A DNA stretch of 35,990 nucleotides from Klebsiella pneumoniae (GTDB lineage: Bacteria > Pseudomonadota > Gammaproteobacteria > Ga0077536): assembly GCA_945876945.1 (NCBI GenBank), contig CAMCQE010000024.1, positions 1-35,990 of the forward strand, given 5' to 3'. Positions 1 through 35,990 of the stretch are shown piece after piece. Every line of letters starts with the position of its first letter. Positions within the stretch are counted from its first letter, which is position 1. The notes beneath the pieces are model-generated. The model made no database searches and was not told the origin of the DNA. It saw only the letters and a list, made by a program, of their open reading frames with translations. Both the position numbers and the translations under genes were made by a program.

Positions 1-996
1 TTCGGCGTGGCTGGCGGCGTAGGCGTCAAACAGGGTTTGCCATTCGGCTTCCGCTGCCGCGCCGCGCGGGCGGCCATCCCAGGCGGCGTAGATGTCGGCC
101 GGGATCTCGAACGCCGGGTGCGTCCAGCCGAGCTGTTCGCGGGTGGCCACAATTTCGGCCTCGCCCAGCGGCGCGCCGTGGGCGGCGGATTTGCCGGATT
201 TATTGGGGCTGCCGAAGCCAATGACGGTGCGGCAACAAATGAGCGTGGGCTGCGTGGTGTTGGCCTGTGCGGCGGTGATGGCCGCGTGCACGGCAACCGG
301 ATCGTGGCCGTCAACCTGCTCGATCACCTGCCAGCCGTAGGCGCGGAAACGGGCCGGGGTGTCGTCGGTGAACCAGCCCACCACGTTGCCGTCGATGGAA
401 ATCTGGTTGTCGTCGTAGAGCGCAATCAGCTTGCCGAGGCCAAGCGTGCCGGCCAGCGAGCAGGCCTCGTGCGAAATGCCTTCCATCAGGCAGCCGTCGC
501 CGAGAAAGACATAGGTGTGGTGGTCAACCACCGGAAAGCCGTCACGATTGAACTGCGCGGCGAGGATTTTCTCCGCCAGCGCCATGCCCACGCCGTTCGC
601 GATCCCCTGGCCCAGCGGGCCGGTGGTGGTTTCAACGCCGGGCGTGTGGTGAACCTCGGGATGCCCGGCGGTTTTGGAGCCAAACTGGCGAAAGTTTTTG
701 AGCTCTTCGAGCGGCAGGTCGTAGCCCGTGAGATGCAGCAAGGCGTAGATCAGCATCGAGCCGTGACCGTTGGAAAGAATGAAGCGATCGCGATTGGCCC
801 AGGCCGGATTGCCCGGGTTATGACGCAGAAAATCCCGCCACAGCACTTCGGCCAGATCGGCCATGCCGAGCGGGGCGCCGGGATGGCCGGAGTTGGCGGC
901 CTGAACGGCGTCCATGCTGAGCGCGCGTATGGCATTGGCCAGCACGCGTCGCGCGGCGGGGGCTTCGACCGGGCGGGTCATGGCGGAAGTAGTCAT
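1..996 (-). CDS. tkt: transketolase, N-terminal half (runs off the window edge)
   Basis: Transketolase moves two-carbon ketol units between sugar phosphates in the pentose phosphate (or Calvin) pathway, using thiamine diphosphate (TPP), in the cytoplasm. The reverse strand is open from an ATG at 996 to the window edge, giving 332 codons of a family that is usually about 660 residues. Near the N-terminus is a [12 protein letters not shown] stretch, then [14 protein letters not shown], and at about residue 165 [13 protein letters not shown] followed by [10 protein letters not shown], the TPP/Mg binding motif. These match the TPP-binding domain throughout. An in-frame ATG five codons later is an alternative start. 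The gene is divergent from metF. The C-terminal pyrimidine-binding and C-terminal domains lie outside the window. Confidence 0.95.
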
Positions 997-1384
997 GCAA
1001 GAAAATCCTTGGGCTGCGGCGGATCGGAAGTCTGGGTCCGTATAGACCGGGTTCGCAGCGCGTGCCTGCTAAACCCGGCTTGAAAGACCGCAGATTCTAG
1101 CCGCTGAGCGGGGCTGGCAAAAGCGCGAGCGCCGCGCGCCCCAGCTTCTGGGCGGGGCGCCTGCGCCTCTCGCCCGGTCTGTGCCGGGAGATTTTCCCGC
1201 CCTCGGCGGTCTCGCCGATGCCGCTATTGTCCCGGGCCAGCGCCTGCGCAAAATGCCTCTCACACGGCAGTCTGGCCGCCGGTTTTGCGGGTTACACCTT
1301 GGGCGGCCTTCGGTATAGTCGCCCTCCGCGCTTATCCTGACTTCCCGGCACTACCCGCCCCGCGCTAAATACGAGACATCACCC
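997..1384. other. intergenic region between divergent tkt and metF
   Basis: About 390 bases with no convincing gene. It must hold the promoters of tkt (minus) and metF (plus). A perfect 7-bp inverted repeat, GCGCCCC at 1136-1142 and GGGGCGC at 1154-1160, could form a hairpin, but its role is unknown. I looked for an S-adenosylhomocysteine-type riboswitch ahead of metF and could not recognise one. Confidence 0.5.
1291..1319 (+). promoter_or_regulatory. possible promoter of metF
   Basis: TATAGT at 1314-1319 is a good -10 hexamer. The -35 at 1291-1296 (GTTACA) is poor, with 17 bases between. It would start transcription near 1326, about 60 bases before the metF ATG. Pattern only. Confidence 0.3.
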
Positions 1385-2272
1385 ATGACCGGTATCGACA
1401 TCAGCTTTGAGTTTTTCCCGCCGCGCAGCCCGGATGCGGTGGCGCGACTGGAGCAGACGCGCACCCACCTCAACGCCTGGCGTCCCAGTTTCTTTTCGGT
1501 CACCTTCGGCGCCGGCGGCAGCACGCGGGAACTCACGCTCGAAACCGCGCAGGCCGTCACCGCCGCCACCGGCGTGGACTGCGCGCCCCATATTTCCTGT
1601 CTCGGCACGCCGCAAGCGGAACTGCGCGCGGTGATTCAGCGTTATGTGGCTGTGGGCATTAAACGCGTGGTGGCGCTGCGCGGCGATATGCCCTCGGGGC
1701 TCACCGGCTTTGGCGAACTGCGCTATGCCAGCGAATTAGTGGCGTTTATCCGACAGGAAGCCGGTGACGCCTTCCATATTGAAGTTGCGGCCTATCCGGA
1801 GTTCCATCCGCAGGCCACCACCGCAGCCGCCGACCTCCAGCATTTCAAGACCAAGGTCGAGGCCGGCGCCAACAGCGCCATTACCCAGTATTTCTACAAC
1901 CCGGACGCCTATTTCCGCTTCCTCGACAGCTGCGCGGCGCTCGGGATTAGCCTGCCGATCGTGCCCGGCATCATGCCGATCACCAACTTCTCGCAGCTCA
2001 TGCGTTTCTCGGAGATGTGTGGCGCCGAAGTGCCGCGCTGGATTGTGAAGCGCCTGCGCGATTTCGGGGACGACCGCGAGGCGATTCGCGCCTTCGGCAT
2101 CGACGTGACTTCTGCCCTGTGCGAACGCCTGGTCGCGGGCGGCGCGCCGGGCCTGCATTTCTACACCATGAACCAACACGAGGCGGCGACCGCCATCCTC
2201 ACCAATATCGGAGTGAACAGCAGCCATGGACGGCAGCTCGACGCTAAGCACTCACCGCCGGCCGTCGACTAG
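1385..2272 (+). CDS. metF: methylenetetrahydrofolate reductase
   Basis: MetF reduces 5,10-methylenetetrahydrofolate to 5-methyltetrahydrofolate with FAD, supplying the methyl group for methionine synthesis. The 295-residue product has the normal family length and forms a TIM barrel. Visible family signatures are FEFFPPR at the N-terminus (with the catalytic Glu at residue 9), FSVTFGAGGS, APHISCLG, VALRGDMP, the EVAAYPEFHP region, GAN..ITQYFYN, PGIMPITN and a C-terminal PGLHFYTMNQ. The start ATG follows only a weak ribosome site. The last 47 bases overlap the start of the mshL-like secretin gene, so the pilus operon may be co-transcribed with metF. No other methionine-cycle gene is adjacent. 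Confidence 0.95.
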   Translation: MTGIDISFEFFPPRSPDAVARLEQTRTHLNAWRPSFFSVTFGAGGSTRELTLETAQAVTAATGVDCAPHISCLGTPQAELRAVIQRYVAVGIKRVVALRGDMPSGLTGFGELRYASELVAFIRQEAGDAFHIEVAAYPEFHPQATTAAADLQHFKTKVEAGANSAITQYFYNPDAYFRFLDSCAALGISLPIVPGIMPITNFSQLMRFSEMCGAEVPRWIVKRLRDFGDDREAIRAFGIDVTSALCERLVAGGAPGLHFYTMNQHEAATAILTNIGVNSSHGRQLDAKHSPPAVD

Positions 2273-3899
2273 ACGCGCAGGCTACGCGCTCGGGCTTGCG
2301 CTGGGTCTTGCGCTCGGCGGCTGCGCCACGCCGCCGCCGACGTTCAAGGCCCCGCCTGGGGCCCTGACGGCGCCGCCGGCCGCCGCGCGGACCGCGACTA
2401 TTCCGTCCCTGCCGGCGGCGCTGCCGCTGGTGCCACCCCCGCCGGCGACCGGCGCCGGCAAACGCTATCGCGTGGTGGTCAACCATGTGCCGCTGCGCGA
2501 TGTGTTGTTTGCGCTGGCGCGGGACGCCGCGCTCAATCTTGATCTCCGCGGTGAGCTGTCCGATCCGGTGACCGTGCACGTGGTGGACGAGACTGTGCCG
2601 CAGATTCTCGCGCGCCTCGGCCGCCAGTTCGCGCTTCGCTACACGCTTGAGGGCGACCGCCTGACGGTGGCCCCGGATGAGCCTTACTTCCACACCTACG
2701 AAGTGGACTACGTCAACCTGGCCCGCGATACCGAGACCTCGGTCAGTGTGGCCACCCAGGTCGCGACGACGGGCGAGGGCGGCGCCGGGCAGGCCGCCGG
2801 CAGCGGGGGCGGGCCGGGCAGCAACAGCTCTTCAACGCGGGTGAATTCAAAGGCCAGCCACCGCTTCTGGCCCACGCTCGCCGCCAATGTGCTGGCCCTC
2901 ATCGGCAAGGCCGCGCCGGCGGGCGAGGAACTCCCAAGTTCCGAGGCGCTGGTCGTCAACCCCGAGGCCGGTTTGCTGTCGGTCAAGGCGACGCATCGAC
3001 AACACGCCGAAATCGCCGCCTTCATCCAGCAGGTGCTGAGCCACGTGCGCCGGCAGGTGCTGATTGAAGCCACCGTGGTGGAAGTCAGTCTCAACGACCG
3101 CTACCAGTCGGGCGTGGATTGGCAACTGATTCTGGACGAAGCCCGCGCCGGCCTTGGCGCCAGCCAGAACCTCCTGGGCGCGCTGTCCGACGGCGCGGCG
3201 GCGCTCACGCTGGGCTATCACCACCCGGACGCCGACGGCCGCGTCATCGACGCCACGCTGAAGCTCCTGCATGAGTTTGGTGACACCCGGGTGCTTTCAA
3301 GCCCGCGCCTGATGGTGCTCAACAACCAGACCGCGCTGCTGAAAGTGGTGGAGGAACTCGTGTACTTCACCGTGCAGGTGACCGCCACCGACGGCACCGC
3401 CAACGCGCAGGGCCGCACGGTGGTGCAGAGCGAGGTCCACTCGGTGCCGGTGGGCCTGGTGATGGCGGTGACGCCGCAAATTTCGGCCGATGCCGAAGTC
3501 ACGCTCACCGTGCGGCCCACCATCTCGCAGAAAATTGGCGAGGCCATCGACCCCGGCCCGCAGCTCGCGCTTAGCCTGAACGGCGACGGCCAATCCCTGC
3601 CCAACAACACCGTGCCGGTGATCCGCACCCGCGAAATGGAGTCGGTGCTGAAACTTGTGAACGGGCAGGTGGGCGTGCTCGGCGGCTTGATGCAGGACGA
3701 GCAAATTGTGAACCGTCGGGAAGTGCCGGGCTTGAGTCAGCTGCCGGGGCTTGGGGCCTGGCTGTTCCGGGGCGAAAGCCGGAGTCACCGCAAGACAGAA
3801 CTGGTGATTTTTCTGCGGCCCGCGGTGGTGGAGACGCCGAGCGTCGCCCGCGACCTGCGGGACTATCAACCCTGGCTGGAACAGGGGGTCCGCTCATGA
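2226..3899 (+). CDS. mshL: MshL-like outer-membrane secretin lipoprotein
   Basis: Secretins form the multimeric outer-membrane gate through which a type IV-like pilus exits. The 557-residue protein has an Arg-rich n-region, a hydrophobic stretch and a lipobox LGGC with Cys33, so it is probably a lipoprotein. A Pro/Ala-rich linker follows, then an STN/N0-like domain (VPLRDVLFALARDAALNLDL, about 90-150). Next comes a Gly/Ser-rich loop (about 180-205), and the C-terminal secretin domain with VEVSLNDRYQSGVDW, SSPRLMVLNNQTA, and the closing VLGGLMQDE...PGLSQLPGLGAWLF and ELVIFLRP. This architecture matches the MSHA protein MshL better than PilQ or GspD. The ATG lies inside metF; this start is needed to keep the whole signal peptide. 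The gene ends in an ATGA overlap with the next gene. Confidence 0.87.
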   Translation: MDGSSTLSTHRRPSTRRAGYALGLALGLALGGCATPPPTFKAPPGALTAPPAAARTATIPSLPAALPLVPPPPATGAGKRYRVVVNHVPLRDVLFALARDAALNLDLRGELSDPVTVHVVDETVPQILARLGRQFALRYTLEGDRLTVAPDEPYFHTYEVDYVNLARDTETSVSVATQVATTGEGGAGQAAGSGGGPGSNSSSTRVNSKASHRFWPTLAANVLALIGKAAPAGEELPSSEALVVNPEAGLLSVKATHRQHAEIAAFIQQVLSHVRRQVLIEATVVEVSLNDRYQSGVDWQLILDEARAGLGASQNLLGALSDGAAALTLGYHHPDADGRVIDATLKLLHEFGDTRVLSSPRLMVLNNQTALLKVVEELVYFTVQVTATDGTANAQGRTVVQSEVHSVPVGLVMAVTPQISADAEVTLTVRPTISQKIGEAIDPGPQLALSLNGDGQSLPNNTVPVIRTREMESVLKLVNGQVGVLGGLMQDEQIVNRREVPGLSQLPGLGAWLFRGESRSHRKTELVIFLRPAVVETPSVARDLRDYQPWLEQGVRS

Positions 3900-4771
3900 G
3901 CCGGCGCCCAAGCCTCTCGCCTCCGCTGCAGTGGCGAAGCTCAACGCCGGCGCTGGCTTGCCTCGTCGCGGTGGCCCTGGCGCTGGGCTTCGGCGCCGGC
4001 GCGCGGCGCCTGCAAGGCCACGCGGTCGCGCTGCCAGTGCCGCAGCTGCCGCAGGTGAACGTGACGCCGGCAACGCTGCCCTGGCCTGCGGTGGTCGCGC
4101 CGGAACCGCTTATCCCGCCGACCTCGCTCGCGTCCGCCGAGGCTCCGGACCCCGCCAACCCGCCATCAGGCGCTGCGGCGCCGGAGATCGATATTCATCT
4201 CGCGCCGCCGCGCAGGGGGACGCCGCTCGCGATCGCCCACGCCGCCTGGTGGCGGGGCGATTGGGCTACCGCGCGCACCGCCTATCTGGCCGCGCGCGCG
4301 CAGACGCCGCGACTCGCCGAGCCCGAACTCGGTCTGGCGGCGCTCGCGTTGCGTGAGGGCGCGAGCGCCGTGGCCGCCAGTCACTATCACGCCGCCTTGC
4401 GGCTCGACCCCACCAATCCCATCGCGCGAATCGGCCTGCTGAGCGAGACGCCCGCCAGCGTCGGGCGCCGGGACCTCGCGCAGGAGAGTCGCAATCCCCG
4501 GGAGCTCGCCCATTTCCACTACGCGCTCGGCCGAGCGGCGGCGGCGGCTCTCCAGTGGGCGGGCGCCCGGCAGGCTTTCGCGCAGGCCCTCGCGCTGTCG
4601 GCCAGCCCCGATTACGCGGTGGCGCTCGCCGTAGCGCTCGATCATCTGGGGCTTGAGACCGAAGCCGCGGGCTACTACCGCCGCGCCCTCGCCGACTGGT
4701 CGGCCGCGCGCGCCGGTTTTGACCCGGCCCCTATCCGCTTGCGGCTGCAAGCGCTGAATGCCGAATTTTGA
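3896..4771 (+). CDS. MshN-like membrane-anchored TPR protein
   Basis: A 291-residue protein with a short cytoplasmic N-terminus, one membrane segment (about 18-37), a Pro/Ala-rich periplasmic linker (about 45-110), and helical repeats resembling tetratricopeptide repeats (for example WWRGDWATARTAYLAARAQ, then SHYHAALRLDPTNP and ARQAFAQALAL). In Vibrio MSHA loci a TPR protein of this layout, MshN, sits next to the ATPase gene mshE and is needed for pilus assembly. The position here, between secretin and ATPase, is the same. No mshM-like AAA ATPase is present between secretin and TPR gene, unlike the Vibrio order. The start overlaps the previous stop (ATGA). The MshN assignment rests on architecture and position, because the sequence itself is poorly diagnostic. 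Confidence 0.7.
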   Translation: MSRRPSLSPPLQWRSSTPALACLVAVALALGFGAGARRLQGHAVALPVPQLPQVNVTPATLPWPAVVAPEPLIPPTSLASAEAPDPANPPSGAAAPEIDIHLAPPRRGTPLAIAHAAWWRGDWATARTAYLAARAQTPRLAEPELGLAALALREGASAVAASHYHAALRLDPTNPIARIGLLSETPASVGRRDLAQESRNPRELAHFHYALGRAAAAALQWAGARQAFAQALALSASPDYAVALAVALDHLGLETEAAGYYRRALADWSAARAGFDPAPIRLRLQALNAEF

Positions 4772-4781
4772 GGGGGCGACG

Positions 4782-6482
4782 ATGGCATCTGTCCCGCAAC
4801 GCCTGGGTGATCTTTTGCTGGCGCGGCGCGCGCTGAGTCCGGACCAACTGGGAACAGCGCTGGCCGAGCAGCAGCGCCGGCCCGAGCCGCTGGGGCAGAT
4901 CCTGCTCCGGCTTGGCTTTGTCACCGAAAACCACTTGCTGGAGGCCTTTGGCCACGCCGTGCACGACTCGGCGGTGCCGGGCGCGCGGCTGCGTCCCGAG
5001 GCGGCGGCGCTGGCGCTGCTGCCGGGGGATCTTGCACAACGATTCCAGGTCTTGCCCTTGAGTGTCGAGCCCACGCTGGGGCGCCTGACGCTCGCCATGC
5101 GCGACCCCGACGACGTGGTGGCGTTGGACCACTGCGCCGCGCAGTTGCCGGCCAACACCACCATCGACGCGCGGGCGGTCGATGCGGCAGCACTGCGCGA
5201 CGCGATCGAGCAGGCCTACGGGCTACGCAGCTCGGTACAGGCGCTCACGCAACAGTTCGAACCACAGGTCGGCCGCTCACTGCGCGATACGGCCGAGGCG
5301 TCGCCGCCCGTCATCCGCTTGCTGGAGGCGGTGCTGGCCGAGGCCGTGCGGCAAGGCGCTTCGGATATCCATTTCCAACCCGGCGCAGCGGGCCTCGCGC
5401 TCCGCTATCGGGTGGACGGCGTTTTGCGCCTCGCGCATAGCCTGCATCGGGACTACTGGCCACCGTTGGCCGTGCGCGTAAAGGTGTTGGCCGGGCTCGA
5501 TATCGCCGAGTCACGGGCACCGCAGGACGGCCGCTTCAGCCAGCAGGTGGCCGGGCGCGAGATCGACTTCCGGGTCGCCAGTTTGCCCACCACGCAGGGC
5601 GAAAACATCGTGTTGCGGGTGCTGGATCGGGCGCGCGGCATTGTGCCGCTGACGGGGCTGGGGCTGGACGAGGCGAGCCTGCAGCGCCTGCGGCTGATGG
5701 TCGCCCGGCCAAGTGGCTTGATGCTGGTGTGCGGACCCACCGGCTCCGGCAAGACCACCACGCTCTATAGCCTGCTCAATCACCTGAACAATCCGGCGGT
5801 GAACATCATGACGCTGGAGGATCCGGTGGAATATCCGCTCGCGGACATCCGCCAGACCTCGCTCGCGGAGGGCCTGCGGCTCGATTTCGCCAGCGGCGTG
5901 CGGGCCTTGCTGCGTCAGGATCCGGACATCCTGCTGATTGGTGAAATCCGCGACGAGGACACCGCCGCCATGGCCTTGCGCGCGGCGATGACCGGGCATC
6001 AGGTGTTCTCCACCCTGCATGCCACCGCCGCGCTCGGGGCCTTGCCCCGACTGTTCGAGATGGGCATTGAGCCGGCCTTGCTGGCCGGCAATCTGAGCGG
6101 CCTGATGGCCCAGCGGCTGGTCAGAAAGCTGCGTCCCGAGTGCATTGAGTGGGTGATGGCGAACGCGCTTGAGCGGCGCCTGCTGGGCATGGCCGAAGGC
6201 GAGCACCGCAAACACCCGCGCCCCACGGCCAGCGCCCGGCAGGCGGTGCACGGCGGGTATGCCGGGCGGATCGCGCTCATGGAGTTGCTCCGGGTGGACC
6301 GCGCGATGGATGAACTCATCGCCCGCAACGCCGGCCCGCGCGAACTGGCGCTGGCGGCGCGCGGCGCGGGTTTTGTCGGGCTGGCCGAGGTGGCGAGCGA
6401 ACGGGTGCTGGCCGGCCTCACCACGCTGGAGGAGATCGCGCGCGTGGTTGACCTCACGCCGCGCGTGGAAGCGCTGCCGTGA
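4782..6482 (+). CDS. mshE: MshE-like pilus assembly ATPase with MshEN domain
   Basis: A GspE/PilB-family hexameric ATPase that powers pilin polymerisation at the inner membrane. It has 566 residues from the ATG at 4782, preceded by a purine-rich GAGGGGG. An ATG at 4758 is an alternative. Residues 7-56 carry two tandem MshEN-type motifs (RLGDLLLARRALSPDQL and PLGQILLRLGFVTENHLL), the module that binds cyclic di-GMP in Vibrio MshE. Walker A is GPTGSGKT at 318-325, and Walker B is DPDILLIGE at 380-388. An Asp box (TLEDPVEYP) and a His box (TGHQVFSTLHA) are present. The paired CxxC zinc-finger motif usual before GYxGRIxxxELL is absent: a single Cys remains and GGYAGRIALMELL follows directly. It overlaps the next gene by GTGA. 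Confidence 0.9.
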   Translation: MASVPQRLGDLLLARRALSPDQLGTALAEQQRRPEPLGQILLRLGFVTENHLLEAFGHAVHDSAVPGARLRPEAAALALLPGDLAQRFQVLPLSVEPTLGRLTLAMRDPDDVVALDHCAAQLPANTTIDARAVDAAALRDAIEQAYGLRSSVQALTQQFEPQVGRSLRDTAEASPPVIRLLEAVLAEAVRQGASDIHFQPGAAGLALRYRVDGVLRLAHSLHRDYWPPLAVRVKVLAGLDIAESRAPQDGRFSQQVAGREIDFRVASLPTTQGENIVLRVLDRARGIVPLTGLGLDEASLQRLRLMVARPSGLMLVCGPTGSGKTTTLYSLLNHLNNPAVNIMTLEDPVEYPLADIRQTSLAEGLRLDFASGVRALLRQDPDILLIGEIRDEDTAAMALRAAMTGHQVFSTLHATAALGALPRLFEMGIEPALLAGNLSGLMAQRLVRKLRPECIEWVMANALERRLLGMAEGEHRKHPRPTASARQAVHGGYAGRIALMELLRVDRAMDELIARNAGPRELALAARGAGFVGLAEVASERVLAGLTTLEEIARVVDLTPRVEALP

Positions 6483-7675
6483 GAGCTTTCCGCTATCGCG
6501 CGATCGATGCGGGTGGCGGGGTGCATCAGGGCCACGCGCGGGCGTCCGGGCTGGCAGAGCTGGACGCGCTGCTCGCCGGCCGTGGGCTGGAACTCCTCCG
6601 CGCCCGACCCAGCTGGCGGCCCGGCGCGCGCGCTCTGCCCCGGCTGCCGCGTCCGGCGCAAATGCTCTTGTTGAGCCAGCTCGAGCAATTGCTGCGCGCG
6701 GGTTTGCCGATGCTGGAGATTCTGGCCGAGCTTGCGCGGGCGGGCGGCGGGGCCGGCGCGATCGCCCGTGGCCTGGCCGAGAGCATCGCGGCCGGGCTGC
6801 CGCTGTCGGCCGGGCTCGCGCGTTTCCCTCAGGGGTTTGATCCCGTGCTGGTGAGTCTGGTGCGGGCCGGGGAAGAAAGCGGCAGCTTGCCGGCCCTGCT
6901 GCGGCAAGCGGTGGCGGACCTGCGGTGGCAGGAGGAACAACTTGCGCTGACGCGGCGGGTGTTGCTGTATCCGGCGCTGGTCGGCGGCGTGTTGGCGGCG
7001 GCGCTGTCCTTCCTGCTGGTGTACGTGGTGCCACAACTCGCCGGCTTCCTCACCGGCATGGGGCAATCCCTACCGCCGCAGACCCGCGCGCTGCTGGCCT
7101 GTGCCGAAGGGCTCAAAGCGTACGGCCTGTTCGCCGGGGTCGGGCTTGGGCTGCTGACGGTCGGCGCCCTCACGGCGATTCGTAGCAATACAGCGCTGGC
7201 CACCGCCTTCGATCGCCTGTGTCTGCGCTTGCCCGTGTTCGGGCCAGTGCTCGGCAAGCTCGCCCTCGGCCGGATGTGTCGGGTGTGCGCCGTGCTCTAC
7301 GCCGCCGGCATTCCCCTGCCGGAGGCCCTGCGCCTGACTCGCGGCGTGCTGACTAACCGGGCGCTACGCACAGCGCTGGTGGTGGCGGAGGAACAAATCG
7401 ACGCCGGCGCCGGCTTACACGATGCGTTCGCGGCGGCGCAGATATTCCCCGACCTCTTGCTGCGGATGCTACGCGTGGGCGAGCACAGCGGGCGGCTCGA
7501 TGAGGCGCTGGGCCAGGTTGCCGAGTGTTTCGCCAGCGAAGCGCGTGAAACCGTCGCGCGCCTGCAGACGCTGCTCAATCCCGCGCTGGTCGGGGTGCTC
7601 GGATTGGTACTGCTATGGATCGTCTGGGCCGTGTTCGAGCCGCTTTACGGGCTGCTCACCCACCTGCGGGTGTAG
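6479..7675 (+). CDS. mshG: PilC/GspF/MshG-family inner-membrane platform protein
   Basis: The platform protein couples the cytoplasmic ATPase to pilin insertion. The 398-residue product has two T2SSF domains, each with the usual signature: LLSQLEQLLRAGLPMLEIL...GLPLSAGLARFP...VRAGEESGSLP in the first half, and RVCAVLYAAGIPLPEALRL...LLRMLRVGEHSGRLDEAL in the second. Hydrophobic segments occur near residues 161-186, 210-230 and 365-390. The start is a GTG overlapping the TGA of the ATPase gene, and the protein begins FRYRAID, a common beginning for this family. Seven bases separate it from the next gene. Confidence 0.88.
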   Translation: MRAFRYRAIDAGGGVHQGHARASGLAELDALLAGRGLELLRARPSWRPGARALPRLPRPAQMLLLSQLEQLLRAGLPMLEILAELARAGGGAGAIARGLAESIAAGLPLSAGLARFPQGFDPVLVSLVRAGEESGSLPALLRQAVADLRWQEEQLALTRRVLLYPALVGGVLAAALSFLLVYVVPQLAGFLTGMGQSLPPQTRALLACAEGLKAYGLFAGVGLGLLTVGALTAIRSNTALATAFDRLCLRLPVFGPVLGKLALGRMCRVCAVLYAAGIPLPEALRLTRGVLTNRALRTALVVAEEQIDAGAGLHDAFAAAQIFPDLLLRMLRVGEHSGRLDEALGQVAECFASEARETVARLQTLLNPALVGVLGLVLLWIVWAVFEPLYGLLTHLRV

Positions 7676-7681
7676 CCGGCG

Positions 7682-9133
7682 ATGCGTCGCGCTGATGTGC
7701 TGATGGTGGGGCCGGACGGCGTGCGCTTGCTCCGCTGCGCGCGAGATCAGGTGGCAACGCTTTGGGCCGGGCCGAACGGGGCACAGGCGCCGGGGGCGGT
7801 GGGGGAGGTGTTGCGCACTCTGGCACCCGGCCCCGTATGGCTGCTGCTCGATGTGGTGGAGGAGGAATATCTGACGGCGAGCCTGCCTGCGATGGCGTTG
7901 CGGGACCGTGCCCGCTTGCTCGAGCGACGGCTGGCGAGCGCCTTTGGCAGCACGCCGCTGCGACTGGCCCAGCCGGCAACGGTAACCCGGCCTGCGTCGT
8001 CGTTGCTCAGCGCCATCACCCGGCCTGAACTGCTCACCCCATGGCTGGAGGTGCTGCGCGAGAGCCCCAGCGCGTTGGCGGGGGTGTATTCGCTGGCGCT
8101 GCTGGGCCCGGCGCTGCTGTCGCTCATCGGCCCGACCGCAGGCCCCTGCGTGCTGGTGAGCCGTCAGGGGGTGGGCGGGCTGCGGCAAAGTTTTCTGCGC
8201 GATGGGCAACTGGTGATGAGTCGCCTGGTGCCGCTCGGCGCCGCGCAGGACACGCTGGATGGCGCGCGGGTGGAAACCGAACTCGCCCGCCTGCGCCAAT
8301 ACCTCGAGCGCTCAGGCCTGTGTGCGCCGGACGAGACGCCCGCCGTGGTGGTCTTGACCGCCGAAGGCCGCCACGCGGCGTCGGCGAACGGGGCCGCGCA
8401 GGCCTGGCGCTACGTCGCGGTGGACGCCCTACTCGGCGCGCGCGGCCCCCGTCAGATAGACGACTGTGACGCGCTCTTTGCCGCGCTGTTGTGCCGCACG
8501 CCGCCTGCCACCCAGTACGCGAGCCCCGCCCAGACCGCGGTGCATCGGGGCCGACGGCGAACCCGTCTGGCGCTGAGTGCGATGGCGCTCGGTCTGTGCC
8601 TGGCCGCCGGCGCGGGTCTGTGGCAAACCCTTGAGGGCTTGCAGCTGGCGGCGCGTGCGGCGGCGCTGGCGGCGCACAACGGCGAGACGCAGGCCAGTCT
8701 CATCATTAGCCGCGCAGCAGTGCCGCCAGTGCTGATGCCGAGTGCGCAGCTGCGGCCCGCGGTCGCCCTGGTGGCCGAGGTCGCAAGCCGCCGCAGCAAT
8801 CCGCAGCCCGCGCTCGCCAGGGCCGAGGCGGCGCTCGCCACCGTGTCGGCGCTGCGCTGGACTGCGCTGGAATGGCAGGCGGCAGAGGCGGCAAGCCCTG
8901 CCGATGTAGGGCAGACATTGATTCGCGGCACGGTGGAAGGGCTGGGCGGCGATGAGCGGGCAGCGCTCGGGGTGATCTCTGCGCTTGCCAGCGCGCTTGC
9001 CGGGCAGCCGGGTGTGGCTGGCGTAAAAATTCTGGAGACGCCGCTGGATTTGCCGGCTAGCCCCGGCCCGGCGGCGCCGCCTAGCCCCGGCTTTGCAGTG
9101 TCCTTCACGCTGGGCAGCCGCCATGCGCCCTGA
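7682..9133 (+). CDS. GspL/PilM-PilN-like (MshI position) pilus assembly protein
   Basis: The 483-residue protein has a cytoplasmic N-terminal part of about 290 residues, one membrane segment (LALSAMALGLCLAAGAGLW, about 299-317) and a periplasmic C-terminal part. This is the layout of GspL or of a PilM-PilN fusion. The cytoplasmic part has recognisable pieces of the actin-like fold (LLLDVVEEEYLTASLPAM, and VLVSRQGVGGLRQSFLRDGQL). Vibrio MSHA loci have MshI in this functional slot. Sequence conservation is weak, so the role is inferred from topology and from its place between platform protein and a PilO-like gene. The start ATG is 7 bases after the previous stop. Confidence 0.62.
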   Translation: MRRADVLMVGPDGVRLLRCARDQVATLWAGPNGAQAPGAVGEVLRTLAPGPVWLLLDVVEEEYLTASLPAMALRDRARLLERRLASAFGSTPLRLAQPATVTRPASSLLSAITRPELLTPWLEVLRESPSALAGVYSLALLGPALLSLIGPTAGPCVLVSRQGVGGLRQSFLRDGQLVMSRLVPLGAAQDTLDGARVETELARLRQYLERSGLCAPDETPAVVVLTAEGRHAASANGAAQAWRYVAVDALLGARGPRQIDDCDALFAALLCRTPPATQYASPAQTAVHRGRRRTRLALSAMALGLCLAAGAGLWQTLEGLQLAARAAALAAHNGETQASLIISRAAVPPVLMPSAQLRPAVALVAEVASRRSNPQPALARAEAALATVSALRWTALEWQAAEAASPADVGQTLIRGTVEGLGGDERAALGVISALASALAGQPGVAGVKILETPLDLPASPGPAAPPSPGFAVSFTLGSRHAP

Positions 9134-9719
9134 GGCACTGGCGCGCTGGTGGCGAACGCTCGGCTACGCGCTCGGCGTGGCGCTCGCCCTTGCGCTGGTG
9201 CTGGGCCCCTATCGCTTTCATACCCGGATGGCGCAGCGCCTCGCCGCAGCGGAGGCCGTTCAGGCCGCGCTGGAGAGAGAATCCGCGGCGCTGACCGAGG
9301 CGGCGCGCGCGCAGACGCAGTGGGCCCCCGCCGTGGTGGCGCTCGCGCGACAGGGTCTGCTGGGGTTGCCGGCGCGGCTCAGCTGGGTCGAAGCCCTGAA
9401 AGCGGCCGGCCCCGCGCTTGCGCTGCGTGATTGGCAGTGGTCGTTCGGGCCGCAGGCGGCGGCCACCGTGTCGGACTTGATGCCGGTCGCCGGCTTCGCG
9501 GTGGTCGCAGCCCCGGTGAGTCTGCGTTTCGGGGCGCCCGATCTGACCCGCGTCGGCGATTTACTGCGCTGGCTGGAGCGCCACGCGGGTGGGGTTTTCA
9601 CCGTTCGCGCTTGTCATCTGCAGCGCCTGGACATGAAGGCGCCCGGGAACATCGAGGCGCGTTGCGAAAGCCAGTGGCTGACGGTGCAGCCGGCGGCCGA
9701 GCAGGGGCAGCCACCATGA
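9123..9719 (+). CDS. PilO/GspM/MshJ-like pilus assembly protein
   Basis: A 198-residue bitopic protein: about 10 cytoplasmic residues, one membrane helix (LGYALGVALALALVLGPY), a heptad-like helical region rich in Ala, Glu and Gln (about 35-75), then a small periplasmic alpha/beta domain. PilO, GspM and MshJ share this plan and pair with PilN, GspL or MshI, which fits the gene upstream. I prefer the ATG at 9123 (overlapping the previous gene by 11 bases) because it places the helix directly after a short basic N-terminus; the frame is open further upstream. It ends in an ATGA overlap with the next gene. Confidence 0.62.
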   Translation: MRPEALARWWRTLGYALGVALALALVLGPYRFHTRMAQRLAAAEAVQAALERESAALTEAARAQTQWAPAVVALARQGLLGLPARLSWVEALKAAGPALALRDWQWSFGPQAAATVSDLMPVAGFAVVAAPVSLRFGAPDLTRVGDLLRWLERHAGGVFTVRACHLQRLDMKAPGNIEARCESQWLTVQPAAEQGQPP

Positions 9720-11545
9720 GACCTGCAGGCCGCGAGCGCGGGATCATCGTCTTGATGCTGCTGGTGGTGTTGGCGCTGACCGCGGCCAGCGCCCTCCTGC
9801 TCACCGATCTGAACGCGAATCGCGCCACGCCGGCTGCGGTCGCCCGCCAGACGGCAACCGCGCTGGCCGAAGCGCGCGGCGCCTTGCTGGGCTATGCGGC
9901 GGCTTATCCGGATCGGGCCGGCGTGAACAGTCGCACCGCGGGTCCGGGCCTTTTGCCCTGTCCGGATACACGACTGGACAGCAACGATGTGGCCGGGCAG
10001 GCGGATTCTCCCTGTGCGCTATCGAGCGCGACTGAGACCGGACTGCTGCCCTGGCGCACGCTGGCGCTGTCCGATTTGCGCGACGGCACCGGCGCGCCGC
10101 TGTGGTACGCGCTCGCGAACGGCTATCGGAATAACCCCGCCGGGGTGGTGAACAGCGACACCCCGGCGGGCTTGCGCCTTGATAACTGTCGGCTCGACGG
10201 TCGGCGCATCGCCGCCCTCGTGCTGGCGCCCGGTGCGCCGCTGGGTGGCCAACAGCGCAACGCCGACGCCCTCGCGACGCGCTATCAGGCCAGCCACTAT
10301 CTGGAAGAGGCCAATGCCAGTCGCGGCGACGGCTGTTTCGGCAGCACCACCGGCGCGAGCGCGAACGACGTGCTCGTCGCCATCGACCGCGAGGCGCTGA
10401 ACGCGGTGATGGAGCGCCGGGTGCTGGCTGAGGTGCTGCGCGCCTTGCGTCGTTACGCGGCCGACCCGGAGGCCAACGACCGCAACGGGCAGGACCCGGT
10501 GTGTCTCGCCGCGAGTGCTGCCGGGGATTGCGATACCGCGCTGCCCTGGCTAAGCCCCTGGGCGCCGCCGGCCACCAGCCCGTTTGCTGGCGTGGTCGGC
10601 ACCCGCATCGGGCAACTGCCGCTCCGGCGGGTGGGCGAGAGCTTCGCCGCGCCCTATCTCGCCCGCTGGACCTTGGCCAGCGGCACGCTCACCAGCACCG
10701 GCGTATCGCCGCCGTCCGCCGCCTGCCTGCGCGATACCACGCAGCCCTGCGTGGTGCAGCCGCCGGGCTTTCTGGCCGGCACCGTGCTGCGGCGTGACGC
10801 GGCCGCGGAAGGCGCGCCGCGCTGTCGCTGGCCGGGCGGCAGCGCGCTGGTGTGCGAACGCAGCGTGGCGGTGGCCGATGCGGGCGGCTCGGGGAATACC
10901 CTGGTTCGGCACGAAACCATTGCCTTCAGCGGCTTACCCCGCCAGATCCAGCGGCCCGACGCCACGCACCTGCGCCGCGAGGCCACCAGTCTCAAGGCCG
11001 AAATCCTGCCGGCAGGCGCGGGCTTGGACATCAGCATGGAAGACGTCGTCCGCAATCCCGCCGGACAGGTGCAGGCCGTGGGCGCCTCGCGGCTAAGGCT
11101 TGAGGCCGGGGCGCCGGTCAACGAGTTCGTGGTGGAGGACGTCCCGCTCGATCTGGAAGTAGACGATGACGGTCAGCTCGAGCCTGCGAACCGGGCGTCG
11201 CCGGGCGAACTGCCGGCGTGGTTTGTCGCCAATCGCTGGCAGGACTATGTACTGGTGGCCTACAGCCCGGCTTTGGCGCCGGGTAGCGGCGGGCGGGCCT
11301 GTACGGCGGGCGCCGACTGTCTGCTGCTCGCCCGGCGGTCGCCGGACGGCAATACGCAAACGCTTGATGACGTGACCGGACTGGTGGTGCTGGCGGGCGC
11401 GGCGCTGCCCTCCCAGCGGCGTAGCGCAGGTGATCCGGCCCAATGGTTTGAAGGGGACAACGCGCGCTTGGGCGGGCAGTTCACCGAGCAAGCGCCGGAT
11501 GCGCGTTTTAACGACCGTCTGCGCCGGCTGGAGAGCCATGATTAG
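9716..11545 (+). CDS. large PilX/GspK-like pilin-related protein with an LPCPD motif
   Basis: A 609-residue protein with a prepilin-like N-terminus (RERG, then IIVLMLLVVLALTAASALLL). Mature position 5 is Met rather than the Glu found in major pilins; loss of Glu5 is known for GspK and PilX-type minor subunits, so this may be the tip-capping subunit. After the helix comes ARGALLGYAAAYPDR...GLLPCPDT, a motif also present in the next gene. The rest is a large domain with many Cys residues (for example CLAASAAGDCD, CLRDTTQPCVV, CRWPGGSALVC, CTAGADCLL) that could form disulfides outside the cell. The true start is the ATG at 9716, overlapping the previous stop (ATGA). It overlaps the next gene by 8 bases. 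Exact function is unknown. Confidence 0.65.
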   Translation: MRPAGRERGIIVLMLLVVLALTAASALLLTDLNANRATPAAVARQTATALAEARGALLGYAAAYPDRAGVNSRTAGPGLLPCPDTRLDSNDVAGQADSPCALSSATETGLLPWRTLALSDLRDGTGAPLWYALANGYRNNPAGVVNSDTPAGLRLDNCRLDGRRIAALVLAPGAPLGGQQRNADALATRYQASHYLEEANASRGDGCFGSTTGASANDVLVAIDREALNAVMERRVLAEVLRALRRYAADPEANDRNGQDPVCLAASAAGDCDTALPWLSPWAPPATSPFAGVVGTRIGQLPLRRVGESFAAPYLARWTLASGTLTSTGVSPPSAACLRDTTQPCVVQPPGFLAGTVLRRDAAAEGAPRCRWPGGSALVCERSVAVADAGGSGNTLVRHETIAFSGLPRQIQRPDATHLRREATSLKAEILPAGAGLDISMEDVVRNPAGQVQAVGASRLRLEAGAPVNEFVVEDVPLDLEVDDDGQLEPANRASPGELPAWFVANRWQDYVLVAYSPALAPGSGGRACTAGADCLLLARRSPDGNTQTLDDVTGLVVLAGAALPSQRRSAGDPAQWFEGDNARLGGQFTEQAPDARFNDRLRRLESHD

Positions 11546-12326
11546 GCGCGCTGCGGGCTTCACTTTACTCGAGCTTGCCATGGTGCTGATGGTGCTCGGC
11601 CTGGTGCTGGCCGGTGGGATCGGTCCGCTGGAAACACAGCTGGAGCAGCGCGACCGGGCGGCCACGCAGGTCTCGCTCGAGCGCGTGCGCGATGCCTTGC
11701 TGGGCTATGCCGGCACCTATGGCCGCTTGCCTTGCCCCGATGCGGATGGCGATGGCTTGCCGGATCCGGTTTTCGATCCCGCCCGCAAAGCGAGCGCCAC
11801 TTGTGCCCGCAGCACGGGCTTTTTGCCCGGTGCCGAGTTGGGCGTGCTCGCCACCGATGCCTGGGGCAACCGCTTGGTCTATCGGGTGACCGCGCCGCGC
11901 TTCACCTGGCCCGACGCGGATGGCCTGTGCAACGGCAATGCAAGCGGCGAGCTCGATCTCTGCGCGCAGGGGGAGATCATCGTGCATAGCCGGGGCGACA
12001 ACCCGCAGACCAATGGCCGGAGCGAGGGCAAGTTCGACCTTGTGCTGGCAGACAAGGTGCCGGCGCTGGTGGTGTCCCCGGGGCGCAACGGGGCGGGCGC
12101 GACCGGCGCTAACGGACTGACGCGCGCCGCGCCCTCCGGCGAGGACGAGCAAGACAACGCCAACGGTGACGCGCGGTATCTGTTGCGCAACCCGACGCGA
12201 GGAGCGCCGAGCTGTAGCGACAGCGGCAACGAAGCGACCCCGCTGTGTGAGTTCGACGACTTGGGCGTGTGGCTGTCACCGGTGGTGCTGCAGGAGCGGC
12301 TGGTGGCCAGCGGGCGTCTCCCTTAA
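11538..12326 (+). CDS. type IV pilin-like protein with an LPCPD motif
   Basis: A 262-residue prepilin. A 7-residue leader ending in Gly is followed by FTLLELAMVLMVLGLVLAGG, the class III signal with Glu at mature position 5, for processing by a prepilin peptidase (not in this window). After the N-terminal helix comes RVRDALLGYAGTYGRLPCPDADGDG, shared with the 609-residue protein upstream. Several Cys residues (CARSTG, CNGNASGELDLC, CSDSGNEATPLC) may form disulfides in the exported domain. The ATG at 11538 overlaps the preceding stop and places the cleavage motif at the right distance; upstream in-frame codons would give an unlikely leader. Probably a minor pilin or pseudopilin of this pilus. 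Confidence 0.8.
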   Translation: MIRRAAGFTLLELAMVLMVLGLVLAGGIGPLETQLEQRDRAATQVSLERVRDALLGYAGTYGRLPCPDADGDGLPDPVFDPARKASATCARSTGFLPGAELGVLATDAWGNRLVYRVTAPRFTWPDADGLCNGNASGELDLCAQGEIIVHSRGDNPQTNGRSEGKFDLVLADKVPALVVSPGRNGAGATGANGLTRAAPSGEDEQDNANGDARYLLRNPTRGAPSCSDSGNEATPLCEFDDLGVWLSPVVLQERLVASGRLP

Positions 12327-12372
12327 ATCCCTGTTCCCTAAATCTTTCCCTATCTCAAAGGAGTGAGTAGTG

Positions 12373-13083
12373 ATGGCAAATGCCAAACGTCAGCGTGGTT
12401 TTACCCTGATCGAAATCGCCATCGTGCTGGTGATCGTGGGGCTCTTGTTGGGCGGCGTGCTCAAAGGGCAGGAGCTGATTACCAGCGCAAGGGTGCGCAA
12501 TCTGGCCGATCAGGCGACCAGCATTCAGGCGGCCTATCACGGCTTTATCGACCGCTATCGTCAGGTTCCGGGCGACTGGCCGGCGGCGCTGGCCACTCAG
12601 GCCGTGCCCGGCGTCGGCACCGGCGGCAACGGTAACGGCCGCATCGACACCGCTAACGGCAGCGAATGGAGCGAGCCGCTGGCCGCCTGGGAACAACTCG
12701 CCCGGAGCGGTTTTCTGCAAGGCAACTACGTTGGGGGCAGTGCGGCGCCGACCGCCGCCCAGAACGACCGGGCGCCCCGCAACGCCTTCAACGGCTTCAT
12801 GTTCATTACGCGGTCCGACGCCTATCTCGATTTGGCGACGCCCGCCGAGCGGCAGCTGTTGGTGCTGGGGCGCGGGATTCCCGTCAACGTGCTGCGCGAA
12901 CTGGACGTGAAGCTGGATGATGGCTTGCCACAAACCGGCGCATTGCGTCAGGCAAGCACGAGCGGCGCCGCACTCGGGGAGCTTGCGCAGTCCGCCGCAA
13001 ACTGTGTGGACACCACCACCCAGCCAGCCATCTGGAACATTGCGGGCAACGTCCAGGACTGCAACGGTGTGCTGCTCTACTGA
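12373..13083 (+). CDS. type IV pilin-like protein (candidate major subunit)
   Basis: A 236-residue prepilin with a 9-residue basic leader ending RQRG, then FTLIEIAIVLVIVGLLLGGVLKGQELI, with Glu5 in the mature helix. The C-terminal domain contains YRQVPGDWPAAL and a Gly/Asn-rich loop (about 78-97), then two Cys near the end (CVDTTTQP and DCNGVLLY) that could form the disulfide loop typical of pilins. It is the only gene of the locus not overlapping its neighbour: 46 bases precede it and hold a strong ribosome site, AAAGGAG at 12357-12363. That suggests higher translation, so it is my candidate for the major subunit. GTG at 12370 directly before the ATG is a possible alternative start. Confidence 0.78.
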   Translation: MANAKRQRGFTLIEIAIVLVIVGLLLGGVLKGQELITSARVRNLADQATSIQAAYHGFIDRYRQVPGDWPAALATQAVPGVGTGGNGNGRIDTANGSEWSEPLAAWEQLARSGFLQGNYVGGSAAPTAAQNDRAPRNAFNGFMFITRSDAYLDLATPAERQLLVLGRGIPVNVLRELDVKLDDGLPQTGALRQASTSGAALGELAQSAANCVDTTTQPAIWNIAGNVQDCNGVLLY

Positions 13084-13087
13084 TCGG

Positions 13088-13105
13088 CGCCACGTCCTTG
13101 TGGCG
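13088..13105 (+). terminator. possible hairpin after the pilus operon
   Basis: CGCCAC at 13088-13093 and GTGGCG at 13100-13105 pair perfectly around a 6-base loop, 5 bases after the last pilin stop. A clear T run is lacking, so this may be a weak terminator or an mRNA-stabilising hairpin. Confidence 0.35.
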
Positions 13106-13187
13106 GCGATGCTTTGGTTCCGGGCGGCCGGCTAAAGTTTGCGCTGGACATCGCCGCTACGCGAGTTCGGTTAGAAGAGAGCCCGCC

Positions 13188-13880
13188 ATGATCGAACTGC
13201 CTCCCAAGCTTGCTGATTTGTTGCTGGACAGTGTGTCGGAAGGGCTCGCCTTGCTCGACGAGAACGGGCTGATTGCCTGGGCCAATGCGGCGTTTTGTGG
13301 CCGGATTGGCGCTTCGCGCGACACCTGCTGCGGCCGCCCGGTCGCCGCGCTCGATCCGCAGGGCAGAGGCACCGACGGCATGACGGTCAGGGATTTACGC
13401 CCGCTTGGGGTCGAGGCAGATTTGCTCCGTCTCCCCATGCTGGATTCCCGGCTCGATACCTCGCAGATCGGCATTCTGCCCAAGGCGACCGCCGAACAGC
13501 GGATGGACCTCGAGATTTCCAGGAGCAGGCGCTACGGCAATCCCTTGTCCTGCATGCTGGTCTCGGTGCCGGAAGATACGAGCCCCGAAACCTTGCGCGC
13601 CCTGGCGCGATTCCTCCGCGAACAGCTGCGCTGGGTAGACACCACCGCCTGGTGGGATAACGCGACCATTCTGGTGCTGCTGCCTGAAACCACCGCGCTG
13701 GCCGCGCAGGAGCTCGGGCGAAAACTGCAAGAACACTCAGTGGGCGCGATGCCAGACCTCCCCTTCCAGTGGAGCGCCGCTACCTGGCAGCGGGGTGACG
13801 ATAGTCTGGGGCTGGTGGTGCGAGCGCGGCGCGGTGAAGGCGCCGCCGACTTGCCCCTCAGGGCGCAGGCGACTCGATAA
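13188..13880 (+). CDS. PAS domain plus degenerate GGDEF domain protein
   Basis: A 230-residue protein. Residues 1-60 resemble a PAS sensor (LLLDSVSEGLALLDENGLIAWANAAFCGRIGA). Residues about 100-215 look like a GGDEF fold: EISRSRRYGNPLSCMLVSV matches the start of that domain (usually D...ARRYG.PLSLLLLDI), and DTTAWWDNATILVLLPET aligns with the usual region R.GGDEF..LLPET. The GG(D/E)EF signature itself is gone, so diguanylate cyclase activity is unlikely; it may be a ligand sensor or a regulatory partner. It lies 104 bases after the last pilin gene in the same direction. Its last 23 bases overlap the convergent OsmC-like gene. Confidence 0.7.
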   Translation: MIELPPKLADLLLDSVSEGLALLDENGLIAWANAAFCGRIGASRDTCCGRPVAALDPQGRGTDGMTVRDLRPLGVEADLLRLPMLDSRLDTSQIGILPKATAEQRMDLEISRSRRYGNPLSCMLVSVPEDTSPETLRALARFLREQLRWVDTTAWWDNATILVLLPETTALAAQELGRKLQEHSVGAMPDLPFQWSAATWQRGDDSLGLVVRARRGEGAADLPLRAQATR

Positions 13881-14283
13881 TCTCGAAATCATGGGTAATG
13901 ACAGCCGTCTTGCCCAACATGATAGAGGCCGAACAATATTTTTCGGCCGACAGATTTACCGCCCGCTCGACCTGTGCGGGCTTGAGTCCGGTGCCGCTGA
14001 CCACAAAGTGCACATGAATTTTCGTAAAGACCTTCGGGATCTCATCCGCGCGCTCTGCGCTGAGTTCCACGCGGCAGTCGCTCACCGCCTGACGCGCTTT
14101 CTGCAGGATGGTCACCACGTCGAAAGCACTGCATCCGCCCATTCCGACCAACACCATCTCCATCGGGCGCATGCCGATATTGCGACCGCCGGCGTCCGGG
14201 GGGCCGTCCATCACGACGGCATGTCCGCTTTCGGACTCGCCCACAAAGGACACGCCATCCACCCATTTAATCGTTGCTTTCAT
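13858..14283 (-). CDS. OsmC family protein (YhfA-like)
   Basis: OsmC-type proteins are small cytoplasmic dimers; several reduce organic peroxides with paired cysteines. This 141-residue product starts MKATIKWVDGVSFVGES and has GPPDAGGRNIGMRPMEMVLVGMGGCSAFDVV, with a first Cys at the GGCSA site, and EKYCSASIMLGKTA with the second Cys. Both conserved Cys positions are therefore present. The frame is open upstream, but the ATG at 14283 gives the usual family start. It is divergent from crp, exactly as yhfA is in E. coli, which supports the YhfA subgroup. Substrate unknown. The 3' end overlaps the PAS/GGDEF gene tail to tail. Confidence 0.88.
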   Translation of the reverse strand: MKATIKWVDGVSFVGESESGHAVVMDGPPDAGGRNIGMRPMEMVLVGMGGCSAFDVVTILQKARQAVSDCRVELSAERADEIPKVFTKIHVHFVVSGTGLKPAQVERAVNLSAEKYCSASIMLGKTAVITHDFEIIESPAP

Positions 14284-14286
14284 GCG

Positions 14287-14317
14287 TTGACTGCCTTGGC
14301 TTACGAGGCCGTACACT
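14287..14317 (+). promoter_or_regulatory. possible crp promoter
   Basis: TTGACT at 14287-14292 and TACACT at 14312-14317 resemble -35 and -10 boxes with a rather long 19-base spacer, upstream of the crp start at 14400. Pattern only. Confidence 0.28.
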
Positions 14318-14399
14318 TTAACCGCCTGTGCGCTTCAGCGGGAAATGCTGACTCGCGCTTTGCCATTGAATCGCGACTCATTGCCAAGGAGAAACCGTG

Positions 14400-15053
14400 A
14401 TGGCTTTAGCACCGAAACCGCAGCCGCTTGCCAGCCTCCCCATTCAGAATTTTCTCGGCCACTGCCAACGCAAGCAGTTTGCTGCCAAAAGCGTGATCAT
14501 CCGGCAGGGCGACCCCTCGAAAGATCTCTATTTCGTCGTGAAAGGCTCGGTCACCGTATTGCTGGAAGAGGAAGACGGCCGCGATTTGGTGCTGGCTTAC
14601 CTCAACCCGGGTGATTTCTTTGGCGAGATCGGGCTGTTCAACGAATCCCTCAGTCGCAGCGCCATGGTGCGGGCCAAAACGGCCTGCGAAATCGCCTATA
14701 TCAGCTACGACAAGGTGAAAAGCCTGCCCAGCGTGTTCCCGGATTTGCTCTTCGCGATCGCGAGCCAACTCGCCAGTCGCCTGCGCCGAATGAACAGTAA
14801 GGTGGGCAATCTGGCGTTCATGGACGTGTCGGGTCGGGTCGCGAGAAGTTTGCTGGATTTATGCAAAGAGCCCGATGCGATGACCCACCCCGATGGCATG
14901 CAAATCAGGGTGACGCGTCAGGAACTGGGCCGCATCGTTGGATGTTCAAGGGAGATGGTGGGACGCGTGCTGAAGACGCTGGAAGAACAGCACCTCATTG
15001 CCGTGAGTGGCAAATCGATCGTGGTCTACAACGTTTACCCGGAGCAGGACTGA
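14400..15053 (+). CDS. crp: CRP/Vfr-type global transcription regulator
   Basis: A 217-residue regulator of the CRP family: N-terminal cyclic-nucleotide-binding beta roll (about 15-125), long dimerisation helix, C-terminal winged HTH. The recognition region TRQELGRIVGCSREMVGRVLKTLEE is nearly identical to that of E. coli CRP and Pseudomonas Vfr, so the target is probably a TGTGA-type palindrome. The phosphate-binding cassette GEIGLF...SRSAMVRAK (75-93) is kept, including Arg86 and Ser87. The residues matching E. coli Thr127 and Ser128, which contact the adenine across the dimer, are here Met131 and Asn132. Ligand response may therefore differ. AAGGAG at 14386-14391 lies 8 bases before the ATG at 14400; GTG at 14397 is an alternative start. 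Confidence 0.93.
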   Translation: MALAPKPQPLASLPIQNFLGHCQRKQFAAKSVIIRQGDPSKDLYFVVKGSVTVLLEEEDGRDLVLAYLNPGDFFGEIGLFNESLSRSAMVRAKTACEIAYISYDKVKSLPSVFPDLLFAIASQLASRLRRMNSKVGNLAFMDVSGRVARSLLDLCKEPDAMTHPDGMQIRVTRQELGRIVGCSREMVGRVLKTLEEQHLIAVSGKSIVVYNVYPEQD

Positions 15054-15062
15054 TTTTGTTCC

Positions 15063-15091
15063 TTGACAGTCCGGGAGGCACCCCGGACAAT
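15063..15091 (+). promoter_or_regulatory. sigma70-type promoter overlapped by an inverted repeat, upstream of tRNA-Met
   Basis: TTGACA at 15063-15068 and GACAAT at 15086-15091 with a 17-base spacer is a strong sigma70 pattern. The spacer and -10 contain a perfect inverted repeat, GTCCGGG (15069-15075) and CCCGGAC (15082-15088). It is the best promoter for the tRNA at 15241, about 150 bases downstream. The repeat could be an operator or, alternatively, the crp terminator hairpin, although no T run follows. Confidence 0.5.
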
Positions 15092-15123
15092 CCCGCGCCT
15101 CAAATTCACAGGCAGGTGAACTC

Positions 15124-15143
15124 GCTTCCGGCAATTCGGAAGC
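15124..15143. repeat. small inverted repeat in the tRNA leader
   Basis: GCTTCCG at 15124-15130 and CGGAAGC at 15137-15143 pair perfectly around a 6-base loop between the candidate promoter and the tRNA. It could fold in the tRNA precursor; function unknown. Confidence 0.35.
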
Positions 15144-15240
15144 ACCGTCAGGATGCACATTCCGACGGCACCAATCACTACCTGAGTCGGCCAGTTCACC
15201 TCAACCCCCAGAGGCCTGACGACGCTACTTTCGACAGGAT

Positions 15241-15317
15241 GGCTACGTAGCTCAGCTGGTTAGAGCGCGGCACTCATAATGCTGAGGTCGGTGGTTCGAG
15301 TCCACCCGTAGCCACCA
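15241..15317 (+). tRNA. tRNA-Met (anticodon CAT)
   Basis: A 77-nt cloverleaf with encoded CCA end. The acceptor stem GGCTACG pairs with CGTAGCC, the D stem GCTC with GAGC, the anticodon stem CGGCA with TGCTG around loop CTCATAA, and the T stem GGTGG with CCACC around TTCGAGT. The full acceptor stem, including the first base pair, argues for elongator rather than initiator tRNA-Met. A diverged copy of its 3' part lies at 19312-19363. Confidence 0.95.
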
Positions 15318-15325
15318 ATTTACTC
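15274..15325 (+). repeat. att-like direct repeat, left copy (3' part of tRNA-Met)
   Basis: The 52 bases from the anticodon loop to 8 bases past the CCA recur at 19312-19363 with 48 of 52 identities by hand alignment. Direct repeats of a tRNA 3' end are the usual mark of site-specific integration. No integrase is seen between them. Confidence 0.7.
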
Positions 15326-15581
15326 CTCTCGAAGATCCCCACGTCGACCCGATCACCGGGCGACTCTCCGTGTCTCCAATCAATTTGAAATCGAAGCAGG
15401 CGTACCACTCGCTTGATGCCCGCTGAGCGATCGACGCGTCGCTGCTCCCTCACCTTTTGAAGATCGGCAACCCACATCGGCAACGGTCGACCCGCAAAGA
15501 ACTGGAAATTCTTTTGTAGGCAGGCACCTGGCGCTTCCCTGATATCGGTAAATGACCCCCGCCGACCTGCAAACCGAAGTC
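15326..15581. other. unassigned stretch after the tRNA
   Basis: No supportable gene in about 255 bases between the tRNA and the first Fic remnant. Short open frames on the minus strand have no recognisable domain and run into the tRNA. Confidence 0.4.
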
Positions 15582-15805
15582 CCGAGCTGCATCGAACCCT
15601 GCTCGTCGAAATCTTCCATCGGGGCGAGATTGCGCGCGGCGAGGCAAGCGTCATTACAGGCTTGGGCGAACGGACCGCCCGCACGCTCATGAGCGAGCTG
15701 CTGAAGGACGGCATTATCAGTTCCGTGAGCGAGAAGAGCGCCGCTTACCTGAGTTTCGCGGTGGAGAAGCGGGACATCCTTTTCCCACGGCTGTTCGCGG
15801 GGTGA
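15582..15805 (+). pseudogene. Fic family protein, C-terminal remnant
   Basis: This frame reads ELHRTLLVEIFHRGEIARGE, then LGERTARTLMSELLKDGIIS, then SEKSAAYLSFAVEKRDILFP and ends RLFAG-stop. It resembles the winged-helix C-terminal tail of Fic/DOC-family AMP-transferase proteins. About 74 codons remain of a family usually near 370 residues. The catalytic HPFxxGNGR motif is absent and no start codon is credible. The frame reads backwards into unrelated sequence near 15560. It lies just downstream of tRNA-Met inside the putative island. A second, shorter copy of the same tail lies at 18399-18497. Confidence 0.65.
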
Positions 15806-15820
15806 TGTCTGGCGTTTGCC

Positions 15821-16720
15821 TCAAACCTCCAACAACGACCTGAACATTTCCGGCGAAGAACCCGTCTGCGTGCTGAAGAAGCGCGAAAAGTTCTGAGGCT
15901 CGGAAAACCCCAACTCGTAAGCGATGTTCTTGACGGGCATGTCCCGCCTGGTCAGCAGTCGCTTCGCTTCGAGCACCAGGCGTGCCGCGATGGCCTGGCG
16001 CGCGGTTTGCCCTCGTTCAACCAGGATGTGCCGATCGAGTGTGCGCAATGAGACATGCAGTGCACGGGCGTAAGAAGACGCCTGATGCGCCACTCGGAAA
16101 CGAACCTCCAAGAGGTCCAGAAATCTCCCGACCAGTTCGTCACGCGGCTGTCTGGCCATGATGGCGGCTGTAATGTCCTGAAGCCCGGCTAGCGTGAAGA
16201 TGAGTAGAGAGAACGCGGCGGCTATCACCTCATCCGCAAAACGTTCTGCCGACACTGTGGTCGTGTGGTTCGCGAGGGTGTCGAACGCCTGTTGTGCCCG
16301 CCTGAGGGCGCTGTGGCCAAGGGTTACGTGCACGCTGGAACCGAGGAGCATTTGACTCGGCCCCGCCAGGCTTGGCACGGCGAGACCGCACCGCTCCACA
16401 AAACCTGTCGTGAACAGTGCAATGCATCCCCGAAGTGCGCCGGCACGGTCGAAGGCCTGAACACGTCCCTCGGGAATAACGAGAAGGTCACCCGGGCCGA
16501 TGCCGAGGCGCTCGAAATCGACGTGGTGGCACGACGTCCCCTCTTCGACAAGGAGAAGGGTATGGAAATGGGTGCGCGTCGGTTTCGTTGTCTTGTCCTT
16601 GAAAGGTGGCCGGAGCAAGGCTTCAAGGCGAAGCACTTCAATCTCGAGCGGAAGCCTGTCGCGCCTGGCGAACGTGGCTTCCTCCAACACCAACTCTTTG
16701 CGCACCTGGGCCGGTTTCAT
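15821..16720 (-). CDS. AraC family transcriptional regulator
   Basis: A 299-residue regulator. The N-terminal half has a cupin-like effector domain (HFHTLLLVEEGTSCHHVDFERLGIGPGDLLVIPEGRVQAF). The C-terminal 100 residues hold two helix-turn-helix units, SLRTLDRHILVERGQTARQAI and NIAYELGFSEPQNFSRFFSTQTGSSPEMFR, the AraC signature. I chose the ATG at 16720 because it gives the normal family length; the frame stays open about 118 codons further upstream into the divergent promoter region without family-like sequence. It is divergent from the SnoaL-like and epoxide-hydrolase-like genes, the usual arrangement of an AraC regulator and its target operon. Inducer unknown. Confidence 0.88.
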   Translation of the reverse strand: MKPAQVRKELVLEEATFARRDRLPLEIEVLRLEALLRPPFKDKTTKPTRTHFHTLLLVEEGTSCHHVDFERLGIGPGDLLVIPEGRVQAFDRAGALRGCIALFTTGFVERCGLAVPSLAGPSQMLLGSSVHVTLGHSALRRAQQAFDTLANHTTTVSAERFADEVIAAAFSLLIFTLAGLQDITAAIMARQPRDELVGRFLDLLEVRFRVAHQASSYARALHVSLRTLDRHILVERGQTARQAIAARLVLEAKRLLTRRDMPVKNIAYELGFSEPQNFSRFFSTQTGSSPEMFRSLLEV

Positions 16721-16895
16721 GGCCAAAAATGATATCCGCTCTGTGAGCCAGGAAGGGTTCACCCGCCATTCTGACTTGTATTGATAGCAGGCTGGCGTGT
16801 TCTGATTTGGACCCAACCTCGTCGCGCAATCTAGATTGCTCCCCAGCAAACAATCTCCCGGCATCAAAACCAGCGCGCGTGTAGAGAGGGCCGTA
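16721..16895. promoter_or_regulatory. divergent promoter region between AraC and SnoaL-like genes
   Basis: 175 bases between two divergent starts. It should hold both promoters and the AraC binding site. I could not define hexamers or a convincing direct repeat by eye. Confidence 0.4.
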
Positions 16896-17291
16896 ATGTC
16901 ATCAAACCTCCCCGACCCGAACGAACTCATGGCACTCGAGCGCGAGGCCTGCCGCCTGATGCAGGCCGGTAGCATCGACGAGATGGTCGACAAGATCATT
17001 GCGCCGGACGGCCTGCTGTTCGCTGATGGCGCCGGGATTGTGTCCGGCAAGGAAGCCCAGCGCGCCCTCTTCAAGGAATTCCTCGGCGCAGGTTATGCGA
17101 TGGAATTCGAGCCAACCGCAGCCTTTGTCAGCCAATCCGCGGACATGGCCTGGGTCCATGGCACCTATGCATTGAAAACCCCGGAGGGTGCCAGGGACGT
17201 CGGCAAGTACATCTCCGTCTGGGTGAAGGACGCCAATGGTGAGTGGAAAAACGTCGCCGAAATGCGGAACTCCGACGGTCAGGCGACGTGA
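16896..17291 (+). CDS. SnoaL/ketosteroid-isomerase-like (NTF2 fold) protein
   Basis: A 131-residue protein of the DUF4440/SnoaL-like group: an N-terminal helix ELMALEREACRLMQAGSIDEMVDK, IIAPDGLLFADGAGIVSGKEAQ, then beta strands FEPTAAFVSQSADMAWVHGTY and GKYISVWVKDANGEWKNVAEMRN. The final strand WKNVAEM is typical of this group. Such proteins may be isomerases, hydratases or binding proteins; sequence alone does not say which. The ATG at 16896 follows an AGAGAGGG ribosome site. 75 bases separate it from the epoxide-hydrolase-like gene, so the two are probably co-transcribed. Confidence 0.8.
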   Translation: MSSNLPDPNELMALEREACRLMQAGSIDEMVDKIIAPDGLLFADGAGIVSGKEAQRALFKEFLGAGYAMEFEPTAAFVSQSADMAWVHGTYALKTPEGARDVGKYISVWVKDANGEWKNVAEMRNSDGQAT

Positions 17292-17366
17292 AGAAATTTT
17301 CGGGCCGGTGTCCGCTGGTCGCCGCGCGTGACCGATGACCCGGATTAACCGGTGCAGGAGATGCTG

Positions 17367-18320
17367 ATGACCCAACGCGAACTTCGAAAAATACACACCA
17401 ATGGCGTGACCCTCGAGGTCGTCGTGGACGGAGAAGGTCCGCTGGTGATTCTGCTCCACGGTTGGCCGCAATGCTGGTACCTGTGGCGACACCAGATCGA
17501 CCCGATCGTCCGTGCCGGCTTCCGTGTCGCAGTGCCAAAGCAACGTGGCTACGGTGGTAGCAGCGCGCCTCGGGAGATTGAGGCTTACAACATCCGCGAA
17601 CTCGCTGCGGATGTTGTCGGACTTGCGCGGGCGCTCGGCCATGCTGAATTCACATTGATTGGCCACGACTTCGGTTGCGTCGTCGCCTGGAACACGGCCC
17701 TTATGCACGAGGATGCGTGCACCGCGGTCATGGGACTTTCGGTGCCCTTCTGGCGACTTGGGGCGGAGTTCATCAACCCACCGCAAGACGGATTCTGGTA
17801 CGCACGGCTATTCCAGACGCCGGGGCTAGCCGAGGCCGACCTCGAGAGTGATCCCGGAGGATCGCTATCGGGTATCTACCACAGCCTCAGCGCAGACGTG
17901 CCGACCGGTACGTTCATGCAGCAAGTCGGGCATCCGGCAACCGCGAGCTTCAGAAAGGTATTCCCACCACCAGTGAATCTCCCGCCTTGGCTCACCCGGG
18001 AAGACCTCGAAGTCTACGTCGGCGAGTTCCGCAAGAGCGGATTTCAGGGCCCCAACAATTGGTACCGTGCGATCTCGAGCAACATCCCGAGCACCCCGGA
18101 ACTCGAGAGCAGACGCTTCCGCCGTCCCGCGGCTTTTGCGGCCGGCGCCCAGGACGTCGCCCTGCTGTTCGATCCGGCCTGGCGCAATCATTTCGAACCG
18201 TGCTTCGACGACCTTCGCTTCATCGAGATCATTGAGGGGGCCGGTCATTGGGTGCAGATGGAGAAGCCTGTCGAAACGAGCGCCGCAATCCTGCGGTTTT
18301 TACACAGCCTTGGCGTCTGA
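17367..18320 (+). CDS. alpha/beta-fold epoxide hydrolase-like protein
   Basis: A 317-residue hydrolase. HGWP at 31-34 is the oxyanion-hole motif of epoxide hydrolases, RGYGGSS at 60-66 follows, and the nucleophile elbow GHDFG has Asp101, as in epoxide hydrolases and haloalkane dehalogenases rather than Ser esterases. His294 in GAGHWVQMEKP is the expected base. A cap region with Tyr (IYHSLSA, NWYRAI) would supply the ring-opening tyrosines. The start at 17367 is preceded by CAGGAG at 6 bases; in-frame GTG 17352 and ATG 17361 are less well placed. Together with the SnoaL-like protein and AraC regulator it looks like a small inducible catabolic or detoxification cassette. Substrate unknown. Confidence 0.85.
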   Translation: MTQRELRKIHTNGVTLEVVVDGEGPLVILLHGWPQCWYLWRHQIDPIVRAGFRVAVPKQRGYGGSSAPREIEAYNIRELAADVVGLARALGHAEFTLIGHDFGCVVAWNTALMHEDACTAVMGLSVPFWRLGAEFINPPQDGFWYARLFQTPGLAEADLESDPGGSLSGIYHSLSADVPTGTFMQQVGHPATASFRKVFPPPVNLPPWLTREDLEVYVGEFRKSGFQGPNNWYRAISSNIPSTPELESRRFRRPAAFAAGAQDVALLFDPAWRNHFEPCFDDLRFIEIIEGAGHWVQMEKPVETSAAILRFLHSLGV

Positions 18321-18398
18321 GCCTAAGTCCGCTAGTCACGGAACAGCGACTGTCCCCTGCTGCTCAGCACCCGAATCCGCGTCGGATGATCGAACTTA

Positions 18399-18497
18399 GG
18401 ATCTATTAGTTCAGTCAGCGAGAAGAGCGCCGTATGCCTGCGCTTTCCGGTAGAGAAGCGCGACATGCTATTTCCCCGGTTGTTCGGGGGAGCTTGA
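18399..18497 (+). pseudogene. second Fic C-terminal remnant
   Basis: 32 codons reading ISSVSEKSAVCLRFPVEKRD then MLFPRLFGGA-stop. It is clearly related to the tail of the remnant at 15582-15805 (SSVSEKSA..L.F.VEKRD.LFPRLF.G) but has diverged at both nucleotide and protein level. There is no start and no catalytic domain. The two remnants bracket the AraC/SnoaL/epoxide-hydrolase genes. This suggests insertion into, or recombination between, Fic genes followed by decay. Confidence 0.6.
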
Positions 18498-18541
18498 GGC
18501 AGAGCTCATCAGGAAAGCGCCTGACGAAGCGGCAAGACTGC

Positions 18542-18847
18542 TCATTCACGTGCCAGCAGGCGGTCGGGACGCAGCAGTTGCTCCGCGCGCATCACATAGA
18601 GCACGAAAACCTTCTCGCCATCGAAGCGATAGAAAACCCGGCACGGAGGCTCCACGATTTGGCGGTAGCGGGAGCGACCGAGCTCCGGTGGCTTGCTGCC
18701 ACTTTCCGGATGGGCCGCAAGCTGCTCGACGTGCGCAAATACCCGCCGGACCAGTTCGGCAGCGGCGGTGGGGCTTTCAAGTGCGATGTAGTCGGCGATG
18801 GCGTCCAGATCGTTGAGCGCTGGCTCGGTCCAGACTATTTGAGCCAT
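18542..18847 (-). CDS. ParE/RelE-family toxin
   Basis: A 101-residue protein starting MAQIVWTEPALNDLDAIADY, with the middle helix AAAELVRRVFAHVEQLAAHPESG, then GRSRYRQIVEPPCRVFYRFDGEKVFVLYVMRAEQLL. This is the ParE/RelE fold signature (W...A..DL..I..YI, then YR.....YRV.Y......V.V..V.R). ParE proteins poison gyrase and RelE proteins cut mRNA; the overall shape is closer to ParE, but I cannot decide. It overlaps the upstream antitoxin gene by 13 bases, the usual order for a type II pair. Confidence 0.87.
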   Translation of the reverse strand: MAQIVWTEPALNDLDAIADYIALESPTAAAELVRRVFAHVEQLAAHPESGSKPPELGRSRYRQIVEPPCRVFYRFDGEKVFVLYVMRAEQLLRPDRLLARE

Positions 18848-19092
18848 CGGGCCATGCGGGCTCTGGCCTCGGCATGCGGGACAACCCTGCCTTCGGCGAC
18901 GGCCATCTCCCCTCGGGCAATTCCTTCGAGCACCGACATGCGCTGTTGGAGCAACTCGTAGGTTTCGACATCGACGAGGTAGGCGCTGGGCAGGCCGTGC
19001 TGCGTAATGAGGATCGGCTGCTTGTCCCGCTCGAGATCCGCCAGCAGTTCGGTGGCCTGTCGCTTGAGGGTGGTGACGAGTTCGGTACGCAT
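18835..19092 (-). CDS. Phd/YefM-family antitoxin
   Basis: An 85-residue antitoxin starting MRTELVTTLKRQATELLADL, then KQPILITQHGLPSAYLVDVETYELL, the Phd/YefM DNA-binding fold. The C-terminal helical tail (SVLEGIARGEMAVAEGRVVPHAEARARMARWLK) would wrap the toxin. The ATG at 19092 is favoured because a palindromic operator lies just upstream; the longer open frame beyond it has no family similarity. It precedes and overlaps the ParE-like toxin gene. It sits at the right edge of the tRNA-bounded island. Confidence 0.87.
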   Translation of the reverse strand: MRTELVTTLKRQATELLADLERDKQPILITQHGLPSAYLVDVETYELLQQRMSVLEGIARGEMAVAEGRVVPHAEARARMARWLK

Positions 19093-19097
19093 TTGAA

Positions 19098-19115
19098 GTG
19101 ACACTATAGTGGCAC
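19098..19115. promoter_or_regulatory. palindromic operator of the ParE/Phd pair
   Basis: The 18 bases form an inverted repeat with a perfect core CACTATAGTG flanked by GTG and CAC, with one mismatched pair. It starts 6 bases upstream of the antitoxin ATG, as expected for autoregulation by the antitoxin-toxin complex. Confidence 0.65.
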
Positions 19116-19552
19116 TCGGCGTTTTGCAATCTGCTCGAATCACAGCAGGAGGATTGGGCAAAGCAGCTTCGCAGTTCAGTTCAGCCCGCACCCAGCTTGC
19201 GGGACTTTTGCGGCCCACAGTCCCGCGTCGTTCAGCCAAACCCTGCAAATCCCGCAACGGACGCCCGGATAAAACTTAACTAAACAATTGCTTAGGTGTG
19301 CCCGGTCGAAATCATAACGCTGAGGTCGATGGTTCGAGTCCATCCGTAGGCACCAATTTACTCAACAATAACTTTTTCGCGCCCTTGTTGCGTTCTACGG
19401 GCTGGAGAAGCGCGCCAAGCGTGCTGGTCATCTTGGCTGCGCCCCGAACAATCACCCCGCGGGGAAGTACGGCTGTTGTCCCTGCGCAAACCCTCAGACA
19501 CGGTTTTGCCTATGCCGGGGACCTGCAGCACTTTAACCCTGCGATGACACGA
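19116..19552. other. non-coding stretch with the right att-like repeat
   Basis: About 440 bases without a supportable gene. It contains an AT-richer patch at about 19270-19295, unlike the surrounding GC-rich DNA, and the partial tRNA copy at 19312-19363. After that I recognise nothing up to the PIN-domain gene. Confidence 0.45.
19312..19363 (+). repeat. att-like direct repeat, right copy (partial tRNA-Met)
   Basis: It matches 15274-15325 at 48 of 52 positions: anticodon loop, variable region, T arm, acceptor 3' strand, CCA and 8 flanking bases. Two of the four differences are the two halves of one T-stem pair (G-C changed to A-T), so the stem is kept. The fourth (CGTAGGC for CGTAGCC) would break the acceptor stem. 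The 5' half of a tRNA is missing, so it is not a functional tRNA. Confidence 0.7.
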
Positions 19553-19966
19553 TCAGTTTCCGTGGCGTGACCAGAACGCCGCCGGTGTCAGGATCGGGAA
19601 CCGATCGGCCAGCGCCAGCAAATCTTTGTCCCCTGTGATCAGGTAGTCGGCCTTCGCAGATATCAGCGTGGCCAGCACCGGTTGGTCGGCAGGATCTCGC
19701 AGCTCTGTCTGCGTGGTGTTTTCCGGTTCCACTAACTCAGCCAGAAACATCACCCCGTCTGCCAGATCGCGGATTTCGGCCGGCGTCATCTGGATGCGCT
19801 TGAGCCTGGGCAAGACCCTCACCATTTCGTCAAGAATGGAGTGGGACAAGACGACTTTCAGGCCGCCCTGCAGCCATGTAGCGACGATCCGTCCGGGTAC
19901 GCTACCCGGGTAGGCAAACCCCGACACCAGCACATTGGTATCGAGCACGACCCGAAGGCCAGGCAT
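19553..19966 (-). CDS. PIN-domain toxin (VapC-like ribonuclease)
   Basis: A 137-residue PIN-domain protein. RVVLDTNVLVSGF at the N-terminus carries the first conserved Asp, the middle has a conserved Glu in ILDEMVRVL, and the C-terminal part has RDPADQPVLATLISAKADYLITGDKDLL with the last acidic residues. These make the Mg-dependent nuclease site. It belongs to the group annotated as the PIN-family toxin component of type II systems. Its ATG overlaps the stop of the upstream antitoxin by one base (TAATG), so the two are translationally coupled. It lies just outside the right att-like repeat. Confidence 0.88.
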   Translation of the reverse strand: MPGLRVVLDTNVLVSGFAYPGSVPGRIVATWLQGGLKVVLSHSILDEMVRVLPRLKRIQMTPAEIRDLADGVMFLAELVEPENTTQTELRDPADQPVLATLISAKADYLITGDKDLLALADRFPILTPAAFWSRHGN

Positions 19967-20238
19967 TAGCGCTGCTGTCGTTCAGCGGCTACTGCTGCAT
20001 CGATCTCGGCCAAGCCCTCTTCCTGCGGTACCTCGCTGTAACTCGCGGCAATGCGCTCGGAAAGCGAGTCGAAGCGCTCGCGCATGCGGCGAATCCGGGC
20101 AAACAACTCGGCGTCGACGAGGGCAGCGACGGGTTTGCCATCCTTGTTGATGACGATGCTGTCGTTCCGGTACTGGACCTGATTCAGCATCTCGCCGAGG
20201 TTTTGGCGGAAGGAAACGGCGCTCACTTCAGTGATCAT
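19966..20238 (-). CDS. Phd-type antitoxin of the PIN-domain toxin
   Basis: A 90-residue protein starting MITEVSAVSFRQNLGEMLNQVQYRND, then SIVINKDGKPVAALVDAELFARI, the Phd/YefM fold. A charged C-terminal tail follows (SYSEVPQEEGLAEIDAAVAAERQQR). An ATG at 20238 sits 25 bases downstream of a palindrome, supporting this start over the open frame above it. Pairing of a Phd-type antitoxin with a PIN toxin is common. Confidence 0.85.
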   Translation of the reverse strand: MITEVSAVSFRQNLGEMLNQVQYRNDSIVINKDGKPVAALVDAELFARIRRMRERFDSLSERIAASYSEVPQEEGLAEIDAAVAAERQQR

Positions 20239-20262
20239 GGCAACCCTCTTAAGCATATAGAC

Positions 20263-20278
20263 CATAATGGTCATTATG
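20263..20278. promoter_or_regulatory. palindromic operator of the PIN/Phd pair
   Basis: CATAATG at 20263-20269 and CATTATG at 20272-20278 form a perfect 7-bp inverted repeat with a 2-base spacer, upstream of the antitoxin start on the minus strand. Probable autoregulatory site. Confidence 0.65.
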
Positions 20279-20615
20279 CTTTGGGTGCCATGTGAAGCAC
20301 AACCGCGCGCCGTCTCCCTGGTTGCCATAACGAACGCAATTTGCGCGATGTGCGGCGCGGAGTTTCACCAGCAAATGTCATGGCAGGTCTGTCGTGAGCA
20401 GGCCGGCGGCAGCGCGTGTCCACCCGCCAGTCCCCAACCCTTGGCAGGACCCGCCGTCTGGATCACCGGCGCGGCGTGCTGCGGGGCTGACTACAGGCGT
20501 AAACCAGCGCGCCAAGGCGCTTCGACTTCAGCGCCGTCGACTCGCAGGCACTATCATCAAGCTTCTTTACGTCCCTTCCCAGACGCCGCAACCGCCAACC
20601 CATCAAGGACTCCTC
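20279..20615. other. intergenic stretch upstream of the DUF1993 gene
   Basis: About 340 bases with no supportable gene. The frame of the downstream gene is open through most of it but carries no family-like sequence. I see no clear promoter. Confidence 0.4.
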
Positions 20616-21125
20616 ATGACCCTCTCCATGTACAGCGCTTCCATTCCGGTTTTCCAGCAAATGCTCAATGCCCTGAAAGAGGTATTGACCAAGGCTGAAG
20701 CCCACGCCGCCGACAAGCATTTCGAACCCCAGGCCTTGCTGCAGGCACGCCTGTTTCCCGACATGTTTCCGCTGCTGCGACAGGTGCAGATCGCGGCTGA
20801 CTTTGCCAAGAGCGTGCCGGCCCGGCTGGCGGGCGTCGAAGTGCCCGCCTATGAGGATAGCGAGCAATCCTTCGCCGACCTGCAAGCCCGCATCGATAAG
20901 ACCCTGAGCTTCCTTGCCGGCCTCCGCCCCGCGCAGATCGACGGCAGTGAAGCGCTGGAAGTGGTGCTGCGTCCAGGCACGCCGAAAGAGAAAAAGCTGT
21001 CCGGCCAGACCTACCTTGTCGGCTATGGCCTGCCGCAATTCTTTTTCCACGTCACCACCGCCTACGACATCCTGCGGCACAACGGGGTGGAAATCGGCAA
21101 GCGGGATTTCATGGGCGTGTATTGA
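20616..21125 (+). CDS. DUF1993 family protein
   Basis: A 169-residue protein starting MTLSMYSASIPVFQQMLNALKEVLTKAEAHA. It continues with LLQARLFPDMFPLLRQVQIAADFAK, VPAYEDSEQSFADLQARIDKT, FLAGL, and the C-terminal LVGYGLPQFFFHVTTAYDILRHNGVEIGKRDFMG. These match the DUF1993 family, a four-helix-bundle group related to DinB-like proteins, whose biochemical role is not known to me. The ATG at 20616 follows AAGGA at a good distance and gives the standard family length; the longer open frame upstream is not family-like. No obvious operon partner. Confidence 0.85.
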   Translation: MTLSMYSASIPVFQQMLNALKEVLTKAEAHAADKHFEPQALLQARLFPDMFPLLRQVQIAADFAKSVPARLAGVEVPAYEDSEQSFADLQARIDKTLSFLAGLRPAQIDGSEALEVVLRPGTPKEKKLSGQTYLVGYGLPQFFFHVTTAYDILRHNGVEIGKRDFMGVY

Positions 21126-21564
21126 TTCGCGATGCCGGCAGACGCCATTGAAAATGCGGCCGCGGTGGTTTAAGCGCCTCGCGCCCGCAATCACGAACCG
21201 TGTGGCGCGCTTGGCGTCGCCCATGCAGATTCAAGCGTCCCGTGCGAGGGGTGTGGCCGTCGTCGATGCTAAGCCGCTGCGGGTCATGGCGGCCCGACGC
21301 GTTGGCGGAACTGTGGCTGCCGGGTTGAAGTGCGATGTGCATTGAAAGCGCTGCGCCGGATTGAGATCGCGCGCGGGCTGGCGGATTCGATTCTGAATCT
21401 GGTATCAAGACGCCGCTGGCGTTGCCCTGTGTGCCCAGATACTGAAGGGCGGCGGGCCTGATTCCTGCCAATGCGGATTCACTGGAATGGTGATGAGGTA
21501 CCGGCGGTTTTCGTGACCGCCGTGAGCTCGGGTCCGGCAACCTACACACGACCGAAGGGATTGC
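21126..21564. other. intergenic region upstream of the three-gene APH operon
   Basis: About 440 bases between same-strand genes. Overlapping open frames on both strands show no recognisable domain. It presumably contains the promoter of the operon starting at 21565, but I could not define it. Confidence 0.4.
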
Positions 21565-22767
21565 ATGCGTTCCACGATGGACAAAAATCGCCCTTCGGCG
21601 GCGTGGCTCGATAGCCTGCGGCAGCGCTTTCCCTGCGAGCCGGGCGTCGATGATTTTCTCACCCGAAAACTCATGGCACGGGCCGGCGCCCCCTATTCCC
21701 CGGTGAGCCTGAGCACCTTGGTGGCGGCGGTGGAATCCTTGCTGGGCGCGCAGCTGTCGACGGCCTTCGCGGTGCGCGCGCCCCGCTGGTTGACCGGCGG
21801 TGCCTCGAAGCTCCAGATGGCCTTTGAACTCGATTGGCAGCCTGAGGCCGGGGCGCAGGTCACCAGTCCCATGGTGCTGCGCATGCAGCCGGCAGAATCG
21901 ATCGTTGAAAGCAGCCGGCTGCGCGAGTTTCAGCTGATTCGTGCGCTCACCGGTCGGGTCCCGCTGCCGCCCGTCTACTGGGTGGATGCCGACGCGACGC
22001 ACCTACCCTATCCCGCGCTGATCTACGGGCTGGTGCCCGGCGTGACCAAGCCCACGCGCGGCCTGGGCGGTGAAGTCTCCGGCATGGGCACAAACTACGG
22101 ACCCACGCTCCGCGGCTTGCTCGCGCCGCAGTTCGTGCGCCATCTGGCAAGCATCCACACCCATGACTGGCAGGGTCAGGACCTGAGTGCCTTCGAGGTT
22201 CCCCCTACGGGTCACCACGCCGTGCTGCGACAGCTCAACTGGTGGAGCCGCGTGTGGGAAGAGGATGCGCCCGGCGAACTGCCGATCCTCACGCTGGCCG
22301 CACAGTGGCTGCGGGCCAATATGCCGCCGGTCGACCGGGCCTCGCTGCTGCACGGAGACTATCGCTGCGGGAATTTCCTGTTCGATGAAGCGCAGGGCGA
22401 AATTACCGCCTGGCTCGATTGGGAACTCGGCCACTTCGGAGATCGACATGAAGATCTCGCGTGGTGCATCACCCGCGTCTGGGGCCATGCAGAAGCGGGC
22501 ACCGGCCGCGAACTGGTCTGCGGTCTGCTGTACGAAGAAGATTTTCTGGCGCGTTACGAGGCCGCCTCGGGGCTAGTAGTGAATCCCGCAACCCTGCACT
22601 ACTACAAGGTGCTGAATACCTGGAAAACGGCGGTCATGTCGCTGTCCACCTCCTACCGCATTGCGCACAACAGCAAGACCCATCAAGACGTGCTGGTGGC
22701 CTGGTGTCTGGGCGTGGGCGCCAAATTTACCGAGCAACTCGCTGAAACCCTGGCGGAGGTGATCTGA
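21565..22767 (+). CDS. aminoglycoside-phosphotransferase-fold kinase-like protein
   Basis: A 400-residue protein of the phosphotransferase family (APH/ACAD10-like). The catalytic loop HGDYRCGN is at 263-270 with Asp265 and Asn270, and the metal-binding WLDWELGHFGD has Asp285. LRMQPAESIVESSRLREFQLIRAL is the usual N-lobe region. Members of this branch are often found with acyl-CoA dehydrogenases or lipid-metabolism genes rather than antibiotic resistance, so I do not call resistance; the substrate is unknown. AAGGGA sits 4 bases before the ATG at 21565; an ATG at 21577 is an alternative. The stop overlaps the next start (TGATG), so the two genes are translationally coupled. Confidence 0.82.
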   Translation: MRSTMDKNRPSAAWLDSLRQRFPCEPGVDDFLTRKLMARAGAPYSPVSLSTLVAAVESLLGAQLSTAFAVRAPRWLTGGASKLQMAFELDWQPEAGAQVTSPMVLRMQPAESIVESSRLREFQLIRALTGRVPLPPVYWVDADATHLPYPALIYGLVPGVTKPTRGLGGEVSGMGTNYGPTLRGLLAPQFVRHLASIHTHDWQGQDLSAFEVPPTGHHAVLRQLNWWSRVWEEDAPGELPILTLAAQWLRANMPPVDRASLLHGDYRCGNFLFDEAQGEITAWLDWELGHFGDRHEDLAWCITRVWGHAEAGTGRELVCGLLYEEDFLARYEAASGLVVNPATLHYYKVLNTWKTAVMSLSTSYRIAHNSKTHQDVLVAWCLGVGAKFTEQLAETLAEVI

Positions 22768-23330
22768 TGGACCTGCGCGCGCCCTTGCAGCTTAAAAGCA
22801 TGATCAAGTCGATGAGCGATGTGGTGTTGCCGGCGATCGATCCCGGCAACCGCATGGCGCAGGAGCAGGCGCAGCTCATCCTCGGCATGATGCACCTGAT
22901 GGCGCTGCGGCTGCCGCTGCAGTTTCACTACGATCTGGACGAATTGCGGCGTTACCTTGGGCTCGCCCAAGAGTTGCTGCAGCAGCGCGCAGGCGGCGCG
23001 CAAAGCGATGCCTGTCAGCGTGCGCTGGGCCTGAGCAGCGCCCAGGCCGCAGACGTGCTCGCGCGCGCGCAAGCCGCGCCACAAGATCTGGAATCGGCGG
23101 TCATGGACCTCCGCGCCGATATTTCCGCGCTGGTCGAAGCCCTGTGGCAGGACGGCGCGCCGGAAGCCCGCGCACCCGCCGCGCGCGCCGTGCTGGCCGC
23201 CGCCACCGCGCAGATCGAGCGCGAACGCGCCTGGTTTGCGCCGCAGGGCTGGGACGCTGACACCAGCACCTGGCGGTCCATTGAAAGCCTCATTGATTAC
23301 CCCGCGAACCCTTCGGAGCCCACGCCATGA
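22767..23330 (+). CDS. protein of unknown function in the APH operon
   Basis: A 187-residue, mostly helical, Ala/Leu/Gln-rich protein (QEQAQLILGMMHLMALRLPL, then ELRRYLGLAQELLQQRAGG). It has no signal peptide or membrane helix and no motif I recognise. It starts inside the stop of the kinase-like gene and ends in an ATGA overlap with the lipocalin-like gene. The overlaps argue that the three products act together, perhaps as subunits or successive steps. Pfam/HHpred comparison could reveal a fold; I do not assign one. Confidence 0.75.
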   Translation: MDLRAPLQLKSMIKSMSDVVLPAIDPGNRMAQEQAQLILGMMHLMALRLPLQFHYDLDELRRYLGLAQELLQQRAGGAQSDACQRALGLSSAQAADVLARAQAAPQDLESAVMDLRADISALVEALWQDGAPEARAPAARAVLAAATAQIERERAWFAPQGWDADTSTWRSIESLIDYPANPSEPTP

Positions 23331-24304
23331 TTTCTCCCGATCAAGCCGATTTCCAGATGCCCGCCGATGCGCACTGGCGCTGGACCGAAACCAACTTCTG
23401 GCCGTTCTGTATTCCCGAGGCGCGGATCAGCGGCAGCCTGTATCTCTTCTCCAAGCCCAAGCTCGGCGTGTGCATGAGCGATATCACGATTCAGGATCGG
23501 ATCACCTCGGCCTGGGAAGACCAGATCTACGTCGACAACCAGCAGCATCTGCCCTGTCCGGCGTCGCTCTTGCACTACGAGCTGCCGAACGGCCTCACGG
23601 TGCGCGCGGTCGAGCCGCTCAAGCGCTACCTCATCGACTATGTGGGCATCGACGACACCGAGATCCATCTCGAATTCAAATCGCTGATGGACCCTTGGGA
23701 TGTTAACGATCCGGAGACCGATCCACTGGCCCACAAGCGCATCGGCGCGGGCTGGGATAAAGCGTTTTCCGGGCACTACGAACTCACGGGGAGAATTACC
23801 GGCGAAGCGCGTATTCGCGGCAAGACCTACGCGGTGGACTGCATCGACACCGCCGACCGCAGCTGGGGCCTGCGCGACGATCGCAGCGTGACCAATATCA
23901 CCTGGCTGCACGGCAGCTTTGGCGAGCACCTCACACTGCACGCGATGGCGCTGATCGACCCGGCCAAACAGGAAAACTTTGGCGGGCTCATCAGCGGTTA
24001 TGTGCTGGAAGACGGCCGGGCCTACGGGCTGGTTGAGCTGACCGGGCGCTCCGAGCGCCGCGGCATGTACGCCATGAGCACCTTGCTGGAAGCGACCGAC
24101 GTCCGCGGCAAGCGCTATCAGATCAGCGGCTCAACCATGAACTGTGGACCGCTGGGGCCATGGCCGGCCGTGCTGTATGTGCAGCACTTCATGCGCTGGA
24201 ACTGTAACGGTCAGATTGGCTATGGCGTGCAGACCGATGGCATCACGCGGGCCTATGCCACCCGCCACCGCGACGCCTTACAGAGCGGTACCGGACAAGC
24301 CTGA
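23327..24304 (+). CDS. lipocalin/CrtC-like protein (DUF7064/7065-type)
   Basis: A 325-residue protein, rich in beta strands and aromatic residues, without a signal peptide. Regions such as HWRWTETNFWPFCIPEARISGSLYLFSKPKLGV, YELTGRITGEARIRGKTYAVD, DTADRSWGLRDDRS and the C-terminal NCNGQIGYGVQTDG resemble the two-lipocalin-domain plan of AttH/CrtC-like proteins (carotenoid hydratase, tocopherol-cyclase relatives). The D(R)SWG.R element is the most telling. Genes of this type occur beside APH-like kinases in lipid- and terpenoid-degrading bacteria, which suggests a hydrophobic ligand, but a reaction cannot be named. It is the last gene of the coupled three-gene operon. Confidence 0.68.
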   Translation: MISPDQADFQMPADAHWRWTETNFWPFCIPEARISGSLYLFSKPKLGVCMSDITIQDRITSAWEDQIYVDNQQHLPCPASLLHYELPNGLTVRAVEPLKRYLIDYVGIDDTEIHLEFKSLMDPWDVNDPETDPLAHKRIGAGWDKAFSGHYELTGRITGEARIRGKTYAVDCIDTADRSWGLRDDRSVTNITWLHGSFGEHLTLHAMALIDPAKQENFGGLISGYVLEDGRAYGLVELTGRSERRGMYAMSTLLEATDVRGKRYQISGSTMNCGPLGPWPAVLYVQHFMRWNCNGQIGYGVQTDGITRAYATRHRDALQSGTGQA

Positions 24305-24357
24305 GCCCGGCGGGAAGCAGGTCATCCACTCAGGGGGACCGCTGCGGGAGTCGCTGG

Positions 24358-24376
24358 CGGGACAGATTTTGTCCCG
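24358..24376. terminator. possible terminator hairpin between convergent genes
   Basis: CGGGACA at 24358-24364 and TGTCCCG at 24370-24376 pair perfectly around GATTT in the short gap between the lipocalin-like gene and the convergent hydrolase. It could serve both strands; no long T run follows. Confidence 0.4.
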
Positions 24377-24412
24377 CGCGCAGCGGAACCTGCGCGGTGC
24401 CCACTCCGCACC

Positions 24413-25369
24413 TTACTCGCTCGCCAGCCACCCGCCCAATATCGCCCGCAGCGCGCTCACAAAGGCCAGCGGCTGGTCCAGCGTGAGGTGGTGATGGGCC
24501 GCCGGGATCTCGACTACCGGGGACTGTGGCCCCATCAGTTCCGCCATGTACTGTGCGGTGTCGCGACTCAGTAGCGCGCTGTGTTCACCGTAAATCAGCG
24601 CGCGGCGACAGGCGGCGTGCTGCAGATAGTCATGAAACGGCTCGTCCCAGCGGCGGCCGTTCATGGTGTCGATATCGAATTTCCAGGTCCACCCGAGCTC
24701 GGTTTCGCGCAGCGAATGGCGGGCGATGAATTCGACCAGATACGCGTTATCGCAGGGCTGCGTGGGCATCAGCCGAAAACGGTCGACGCCGGTTTCGACG
24801 TCCGGGTAATAGCGCGCCACGCTGGCCGGTCGCGACGGGGTGGGGCGATTGCCGTCGGGGTCGGGTCGGTTGACGGGGGTGTCGGCGATCACAATCCCGC
24901 CGGCTTCTGCGCCGAACAGCGCGCCGTAACGCATGGTCATATAGCCGCCAAAGGAATGGCCCACCACGAACGGCTTCTCGCCCAGTTCGGCATCCGCGCA
25001 GACCGCGCGGATTTCCTCCGCGCGTAGCGTCGCGTTGTATTCGGGCCGGTTACCGCTGTCGCCCATGCCGGAAATATCCAGCGCGACCACTTTGAACTCG
25101 CGGGTGAAAAACGGCGCCAGAAAGCGCCACCAGTTCGCGTGCGCGCCGCCACCGTGCACGAAGATCAGCCCGCGTTGAGGGGCGTGACCGGCGGGTGTGG
25201 CCCAGCGCAGGTAGTGAATAGGGCAACCCGAGACATCCATGAAGTGCGAGGCAAACGGTTGCGCCAGCGCCCACTCGAACCAGCCGGGTGTGGGGTTTTT
25301 TACGCGCAGCATGGCGCTGTTCCAGTCGGGGGCTTGGGGCGCGGCAGGGGCGTCGTTAGCGGTGCTCAT
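24413..25369 (-). CDS. alpha/beta hydrolase
   Basis: A 318-residue serine hydrolase. FVHGGGAHANWW at 70-81 provides the oxyanion hole, ALDISGMGDSG follows, the nucleophile elbow is GHSFGG with Ser139, and a C-terminal His (HHHLTLDQP, about residue 293) completes the triad. The substrate could be an ester or a C-C bond of a ring-cleavage product; sequence does not decide. The start is the ATG at about 25369 (MSTANDAP); an upstream TTG extension is not family-like. It is convergent with the lipocalin operon and divergent from the luciferase-like gene. Confidence 0.85.
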   Translation of the reverse strand: MSTANDAPAAPQAPDWNSAMLRVKNPTPGWFEWALAQPFASHFMDVSGCPIHYLRWATPAGHAPQRGLIFVHGGGAHANWWRFLAPFFTREFKVVALDISGMGDSGNRPEYNATLRAEEIRAVCADAELGEKPFVVGHSFGGYMTMRYGALFGAEAGGIVIADTPVNRPDPDGNRPTPSRPASVARYYPDVETGVDRFRLMPTQPCDNAYLVEFIARHSLRETELGWTWKFDIDTMNGRRWDEPFHDYLQHAACRRALIYGEHSALLSRDTAQYMAELMGPQSPVVEIPAAHHHLTLDQPLAFVSALRAILGGWLASE

Positions 25370-25594
25370 GGTGTCTCGGGCCTGAATCAGATTCGCCTTG
25401 GGGCGACGGTGTGAACGGAAGGGCGCCTGTGCGGGCACCTGCGAGGCTGCGATTGTCCTAGATGGCTCTCGCTGAAGCGACAGCGGCAAGCTACATTCCG
25501 ACTTGCGTGACAGATCGCCCTCGCGCCTGAGATCGCCGCCCCCTTATCCGCCCATTCCCCCACCCGGCGCGTGCGCGCCACAGGAGTTCGCGCC
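25370..25594. promoter_or_regulatory. divergent promoter region (hydrolase / luciferase-like gene)
   Basis: About 225 bases between divergent starts, expected to carry promoters for both. I saw no clear palindrome or -35/-10 pair. Confidence 0.3.
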
Positions 25595-26560
25595 ATGAGT
25601 CGCCCGTTGCCCTTGGGACTGGTGTTGTCGACGGTCACCGCCGGCGCGCCGCAGGAGTTCGTGGCCTTGGGGCAGCTCGCCGAGGCGCACGGCTTCGAGG
25701 CCGTGTTTGTGAATGAGGGGCGGGGCGACGCGCTGGCCTGCGCGCAGGCGATTGCGAGCGCCACAACGAGGATCCTCGTCGGCACTAACATCGCGAACGT
25801 GTATTTCCGCCATCCCTTTCTGGCCGCCGCCAGCGTGCGCACCATTGCCGAGTTGAGCGAGGGGCGAATGCGGGTGGGGTTTGGGGTGAGTCACCGGCGT
25901 TTGCTGGGCTCGCTCGGGATCGACATGGGCGACGCGCGCGAAACCTTGCGCCGCTACGTGGCAACGGTGCAGCACGGACTCGCCGGGCGCGCTGGCGAGG
26001 GCTTCCTGCAGCAGCCCGCCGTGGCGGTGCCCGCGCCGGTCTACGTGGCGGCGAATACGCTGGAGACCGCCGCGGTCGCGGGCGAAGTGGGCGACGGCCT
26101 GATGCCTTTCCTCACACCGCGCAGCGCGTTGCCGGGGTTGGTGGCCGCGGCTCGCGAGGCCGCCGGCCGCGCCGGTCGCACGCTCAACGCTTGCGCCTGC
26201 GTGCTCAGCATTCCCACGTTTGTGAGCGACGACCGCGCCGCCGCGCGCTCGGCCGCCCGCTATAACCTGGCCTTCTTTGCTGTGCTCCCCAACTACCGCC
26301 GTCAGTGGCGGCGCGCCGGCTTTGGTATCGCGATGGACGCCATCCGCGCGCTCGGTGAGGGCGCCAGCCGGCGCGAGATCGCCGCGCTCATCCCGGAGGA
26401 GTTGGTTGAGGAAGTCTGCGTGTTCGGCACCGCCGACGATTGCCGCGCGCAGCTCGCCGCCTTCCACGCCGCTGGCGCGGATCTGCCGGTGATTGCGGTG
26501 AGTCCGGTGAACGAAGATCGGCTGGTCGCAACGCGCAAGGCGATTGTGGCGCTGGTTTGA
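25595..26560 (+). CDS. luciferase-like (LLM class) flavin-dependent oxidoreductase
   Basis: A 321-residue TIM-barrel oxidoreductase of the bacterial-luciferase/F420 superfamily. It has PLGLVLSTVTAG at the N-terminus, LAEAHGFEAVFVNEG, ATTRILVGTNIANVYFRHPFLAAASVRTIAELSEGRMRVGFGVSH (the usual GR..LG.G..W region with a Ser/His ending), VYVAANTLETAAVAGEVGDGLMPF, and a C-terminal VFGTADDCRAQLAAFHAAGADLPVI. It could use FMN or F420. AGGAG lies 8 bases before the ATG at 25595. Its partners and substrate are unknown. Confidence 0.86.
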   Translation: MSRPLPLGLVLSTVTAGAPQEFVALGQLAEAHGFEAVFVNEGRGDALACAQAIASATTRILVGTNIANVYFRHPFLAAASVRTIAELSEGRMRVGFGVSHRRLLGSLGIDMGDARETLRRYVATVQHGLAGRAGEGFLQQPAVAVPAPVYVAANTLETAAVAGEVGDGLMPFLTPRSALPGLVAAAREAAGRAGRTLNACACVLSIPTFVSDDRAAARSAARYNLAFFAVLPNYRRQWRRAGFGIAMDAIRALGEGASRREIAALIPEELVEEVCVFGTADDCRAQLAAFHAAGADLPVIAVSPVNEDRLVATRKAIVALV

Positions 26561-26576
26561 GGCGCGCGGCGATGGT

Positions 26577-27002
26577 TTATCGCCGCCGCGCCCGAGTTGC
26601 GCTCACCTCGCCGGCGCTGGGGCAGCGCGACTCGCGGGACACCTCATCAATCCTGAACACGTCGGTGCTATGAACCTCGCGATAACGGCCTGCGGGTGGC
26701 CCGTCTGAAAGTCCGGCTTGCGGCGATTCAATGGGCTTGTTGCTCACGGCGTAGAGCGCCGCAAGCGGGGACTCGCGGTGCTTCACCGCCTCCGGCCAAG
26801 CTTTGAAATTGCTCAGCCCGAATGGAATGTCGACGTCGTCATTTTTAATCAGGTAGCGCAGCGAGAAGCCCTCGACGCTTACGACCACCTCCGTGGCGTG
26901 CTGTGGATAGGCCTCCGGCGAACGCGGCGCCACGGCAAGCCCACGCGGCGACGCTATTGCACCCGCTGAAGACCGCATGCGATCGTTCGACAACTCCGCC
27001 AT
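26577..27002 (-). CDS. hypothetical protein, 141 residues
   Basis: An open frame divergent from the cyclase gene and filling the gap between the luciferase-like and cyclase genes. Codon third positions are GC-rich in this frame as in real neighbours, and the middle (SVEGFSLRYLIKNDDVDIPF, then FKAWPEAVKHRESPLAALYA) looks protein-like. The C-terminal part is low in complexity and Arg-rich. No family recognised, no signal peptide, no convincing ribosome site. It may be real, or the 460-base gap may be non-coding. Confidence 0.4.
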   Translation of the reverse strand: MAELSNDRMRSSAGAIASPRGLAVAPRSPEAYPQHATEVVVSVEGFSLRYLIKNDDVDIPFGLSNFKAWPEAVKHRESPLAALYAVSNKPIESPQAGLSDGPPAGRYREVHSTDVFRIDEVSRESRCPSAGEVSATRARRR

Positions 27003-27020
27003 GAGTGTCCCGATACCTTG

Positions 27021-27938
27021 ATGACCCTGTCCGATGCCCCCGCCGCCATTCTGTTTCTCGACATCGCGGATTCGTCCGCGCTGACCAGCCGACTTGGCGA
27101 TTTGGACGCGGGCCGCCTGCTAGGCCGGTTGCTTGAACGGGTGCAGGGCATTGTCGAGCACCACGGCGGCCGGGCGGTCAAATCTCAGGGGGACGACCTC
27201 ATCGCCTACTTCGCGCCGAGCGAAGACATTGCGGCGCGCGCGCTGGAGGCGACCATTGCCTGTATGCATGCGGCGCAGGAACCCGGTTTGGGACTGTATG
27301 CCGGGCTGGCCAGCGGGCCGGTACAGGTCACCGAAGTGCTCGGGCGGTTTGATGTCAGCGGCCAAACGGTGATCACCGCGGCGCGGCTCCATAAGCTGAT
27401 TGAAGGCCTGTCCGGCCGCATCTTTATGAGTGGGGCGACCGTCAGCGATCTGCCCGCATCGCTCCGCGCTGGCTGCAAGGCCTTCGGCAGCCGGGAGTTG
27501 AAAGGCTTAGGCGAAATCGAGGTCTTTACCTACGAGTGGCTGGATGGCAACAGCACCGAATTCGTCAACCTCTCGCTGCAGGATTTGCCGCTGCCCGAAC
27601 TCTGGCTCCGCGTGGGTGGCCGCGAGCTGCGCTTCTCCGCCCAGCAGTCTCCGGTGCAGGTGGGGCGCCAACCGATAGGCGCGGGCAGTGTGGTGATGCA
27701 GGGGACCAATGTCTCTGGTCGGCATCTGGACTTCGTCGTTGACGGTCAGGTTTGGCGGGTGAGCGACCGCAGCCGCTGCGGCACCTGGCTGAGAGTCGAG
27801 AACGGCAGCGTGGACGTGCCGCTCGCGGGCAAGTCCGCGGTGCTACTGGGCGCAGGCGCGCTTTGCCTGGGTCGGCACTTTGCCGACGACCCGAGCGGCG
27901 AATTTACGCTGGGTTTTCGCGTCGAGGCGCCCGGCTGA
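27021..27938 (+). CDS. class III nucleotide cyclase domain fused to an FHA domain
   Basis: A 305-residue cytoplasmic protein. Residues 8-125 are a class III cyclase homology domain: ILFLDIADSS with metal-binding Asp14, VKSQGDDLIAYF with Lys54 (purine-contacting) and Asp58 (second metal), and GRFDVSGQTVITAARL with Asp111 and transition-state Arg122. The conserved catalytic Asn of the VNxAAR motif is Ile118 here, so activity is doubtful or altered. Residues about 205-290 are an FHA domain (VQVGR, NVSGRHLDF, DRSRCGTWL), which binds phosphothreonine. The next gene is a Ser/Thr kinase, a likely source of the phosphorylated partner. The start is the ATG at 27021, one codon after an in-frame TTG. 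Confidence 0.85.
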   Translation: MTLSDAPAAILFLDIADSSALTSRLGDLDAGRLLGRLLERVQGIVEHHGGRAVKSQGDDLIAYFAPSEDIAARALEATIACMHAAQEPGLGLYAGLASGPVQVTEVLGRFDVSGQTVITAARLHKLIEGLSGRIFMSGATVSDLPASLRAGCKAFGSRELKGLGEIEVFTYEWLDGNSTEFVNLSLQDLPLPELWLRVGGRELRFSAQQSPVQVGRQPIGAGSVVMQGTNVSGRHLDFVVDGQVWRVSDRSRCGTWLRVENGSVDVPLAGKSAVLLGAGALCLGRHFADDPSGEFTLGFRVEAPG

Positions 27939-28031
27939 AAGCTTTGCGCGCAGTCGCCCCGGCTGCTGCGTTGCCTCTCCTCTCCGACCTCTGGCACGCT
28001 AGCCAAATGATCAATCGTCTCGACCATTGTC

Positions 28032-29921
28032 ATGGCGGATGACCAGCCGCTCACCCTGCCCGGACACACGGTGCTCTCCCGGCTTGGGCGCGGCGGCATG
28101 GCCACCGTGTGGCTGGCACGCGAAGAGGCCTTGAGCCGTCTGGTGGCGGTGAAAGTGATCGACCAGCGGCTGGACGACGACCGCCAGCTCAGGGTGCGCT
28201 TCGAGCGCGAAGCACGGACCGCCGCCAGCCTCTCGCATTCCAGCATCGTGCCCGTCTACCAGTACGGCATGCTGGACGACGGGCGCCCCTTCATGACCAT
28301 GGCGTTTCTGGAAGGCGGTAGTTTGCGCGACCGCCTGCAGCGCCATGGTCCGTGTTCGGTCGAAGAGGCCTTGGCCATCACCCGCCGGGTCGCAGGGGCT
28401 TTGCAGGTGGCGCATGCGCGCAACGTCATTCACCGGGATCTGAAGCCGGACAACGTCATGTTCCAGGGCGAAAACGCCCTGTTGATGGACTTTGGTATCG
28501 CCAAGGTGATGGACGCTTCCACCAACCTCACGGGTGCGGGGGTTAATCCGGGTACGGTGAGGTACTTCAGCCCGGAACAGGCGCTGGGGCGGCCGCTGGA
28601 CCAGCGGTCCGACCTGTATGCCCTTGGCGTCATGTTGTTCGAGATGCTCACGGGATTGAGCCCGCTGGAGGCAAAGTCCTCGGCTTCCTATCTCTACAGC
28701 ATTGCCTTTCAGGCGCCGGCGCCGCTGCCGGCGCCGCTCCGGGGGCTGCAGCCCCTGGTGGATCTCCTGTTGGCCAAGGACCCCGCAGACCGCTTGGGCT
28801 CTGCCGGCGAGGTGCTGGCTGCCGTCGCGGCGATGGAGCGGAACTGGCATCGCTTCGAGTCGGTCGACCACGTGATGGAAGGCGTAGTGCTTACGCCCTC
28901 CGGACAGCACGCGCCGCTGGTCAATCTGGATGAGCTGCCGCCGCCAGGGTCCTCAACGGAACTGGACGTCGGGCTGTTGTTGCAGTCCCTGCAACGCACG
29001 CAAACCGTGCCGCCCTCGGCGACCGGCGGCCAACTCTCCCGCACGCTGGCGTTGTCGGCGGCGGGTGAATCCCGCGTGGGTCTGTTGACGCTTGGCCTGA
29101 GCCCGCCCGATGCGAGGGTCCTGCTTGAGTTTACCGATGCGCAAGGGTCGGTTCGGCGTGAGGTCTGGGCGGGGCAGCCCCTGTCGCTGCCGGTTGGCGC
29201 GGTGCGCCTGTTGGCGGTGGCGGAGGGTTATCAGGATCTGCAGCGCACGGTCCTGGTGAGCCCCGGCAACCACACGGAGAGGCTGACGCTTGCCCCCGTC
29301 ACCTCGGCGTTCAACACCGGGGTGCCCGGGGCGGCTGTCGAGCCCGCCCAGCCCCCGCTCGTCTCGCGCGGGGCCGAGCGTCGGCCGCATTGGCTGCTGG
29401 CGCTGGTGGCGCTGCTGACGCTGATCGTCGCGGTGGCGGTCTATCGCGGTGTCGGCGGCACGGGGTCGTTGGGTCCGGGCCAGACGCCAAGGGCGCCGCT
29501 GGGCGACCAGACCCCCATCGATCCGGCCCTGAAAAAAGCGCTGGCGGTGCAGTTCGCGAGCCTGCAGTCGGCGCGTACCCAATTCGAACAGTCGCTGCAG
29601 GCGCTGGCCGAGCTCGCGAAGGCCGAGCGGCTTGGCGAGCCGCCCGAACGCCCGCAGCTCGACGCCCTGAGCGCCGAGGCGGGGCAACTGGCAGCGGCGG
29701 GCGAGTTCGAGTCCGCAATTGCACGCTTGCGCCAAGCGCGAGCGGCCGCACAGGCGGCGCAACTCGCGCTGCTGGATCGCGCTTTTGTCGCTGCGACCAC
29801 CGCTGCCCAAACCGCGCTGACAGCGAAAAACGCCGCCGCTGCGCGCGAGGCCCTGAATGATGCCGAGCGCCTGTCCGCGCGGCGCGCCGAATTGGCCGCT
29901 ACAGGGGGCGCCGAGCCATGA
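28032..29921 (+). CDS. membrane Ser/Thr protein kinase with PEGA-like region
   Basis: A 629-residue Hanks-type kinase. Gly-rich loop GRGGMATV at 19-26, Lys41, Glu60, catalytic loop HRDLKPDN with Asp136, and DFG at 153-155 are all intact, followed by an activation segment (NPGTVRYFSPEQ) with possible phosphothreonines. After the kinase domain (about 11-270) come a linker and, at about 355-425, a beta-rich PEGA-like region (ARVLLEFTDAQG...SLPVGAVRLLAVAEGYQDLQRTV). A single membrane helix lies near 455-475 (LLALVALLTLIVAVAVY). The last 120 residues are helical and Ala/Gln-rich, probably a periplasmic coiled coil. The stop overlaps the SUMF1-domain gene (ATGA), coupling the two. Confidence 0.92.
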   Translation: MADDQPLTLPGHTVLSRLGRGGMATVWLAREEALSRLVAVKVIDQRLDDDRQLRVRFEREARTAASLSHSSIVPVYQYGMLDDGRPFMTMAFLEGGSLRDRLQRHGPCSVEEALAITRRVAGALQVAHARNVIHRDLKPDNVMFQGENALLMDFGIAKVMDASTNLTGAGVNPGTVRYFSPEQALGRPLDQRSDLYALGVMLFEMLTGLSPLEAKSSASYLYSIAFQAPAPLPAPLRGLQPLVDLLLAKDPADRLGSAGEVLAAVAAMERNWHRFESVDHVMEGVVLTPSGQHAPLVNLDELPPPGSSTELDVGLLLQSLQRTQTVPPSATGGQLSRTLALSAAGESRVGLLTLGLSPPDARVLLEFTDAQGSVRREVWAGQPLSLPVGAVRLLAVAEGYQDLQRTVLVSPGNHTERLTLAPVTSAFNTGVPGAAVEPAQPPLVSRGAERRPHWLLALVALLTLIVAVAVYRGVGGTGSLGPGQTPRAPLGDQTPIDPALKKALAVQFASLQSARTQFEQSLQALAELAKAERLGEPPERPQLDALSAEAGQLAAAGEFESAIARLRQARAAAQAAQLALLDRAFVAATTAAQTALTAKNAAAAREALNDAERLSARRAELAATGGAEP

Positions 29922-30688
29922 GGCCCGCTGCCGTCCGTCGGTGGTGCGGCCGCGCGGGGCTGGCCTGCGCGCCCTGGCTGCTCGCGCTGCTGCTCTGCCC
30001 AATCCCCGCGCGGGCCGAAGACCAGACGCTGATCTTGCAGCGCCTGCGCCAGCAGCTGCAGGCGCTGGAGGCGGAGCTGGCCAGCCATAAGGCGCTGGCC
30101 GAGGCGATGGCGCGCGATTTCATCCCAATCCCCGGGCGCCAGTACCGGATGAGCAAAACCACGGTCACTTTTGCACAGTGGGATGCCTGCGTTGCGGCCG
30201 GCGGCTGTGATGGCTTTCGCCCGGATGACGCCGGCTGGGGCCGCGAGCAGCGGCCGGTGATTAACGTGAGCTGGGACGACACGCAGGCGTTCATCCACTG
30301 GCTGAACGCACAAACCGGCAAACGCTATCGCCTGCCGACCGAAGAAGAGTGGGAGCACGCTGCCCGTGCGGGTACCGTAACGGCGTACTACTGGGGCAAT
30401 GAAATCGGCGTCAACCACGCCAACTGCGACGGGTGCGCCGCCGAATGGCGTAACCCGCAGACCCTGCCGGTTGGCAGTTTCGCCGCCAATCCGTTTGGCC
30501 TTTTCGACATGCTGGGCAACGTCTGGCAGTGGACCAGCGACTGCTGGGAGGGCGACTGCGGGAGGCGCGTCCTGCGCGGCGGAGCGTGGTTCGAAGACCC
30601 GGAACACCTGCGGGTCACGACTCGCGACTGGACCGCAACCTCCGGGCGTGGGCGGATCGTCGGGTTCCGCTTGGTTGAGGACCGCTAG
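29918..30688 (+). CDS. exported SUMF1/FGE-sulfatase-domain protein
   Basis: A 256-residue protein with a basic N-terminus, hydrophobic core and signal-peptidase-like site (PARA before EDQ, about 33). A short heptad-rich helix (LQRLRQQLQALEAELASHKAL) follows. The rest is a formylglycine-generating-enzyme-like domain: FIPIPGRQYRMSKTTVTFAQWDAC, PVINVSWDDTQAFIHWLNAQTGKRYRLPTEEEWEHAARAG, NPFGLFDMLGNVWQWTSDCW, RVLRGGAWF, and RIVGFRLV. Paired Cys (CVAAGGC, CDGC, CWEGDC) suit an oxidising compartment. The copper-binding cysteines of true formylglycine-generating enzymes are not evident, so it is probably a binding or scaffold domain working with the kinase upstream. Confidence 0.88.
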   Translation: MRPAAVRRWCGRAGLACAPWLLALLLCPIPARAEDQTLILQRLRQQLQALEAELASHKALAEAMARDFIPIPGRQYRMSKTTVTFAQWDACVAAGGCDGFRPDDAGWGREQRPVINVSWDDTQAFIHWLNAQTGKRYRLPTEEEWEHAARAGTVTAYYWGNEIGVNHANCDGCAAEWRNPQTLPVGSFAANPFGLFDMLGNVWQWTSDCWEGDCGRRVLRGGAWFEDPEHLRVTTRDWTATSGRGRIVGFRLVEDR

Positions 30689-30782
30689 CGCGTCAGGTTC
30701 TGGGGAGAGTGCCCGGCAGGAATCCCAGCGTGCGGCAGGCTGCCGTTGCGCGCAGCGCTAGCCCAGGCGGCTCGAGGCGCGA

Positions 30783-31670
30783 TTAGCTGCGCAGTGAGCG
30801 ATAGCGCTCCAGCGCCGTCTCCCTCACCACCAGCGGTTTCTTGCAGCCCAGATTTTCCAGAAACGCGCGTTCGGTGGCTTCGTCCTGCGTTTCCTTCCAC
30901 CAGGCCTTGATGGTGTCGTGCTTGCCTTCGTTCCAGACGTAGCCGTTCGCTTTGGCGGCGTCCTTGCACTCAAACGGCAGATTCACGGCATGCACGCGCC
31001 AACTCGGTTGGCGGGCGTGATCAAGCAACAGGGACAGCAGCGCGCGGGTGTCGTGCGGCGCGGGCTGTGCGAGCAGCGCCAGCAGCATGTCGACGTCGGC
31101 GCGGGCGCGATGTCCTTCGTGGAAGAGGCCAAACCGGTAGCCCAGATAATCCAGCTTGCTGCTGGCTATCTGCCAGTCTTTCCACGGGATCTCTTCCAGC
31201 GAGCAGCCAAAGTTCACGCTGGCAAACAGGGGAAAGCGTGCTTCGAGAAAAGCCCGATCGAAGCGCGCGTTGTGGCAAATGGCGAGCGTCACGCCCGCCA
31301 TCGCCGCGGTCAGCGCGGCCTCGTCAAAGCTCGCGCCTTGCACCATCTCGTCCGTGATGCCGGTGAGGGCGGTGATCACCGGCGAGAGCGGCACCCCGGG
31401 ATCTTCTAGCCCCTCATAGCGGGCCACGATGCGGAACGGCCGGCCGCTGTGGCGGCCGTACTCACACACGGCAATCGCCAGATCGATGATGCGGTCGCCG
31501 CTGGCGACTTCGAGCCCGGTAGTTTCGGTATCGATAATGGCCAGCCGGCCGCAGGGCTCGCCGCCGTCGTTCTCGGCAAAAACGTGATCTTCATTCAGGC
31601 GCACGCGCGTAAGCACCCGGTAATCCGGGTGTTCGCGCAGCACGGCAGCGGCTTGGTCAAAACGATTCAT
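30783..31670 (-). CDS. DnaQ-like (DEDDh) 3'-5' exonuclease
   Basis: A 295-residue protein. Exo I is LAIIDTETTGL with Asp47 and Glu49, Exo II is CHNARFDRAFLE, and Exo III is HRARADVDMLL with the DEDDh His, so the two-metal nuclease site is complete. An N-terminal 40 residues and a C-terminal extension (VHAVNLPFECKDAAKANGYVWNEGKHDTIKAWWK) surround it. The C-terminal piece resembles the short DUF3820-like or ligand-binding modules found in stand-alone exonucleases. The family proofreads DNA or trims nucleic acids; this one is not a classic polymerase III epsilon subunit, being longer and with other termini. It stands alone. Confidence 0.88.
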   Translation of the reverse strand: MNRFDQAAAVLREHPDYRVLTRVRLNEDHVFAENDGGEPCGRLAIIDTETTGLEVASGDRIIDLAIAVCEYGRHSGRPFRIVARYEGLEDPGVPLSPVITALTGITDEMVQGASFDEAALTAAMAGVTLAICHNARFDRAFLEARFPLFASVNFGCSLEEIPWKDWQIASSKLDYLGYRFGLFHEGHRARADVDMLLALLAQPAPHDTRALLSLLLDHARQPSWRVHAVNLPFECKDAAKANGYVWNEGKHDTIKAWWKETQDEATERAFLENLGCKKPLVVRETALERYRSLRS

Positions 31671-31767
31671 GCCCGCATTGTGCCGAGAATGCTGGGGCTG
31701 GCGGTAGCGGTGCGGGCAACGGCCACGCCTATTCGCGTCGACGCCCTAACAAAAGCCCCAGAAACGA

Positions 31768-31792
31768 CAAGCCCCGCGCAGGGCGGGGCTTG
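31768..31792 (-). terminator. hairpin terminator of the VPLPA-CTERM gene
   Basis: CAAGCCCCGC at 31768-31777 pairs perfectly with GCGGGGCTTG at 31783-31792, a 10-bp stem with 5-base loop, starting 20 bases after the stop of the minus-strand gene at 31812. A weak T-rich stretch follows further on the minus strand. Confidence 0.65.
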
Positions 31793-31811
31793 GTCGCCAT
31801 CACCGCGGTCT

Positions 31812-32525
31812 TCAGGCAACGCGCCGGCGCAGCAGACCCAGACCTCCCAGCGCCGAGCCCAGCAACCACACGGCGGCGGGCAGCGGCACTGGCGCTACGT
31901 CTACGCGCAGGTTGTCCATCGCCCAGGATTCGTCGTTGAGATCCTGCACGCCGTCGCCTTCCATCCGAAAGCTAATCGTGACCGAAGATCCGGTGTGCGC
32001 GATGTTGCTGAAGACAGGATCTGCACTCAGGTTGTAGGCGCTATCGGTGTTGAAGCCACCGGGGCCGCCAAACCCGAGGTCGGTCATGCGGGCCAGCTGC
32101 ACGCCCGCAGGCGGCGCGTAACTTTGGGTTTGGCTCGGGAGGGCATTAGCGAACGATTCCCGGAAAATCGTGGTGCCGTCGATGCTGACGGTGAAGAAGT
32201 CGCCGGCCGGGAAAGAACCCGTGCCGTCCAGCGAATCGATGGCGGCGAACAGGAAGCCGAGGCTGAGCGATGAGTGCTCGGGCAAGGCGTTGAGGGTCAG
32301 CGTCACCGTATTGGCGGTCGCGCTGCGGAGGAAGTTGCCGCTGAATTGGTTCCCGACCGGACCCAGGCCGGCATAGCCTTGAACCCCCGTCAGGCTAGCG
32401 CCGCCGGGCGCAATAGCGCTGTTCAGCGTGGTGTCAAAATCAGAATAGAAGACCGTGGCTGCCGCCGCAGTCTGAATGCTGCCTGCAAGCAGCGCCGCGC
32501 CGAGCAGTGTGGTGAGCTTTCGCAT
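31812..32525 (-). CDS. VPLPA-CTERM sorting-domain protein
   Basis: A 237-residue exported protein. The signal peptide is residues 1-22 (ending TAAA). A beta-rich body follows, with GNQFSGNFLRSATANTVTLTLNAL and SFRMEGDGVQDLNDESWAMDNLRVD; the last element is common in PEP-CTERM family proteins. The C-terminus is VPLPAAVWLLGSALGGLGLL followed by RRR, the tripartite VPLPA-CTERM signal: motif, membrane helix, basic tail. Such proteins are processed by an exosortase and end up outside the cell, often in polysaccharide-producing bacteria. No exosortase is in the window. Confidence 0.9.
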   Translation of the reverse strand: MRKLTTLLGAALLAGSIQTAAAATVFYSDFDTTLNSAIAPGGASLTGVQGYAGLGPVGNQFSGNFLRSATANTVTLTLNALPEHSSLSLGFLFAAIDSLDGTGSFPAGDFFTVSIDGTTIFRESFANALPSQTQSYAPPAGVQLARMTDLGFGGPGGFNTDSAYNLSADPVFSNIAHTGSSVTISFRMEGDGVQDLNDESWAMDNLRVDVAPVPLPAAVWLLGSALGGLGLLRRRVA

Positions 32526-32837
32526 ATGAGCATCCCTCTCTTACATTGCTACGCAGGCTAACCGCTTTGAGGAAGCGAGGTCCATCAACCGGCGCGCCGA
32601 TTTTGGGTAATGGTTCACGGTTTGATGGTGTGATCGCTCCGGGCCGGCGCCGCGTAGTCCTTGGCAGCAGGGCGCTTTGATGGCACGTCTCATCAACGCG
32701 CCCCGTTCGATTGTGCCGGCGGCAGGCCCGCGCCGGCATATTCCCGGCTAACCCCCCTGATTTTAATGAAGGCGGCCAAGTATGATGACGCCATAAGCCG
32801 CCGCATTCCGCTGGCCGATCGCAGACAGGAGACCCCC
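32526..32837. other. intergenic region upstream of the BVMO gene
   Basis: About 310 bases between divergent genes. The monooxygenase frame is open through half of it but has no family-like sequence. Promoters for both genes are expected; none is clear. Confidence 0.35.
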
Positions 32838-34472
32838 ATGAACCTCAGCGCCAAATTACCCAATGCCACGCCCGACTTTGACGCCATCGTCATTGGCGCG
32901 GGCTTCGGCGGCCTCTATGCGCTGCGCAAGCTGCGCGATGAACAGGGGCTCAACGTGCAGTTGTTCGACAAGGCCAGCGGCGTGGGTGGCACCTGGTACT
33001 GGAATCGCTATCCCGGCGCGCTCTCCGACTCCGAAACCCAGGTGTACTGCTACTCCTTCGACAAGGAGCTCCTGCAGGAACGCGATTTCGACTCCAGCTA
33101 CGTGAATCAGCCGAACATTCTGGCCTACCTCAACCACGTGGCGGACCGCTTCGATCTGCGCCGGAGCATCCAGTTCAATACCGGCGTCACCGCCTCCCAT
33201 TTCGACGAAGCGCGCAATCTGTGGGTGGTCAATACCGATCAGGGCAGCACGCACACCGCGCGCTTTCTGGTCACCGCGCTGGGGCTGCTGTCCACCATCA
33301 ACTACCCCAATATTCCCGGCCGCGAGAGCTTCAAGGGCGAGATGTACCACACGGGCCGCTACCCGCAGGACGTGTCCTACGCCGGCAAGCGGGTGGGCGT
33401 GATTGGCACCGGTTCCACCGGCCTGCAGCTCAACACCGCGCTGGCGCCGCAGGCGGGACATCTCACGGTGTTCCAGCGCTCGCCGCAGTACAGCGTGCCG
33501 GTGGGCAACCGCCCGGTGTCGAAAGAGCGCGTCGCTGAAATCAAACAGAACTACGACCAGATTTGGGAGCACGTTTTCAGCTCCATGACCGGGTTTGCCT
33601 TCACCGAAAGCAAAATCGGCACCTTTAGCGTGTCGCCCGAAGAGCGCGAAGCCATTTATGAGAGAGCCTGGCAGCAGGGGGGTGGCTTTAACTACATGTT
33701 CGGCACCTTCAACGATATCGCGGTGGATGCCGACGCCAACGAAGAAGCGTGCAAATTCATCCGGCGCAAAATCGCCGAAACCGTTAAAGACCCCGAAACC
33801 GCGCGCAAGCTCACCCCGACCGACCTCTACGCCCGCCGCCCGCTGTGCGACAGCGGGTACTACGAGATCTTCAACCGCAGCAACGTCTCGCTGGTGGACT
33901 GCAAGGCCACGCCCATCACCGAAATCAAACCCAACGGCATCGTGACCGCCGACGGCACCCTGCACGAACTCGACATGATCATCTTTGCCACCGGCTTTGA
34001 CGCCGTGGACGGCAACTACAAGGTGATGGACCTGCGCGGTCGCAACGGGCAGACCATGAAAGACCATTGGCAGGACGGCGCCACCGGCTTCATGGGCACC
34101 ATGACCGCCGGCTTCCCGAATATGTTCATGGTGCTCGGGCCGCATGGTCCGTTCAGCAACCTGCCGCCGGCAATCGAGATGCAGGTCGACATGATCGGTA
34201 ACATCGTGGCCAAAGCCACCCGCGACAACCTCGCCTCGGTCGAGATCTCTGCAGAAGCGGAAGCCGGCTGGGTCGCGCATTGCGACGAACTGTCCACCGG
34301 CTCGCTGTTCTCCCAGGTGGAGTCGTGGATCTTCGGCGCCAATATTCCGGGCAAGAAGCGGACGCTGGTGTTCTACTTCGGCGGCGTAAGCCAGTACCGG
34401 CAGGAAGCCGCCAAGCTCATCACCAACGACTACCCCGGGTTCGTGATGACCAAGCCGGTGGCGACGGCTTAA
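32838..34472 (+). CDS. type I Baeyer-Villiger flavin monooxygenase
   Basis: A 544-residue NADPH- and FAD-dependent monooxygenase, close in length to cyclohexanone monooxygenase. It inserts oxygen next to a ketone to give an ester or lactone. The first Rossmann motif is GAGFGG at 20-25 (FAD) and the second GTGSTG at 190-195 (NADPH). Between them lies the Baeyer-Villiger fingerprint FKGEMYHTGRYP at 165-176, with Tyr where most members have Trp. GGTWYWNRYPGALSDSETQVYCYSF and the later IIFATGFDAVDGNY are strong family marks. AGGAG lies shortly before the ATG at 32838. A steroid or cyclic ketone substrate is possible but not shown. Confidence 0.92.
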   Translation: MNLSAKLPNATPDFDAIVIGAGFGGLYALRKLRDEQGLNVQLFDKASGVGGTWYWNRYPGALSDSETQVYCYSFDKELLQERDFDSSYVNQPNILAYLNHVADRFDLRRSIQFNTGVTASHFDEARNLWVVNTDQGSTHTARFLVTALGLLSTINYPNIPGRESFKGEMYHTGRYPQDVSYAGKRVGVIGTGSTGLQLNTALAPQAGHLTVFQRSPQYSVPVGNRPVSKERVAEIKQNYDQIWEHVFSSMTGFAFTESKIGTFSVSPEEREAIYERAWQQGGGFNYMFGTFNDIAVDADANEEACKFIRRKIAETVKDPETARKLTPTDLYARRPLCDSGYYEIFNRSNVSLVDCKATPITEIKPNGIVTADGTLHELDMIIFATGFDAVDGNYKVMDLRGRNGQTMKDHWQDGATGFMGTMTAGFPNMFMVLGPHGPFSNLPPAIEMQVDMIGNIVAKATRDNLASVEISAEAEAGWVAHCDELSTGSLFSQVESWIFGANIPGKKRTLVFYFGGVSQYRQEAAKLITNDYPGFVMTKPVATA

Positions 34473-34709
34473 AGCCGGGGCGCGTGGGTTTGGCGCTTGG
34501 ACTCAAGCGCCTCTCGCGGGTTCGTGTACGGCGTGGCGGTAGGCGCGTGATAGCGGCCTTCAACTCGAGGGCCGCCGAAAACCCCCGCGCTTCCTTGTCG
34601 ACCAGCCCCCCATTCAGGGGCAGATAGAACGCCTGCTGAGCTGGTCTGGTGTAGGGACTACGATTCCGGTGCGTGGCCCCGCTATCCACCCCTGTCCGGC
34701 TTCCTGTAA
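34473..34709. other. non-coding stretch after the BVMO gene
   Basis: No gene can be supported. A minus-strand open frame of about 120 codons spans 34420-34794 but partly overlaps the monooxygenase gene antisense and has no recognisable domain. The sequence changes character toward the adhesin fragment. Confidence 0.35.
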
Positions 34710-35906
34710 TCTCGTCATATACGTGTTCTGCATGTAGCGGGCTCCTCTCACGGGAGCGGGCTCCTTCTCCCCTCACAAACTGGACAGAACACACCCACGC
34801 TGGCCAATGGCGTGGATGCGACTGCGGCCGGATCTCAAGGCCTGGTAGTTAACGGCAACGCGGTGTTCGGTGACGTTGGAGCCAATCAGGCGCTGGCGGC
34901 ACTGTCGGTCAGCGGCTCAAGCGTGCTCGGCGGCGGTACAACGGTCACCACCACAGGTGCGCAGCGTTATGCCGGCGCGGTCACAGCCGCTGGCGACGCC
35001 ACGCTCAGCAGCAGCCGTGGTTCGCTGGTCTTCGGCAGCACCGTAGATGGCCCGCTGGGCAACACCCTGACGCTGCGTGCAGACACCGGTGACGTAGACG
35101 TGACTGGCGCGCTGCGTGTCGGCAATCTGGAGCAGACGGTCGGTGGCGTGAGCCGCTTCCGCAATACCGTGAGCGCCCAAGGCAGTATTCAACTGACCGC
35201 GCGCAGTTTCACTTTTGGCAATGCCCTGACTGCCAATAAGGGTGCAATCGCGCTTGCTAATAGTGACAACGCCGGGCTGGTGAATTTCGCCGCCGGCGCT
35301 AACGTGCAGGCCGCGACCGGTTTCCGCCAGACGGGCGGTTCGATGGTGGTTTTGCCGACCCGGGTGAGCGTCACGCAAGGGCCGATCTCGCTCGATGCGT
35401 CGGCAAGCTTGCCTGCGGGTCAGGCGAGTATCGAAACCGCTGGCGACATCAGTTTCTCTGGCCTGATCGGAACCGACACCGCGCTGACCATGAACGGCGG
35501 CCGGGCCGGGAAGCTTACGGTCGGTTTGAACGACGCCTCGACCGATAACAAGCTCAATGTGCGCAGTCTCGCGGTGCAGACGGCCGCATCGGCTGCGATG
35601 TATGGCGCTATCGGAGGGCAGAGCGGTGCGCAGGCGGCATCCCTCGTGACCAGCCCTCTGGTGAATGCCCCGTACTTCATCAACGACACCCCATGGGGCC
35701 CGGTCAACGAGACCCCATCGGGACCGATCGACCGGATTCCGACGGTAGCGGCCATTATGACGCCCAAAATCTCGCTGCCAGGCCGGCAGGGGGTGAGCTC
35801 GCTGTTCAGTCGCCAAGTTAGCCCCCAAAGCGTGGCGCTCGACGCAATCTCCGCATTTCGCGACCCGTCGGTGTTGAACGTGCTTAACGAATCGTCGCCG
35901 CAATAA
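34710..35906 (+). pseudogene. filamentous haemagglutinin-like adhesin, 3' part without a start
   Basis: The frame is open from 34710 (after a TAA) to a TAA at 35906; a GTG at 34812 is the first possible start but has no ribosome site. From about 34785 it reads QNTPTLANGVDATAAGSQGL and continues with repeated short beta-helix units: VNGNAVFG, TVTTTGAQRYAGAVTAAGDA, ADTGDVDVTGALRVG, RFRNTVSAQGSIQLTARSFTFG and ETAGDISFSG, all typical of large filamentous-haemagglutinin/TPS adhesins. The N-terminal secretion domain and signal peptide are missing. About 365 codons remain of proteins that usually exceed 1000. I take it as a truncated remnant, although a distant 5' part elsewhere cannot be excluded. 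Confidence 0.6.
34737..34764. repeat. 9-bp direct repeat with internal hairpin at the adhesin junction
   Basis: GCGGGCTCC occurs at 34737-34745 and 34756-34764. GCTCC (34741-34745) can also pair with GGAGC (34753-34757). It lies where adhesin-like coding begins and may mark the rearrangement that removed the 5' part. Confidence 0.4.
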
Positions 35907-35990
35907 GTCCGAAGACTCAACAAAGCAGCAACATGACTTTTGACTCATCTTCCAGCGACACCGCACCTTGCAGGACAAACGTATGACCGA
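35907..35990 (+). other. end of window, possible start of another gene
   Basis: After the adhesin stop, an AGGA at 35972-35975 precedes an ATG at 35983, only a few bases before the window ends. It may begin another gene; nothing can be said of the product. Confidence 0.25.

Follow-up and report, generated by a model that had tools for sequence, protein, structure and literature searches.

Gene content of the block

The window, meaning here the whole stretch analysed, is positions 1–35,990 of Klebsiella pneumoniae contig CAMCQE010000024.1 (GCA_945876945.1). Nine genes lie at 2226–13083, all on the forward strand and all found where the preliminary description had placed them; neighbouring genes mostly overlap by a few bases. 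Two gene starts were verified on the DNA. A tenth gene follows, in the same place as in many relatives. The ten genes are:

2226–3899, + strand: secretin, MshL-like, 557 aa (Secretin PF00263, 2e-37)
3896–4771, + strand: TPR protein in the MshN position, 291 aa (TPR_2, above the Pfam cut-off)
4782–6482, start possibly 4758, + strand: assembly motor ATPase, MshE-like (T2SSE, 3e-110)
6479–7675, + strand: platform protein, MshG/GspF-like, 398 aa (T2SSF PF00482, 1e-40)
7682–9133, + strand: inner-membrane protein in the MshI/GspL position, 483 aa (no family match; kept in relatives)
9123–9719, + strand: inner-membrane protein in the MshJ/PilO/GspM position, 198 aa (no family match; kept in relatives)
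9716–11545, + strand: X, pilin-like subunit, 609 aa (hhalign to pilin1, E=5.8e-19)
11538–12326, + strand: pilin1, 262 aa, N-terminus GFTLLE (prepilin motif TIGR02532)
12373–13083, + strand: pilin2, 236 aa, N-terminus GFTLIE (N_methyl PF07963, 3e-8)
13188–13880, + strand: PAS and degenerate GGDEF-like protein, a probable sensor or regulator (PAS_4 1.5e-4 and GGDEF 0.044, both below the Pfam cut-offs)

The hallmarks of the type IV filament superfamily are present, these being an assembly ATPase (PF00437), a platform protein (PF00482), and the prepilin motif (PF07963/TIGR02532). The motor ATPase has the Walker A motif GPTGSGKT, lacks the CxxC pair, and carries an N-terminal c-di-GMP-type domain, with MshEN (2.5e-10) and the c-di-GMP motif NF053729 both above their cut-offs. 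The secretin contains the letters LGGC, seen by eye and presumably a lipoprotein-type motif, and exceeds the NCBIfam MshL cut-off by 0.4 bit (TIGR02519, 250.6 against 250.2 bits). No prepilin peptidase was found among the ten block proteins scanned with Pfam, and no retraction motor is present within the block; a PilD-like ORF was seen by eye within the pilB-pilC locus on contig C50.

The I/J-like genes reported after G are supported by position, but homology of their products to the genome's own MshI-type ORFs and MshJ was not detected. The hhalign probabilities were 1.2, 0.5, and 0.4 percent, in tests of limited sensitivity because each target is a single sequence. The I-position protein has no convincing family match across 15 members, the I and K profiles gave nothing convincing against PDB and Pfam, and the I profile did not match solved GspL significantly (E 0.27). 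Comparison of the window genome (G000) with a relative (G014) gives dN/dS of 0.07–0.42 across all ten genes, indicating purifying selection, with the extremes in pilin2 (0.07) and the TPR protein (0.42).

The pilin-type subunits

X has no match in Pfam or NCBIfam, and its family profile finds nothing significant among PDB sequences (best E 0.95). It is nevertheless a homologue of pilin1, and it contains a repeated head-end segment (internal repeat E=4.6e-11, against 0.048–0.69 in 20 column shuffles). The AF2 model of X has a pLDDT of 86.6 and a pTM of 0.84, with the central beta region modelled confidently. Foldseek gave no clear structural match to it (best E 0.013, the first head barely covered), and the best VIA hit has a Z of 4.4 over 95 aligned residues within 306–475. 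All of these matches are at the level of a common arrangement, therefore no fold is claimed. A plasmid origin was considered and rejected, X having no match in the plasmid collection.

The description of two long Cys-rich pilins fits pilin1, with six cysteines in 262 aa, but not pilin2, with two in 236 aa; X has 12. Pilin1 carries a DGDG loop, passes TIGR02532 when scanned from 11541 (18.5, cut-off 16.3), and falls slightly below the Pfam N_methyl cut-off (20.2, cut-off 21.2). The family it resembles most is that of the major pseudopilin GspG, a weak match (1.4e-7, 31.7 bits) well below the cut-off of 88.9. Of the three pilin-type subunits, pilin2 shows the strongest conservation, with 62–80 % identity to 10 family members. 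Its profile aligns to solved MshA (9lab) in the N-terminal helix only (positions 5–26, E 0.018), and its structure model (pLDDT 48) was set aside.

X has no Glu5, as is also the case for GspK, the tip subunit of the type II secretion system (T2SS). On the basis of Glu5 and conservation, X is proposed to be the tip subunit and pilin2 the shaft pilin. In a review, the minor-pilin complex is described as capped by tip subunits without Glu5 (PMC10191384).

Comparison with the MSHA cluster of the same genome

An ordinary MSHA cluster, mshL-mshM-mshN-mshE-mshG (names assigned by eye; MshL above its cut-off), is present on another contig of the window genome. The preliminary description would have been refuted had the block been the ordinary MSHA cluster of this lineage, which is contradicted by this second cluster and by the trees below; the distinction it drew between a conserved block and true MSHA loci is borne out by both.

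According to Denise et al. (2019; PMC6668835), in which MSHA is the proposed T4eP, mshE, mshG, mshL, and mshM are mandatory in the MSH model. Judged from its Pfam and NCBIfam matches, the block has counterparts of mshE, mshG, and mshL; it has no mshM, which is present in fuller relatives. The absence of mshM from the block was thus correctly noted, but it is not a mark of the type, since an mshM-like gene lies directly before the secretin in 13 of the type's 15 class-level loci, the other two ending before that point. No copy of the block-type M was found genome-wide in the window genome, where the only MshM-type matches are the one in the canonical MSHA cluster (331.8 bits) and a weaker homologue on contig C57 (205.8 bits). 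Block-type M scores 540–560 bits in G007, G008, G009, G012, and G013.

It is very improbable that the block is this lineage's MSHA pilus with diverged subunits, although the L-N-E-G order is shared, the MshL cut-off is passed, if barely, and the motor has the MshEN domain. Block and MSHA loci also have in common an MshL-side secretin, a TPR protein, a locus without prepilin peptidase and, in the fuller relatives, an MshM-like ATPase. Against this, the same genome has its mshM-containing MSHA cluster, the two form separate groups in the trees, and the gene order differs, being I-J-K-L-M-N-E-G-pilins in MSHA, including the genome's own cluster, and M-L-N-E-G-I-J-K-X in the block type. The subunits are likewise others (X, pilin1, and pilin2), the I and J proteins have no detectable homology to the genome's own MshI and MshJ, and most relatives examined have an ABC transporter, a TPR protein, and a histidine kinase inside the cluster. 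The window itself lacks M.

Phylogenetic placement

Seventy-one of 80 motor rows had an adjacent platform gene. After omission of five near-duplicates (L036, L046, L148, L153, and L162), 40 were chosen from the remaining 66. MSHA rows were labelled by an MshM match in the same locus, and T2SS and type IVa pilus (T4aP) rows by their motor-tree clade with this genome's gspE-like or pilB-like genes, so that the unity of the latter groups is partly by construction. In the unrooted motor and platform tree, the block lineage (16 rows, 98/96) and MSHA (9 rows, 100/100) form separate groups, and the block lineage is also apart from T2SS and T4aP. As T2SS and T4aP rows group together (99/97) and the tree is unrooted, MSHA and the block lineage may form one larger clade. 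In the secretin tree, a quick search with SH-aLRT support, the block lineage (99) is sister to the MshL clade (95). The quick motor-only tree gave the whole block-lineage group of 36 rows, three outlying systems included, a support of 0.52, and 34 of these rows 0.989. Taken from these trees, the block lineage is a deep sister lineage of MSHA, only distantly related to ordinary MSHA.

A different relationship to known systems has to be considered, in which the block is a T2SS-like secretion machine where pilin1 and pilin2 build a short pseudopilus within the periplasm and X acts as cargo receptor. Motor, platform, and secretin belong to one superfamily with those of T2SS, pilin1 is weakly GspG-like, the I protein may unite cytosolic and periplasmic parts as GspL does, there is no retraction motor in the block, and the conservation of pilin2 would be unusual for an exposed shaft. 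However, the T2SS equivalog cut-offs are far from met (GspD 168.4 against 351.4 bits, GspE 455.7 against 630.3, GspF 257.7 against 424), the secretin falls beside MshL in its tree, the motor carries the c-di-GMP domain MshEN, and pilin-type subunits number only three. T2SS genes were seen by eye elsewhere in the genome, and the cluster showed no exoprotein gene. A secretion machine of this kind is therefore unlikely. The T4aP models were also missed (PilQ 104.4 against 284.4 bits, PilB 417.9 against 675.7), and T4aP is a separate group in the tree.

In the free motor and platform search, the window together with L044 formed the sister group of the other 14 rows of the type, on a long stem (0.73), a position compatible with the small form being ancestral. 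However, a tree constrained to hold the six family rows together is 68.6 log units better, showing that the free search missed the best tree. Eight motor and platform rows, including that of the window, have an odd letter composition. In the X, pilin1, and secretin trees the window is nested within its genus or family.

Relatives of the block and reduction in the window lineage

In a sample of 276 genomes of the class, drawn automatically, the X profile matches 60 at E≤1e-3, 45 of these with at least 100 bits; matches below 100 bits are incomplete and could belong to other pilins. Gene order was compared with the 609-residue protein as bait, as the preliminary description had suggested: of 20 class-level loci, taken mostly from the top of the X-profile list, 15 carry the block, whole or in part. 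Three others have a more distant system, one has an X homologue alone, and one ends early. The block or part of it is also present in five of 13 loci from other classes of the phylum.

The fuller plan seen in relatives is M-L-N-E-G-I-J-K-X-pilin1, a histidine kinase on the opposite strand, an ABC permease, a TPR protein, pilin2, an ABC ATPase, and the PAS protein. The block of the window's subgroup is without M, K, the histidine kinase, the ABC transporter, and its TPR protein. The ABC permease, its TPR protein, and block-type M were not found anywhere in the window genome or in G010, G011, and G014, nor was the histidine kinase found in the window genome; for K and the ABC ATPase, the absence refers to the block only. 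Trees and synteny together indicate that the reduced gene set reflects loss rather than the ancestral state. From these sequence comparisons, the nine-gene form is derived and reduced, and is that of the window and its three genus relatives (G010, G011, and G014). A conserved nine-gene block, which the preliminary description would take as support for a new subtype, is borne out as to conservation, but the nine-gene form itself was found in these four genomes.

Such losses could mean that a larger machine is decaying in this lineage and that what is left of it, the block, no longer works. This would be in keeping with the genes gone from the block, most of them (M, permease, TPR protein, and kinase) not found genome-wide either, and with the further decay in G003, where L to K are gone and X is shortened. 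It is improbable, given that the window retains ten open genes with dN/dS of 0.07–0.42 and that X is 94 % identical in G014.

Proposed working of the machine

The block probably encodes an entire type IV filament machine, from a lineage sister to MSHA but separate from it, and in the window this machine is reduced relative to a larger ancestral one. In this model, prepilins would be cleaved by the PilD-like enzyme encoded in the T4aP locus, and assembly would begin from the tip, with X on pilin1; without Glu5, X would cap the filament. The motor, whose N-terminal domain would put it under c-di-GMP control, would drive pilin2 subunits from the platform into the filament, which would pass through the secretin. 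Outside the cell, the beta region of the tip may bind a surface or ligand, making the filament a candidate adhesin.

In the fuller relatives, the ABC transporter and its TPR partner may help to handle pilins or pilin modification, by analogy with PilG-PilH-PilI of Myxococcus xanthus, and the window lineage has dispensed with the transporter. The likeness is that an ABC transporter lies among the pilus genes in Myxococcus and in the window's relatives, not in the window; it is one of gene setting, and the Myxococcus machine is a T4aP, unlike the block. According to PMC3724824, PilG, PilH, and PilI are required to carry pilin across the inner membrane.

A possible new filament subtype

No description of such a cluster was found in a literature search covering titles and abstract openings, with most subscription journals outside its coverage. 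The MSHA text of PMC10734457 concerns Vibrio pilins, unrelated to the block. Six bacterial type IV filaments are listed in a review (PMC10191384), and few new families are expected in a survey (PMC6668835). It is conceivable, at somewhat short of even chances, that the block represents a seventh subtype of bacterial type IV filament, separated from MSHA by about the distance between T2SS and T4aP and present in several classes of Pseudomonadota. Its full form would be coupled to an ABC transporter, a TPR protein, and a histidine kinase, with a giant tip containing a repeated pilin-head segment. The window would then belong to a natural knock-out series, in which transporter, MshM-type ATPase, and K have been shed and the filament kept.

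If this is true, the filament families would gain a widespread sister of MSHA that has a tip subunit of its own and an ABC transporter built into the cluster. With the block, it can also be tested why ABC transporters occur in some pilus loci: four genomes of one genus are without both the permease and the MshM-type ATPase, yet between two of them, G000 and G014, the pilins are still under purifying selection.

Gene block and genomic setting

The window is the whole of contig C24 in a draft genome (G000) of 3.8 Mb and 97% completeness. The pilus block, comprising genes for a secretin (L), a TPR protein (N), a motor ATPase (E), a platform protein (G), I, J, the 609-aa pilin-like subunit X, pilin1 and pilin2, makes up the first nine genes of a ten-gene run. 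The tenth encodes a protein with PAS and degenerate GGDEF domains and has the same position in many relatives. The run, its neighbours and other filament genes of G000 are as follows.

2226 to 13880, + strand: ten-gene run, flanked by metF and an OsmC-like gene (both named by eye)
Upstream of metF in the window: transketolase fragment (named by eye)
C50 of G000: pilB-pilC-pilD (named by eye and size)
C2 of G000: PilT-type ATPases (named by eye and size)
C84 and C71 of G000: T2SS genes (named by eye and size)

In addition, a standard MSHA cluster is present on C39, with two MshI-type ORFs, MshJ, MshL, MshM, MshN, MshE, MshG and pilins (named by eye); its MshL scores 266.8 bits, above the TIGR02519 cut-off. 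Because standard MSHA, pil and T2SS genes stand elsewhere in the genome, the block is an extra machine in G000, and could draw on the same prepilin peptidase and retraction ATPases as the others.

Elsewhere in the window, by eye, an ORF at 31815-32540 (-) begins like an exported protein and another at 28011-29918 (+) is serine/threonine-kinase-like. The near relatives in the named collection are MAGs; most bear the title Gammaproteobacteria bacterium, and 'groundwater' occurs in two of the titles. The same cluster is found in three MAG records labelled Klebsiella pneumoniae (L061, L070 and L073); the species label looks wrong.

Ancestry of the motor, platform and secretin

In an unrooted motor and platform tree (40 rows, LG+C20 model), the block lineage forms a separate group (16 rows, 98/96), as do MSHA (9 rows, 100/100), T2SS (5) and T4aP (7). 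T2SS and T4aP are joined at 99/97, the block lineage and MSHA being the other side of the tree, and the summed stems from the block lineage to MSHA (1.9 changes per column) are similar to those from T2SS to T4aP (1.9). The secretin tree, a quick search with SH-aLRT supports only, agrees, placing the block secretins (99) as sister to MshL (95). A quick tree of the motor alone is weaker, at 0.52 for all 36 rows and 0.989 for 34.

Three loci (L158, L159 and L163) contain third, more distant systems with an X homologue of ~405 aa, a pilin1-like protein, secretin, motor and platform; no I, J or K matches were found in these loci. The secretin tree makes them sister to the X-type, and they also join it in the motor and platform tree, where together with the block lineage they form a group of 19 rows (100/100). 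With these three systems left out of the count, the paired CxxC of the motor ATPases (4782-6482 in the window), a zinc-type motif, is present in 0 of 14 rows of the window's family versus all 19 of the type's remaining motors.

Fuller plan in relatives

Twenty class-level loci with an X match, mostly the top-scoring ones, were fetched, and the block, whole or partial, was identified in 15. All of these contain K, and in 13 an MshM-like ATPase gene (M) lies directly 5′ of the secretin gene; the other two, L147 and L156, are cut off before that position by the end of the stretch or contig. Twelve of the 15 contain the ABC permease together with a histidine kinase on the opposite strand; neither is in the stretch fetched for L149, L155 and L157, that of L155 extending just ~1 kb beyond X. 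Of 21 loci in the window's family, 14 contain the permease, three (L041, L044 and L045) have pilin1 followed directly by pilin2, as in the window, and the remaining four end too soon. The permease family is of the ABC-2 type, with Pfam scores slightly below cut-offs, the ATPase of the transporter is ABC_tran, and the kinase matches HATPase_c, its best NCBIfam match being PrsK, far below cut-off.

The TPR partner of the transporter was found in 23 of 397 genomes of the phylum. Among 13 loci fetched around TPR-partner matches in other classes, motor and platform matches occur with ABC or TPR parts in five (L274, L275, L278, L285 and L286), and likewise in a named Magnetococcales contig (L081). 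The window block is a real, conserved and distinct machine.

At one locus (L157, G104:C1:79500-99400), an MSHA-like cluster with mshL-mshM-mshN-mshE matches has an X-type cluster immediately 5′ of it in the same genome. X and pilin1 homologues are also present in Chitinibacter tainanensis (L083) and Candidatus Venteria ishoeyi (L078), with no motor match in the ~20 kb covered.

Gene loss in the window's group

Among genomes of the genus, a permease gene was found in G007, G009, G012 and G013 and was not found in G000, G008, G010, G011 or G014. The TPR partner is in G009, G012 and G013; the permease of G007 is at the very end of its contig. Block-type MshM (540-560 bits) is present in G007, G008, G009, G012 and G013, and was not found in G000, G010, G011 or G014. 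The kinase was found only in G007 and G009, and is thus missing also from two genomes retaining the transporter. The result for G008 is explained by a contig end: metF is followed there by a sigma-54 type activator (by eye) and then by M, L, N, E, G, I, J and K, after which the contig stops. In a sister genome, M and the activator therefore occupy the interval from metF to L, which is empty in the window. This activator-like ORF (L273, G008:C10:3000-19663, 6220-7260), in which no receiver domain is visible by eye, may work together with the histidine kinase.

Any one absence is weak evidence, given that these drafts are incomplete; the agreement of four genomes, together with a closed gene order in the window, L041, L044 and L045, is stronger. 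In the X tree the window joins first L044, next L042 and after that L046/L047, each from its own genus (97, 99, 99), in the pilin1 tree with L044, then L043 (97, 98), and in the pilin2 tree with L044 (99), L043 being next at only 88. The window secretin is nested with L044, L042, L048 and L055 (100, 96, 99, 100). The free motor and platform tree placed the window and L044 outside the remaining rows of the type; this placement is an artefact of the tree search, affecting a long branch, because the tree with the six family rows constrained together is 68.6 log units better (p-AU 0.994). A derived origin of the small form by loss, as judged from sequence, is strengthened by the constrained tree and the X, pilin1 and pilin2 trees. 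All ten window genes are under purifying selection against G014, with dN/dS from 0.07 (pilin2) to 0.42 (TPR).

In G003 (L032, G003:C2:72000-91999, 8820-15545), metF is followed by a truncated X and then by pilin1, ABC permease, TPR, pilin2 and ABC ATPase; matches to the genes from L to K are absent between metF and the truncated X. This loss is the opposite of the window's, and could reflect decay or misassembly.

Subunits and proposed working

No family in the databases matches X, and PDB sequences gave no significant match to its profile. The profile aligns to pilin1 over almost the entire pilin1 (E 5.8e-19), and the head-end segment of X recurs at its own C-terminus (E 4.6e-11 versus 0.048-0.69 in 20 column shuffles). 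AlphaFold2 gives a good model of X (pLDDT 86.6, pTM 0.84), which begins with two N-terminal helices (6-35 and 39-63) and a first head; next come a long helix (225-249) and a beta-rich region (~300-480). No solved structure stands out against it. After the glycine of the presumed processing site X reads IIVLM, without Glu5, and Glu5 is present in both pilin1 and pilin2.

Content, order, ancestry, loss, homology and selection are established here from sequence; beyond these, the machine would build a filament. X, like the tip subunits without Glu5 described in PMC10191384, is a candidate for its tip; c-di-GMP would gate the motor (MshEN and NF053729 above cut-offs), and PilD may act in trans. 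The preliminary description also allowed for secretion. A less likely reading of this kind is a T2SS-like machine with the pilins as a short periplasmic pseudopilus and X as cargo receptor. In its favour, no other pilin-type subunit is as conserved as pilin2 (62-80% identity among family members; dN/dS 0.07), which is unlike the expectation for an exposed shaft. For the predicted filament of relatives, the ABC transporter may have a role analogous to that of PilGHI, essential for pilin translocation according to PMC3724824; for ABC transport by PilGHI, supporting experimental data are unavailable according to PMC6060248.

Relation to known systems

In PMC6668835, the MSH model has mshA, E, G, L and M as mandatory, and no prepilin peptidase was found in MSH loci. 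The window contains E, G and L of this model and lacks M, and the block lineage is outside the MSHA group in the trees. The machine is predicted to work like MSHA, yet should not be classed as MSHA. Six bacterial filaments are listed in PMC10191384, where further letters are proposed for new subtypes; should a rooted phylogeny bear this out, the block could be such a subtype.

Follow-up and report, generated by a model that had tools for sequence, protein, structure and literature searches.

Three neighbouring genes of an uncultured gammaproteobacterium encode a class III cyclase joined to an FHA domain, a Ser/Thr kinase with a single membrane-spanning helix, and a predicted exported protein of the FGE (SUMF1-like) fold. 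We asked whether this trio is a genuine unit and whether it could carry a signal from the envelope to the cytoplasm by threonine phosphorylation. The genes lie in a stretch of 35,990 nucleotides (the window), contig C24 of a 3.8-Mb genome that is 97% complete; statements about this genome rest on searches. A preliminary description of the locus had placed a cyclase-FHA protein, a transmembrane kinase and a SUMF1 protein here, and Pfam confirms all three at these positions; AlphaFold2 (AF2) models were made of the cyclase-FHA protein and the kinase. The features discussed are:

27021 to 27938, forward strand: cyclase-FHA protein, 305 amino acids (Pfam, family alignment, AF2 model, PDB fold matches)
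27555 to 27557, forward strand: codon of linker Thr179, a candidate phosphoacceptor (homologue conservation, disordered region 176-187)
27962 to 28031, forward strand: conserved non-coding element 5' of the kinase gene (identity between species)
28032 to 29921, forward strand: Ser/Thr kinase, 629 amino acids (Pfam, orthologue alignment, dN/dS, motifs, AF2 with low confidence except in the beta domain and tail)
29918 to 30688, forward strand: predicted exported FGE/SUMF1-fold protein, 256 amino acids (Pfam, PDB relatives, Cys positions, alignment)

Conservation and setting of the three genes

The genes are co-directional across 27021-30688. The kinase and FGE genes share an ATGA overlap, as first described; it is exact at 29918-29921 and kept in both orthologous loci. 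A 93-bp spacer separates the cyclase-FHA gene from the kinase gene, and tight coupling is therefore restricted to the kinase and FGE genes. The last 70 bp of the spacer are 91-93% identical between species versus 74-75% at fourfold sites, which identifies a conserved non-coding element. This element is probably a promoter or regulatory sequence; no sigma-70 consensus was found in it, and a promoter and terminator scan gave no hit.

The complete trio, overlap included, was present in three of nine genomes of the genus: that of the window and two named Gammaproteobacteria MAG records (L043 and L044), whose cyclase-FHA proteins are 86-87% identical to the window protein. The trio is flanked by P450 and flavin-monooxygenase genes in L043 and L044, and by luciferase-like and exonuclease genes in the window. 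Comparison with the orthologues of these two species gave dN/dS values of 0.05-0.4 in every part of the trio, well below 1, indicating that all parts are maintained. The kinase domain is the most constrained (0.05-0.07), with 0.10 for the FGE domain, about 0.2 for the FHA domain and 0.21-0.30 for the cyclase domain. Given this synteny and constraint, the linkage is more than chance. Window-type cyclase-FHA proteins were found in no further genome among 36 of the order (E <= 1e-25) or 369 of the class (E <= 1e-22).

Proteobacteria commonly encode more distant cyclase-FHA relatives with intact motifs, at roughly 25-30% identity. Among 78 named loci, a kinase gene lay within 4 kb of the cyclase-FHA gene in 29, a kinase together with a PP2C gene in 11, and a kinase-TM-FGE fusion in 6, all lower bounds because many contigs are short. 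Caldimonas and Methyloversatilis are examples of cultivated relatives that carry a canonical cyclase-FHA/PP2C/kinase locus. As a rough yardstick, the 10 kinase genes in the 3.8 Mb of the window genome give a chance expectation for kinase proximity of about 2%. These canonical loci resemble the window trio in cyclase-FHA architecture, in an invariant linker Thr and in linked kinase and FGE domains. They differ in keeping the catalytic Asn as well as Arg and Asn of the FHA domain, in including a PP2C, and in that kinase, TM and FGE form one polypeptide; the window cyclase-FHA protein, unlike theirs, sits on a long isolated branch of the tree. The window genome also carries an intact paralogue, a canonical cyclase-FHA and PP2C pair on contig C161 (locus L045). 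Its PP2Cs are encoded at C161, C31 and C37, and the trio loci contain no PP2C-like gene.

The synteny search proposed at the outset thus found linkage conserved in three species and showed that, across Proteobacteria, cyclase-FHA genes repeatedly lie near kinases, PP2Cs and kinase-FGE fusions, which removes the objection that the genes lack conserved linkage. The trio is real and conserved, and combines known parts in an unusual way. The literature searched, to which most subscription papers were external, held no description of a cyclase-FHA/kinase/FGE set.

Conserved linkage leaves room for a different arrangement, in which the kinase and its FGE partner signal together to other targets in the cytoplasm and the adjacent cyclase-FHA gene serves a role of its own. 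The 93-bp gap with its conserved element, possibly a promoter of its own, would fit such independence, as would the degenerate phosphopeptide site of the FHA domain (see below). We nevertheless consider this arrangement unlikely, as the cyclase-FHA gene stays beside the kinase gene in all three species despite the changed outer flanks, and the two genes are close in many other lineages.

The cyclase-FHA protein and its linker threonine

The cyclase-FHA protein matched Pfam Guanylate_cyc (2.8e-8) and FHA (9.4e-4), the latter at 20.0 bits, slightly below the 20.7-bit cut-off. It comprises a class III cyclase fold at approximately residues 5-172, a disordered linker at 176-187 and the FHA domain at approximately 195-303. 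Both domains were confident in the AF2 model (mean pLDDT 89), and its best PDB matches were class III cyclases.

We aligned the protein with 97 relatives. The window cyclase retains the metal-binding Asp pair (D14 and D58), the Lys/Asp substrate pair (K54/D111) and the Arg (R122). The transition-state Asn, present in 96 of 97 relatives, is Ile118, although the Asn count is biased among scan-derived loci because the scan pattern allowed no residue there but Asn or Ile. Ile occurs there in all three window-type proteins and is confined to this type. The residue set of an active class III cyclase is therefore incomplete by the Asn alone, a substitution that lowers the case for an active enzyme and leaves that for a cyclase fold unaffected. 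Judged by these residues, the window cyclase is probably impaired in making cyclic nucleotides.

The FHA domain gave a similarly mixed picture. FHA motifs comprise GR, SxxH and NG (PMC1262709). Of these, the window protein keeps G215-R216 and S232 with H235, including the phosphate contacts R216 and S232, while NG reads C253-G254. Two residues that are nearly invariant in the family are replaced, Arg by Gly233 and Asn by Cys253, and any binding of phosphopeptides may be weakened or changed as a result.

The preliminary description had left open whether the output is a cyclic nucleotide or a dead cyclase used as a switch. With the Asn lost, and with an FHA domain that lacks two conserved residues but keeps its Arg and Ser, a dead-cyclase scaffold is likelier than cAMP output; a cyclic-nucleotide output is disfavoured in this copy and would be more plausible in relatives with intact motifs. 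Could the cyclase still be active, or conditionally so, with phospho-dependent FHA binding switching cyclic-nucleotide synthesis that cNMP-binding proteins then read? The retained Asp pair, Lys/Asp pair and Arg would permit it, the cyclase domain is under purifying selection, and 25 cNMP-binding domains in the genome exceed the cut-off, some of them linked with Ser/Thr kinase domains. However, Ile replaces the transition-state Asn in every window-type protein, selection on the fold needs no catalysis, and the cNMP-binding proteins could act for other cyclases, such as the intact C161 paralogue. On balance, we regard an active window cyclase as doubtful.

The linker between the two domains is variable (mean top-residue frequency 28%) and disordered, with pLDDT below 50 at 176-187 in the AF2 model. 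Position 179 within it is nevertheless Thr in 93 of 97 homologues and Ser in the other 4. The surrounding W-x5-T motif was absent from all 10 cyclases without an FHA domain in a small control set. Thr179 is thus a candidate phospho-switch residue: a phosphorylatable residue that is conserved within a flexible linker, beside a phosphothreonine reader, has the look of an intramolecular or inter-subunit switch. Such self-binding would be akin to that of GarA, whose own FHA domain binds its own phosphothreonine (PMC5448819).

More broadly, cyclase-FHA proteins may form an undescribed phospho-switch family, in which a membrane kinase with an FGE-fold outer sensor would phosphorylate the invariant linker Thr, the FHA domain would capture it, and the dimer state of the cyclase would be set; in the genus of the window the enzyme would have been lost, with the switch itself as output. 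We put this family-wide view forward tentatively.

The kinase and the exported FGE-fold protein

The second gene encodes a PknB-like kinase that matched Pfam Pkinase (4.8e-41), with a kinase domain at residues 14-268 whose catalytic motifs are intact (GRGG, the AVK lysine K41, HRDLKPDN, DFG and SPE). It is followed by the juxtamembrane TQTVPPS at 323-329, a beta domain at approximately 350-420, a TM helix at approximately 453-471 and a helical tail at approximately 498-624. In the orthologue alignment, the juxtamembrane stretch is variable apart from the invariant motif LQSLQRTQTVPPS, which could become a docking site through autophosphorylation. The periplasmic tail anticipated in the preliminary description is borne out as a prediction from hydrophobicity and charge: the protein has one hydrophobic helix (453-471), and RGAERR, which precedes it, fits a kinase in the cytoplasm and a helical tail in the periplasm. 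The AF2 model, built from three sequences, was poor (mean pLDDT 42) and usable for the beta domain at 350-420 and parts of the tail. We found no recognised binding domain in the tail, and a search of 369 class genomes matched the C-terminal part of the kinase only within the genus. Assignment as a PASTA-type PknB/Stk1 kinase was rejected, since NCBIfam NF033483 scored 250.6 bits against a cut-off of 450, over the kinase domain only, and Pfam detected no PASTA domain.

The third gene matched Pfam FGE-sulfatase (2.5e-42), with the FGE domain at residues 71-256. Its product is probably exported, as its N-terminus has a signal-peptide-like stretch that by inspection ends at ARA|ED and is followed by a coiled segment. 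The nearest solved relatives are PvdO, the closest, and SUMF2. The Cys residues of the domain lie at 91, 97, 170, 173, 209 and 214, with none in 215-256, and so the catalytic Cys pair that formylglycine-generating enzymes carry in the C-terminal part is missing, which argues against that assignment. The protein might still be an enzyme, an oxidase in the manner of PvdO or FGE with a target in the envelope; the kinase would then only regulate it or be regulated by its product. Strong constraint on the domain (dN/dS 0.10) and the kinship to PvdO speak for this idea. The missing Cys pair speaks against it, and so does the finding that kinases and phosphatases repeatedly carry FGE as their outer part, a pattern expected of a sensor or binding fold. 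We consider an enzymatic role improbable.

Among homologues in the genus, the window FGE domain is nearest to those that form the outer part of a PP2C-TM-FGE membrane phosphatase (best 2e-41) and distant from the FGE domains of fused kinases (best 1e-14). Relatives of this phosphatase occur in all nine genus genomes, and the window genome encodes it on C31 (G000:C31). Together with the unmatched C-terminal part of the kinase, these scores do not support an origin of the trio by splitting of a kinase-TM-FGE fusion; with its nearest FGE homologues fused to a phosphatase, the trio is perhaps a separate assembly. If a kinase and a phosphatase bear similar outer sensors, the two could act as a push-pull pair.

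A possible relay across the envelope

We hypothesized that the trio forms a trans-envelope threonine-phosphorylation relay whose reader is the degenerate cyclase, a proposal to which we give an even chance. The FGE protein would act as a non-enzymatic sensor or adaptor that binds the kinase at its helical periplasmic tail and thereby governs dimerisation and autophosphorylation of the kinase. Once active, the kinase would phosphorylate the cyclase-FHA protein, most likely on Thr179, and/or offer phosphothreonines of its own for docking, such as T323/T325 in TQTVPPS. Binding of the phosphothreonine by the FHA domain, in cis or in trans, would change the oligomeric state or location of the cyclase module, which, being catalytically impaired, may serve as a scaffold or nucleotide-bound switch. 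The phosphorylation could be reversed by a PP2C from another locus, for instance the C31 phosphatase.

Evidence consistent with this relay comprises synteny and purifying selection in three species, the 29 of 78 loci versus about 2%, the single kinase-TM-FGE polypeptides of relatives, Thr179, FHA Arg216/Ser232/His235, the intact kinase motifs and the precedent of PpkA and Fha. Against it stand the loss of FHA Arg233 and Asn253, the missing cluster PP2C, a tail with no recognised binding domain, the poor kinase model, and the distance between the window FGE domain and those fused to kinases in relatives.

TagR, a component of the type VI secretion (T6SS) pathway that provides this precedent, is SUMF1-like. 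Periplasmic TagR in Pseudomonas aeruginosa, or RtkS in Serratia marcescens, activates the kinase PpkA, which phosphorylates an FHA protein, and PppA reverses this step (PMC10482370, PMC6082577). The trio likewise pairs a membrane kinase that has a predicted periplasmic part with a cytoplasmic FHA protein and a predicted exported partner encoded nearby. It differs in carrying the FHA domain on a cyclase protein, in having no cluster PP2C and in the unmatched C-terminal part of its kinase. In addition, a search for the sheath protein VipB/TssC, positive in an E. coli control, had no match in the 97% complete genome, and we therefore do not regard the trio as a member of the T6SS pathway. In the PknG-OdhI/GarA switch of Actinobacteria, extracytoplasmic GlnH, membrane GlnX and a cytoplasmic kinase act upstream of an FHA protein that inhibits metabolic enzymes (PMC9769921, PMC5448819). 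The order of external binding protein, kinase and FHA protein is alike, whereas in the trio the kinase itself would span the membrane and the FHA domain is joined to a cyclase domain.

If the relay is correct, the kinase/FHA/periplasmic-activator logic of type VI secretion extends to a cell with no detected T6SS, and Ser/Thr phosphorylation is linked directly to class III cyclases. That FGE domains recur as the outer part of kinases and of a PP2C phosphatase also suggests that Proteobacteria make wide use of an uncharacterised envelope sensor.

Two-partner-secretion (TPS) exoproteins are encoded on other contigs of the window genome. The orphan repeat ORF at 34812-35906 matched neither these nor Pfam, and a link to two-partner secretion is therefore not claimed for the window trio. 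In several loci of relatives, for example L053, L110, L116, L122 and L164, the cyclase-FHA set adjoins genes for a parvulin-type isomerase, a ShlB transporter and a TPS exoprotein.

Cyclase-FHA sets beside two-partner secretion genes

At locus L053 (1-14004), a conserved gene neighbourhood combines a cyclase-FHA gene with genes for a PP2C phosphatase and a kinase-TM-FGE fusion, and this type of set adjoins genes for a parvulin-type isomerase, the transporter ShlB and a two-partner secretion (TPS) exoprotein. The same neighbourhood was observed at L054, L060, L110, L116, L122 and L164. It is a phospho-signalling set with a link to two-partner secretion.

Related kinase, phosphatase and FGE genes

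Further genes of these families lie on other contigs of the window's own genome (G000):

L173:7031-8896 (contig C31), PP2C-TM-FGE phosphatase
L063:9855-14038 (contig C37), consecutive CHASE2-kinase, PP2C and FHA genes
L174:6116-8488 (contig C92), protein with PEGA repeats and a C-terminal FGE domain

In the L173 protein, the PP2C phosphatase is followed by a single TM helix and a periplasmic FGE domain. FGE relatives of this protein were detected in all nine genus genomes, and roughly two dozen of 274 class genomes gave matches over nearly its full length. The L063 genes form a second kinase/phosphatase/FHA set. Single open frames joining a Ser/Thr kinase to a cNMP-binding domain occur on contigs C30 (two), C65 and C51 and at L071 and L069; these are apparently soluble cyclic-nucleotide-regulated kinases. 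Genome-wide, 25 cNMP-binding domains scored above the cut-off.

Other features of the window

2226-12323, MSHA-like pilus/type II secretion-type gene set
27962-28031, non-coding stretch of 70 bp preceding the kinase gene
34812-35906, repeat-rich orphan ORF

The orphan ORF resembles filamentous haemagglutinin by eye; it had no Pfam hit and matched none of the TPS exoproteins tested. The pilus-like set comprises a secretin, T2SSE, T2SSF and a pilin with an N-methylation motif. Between-species identity across the non-coding stretch was 91-93%, compared to 74-75% at fourfold sites.
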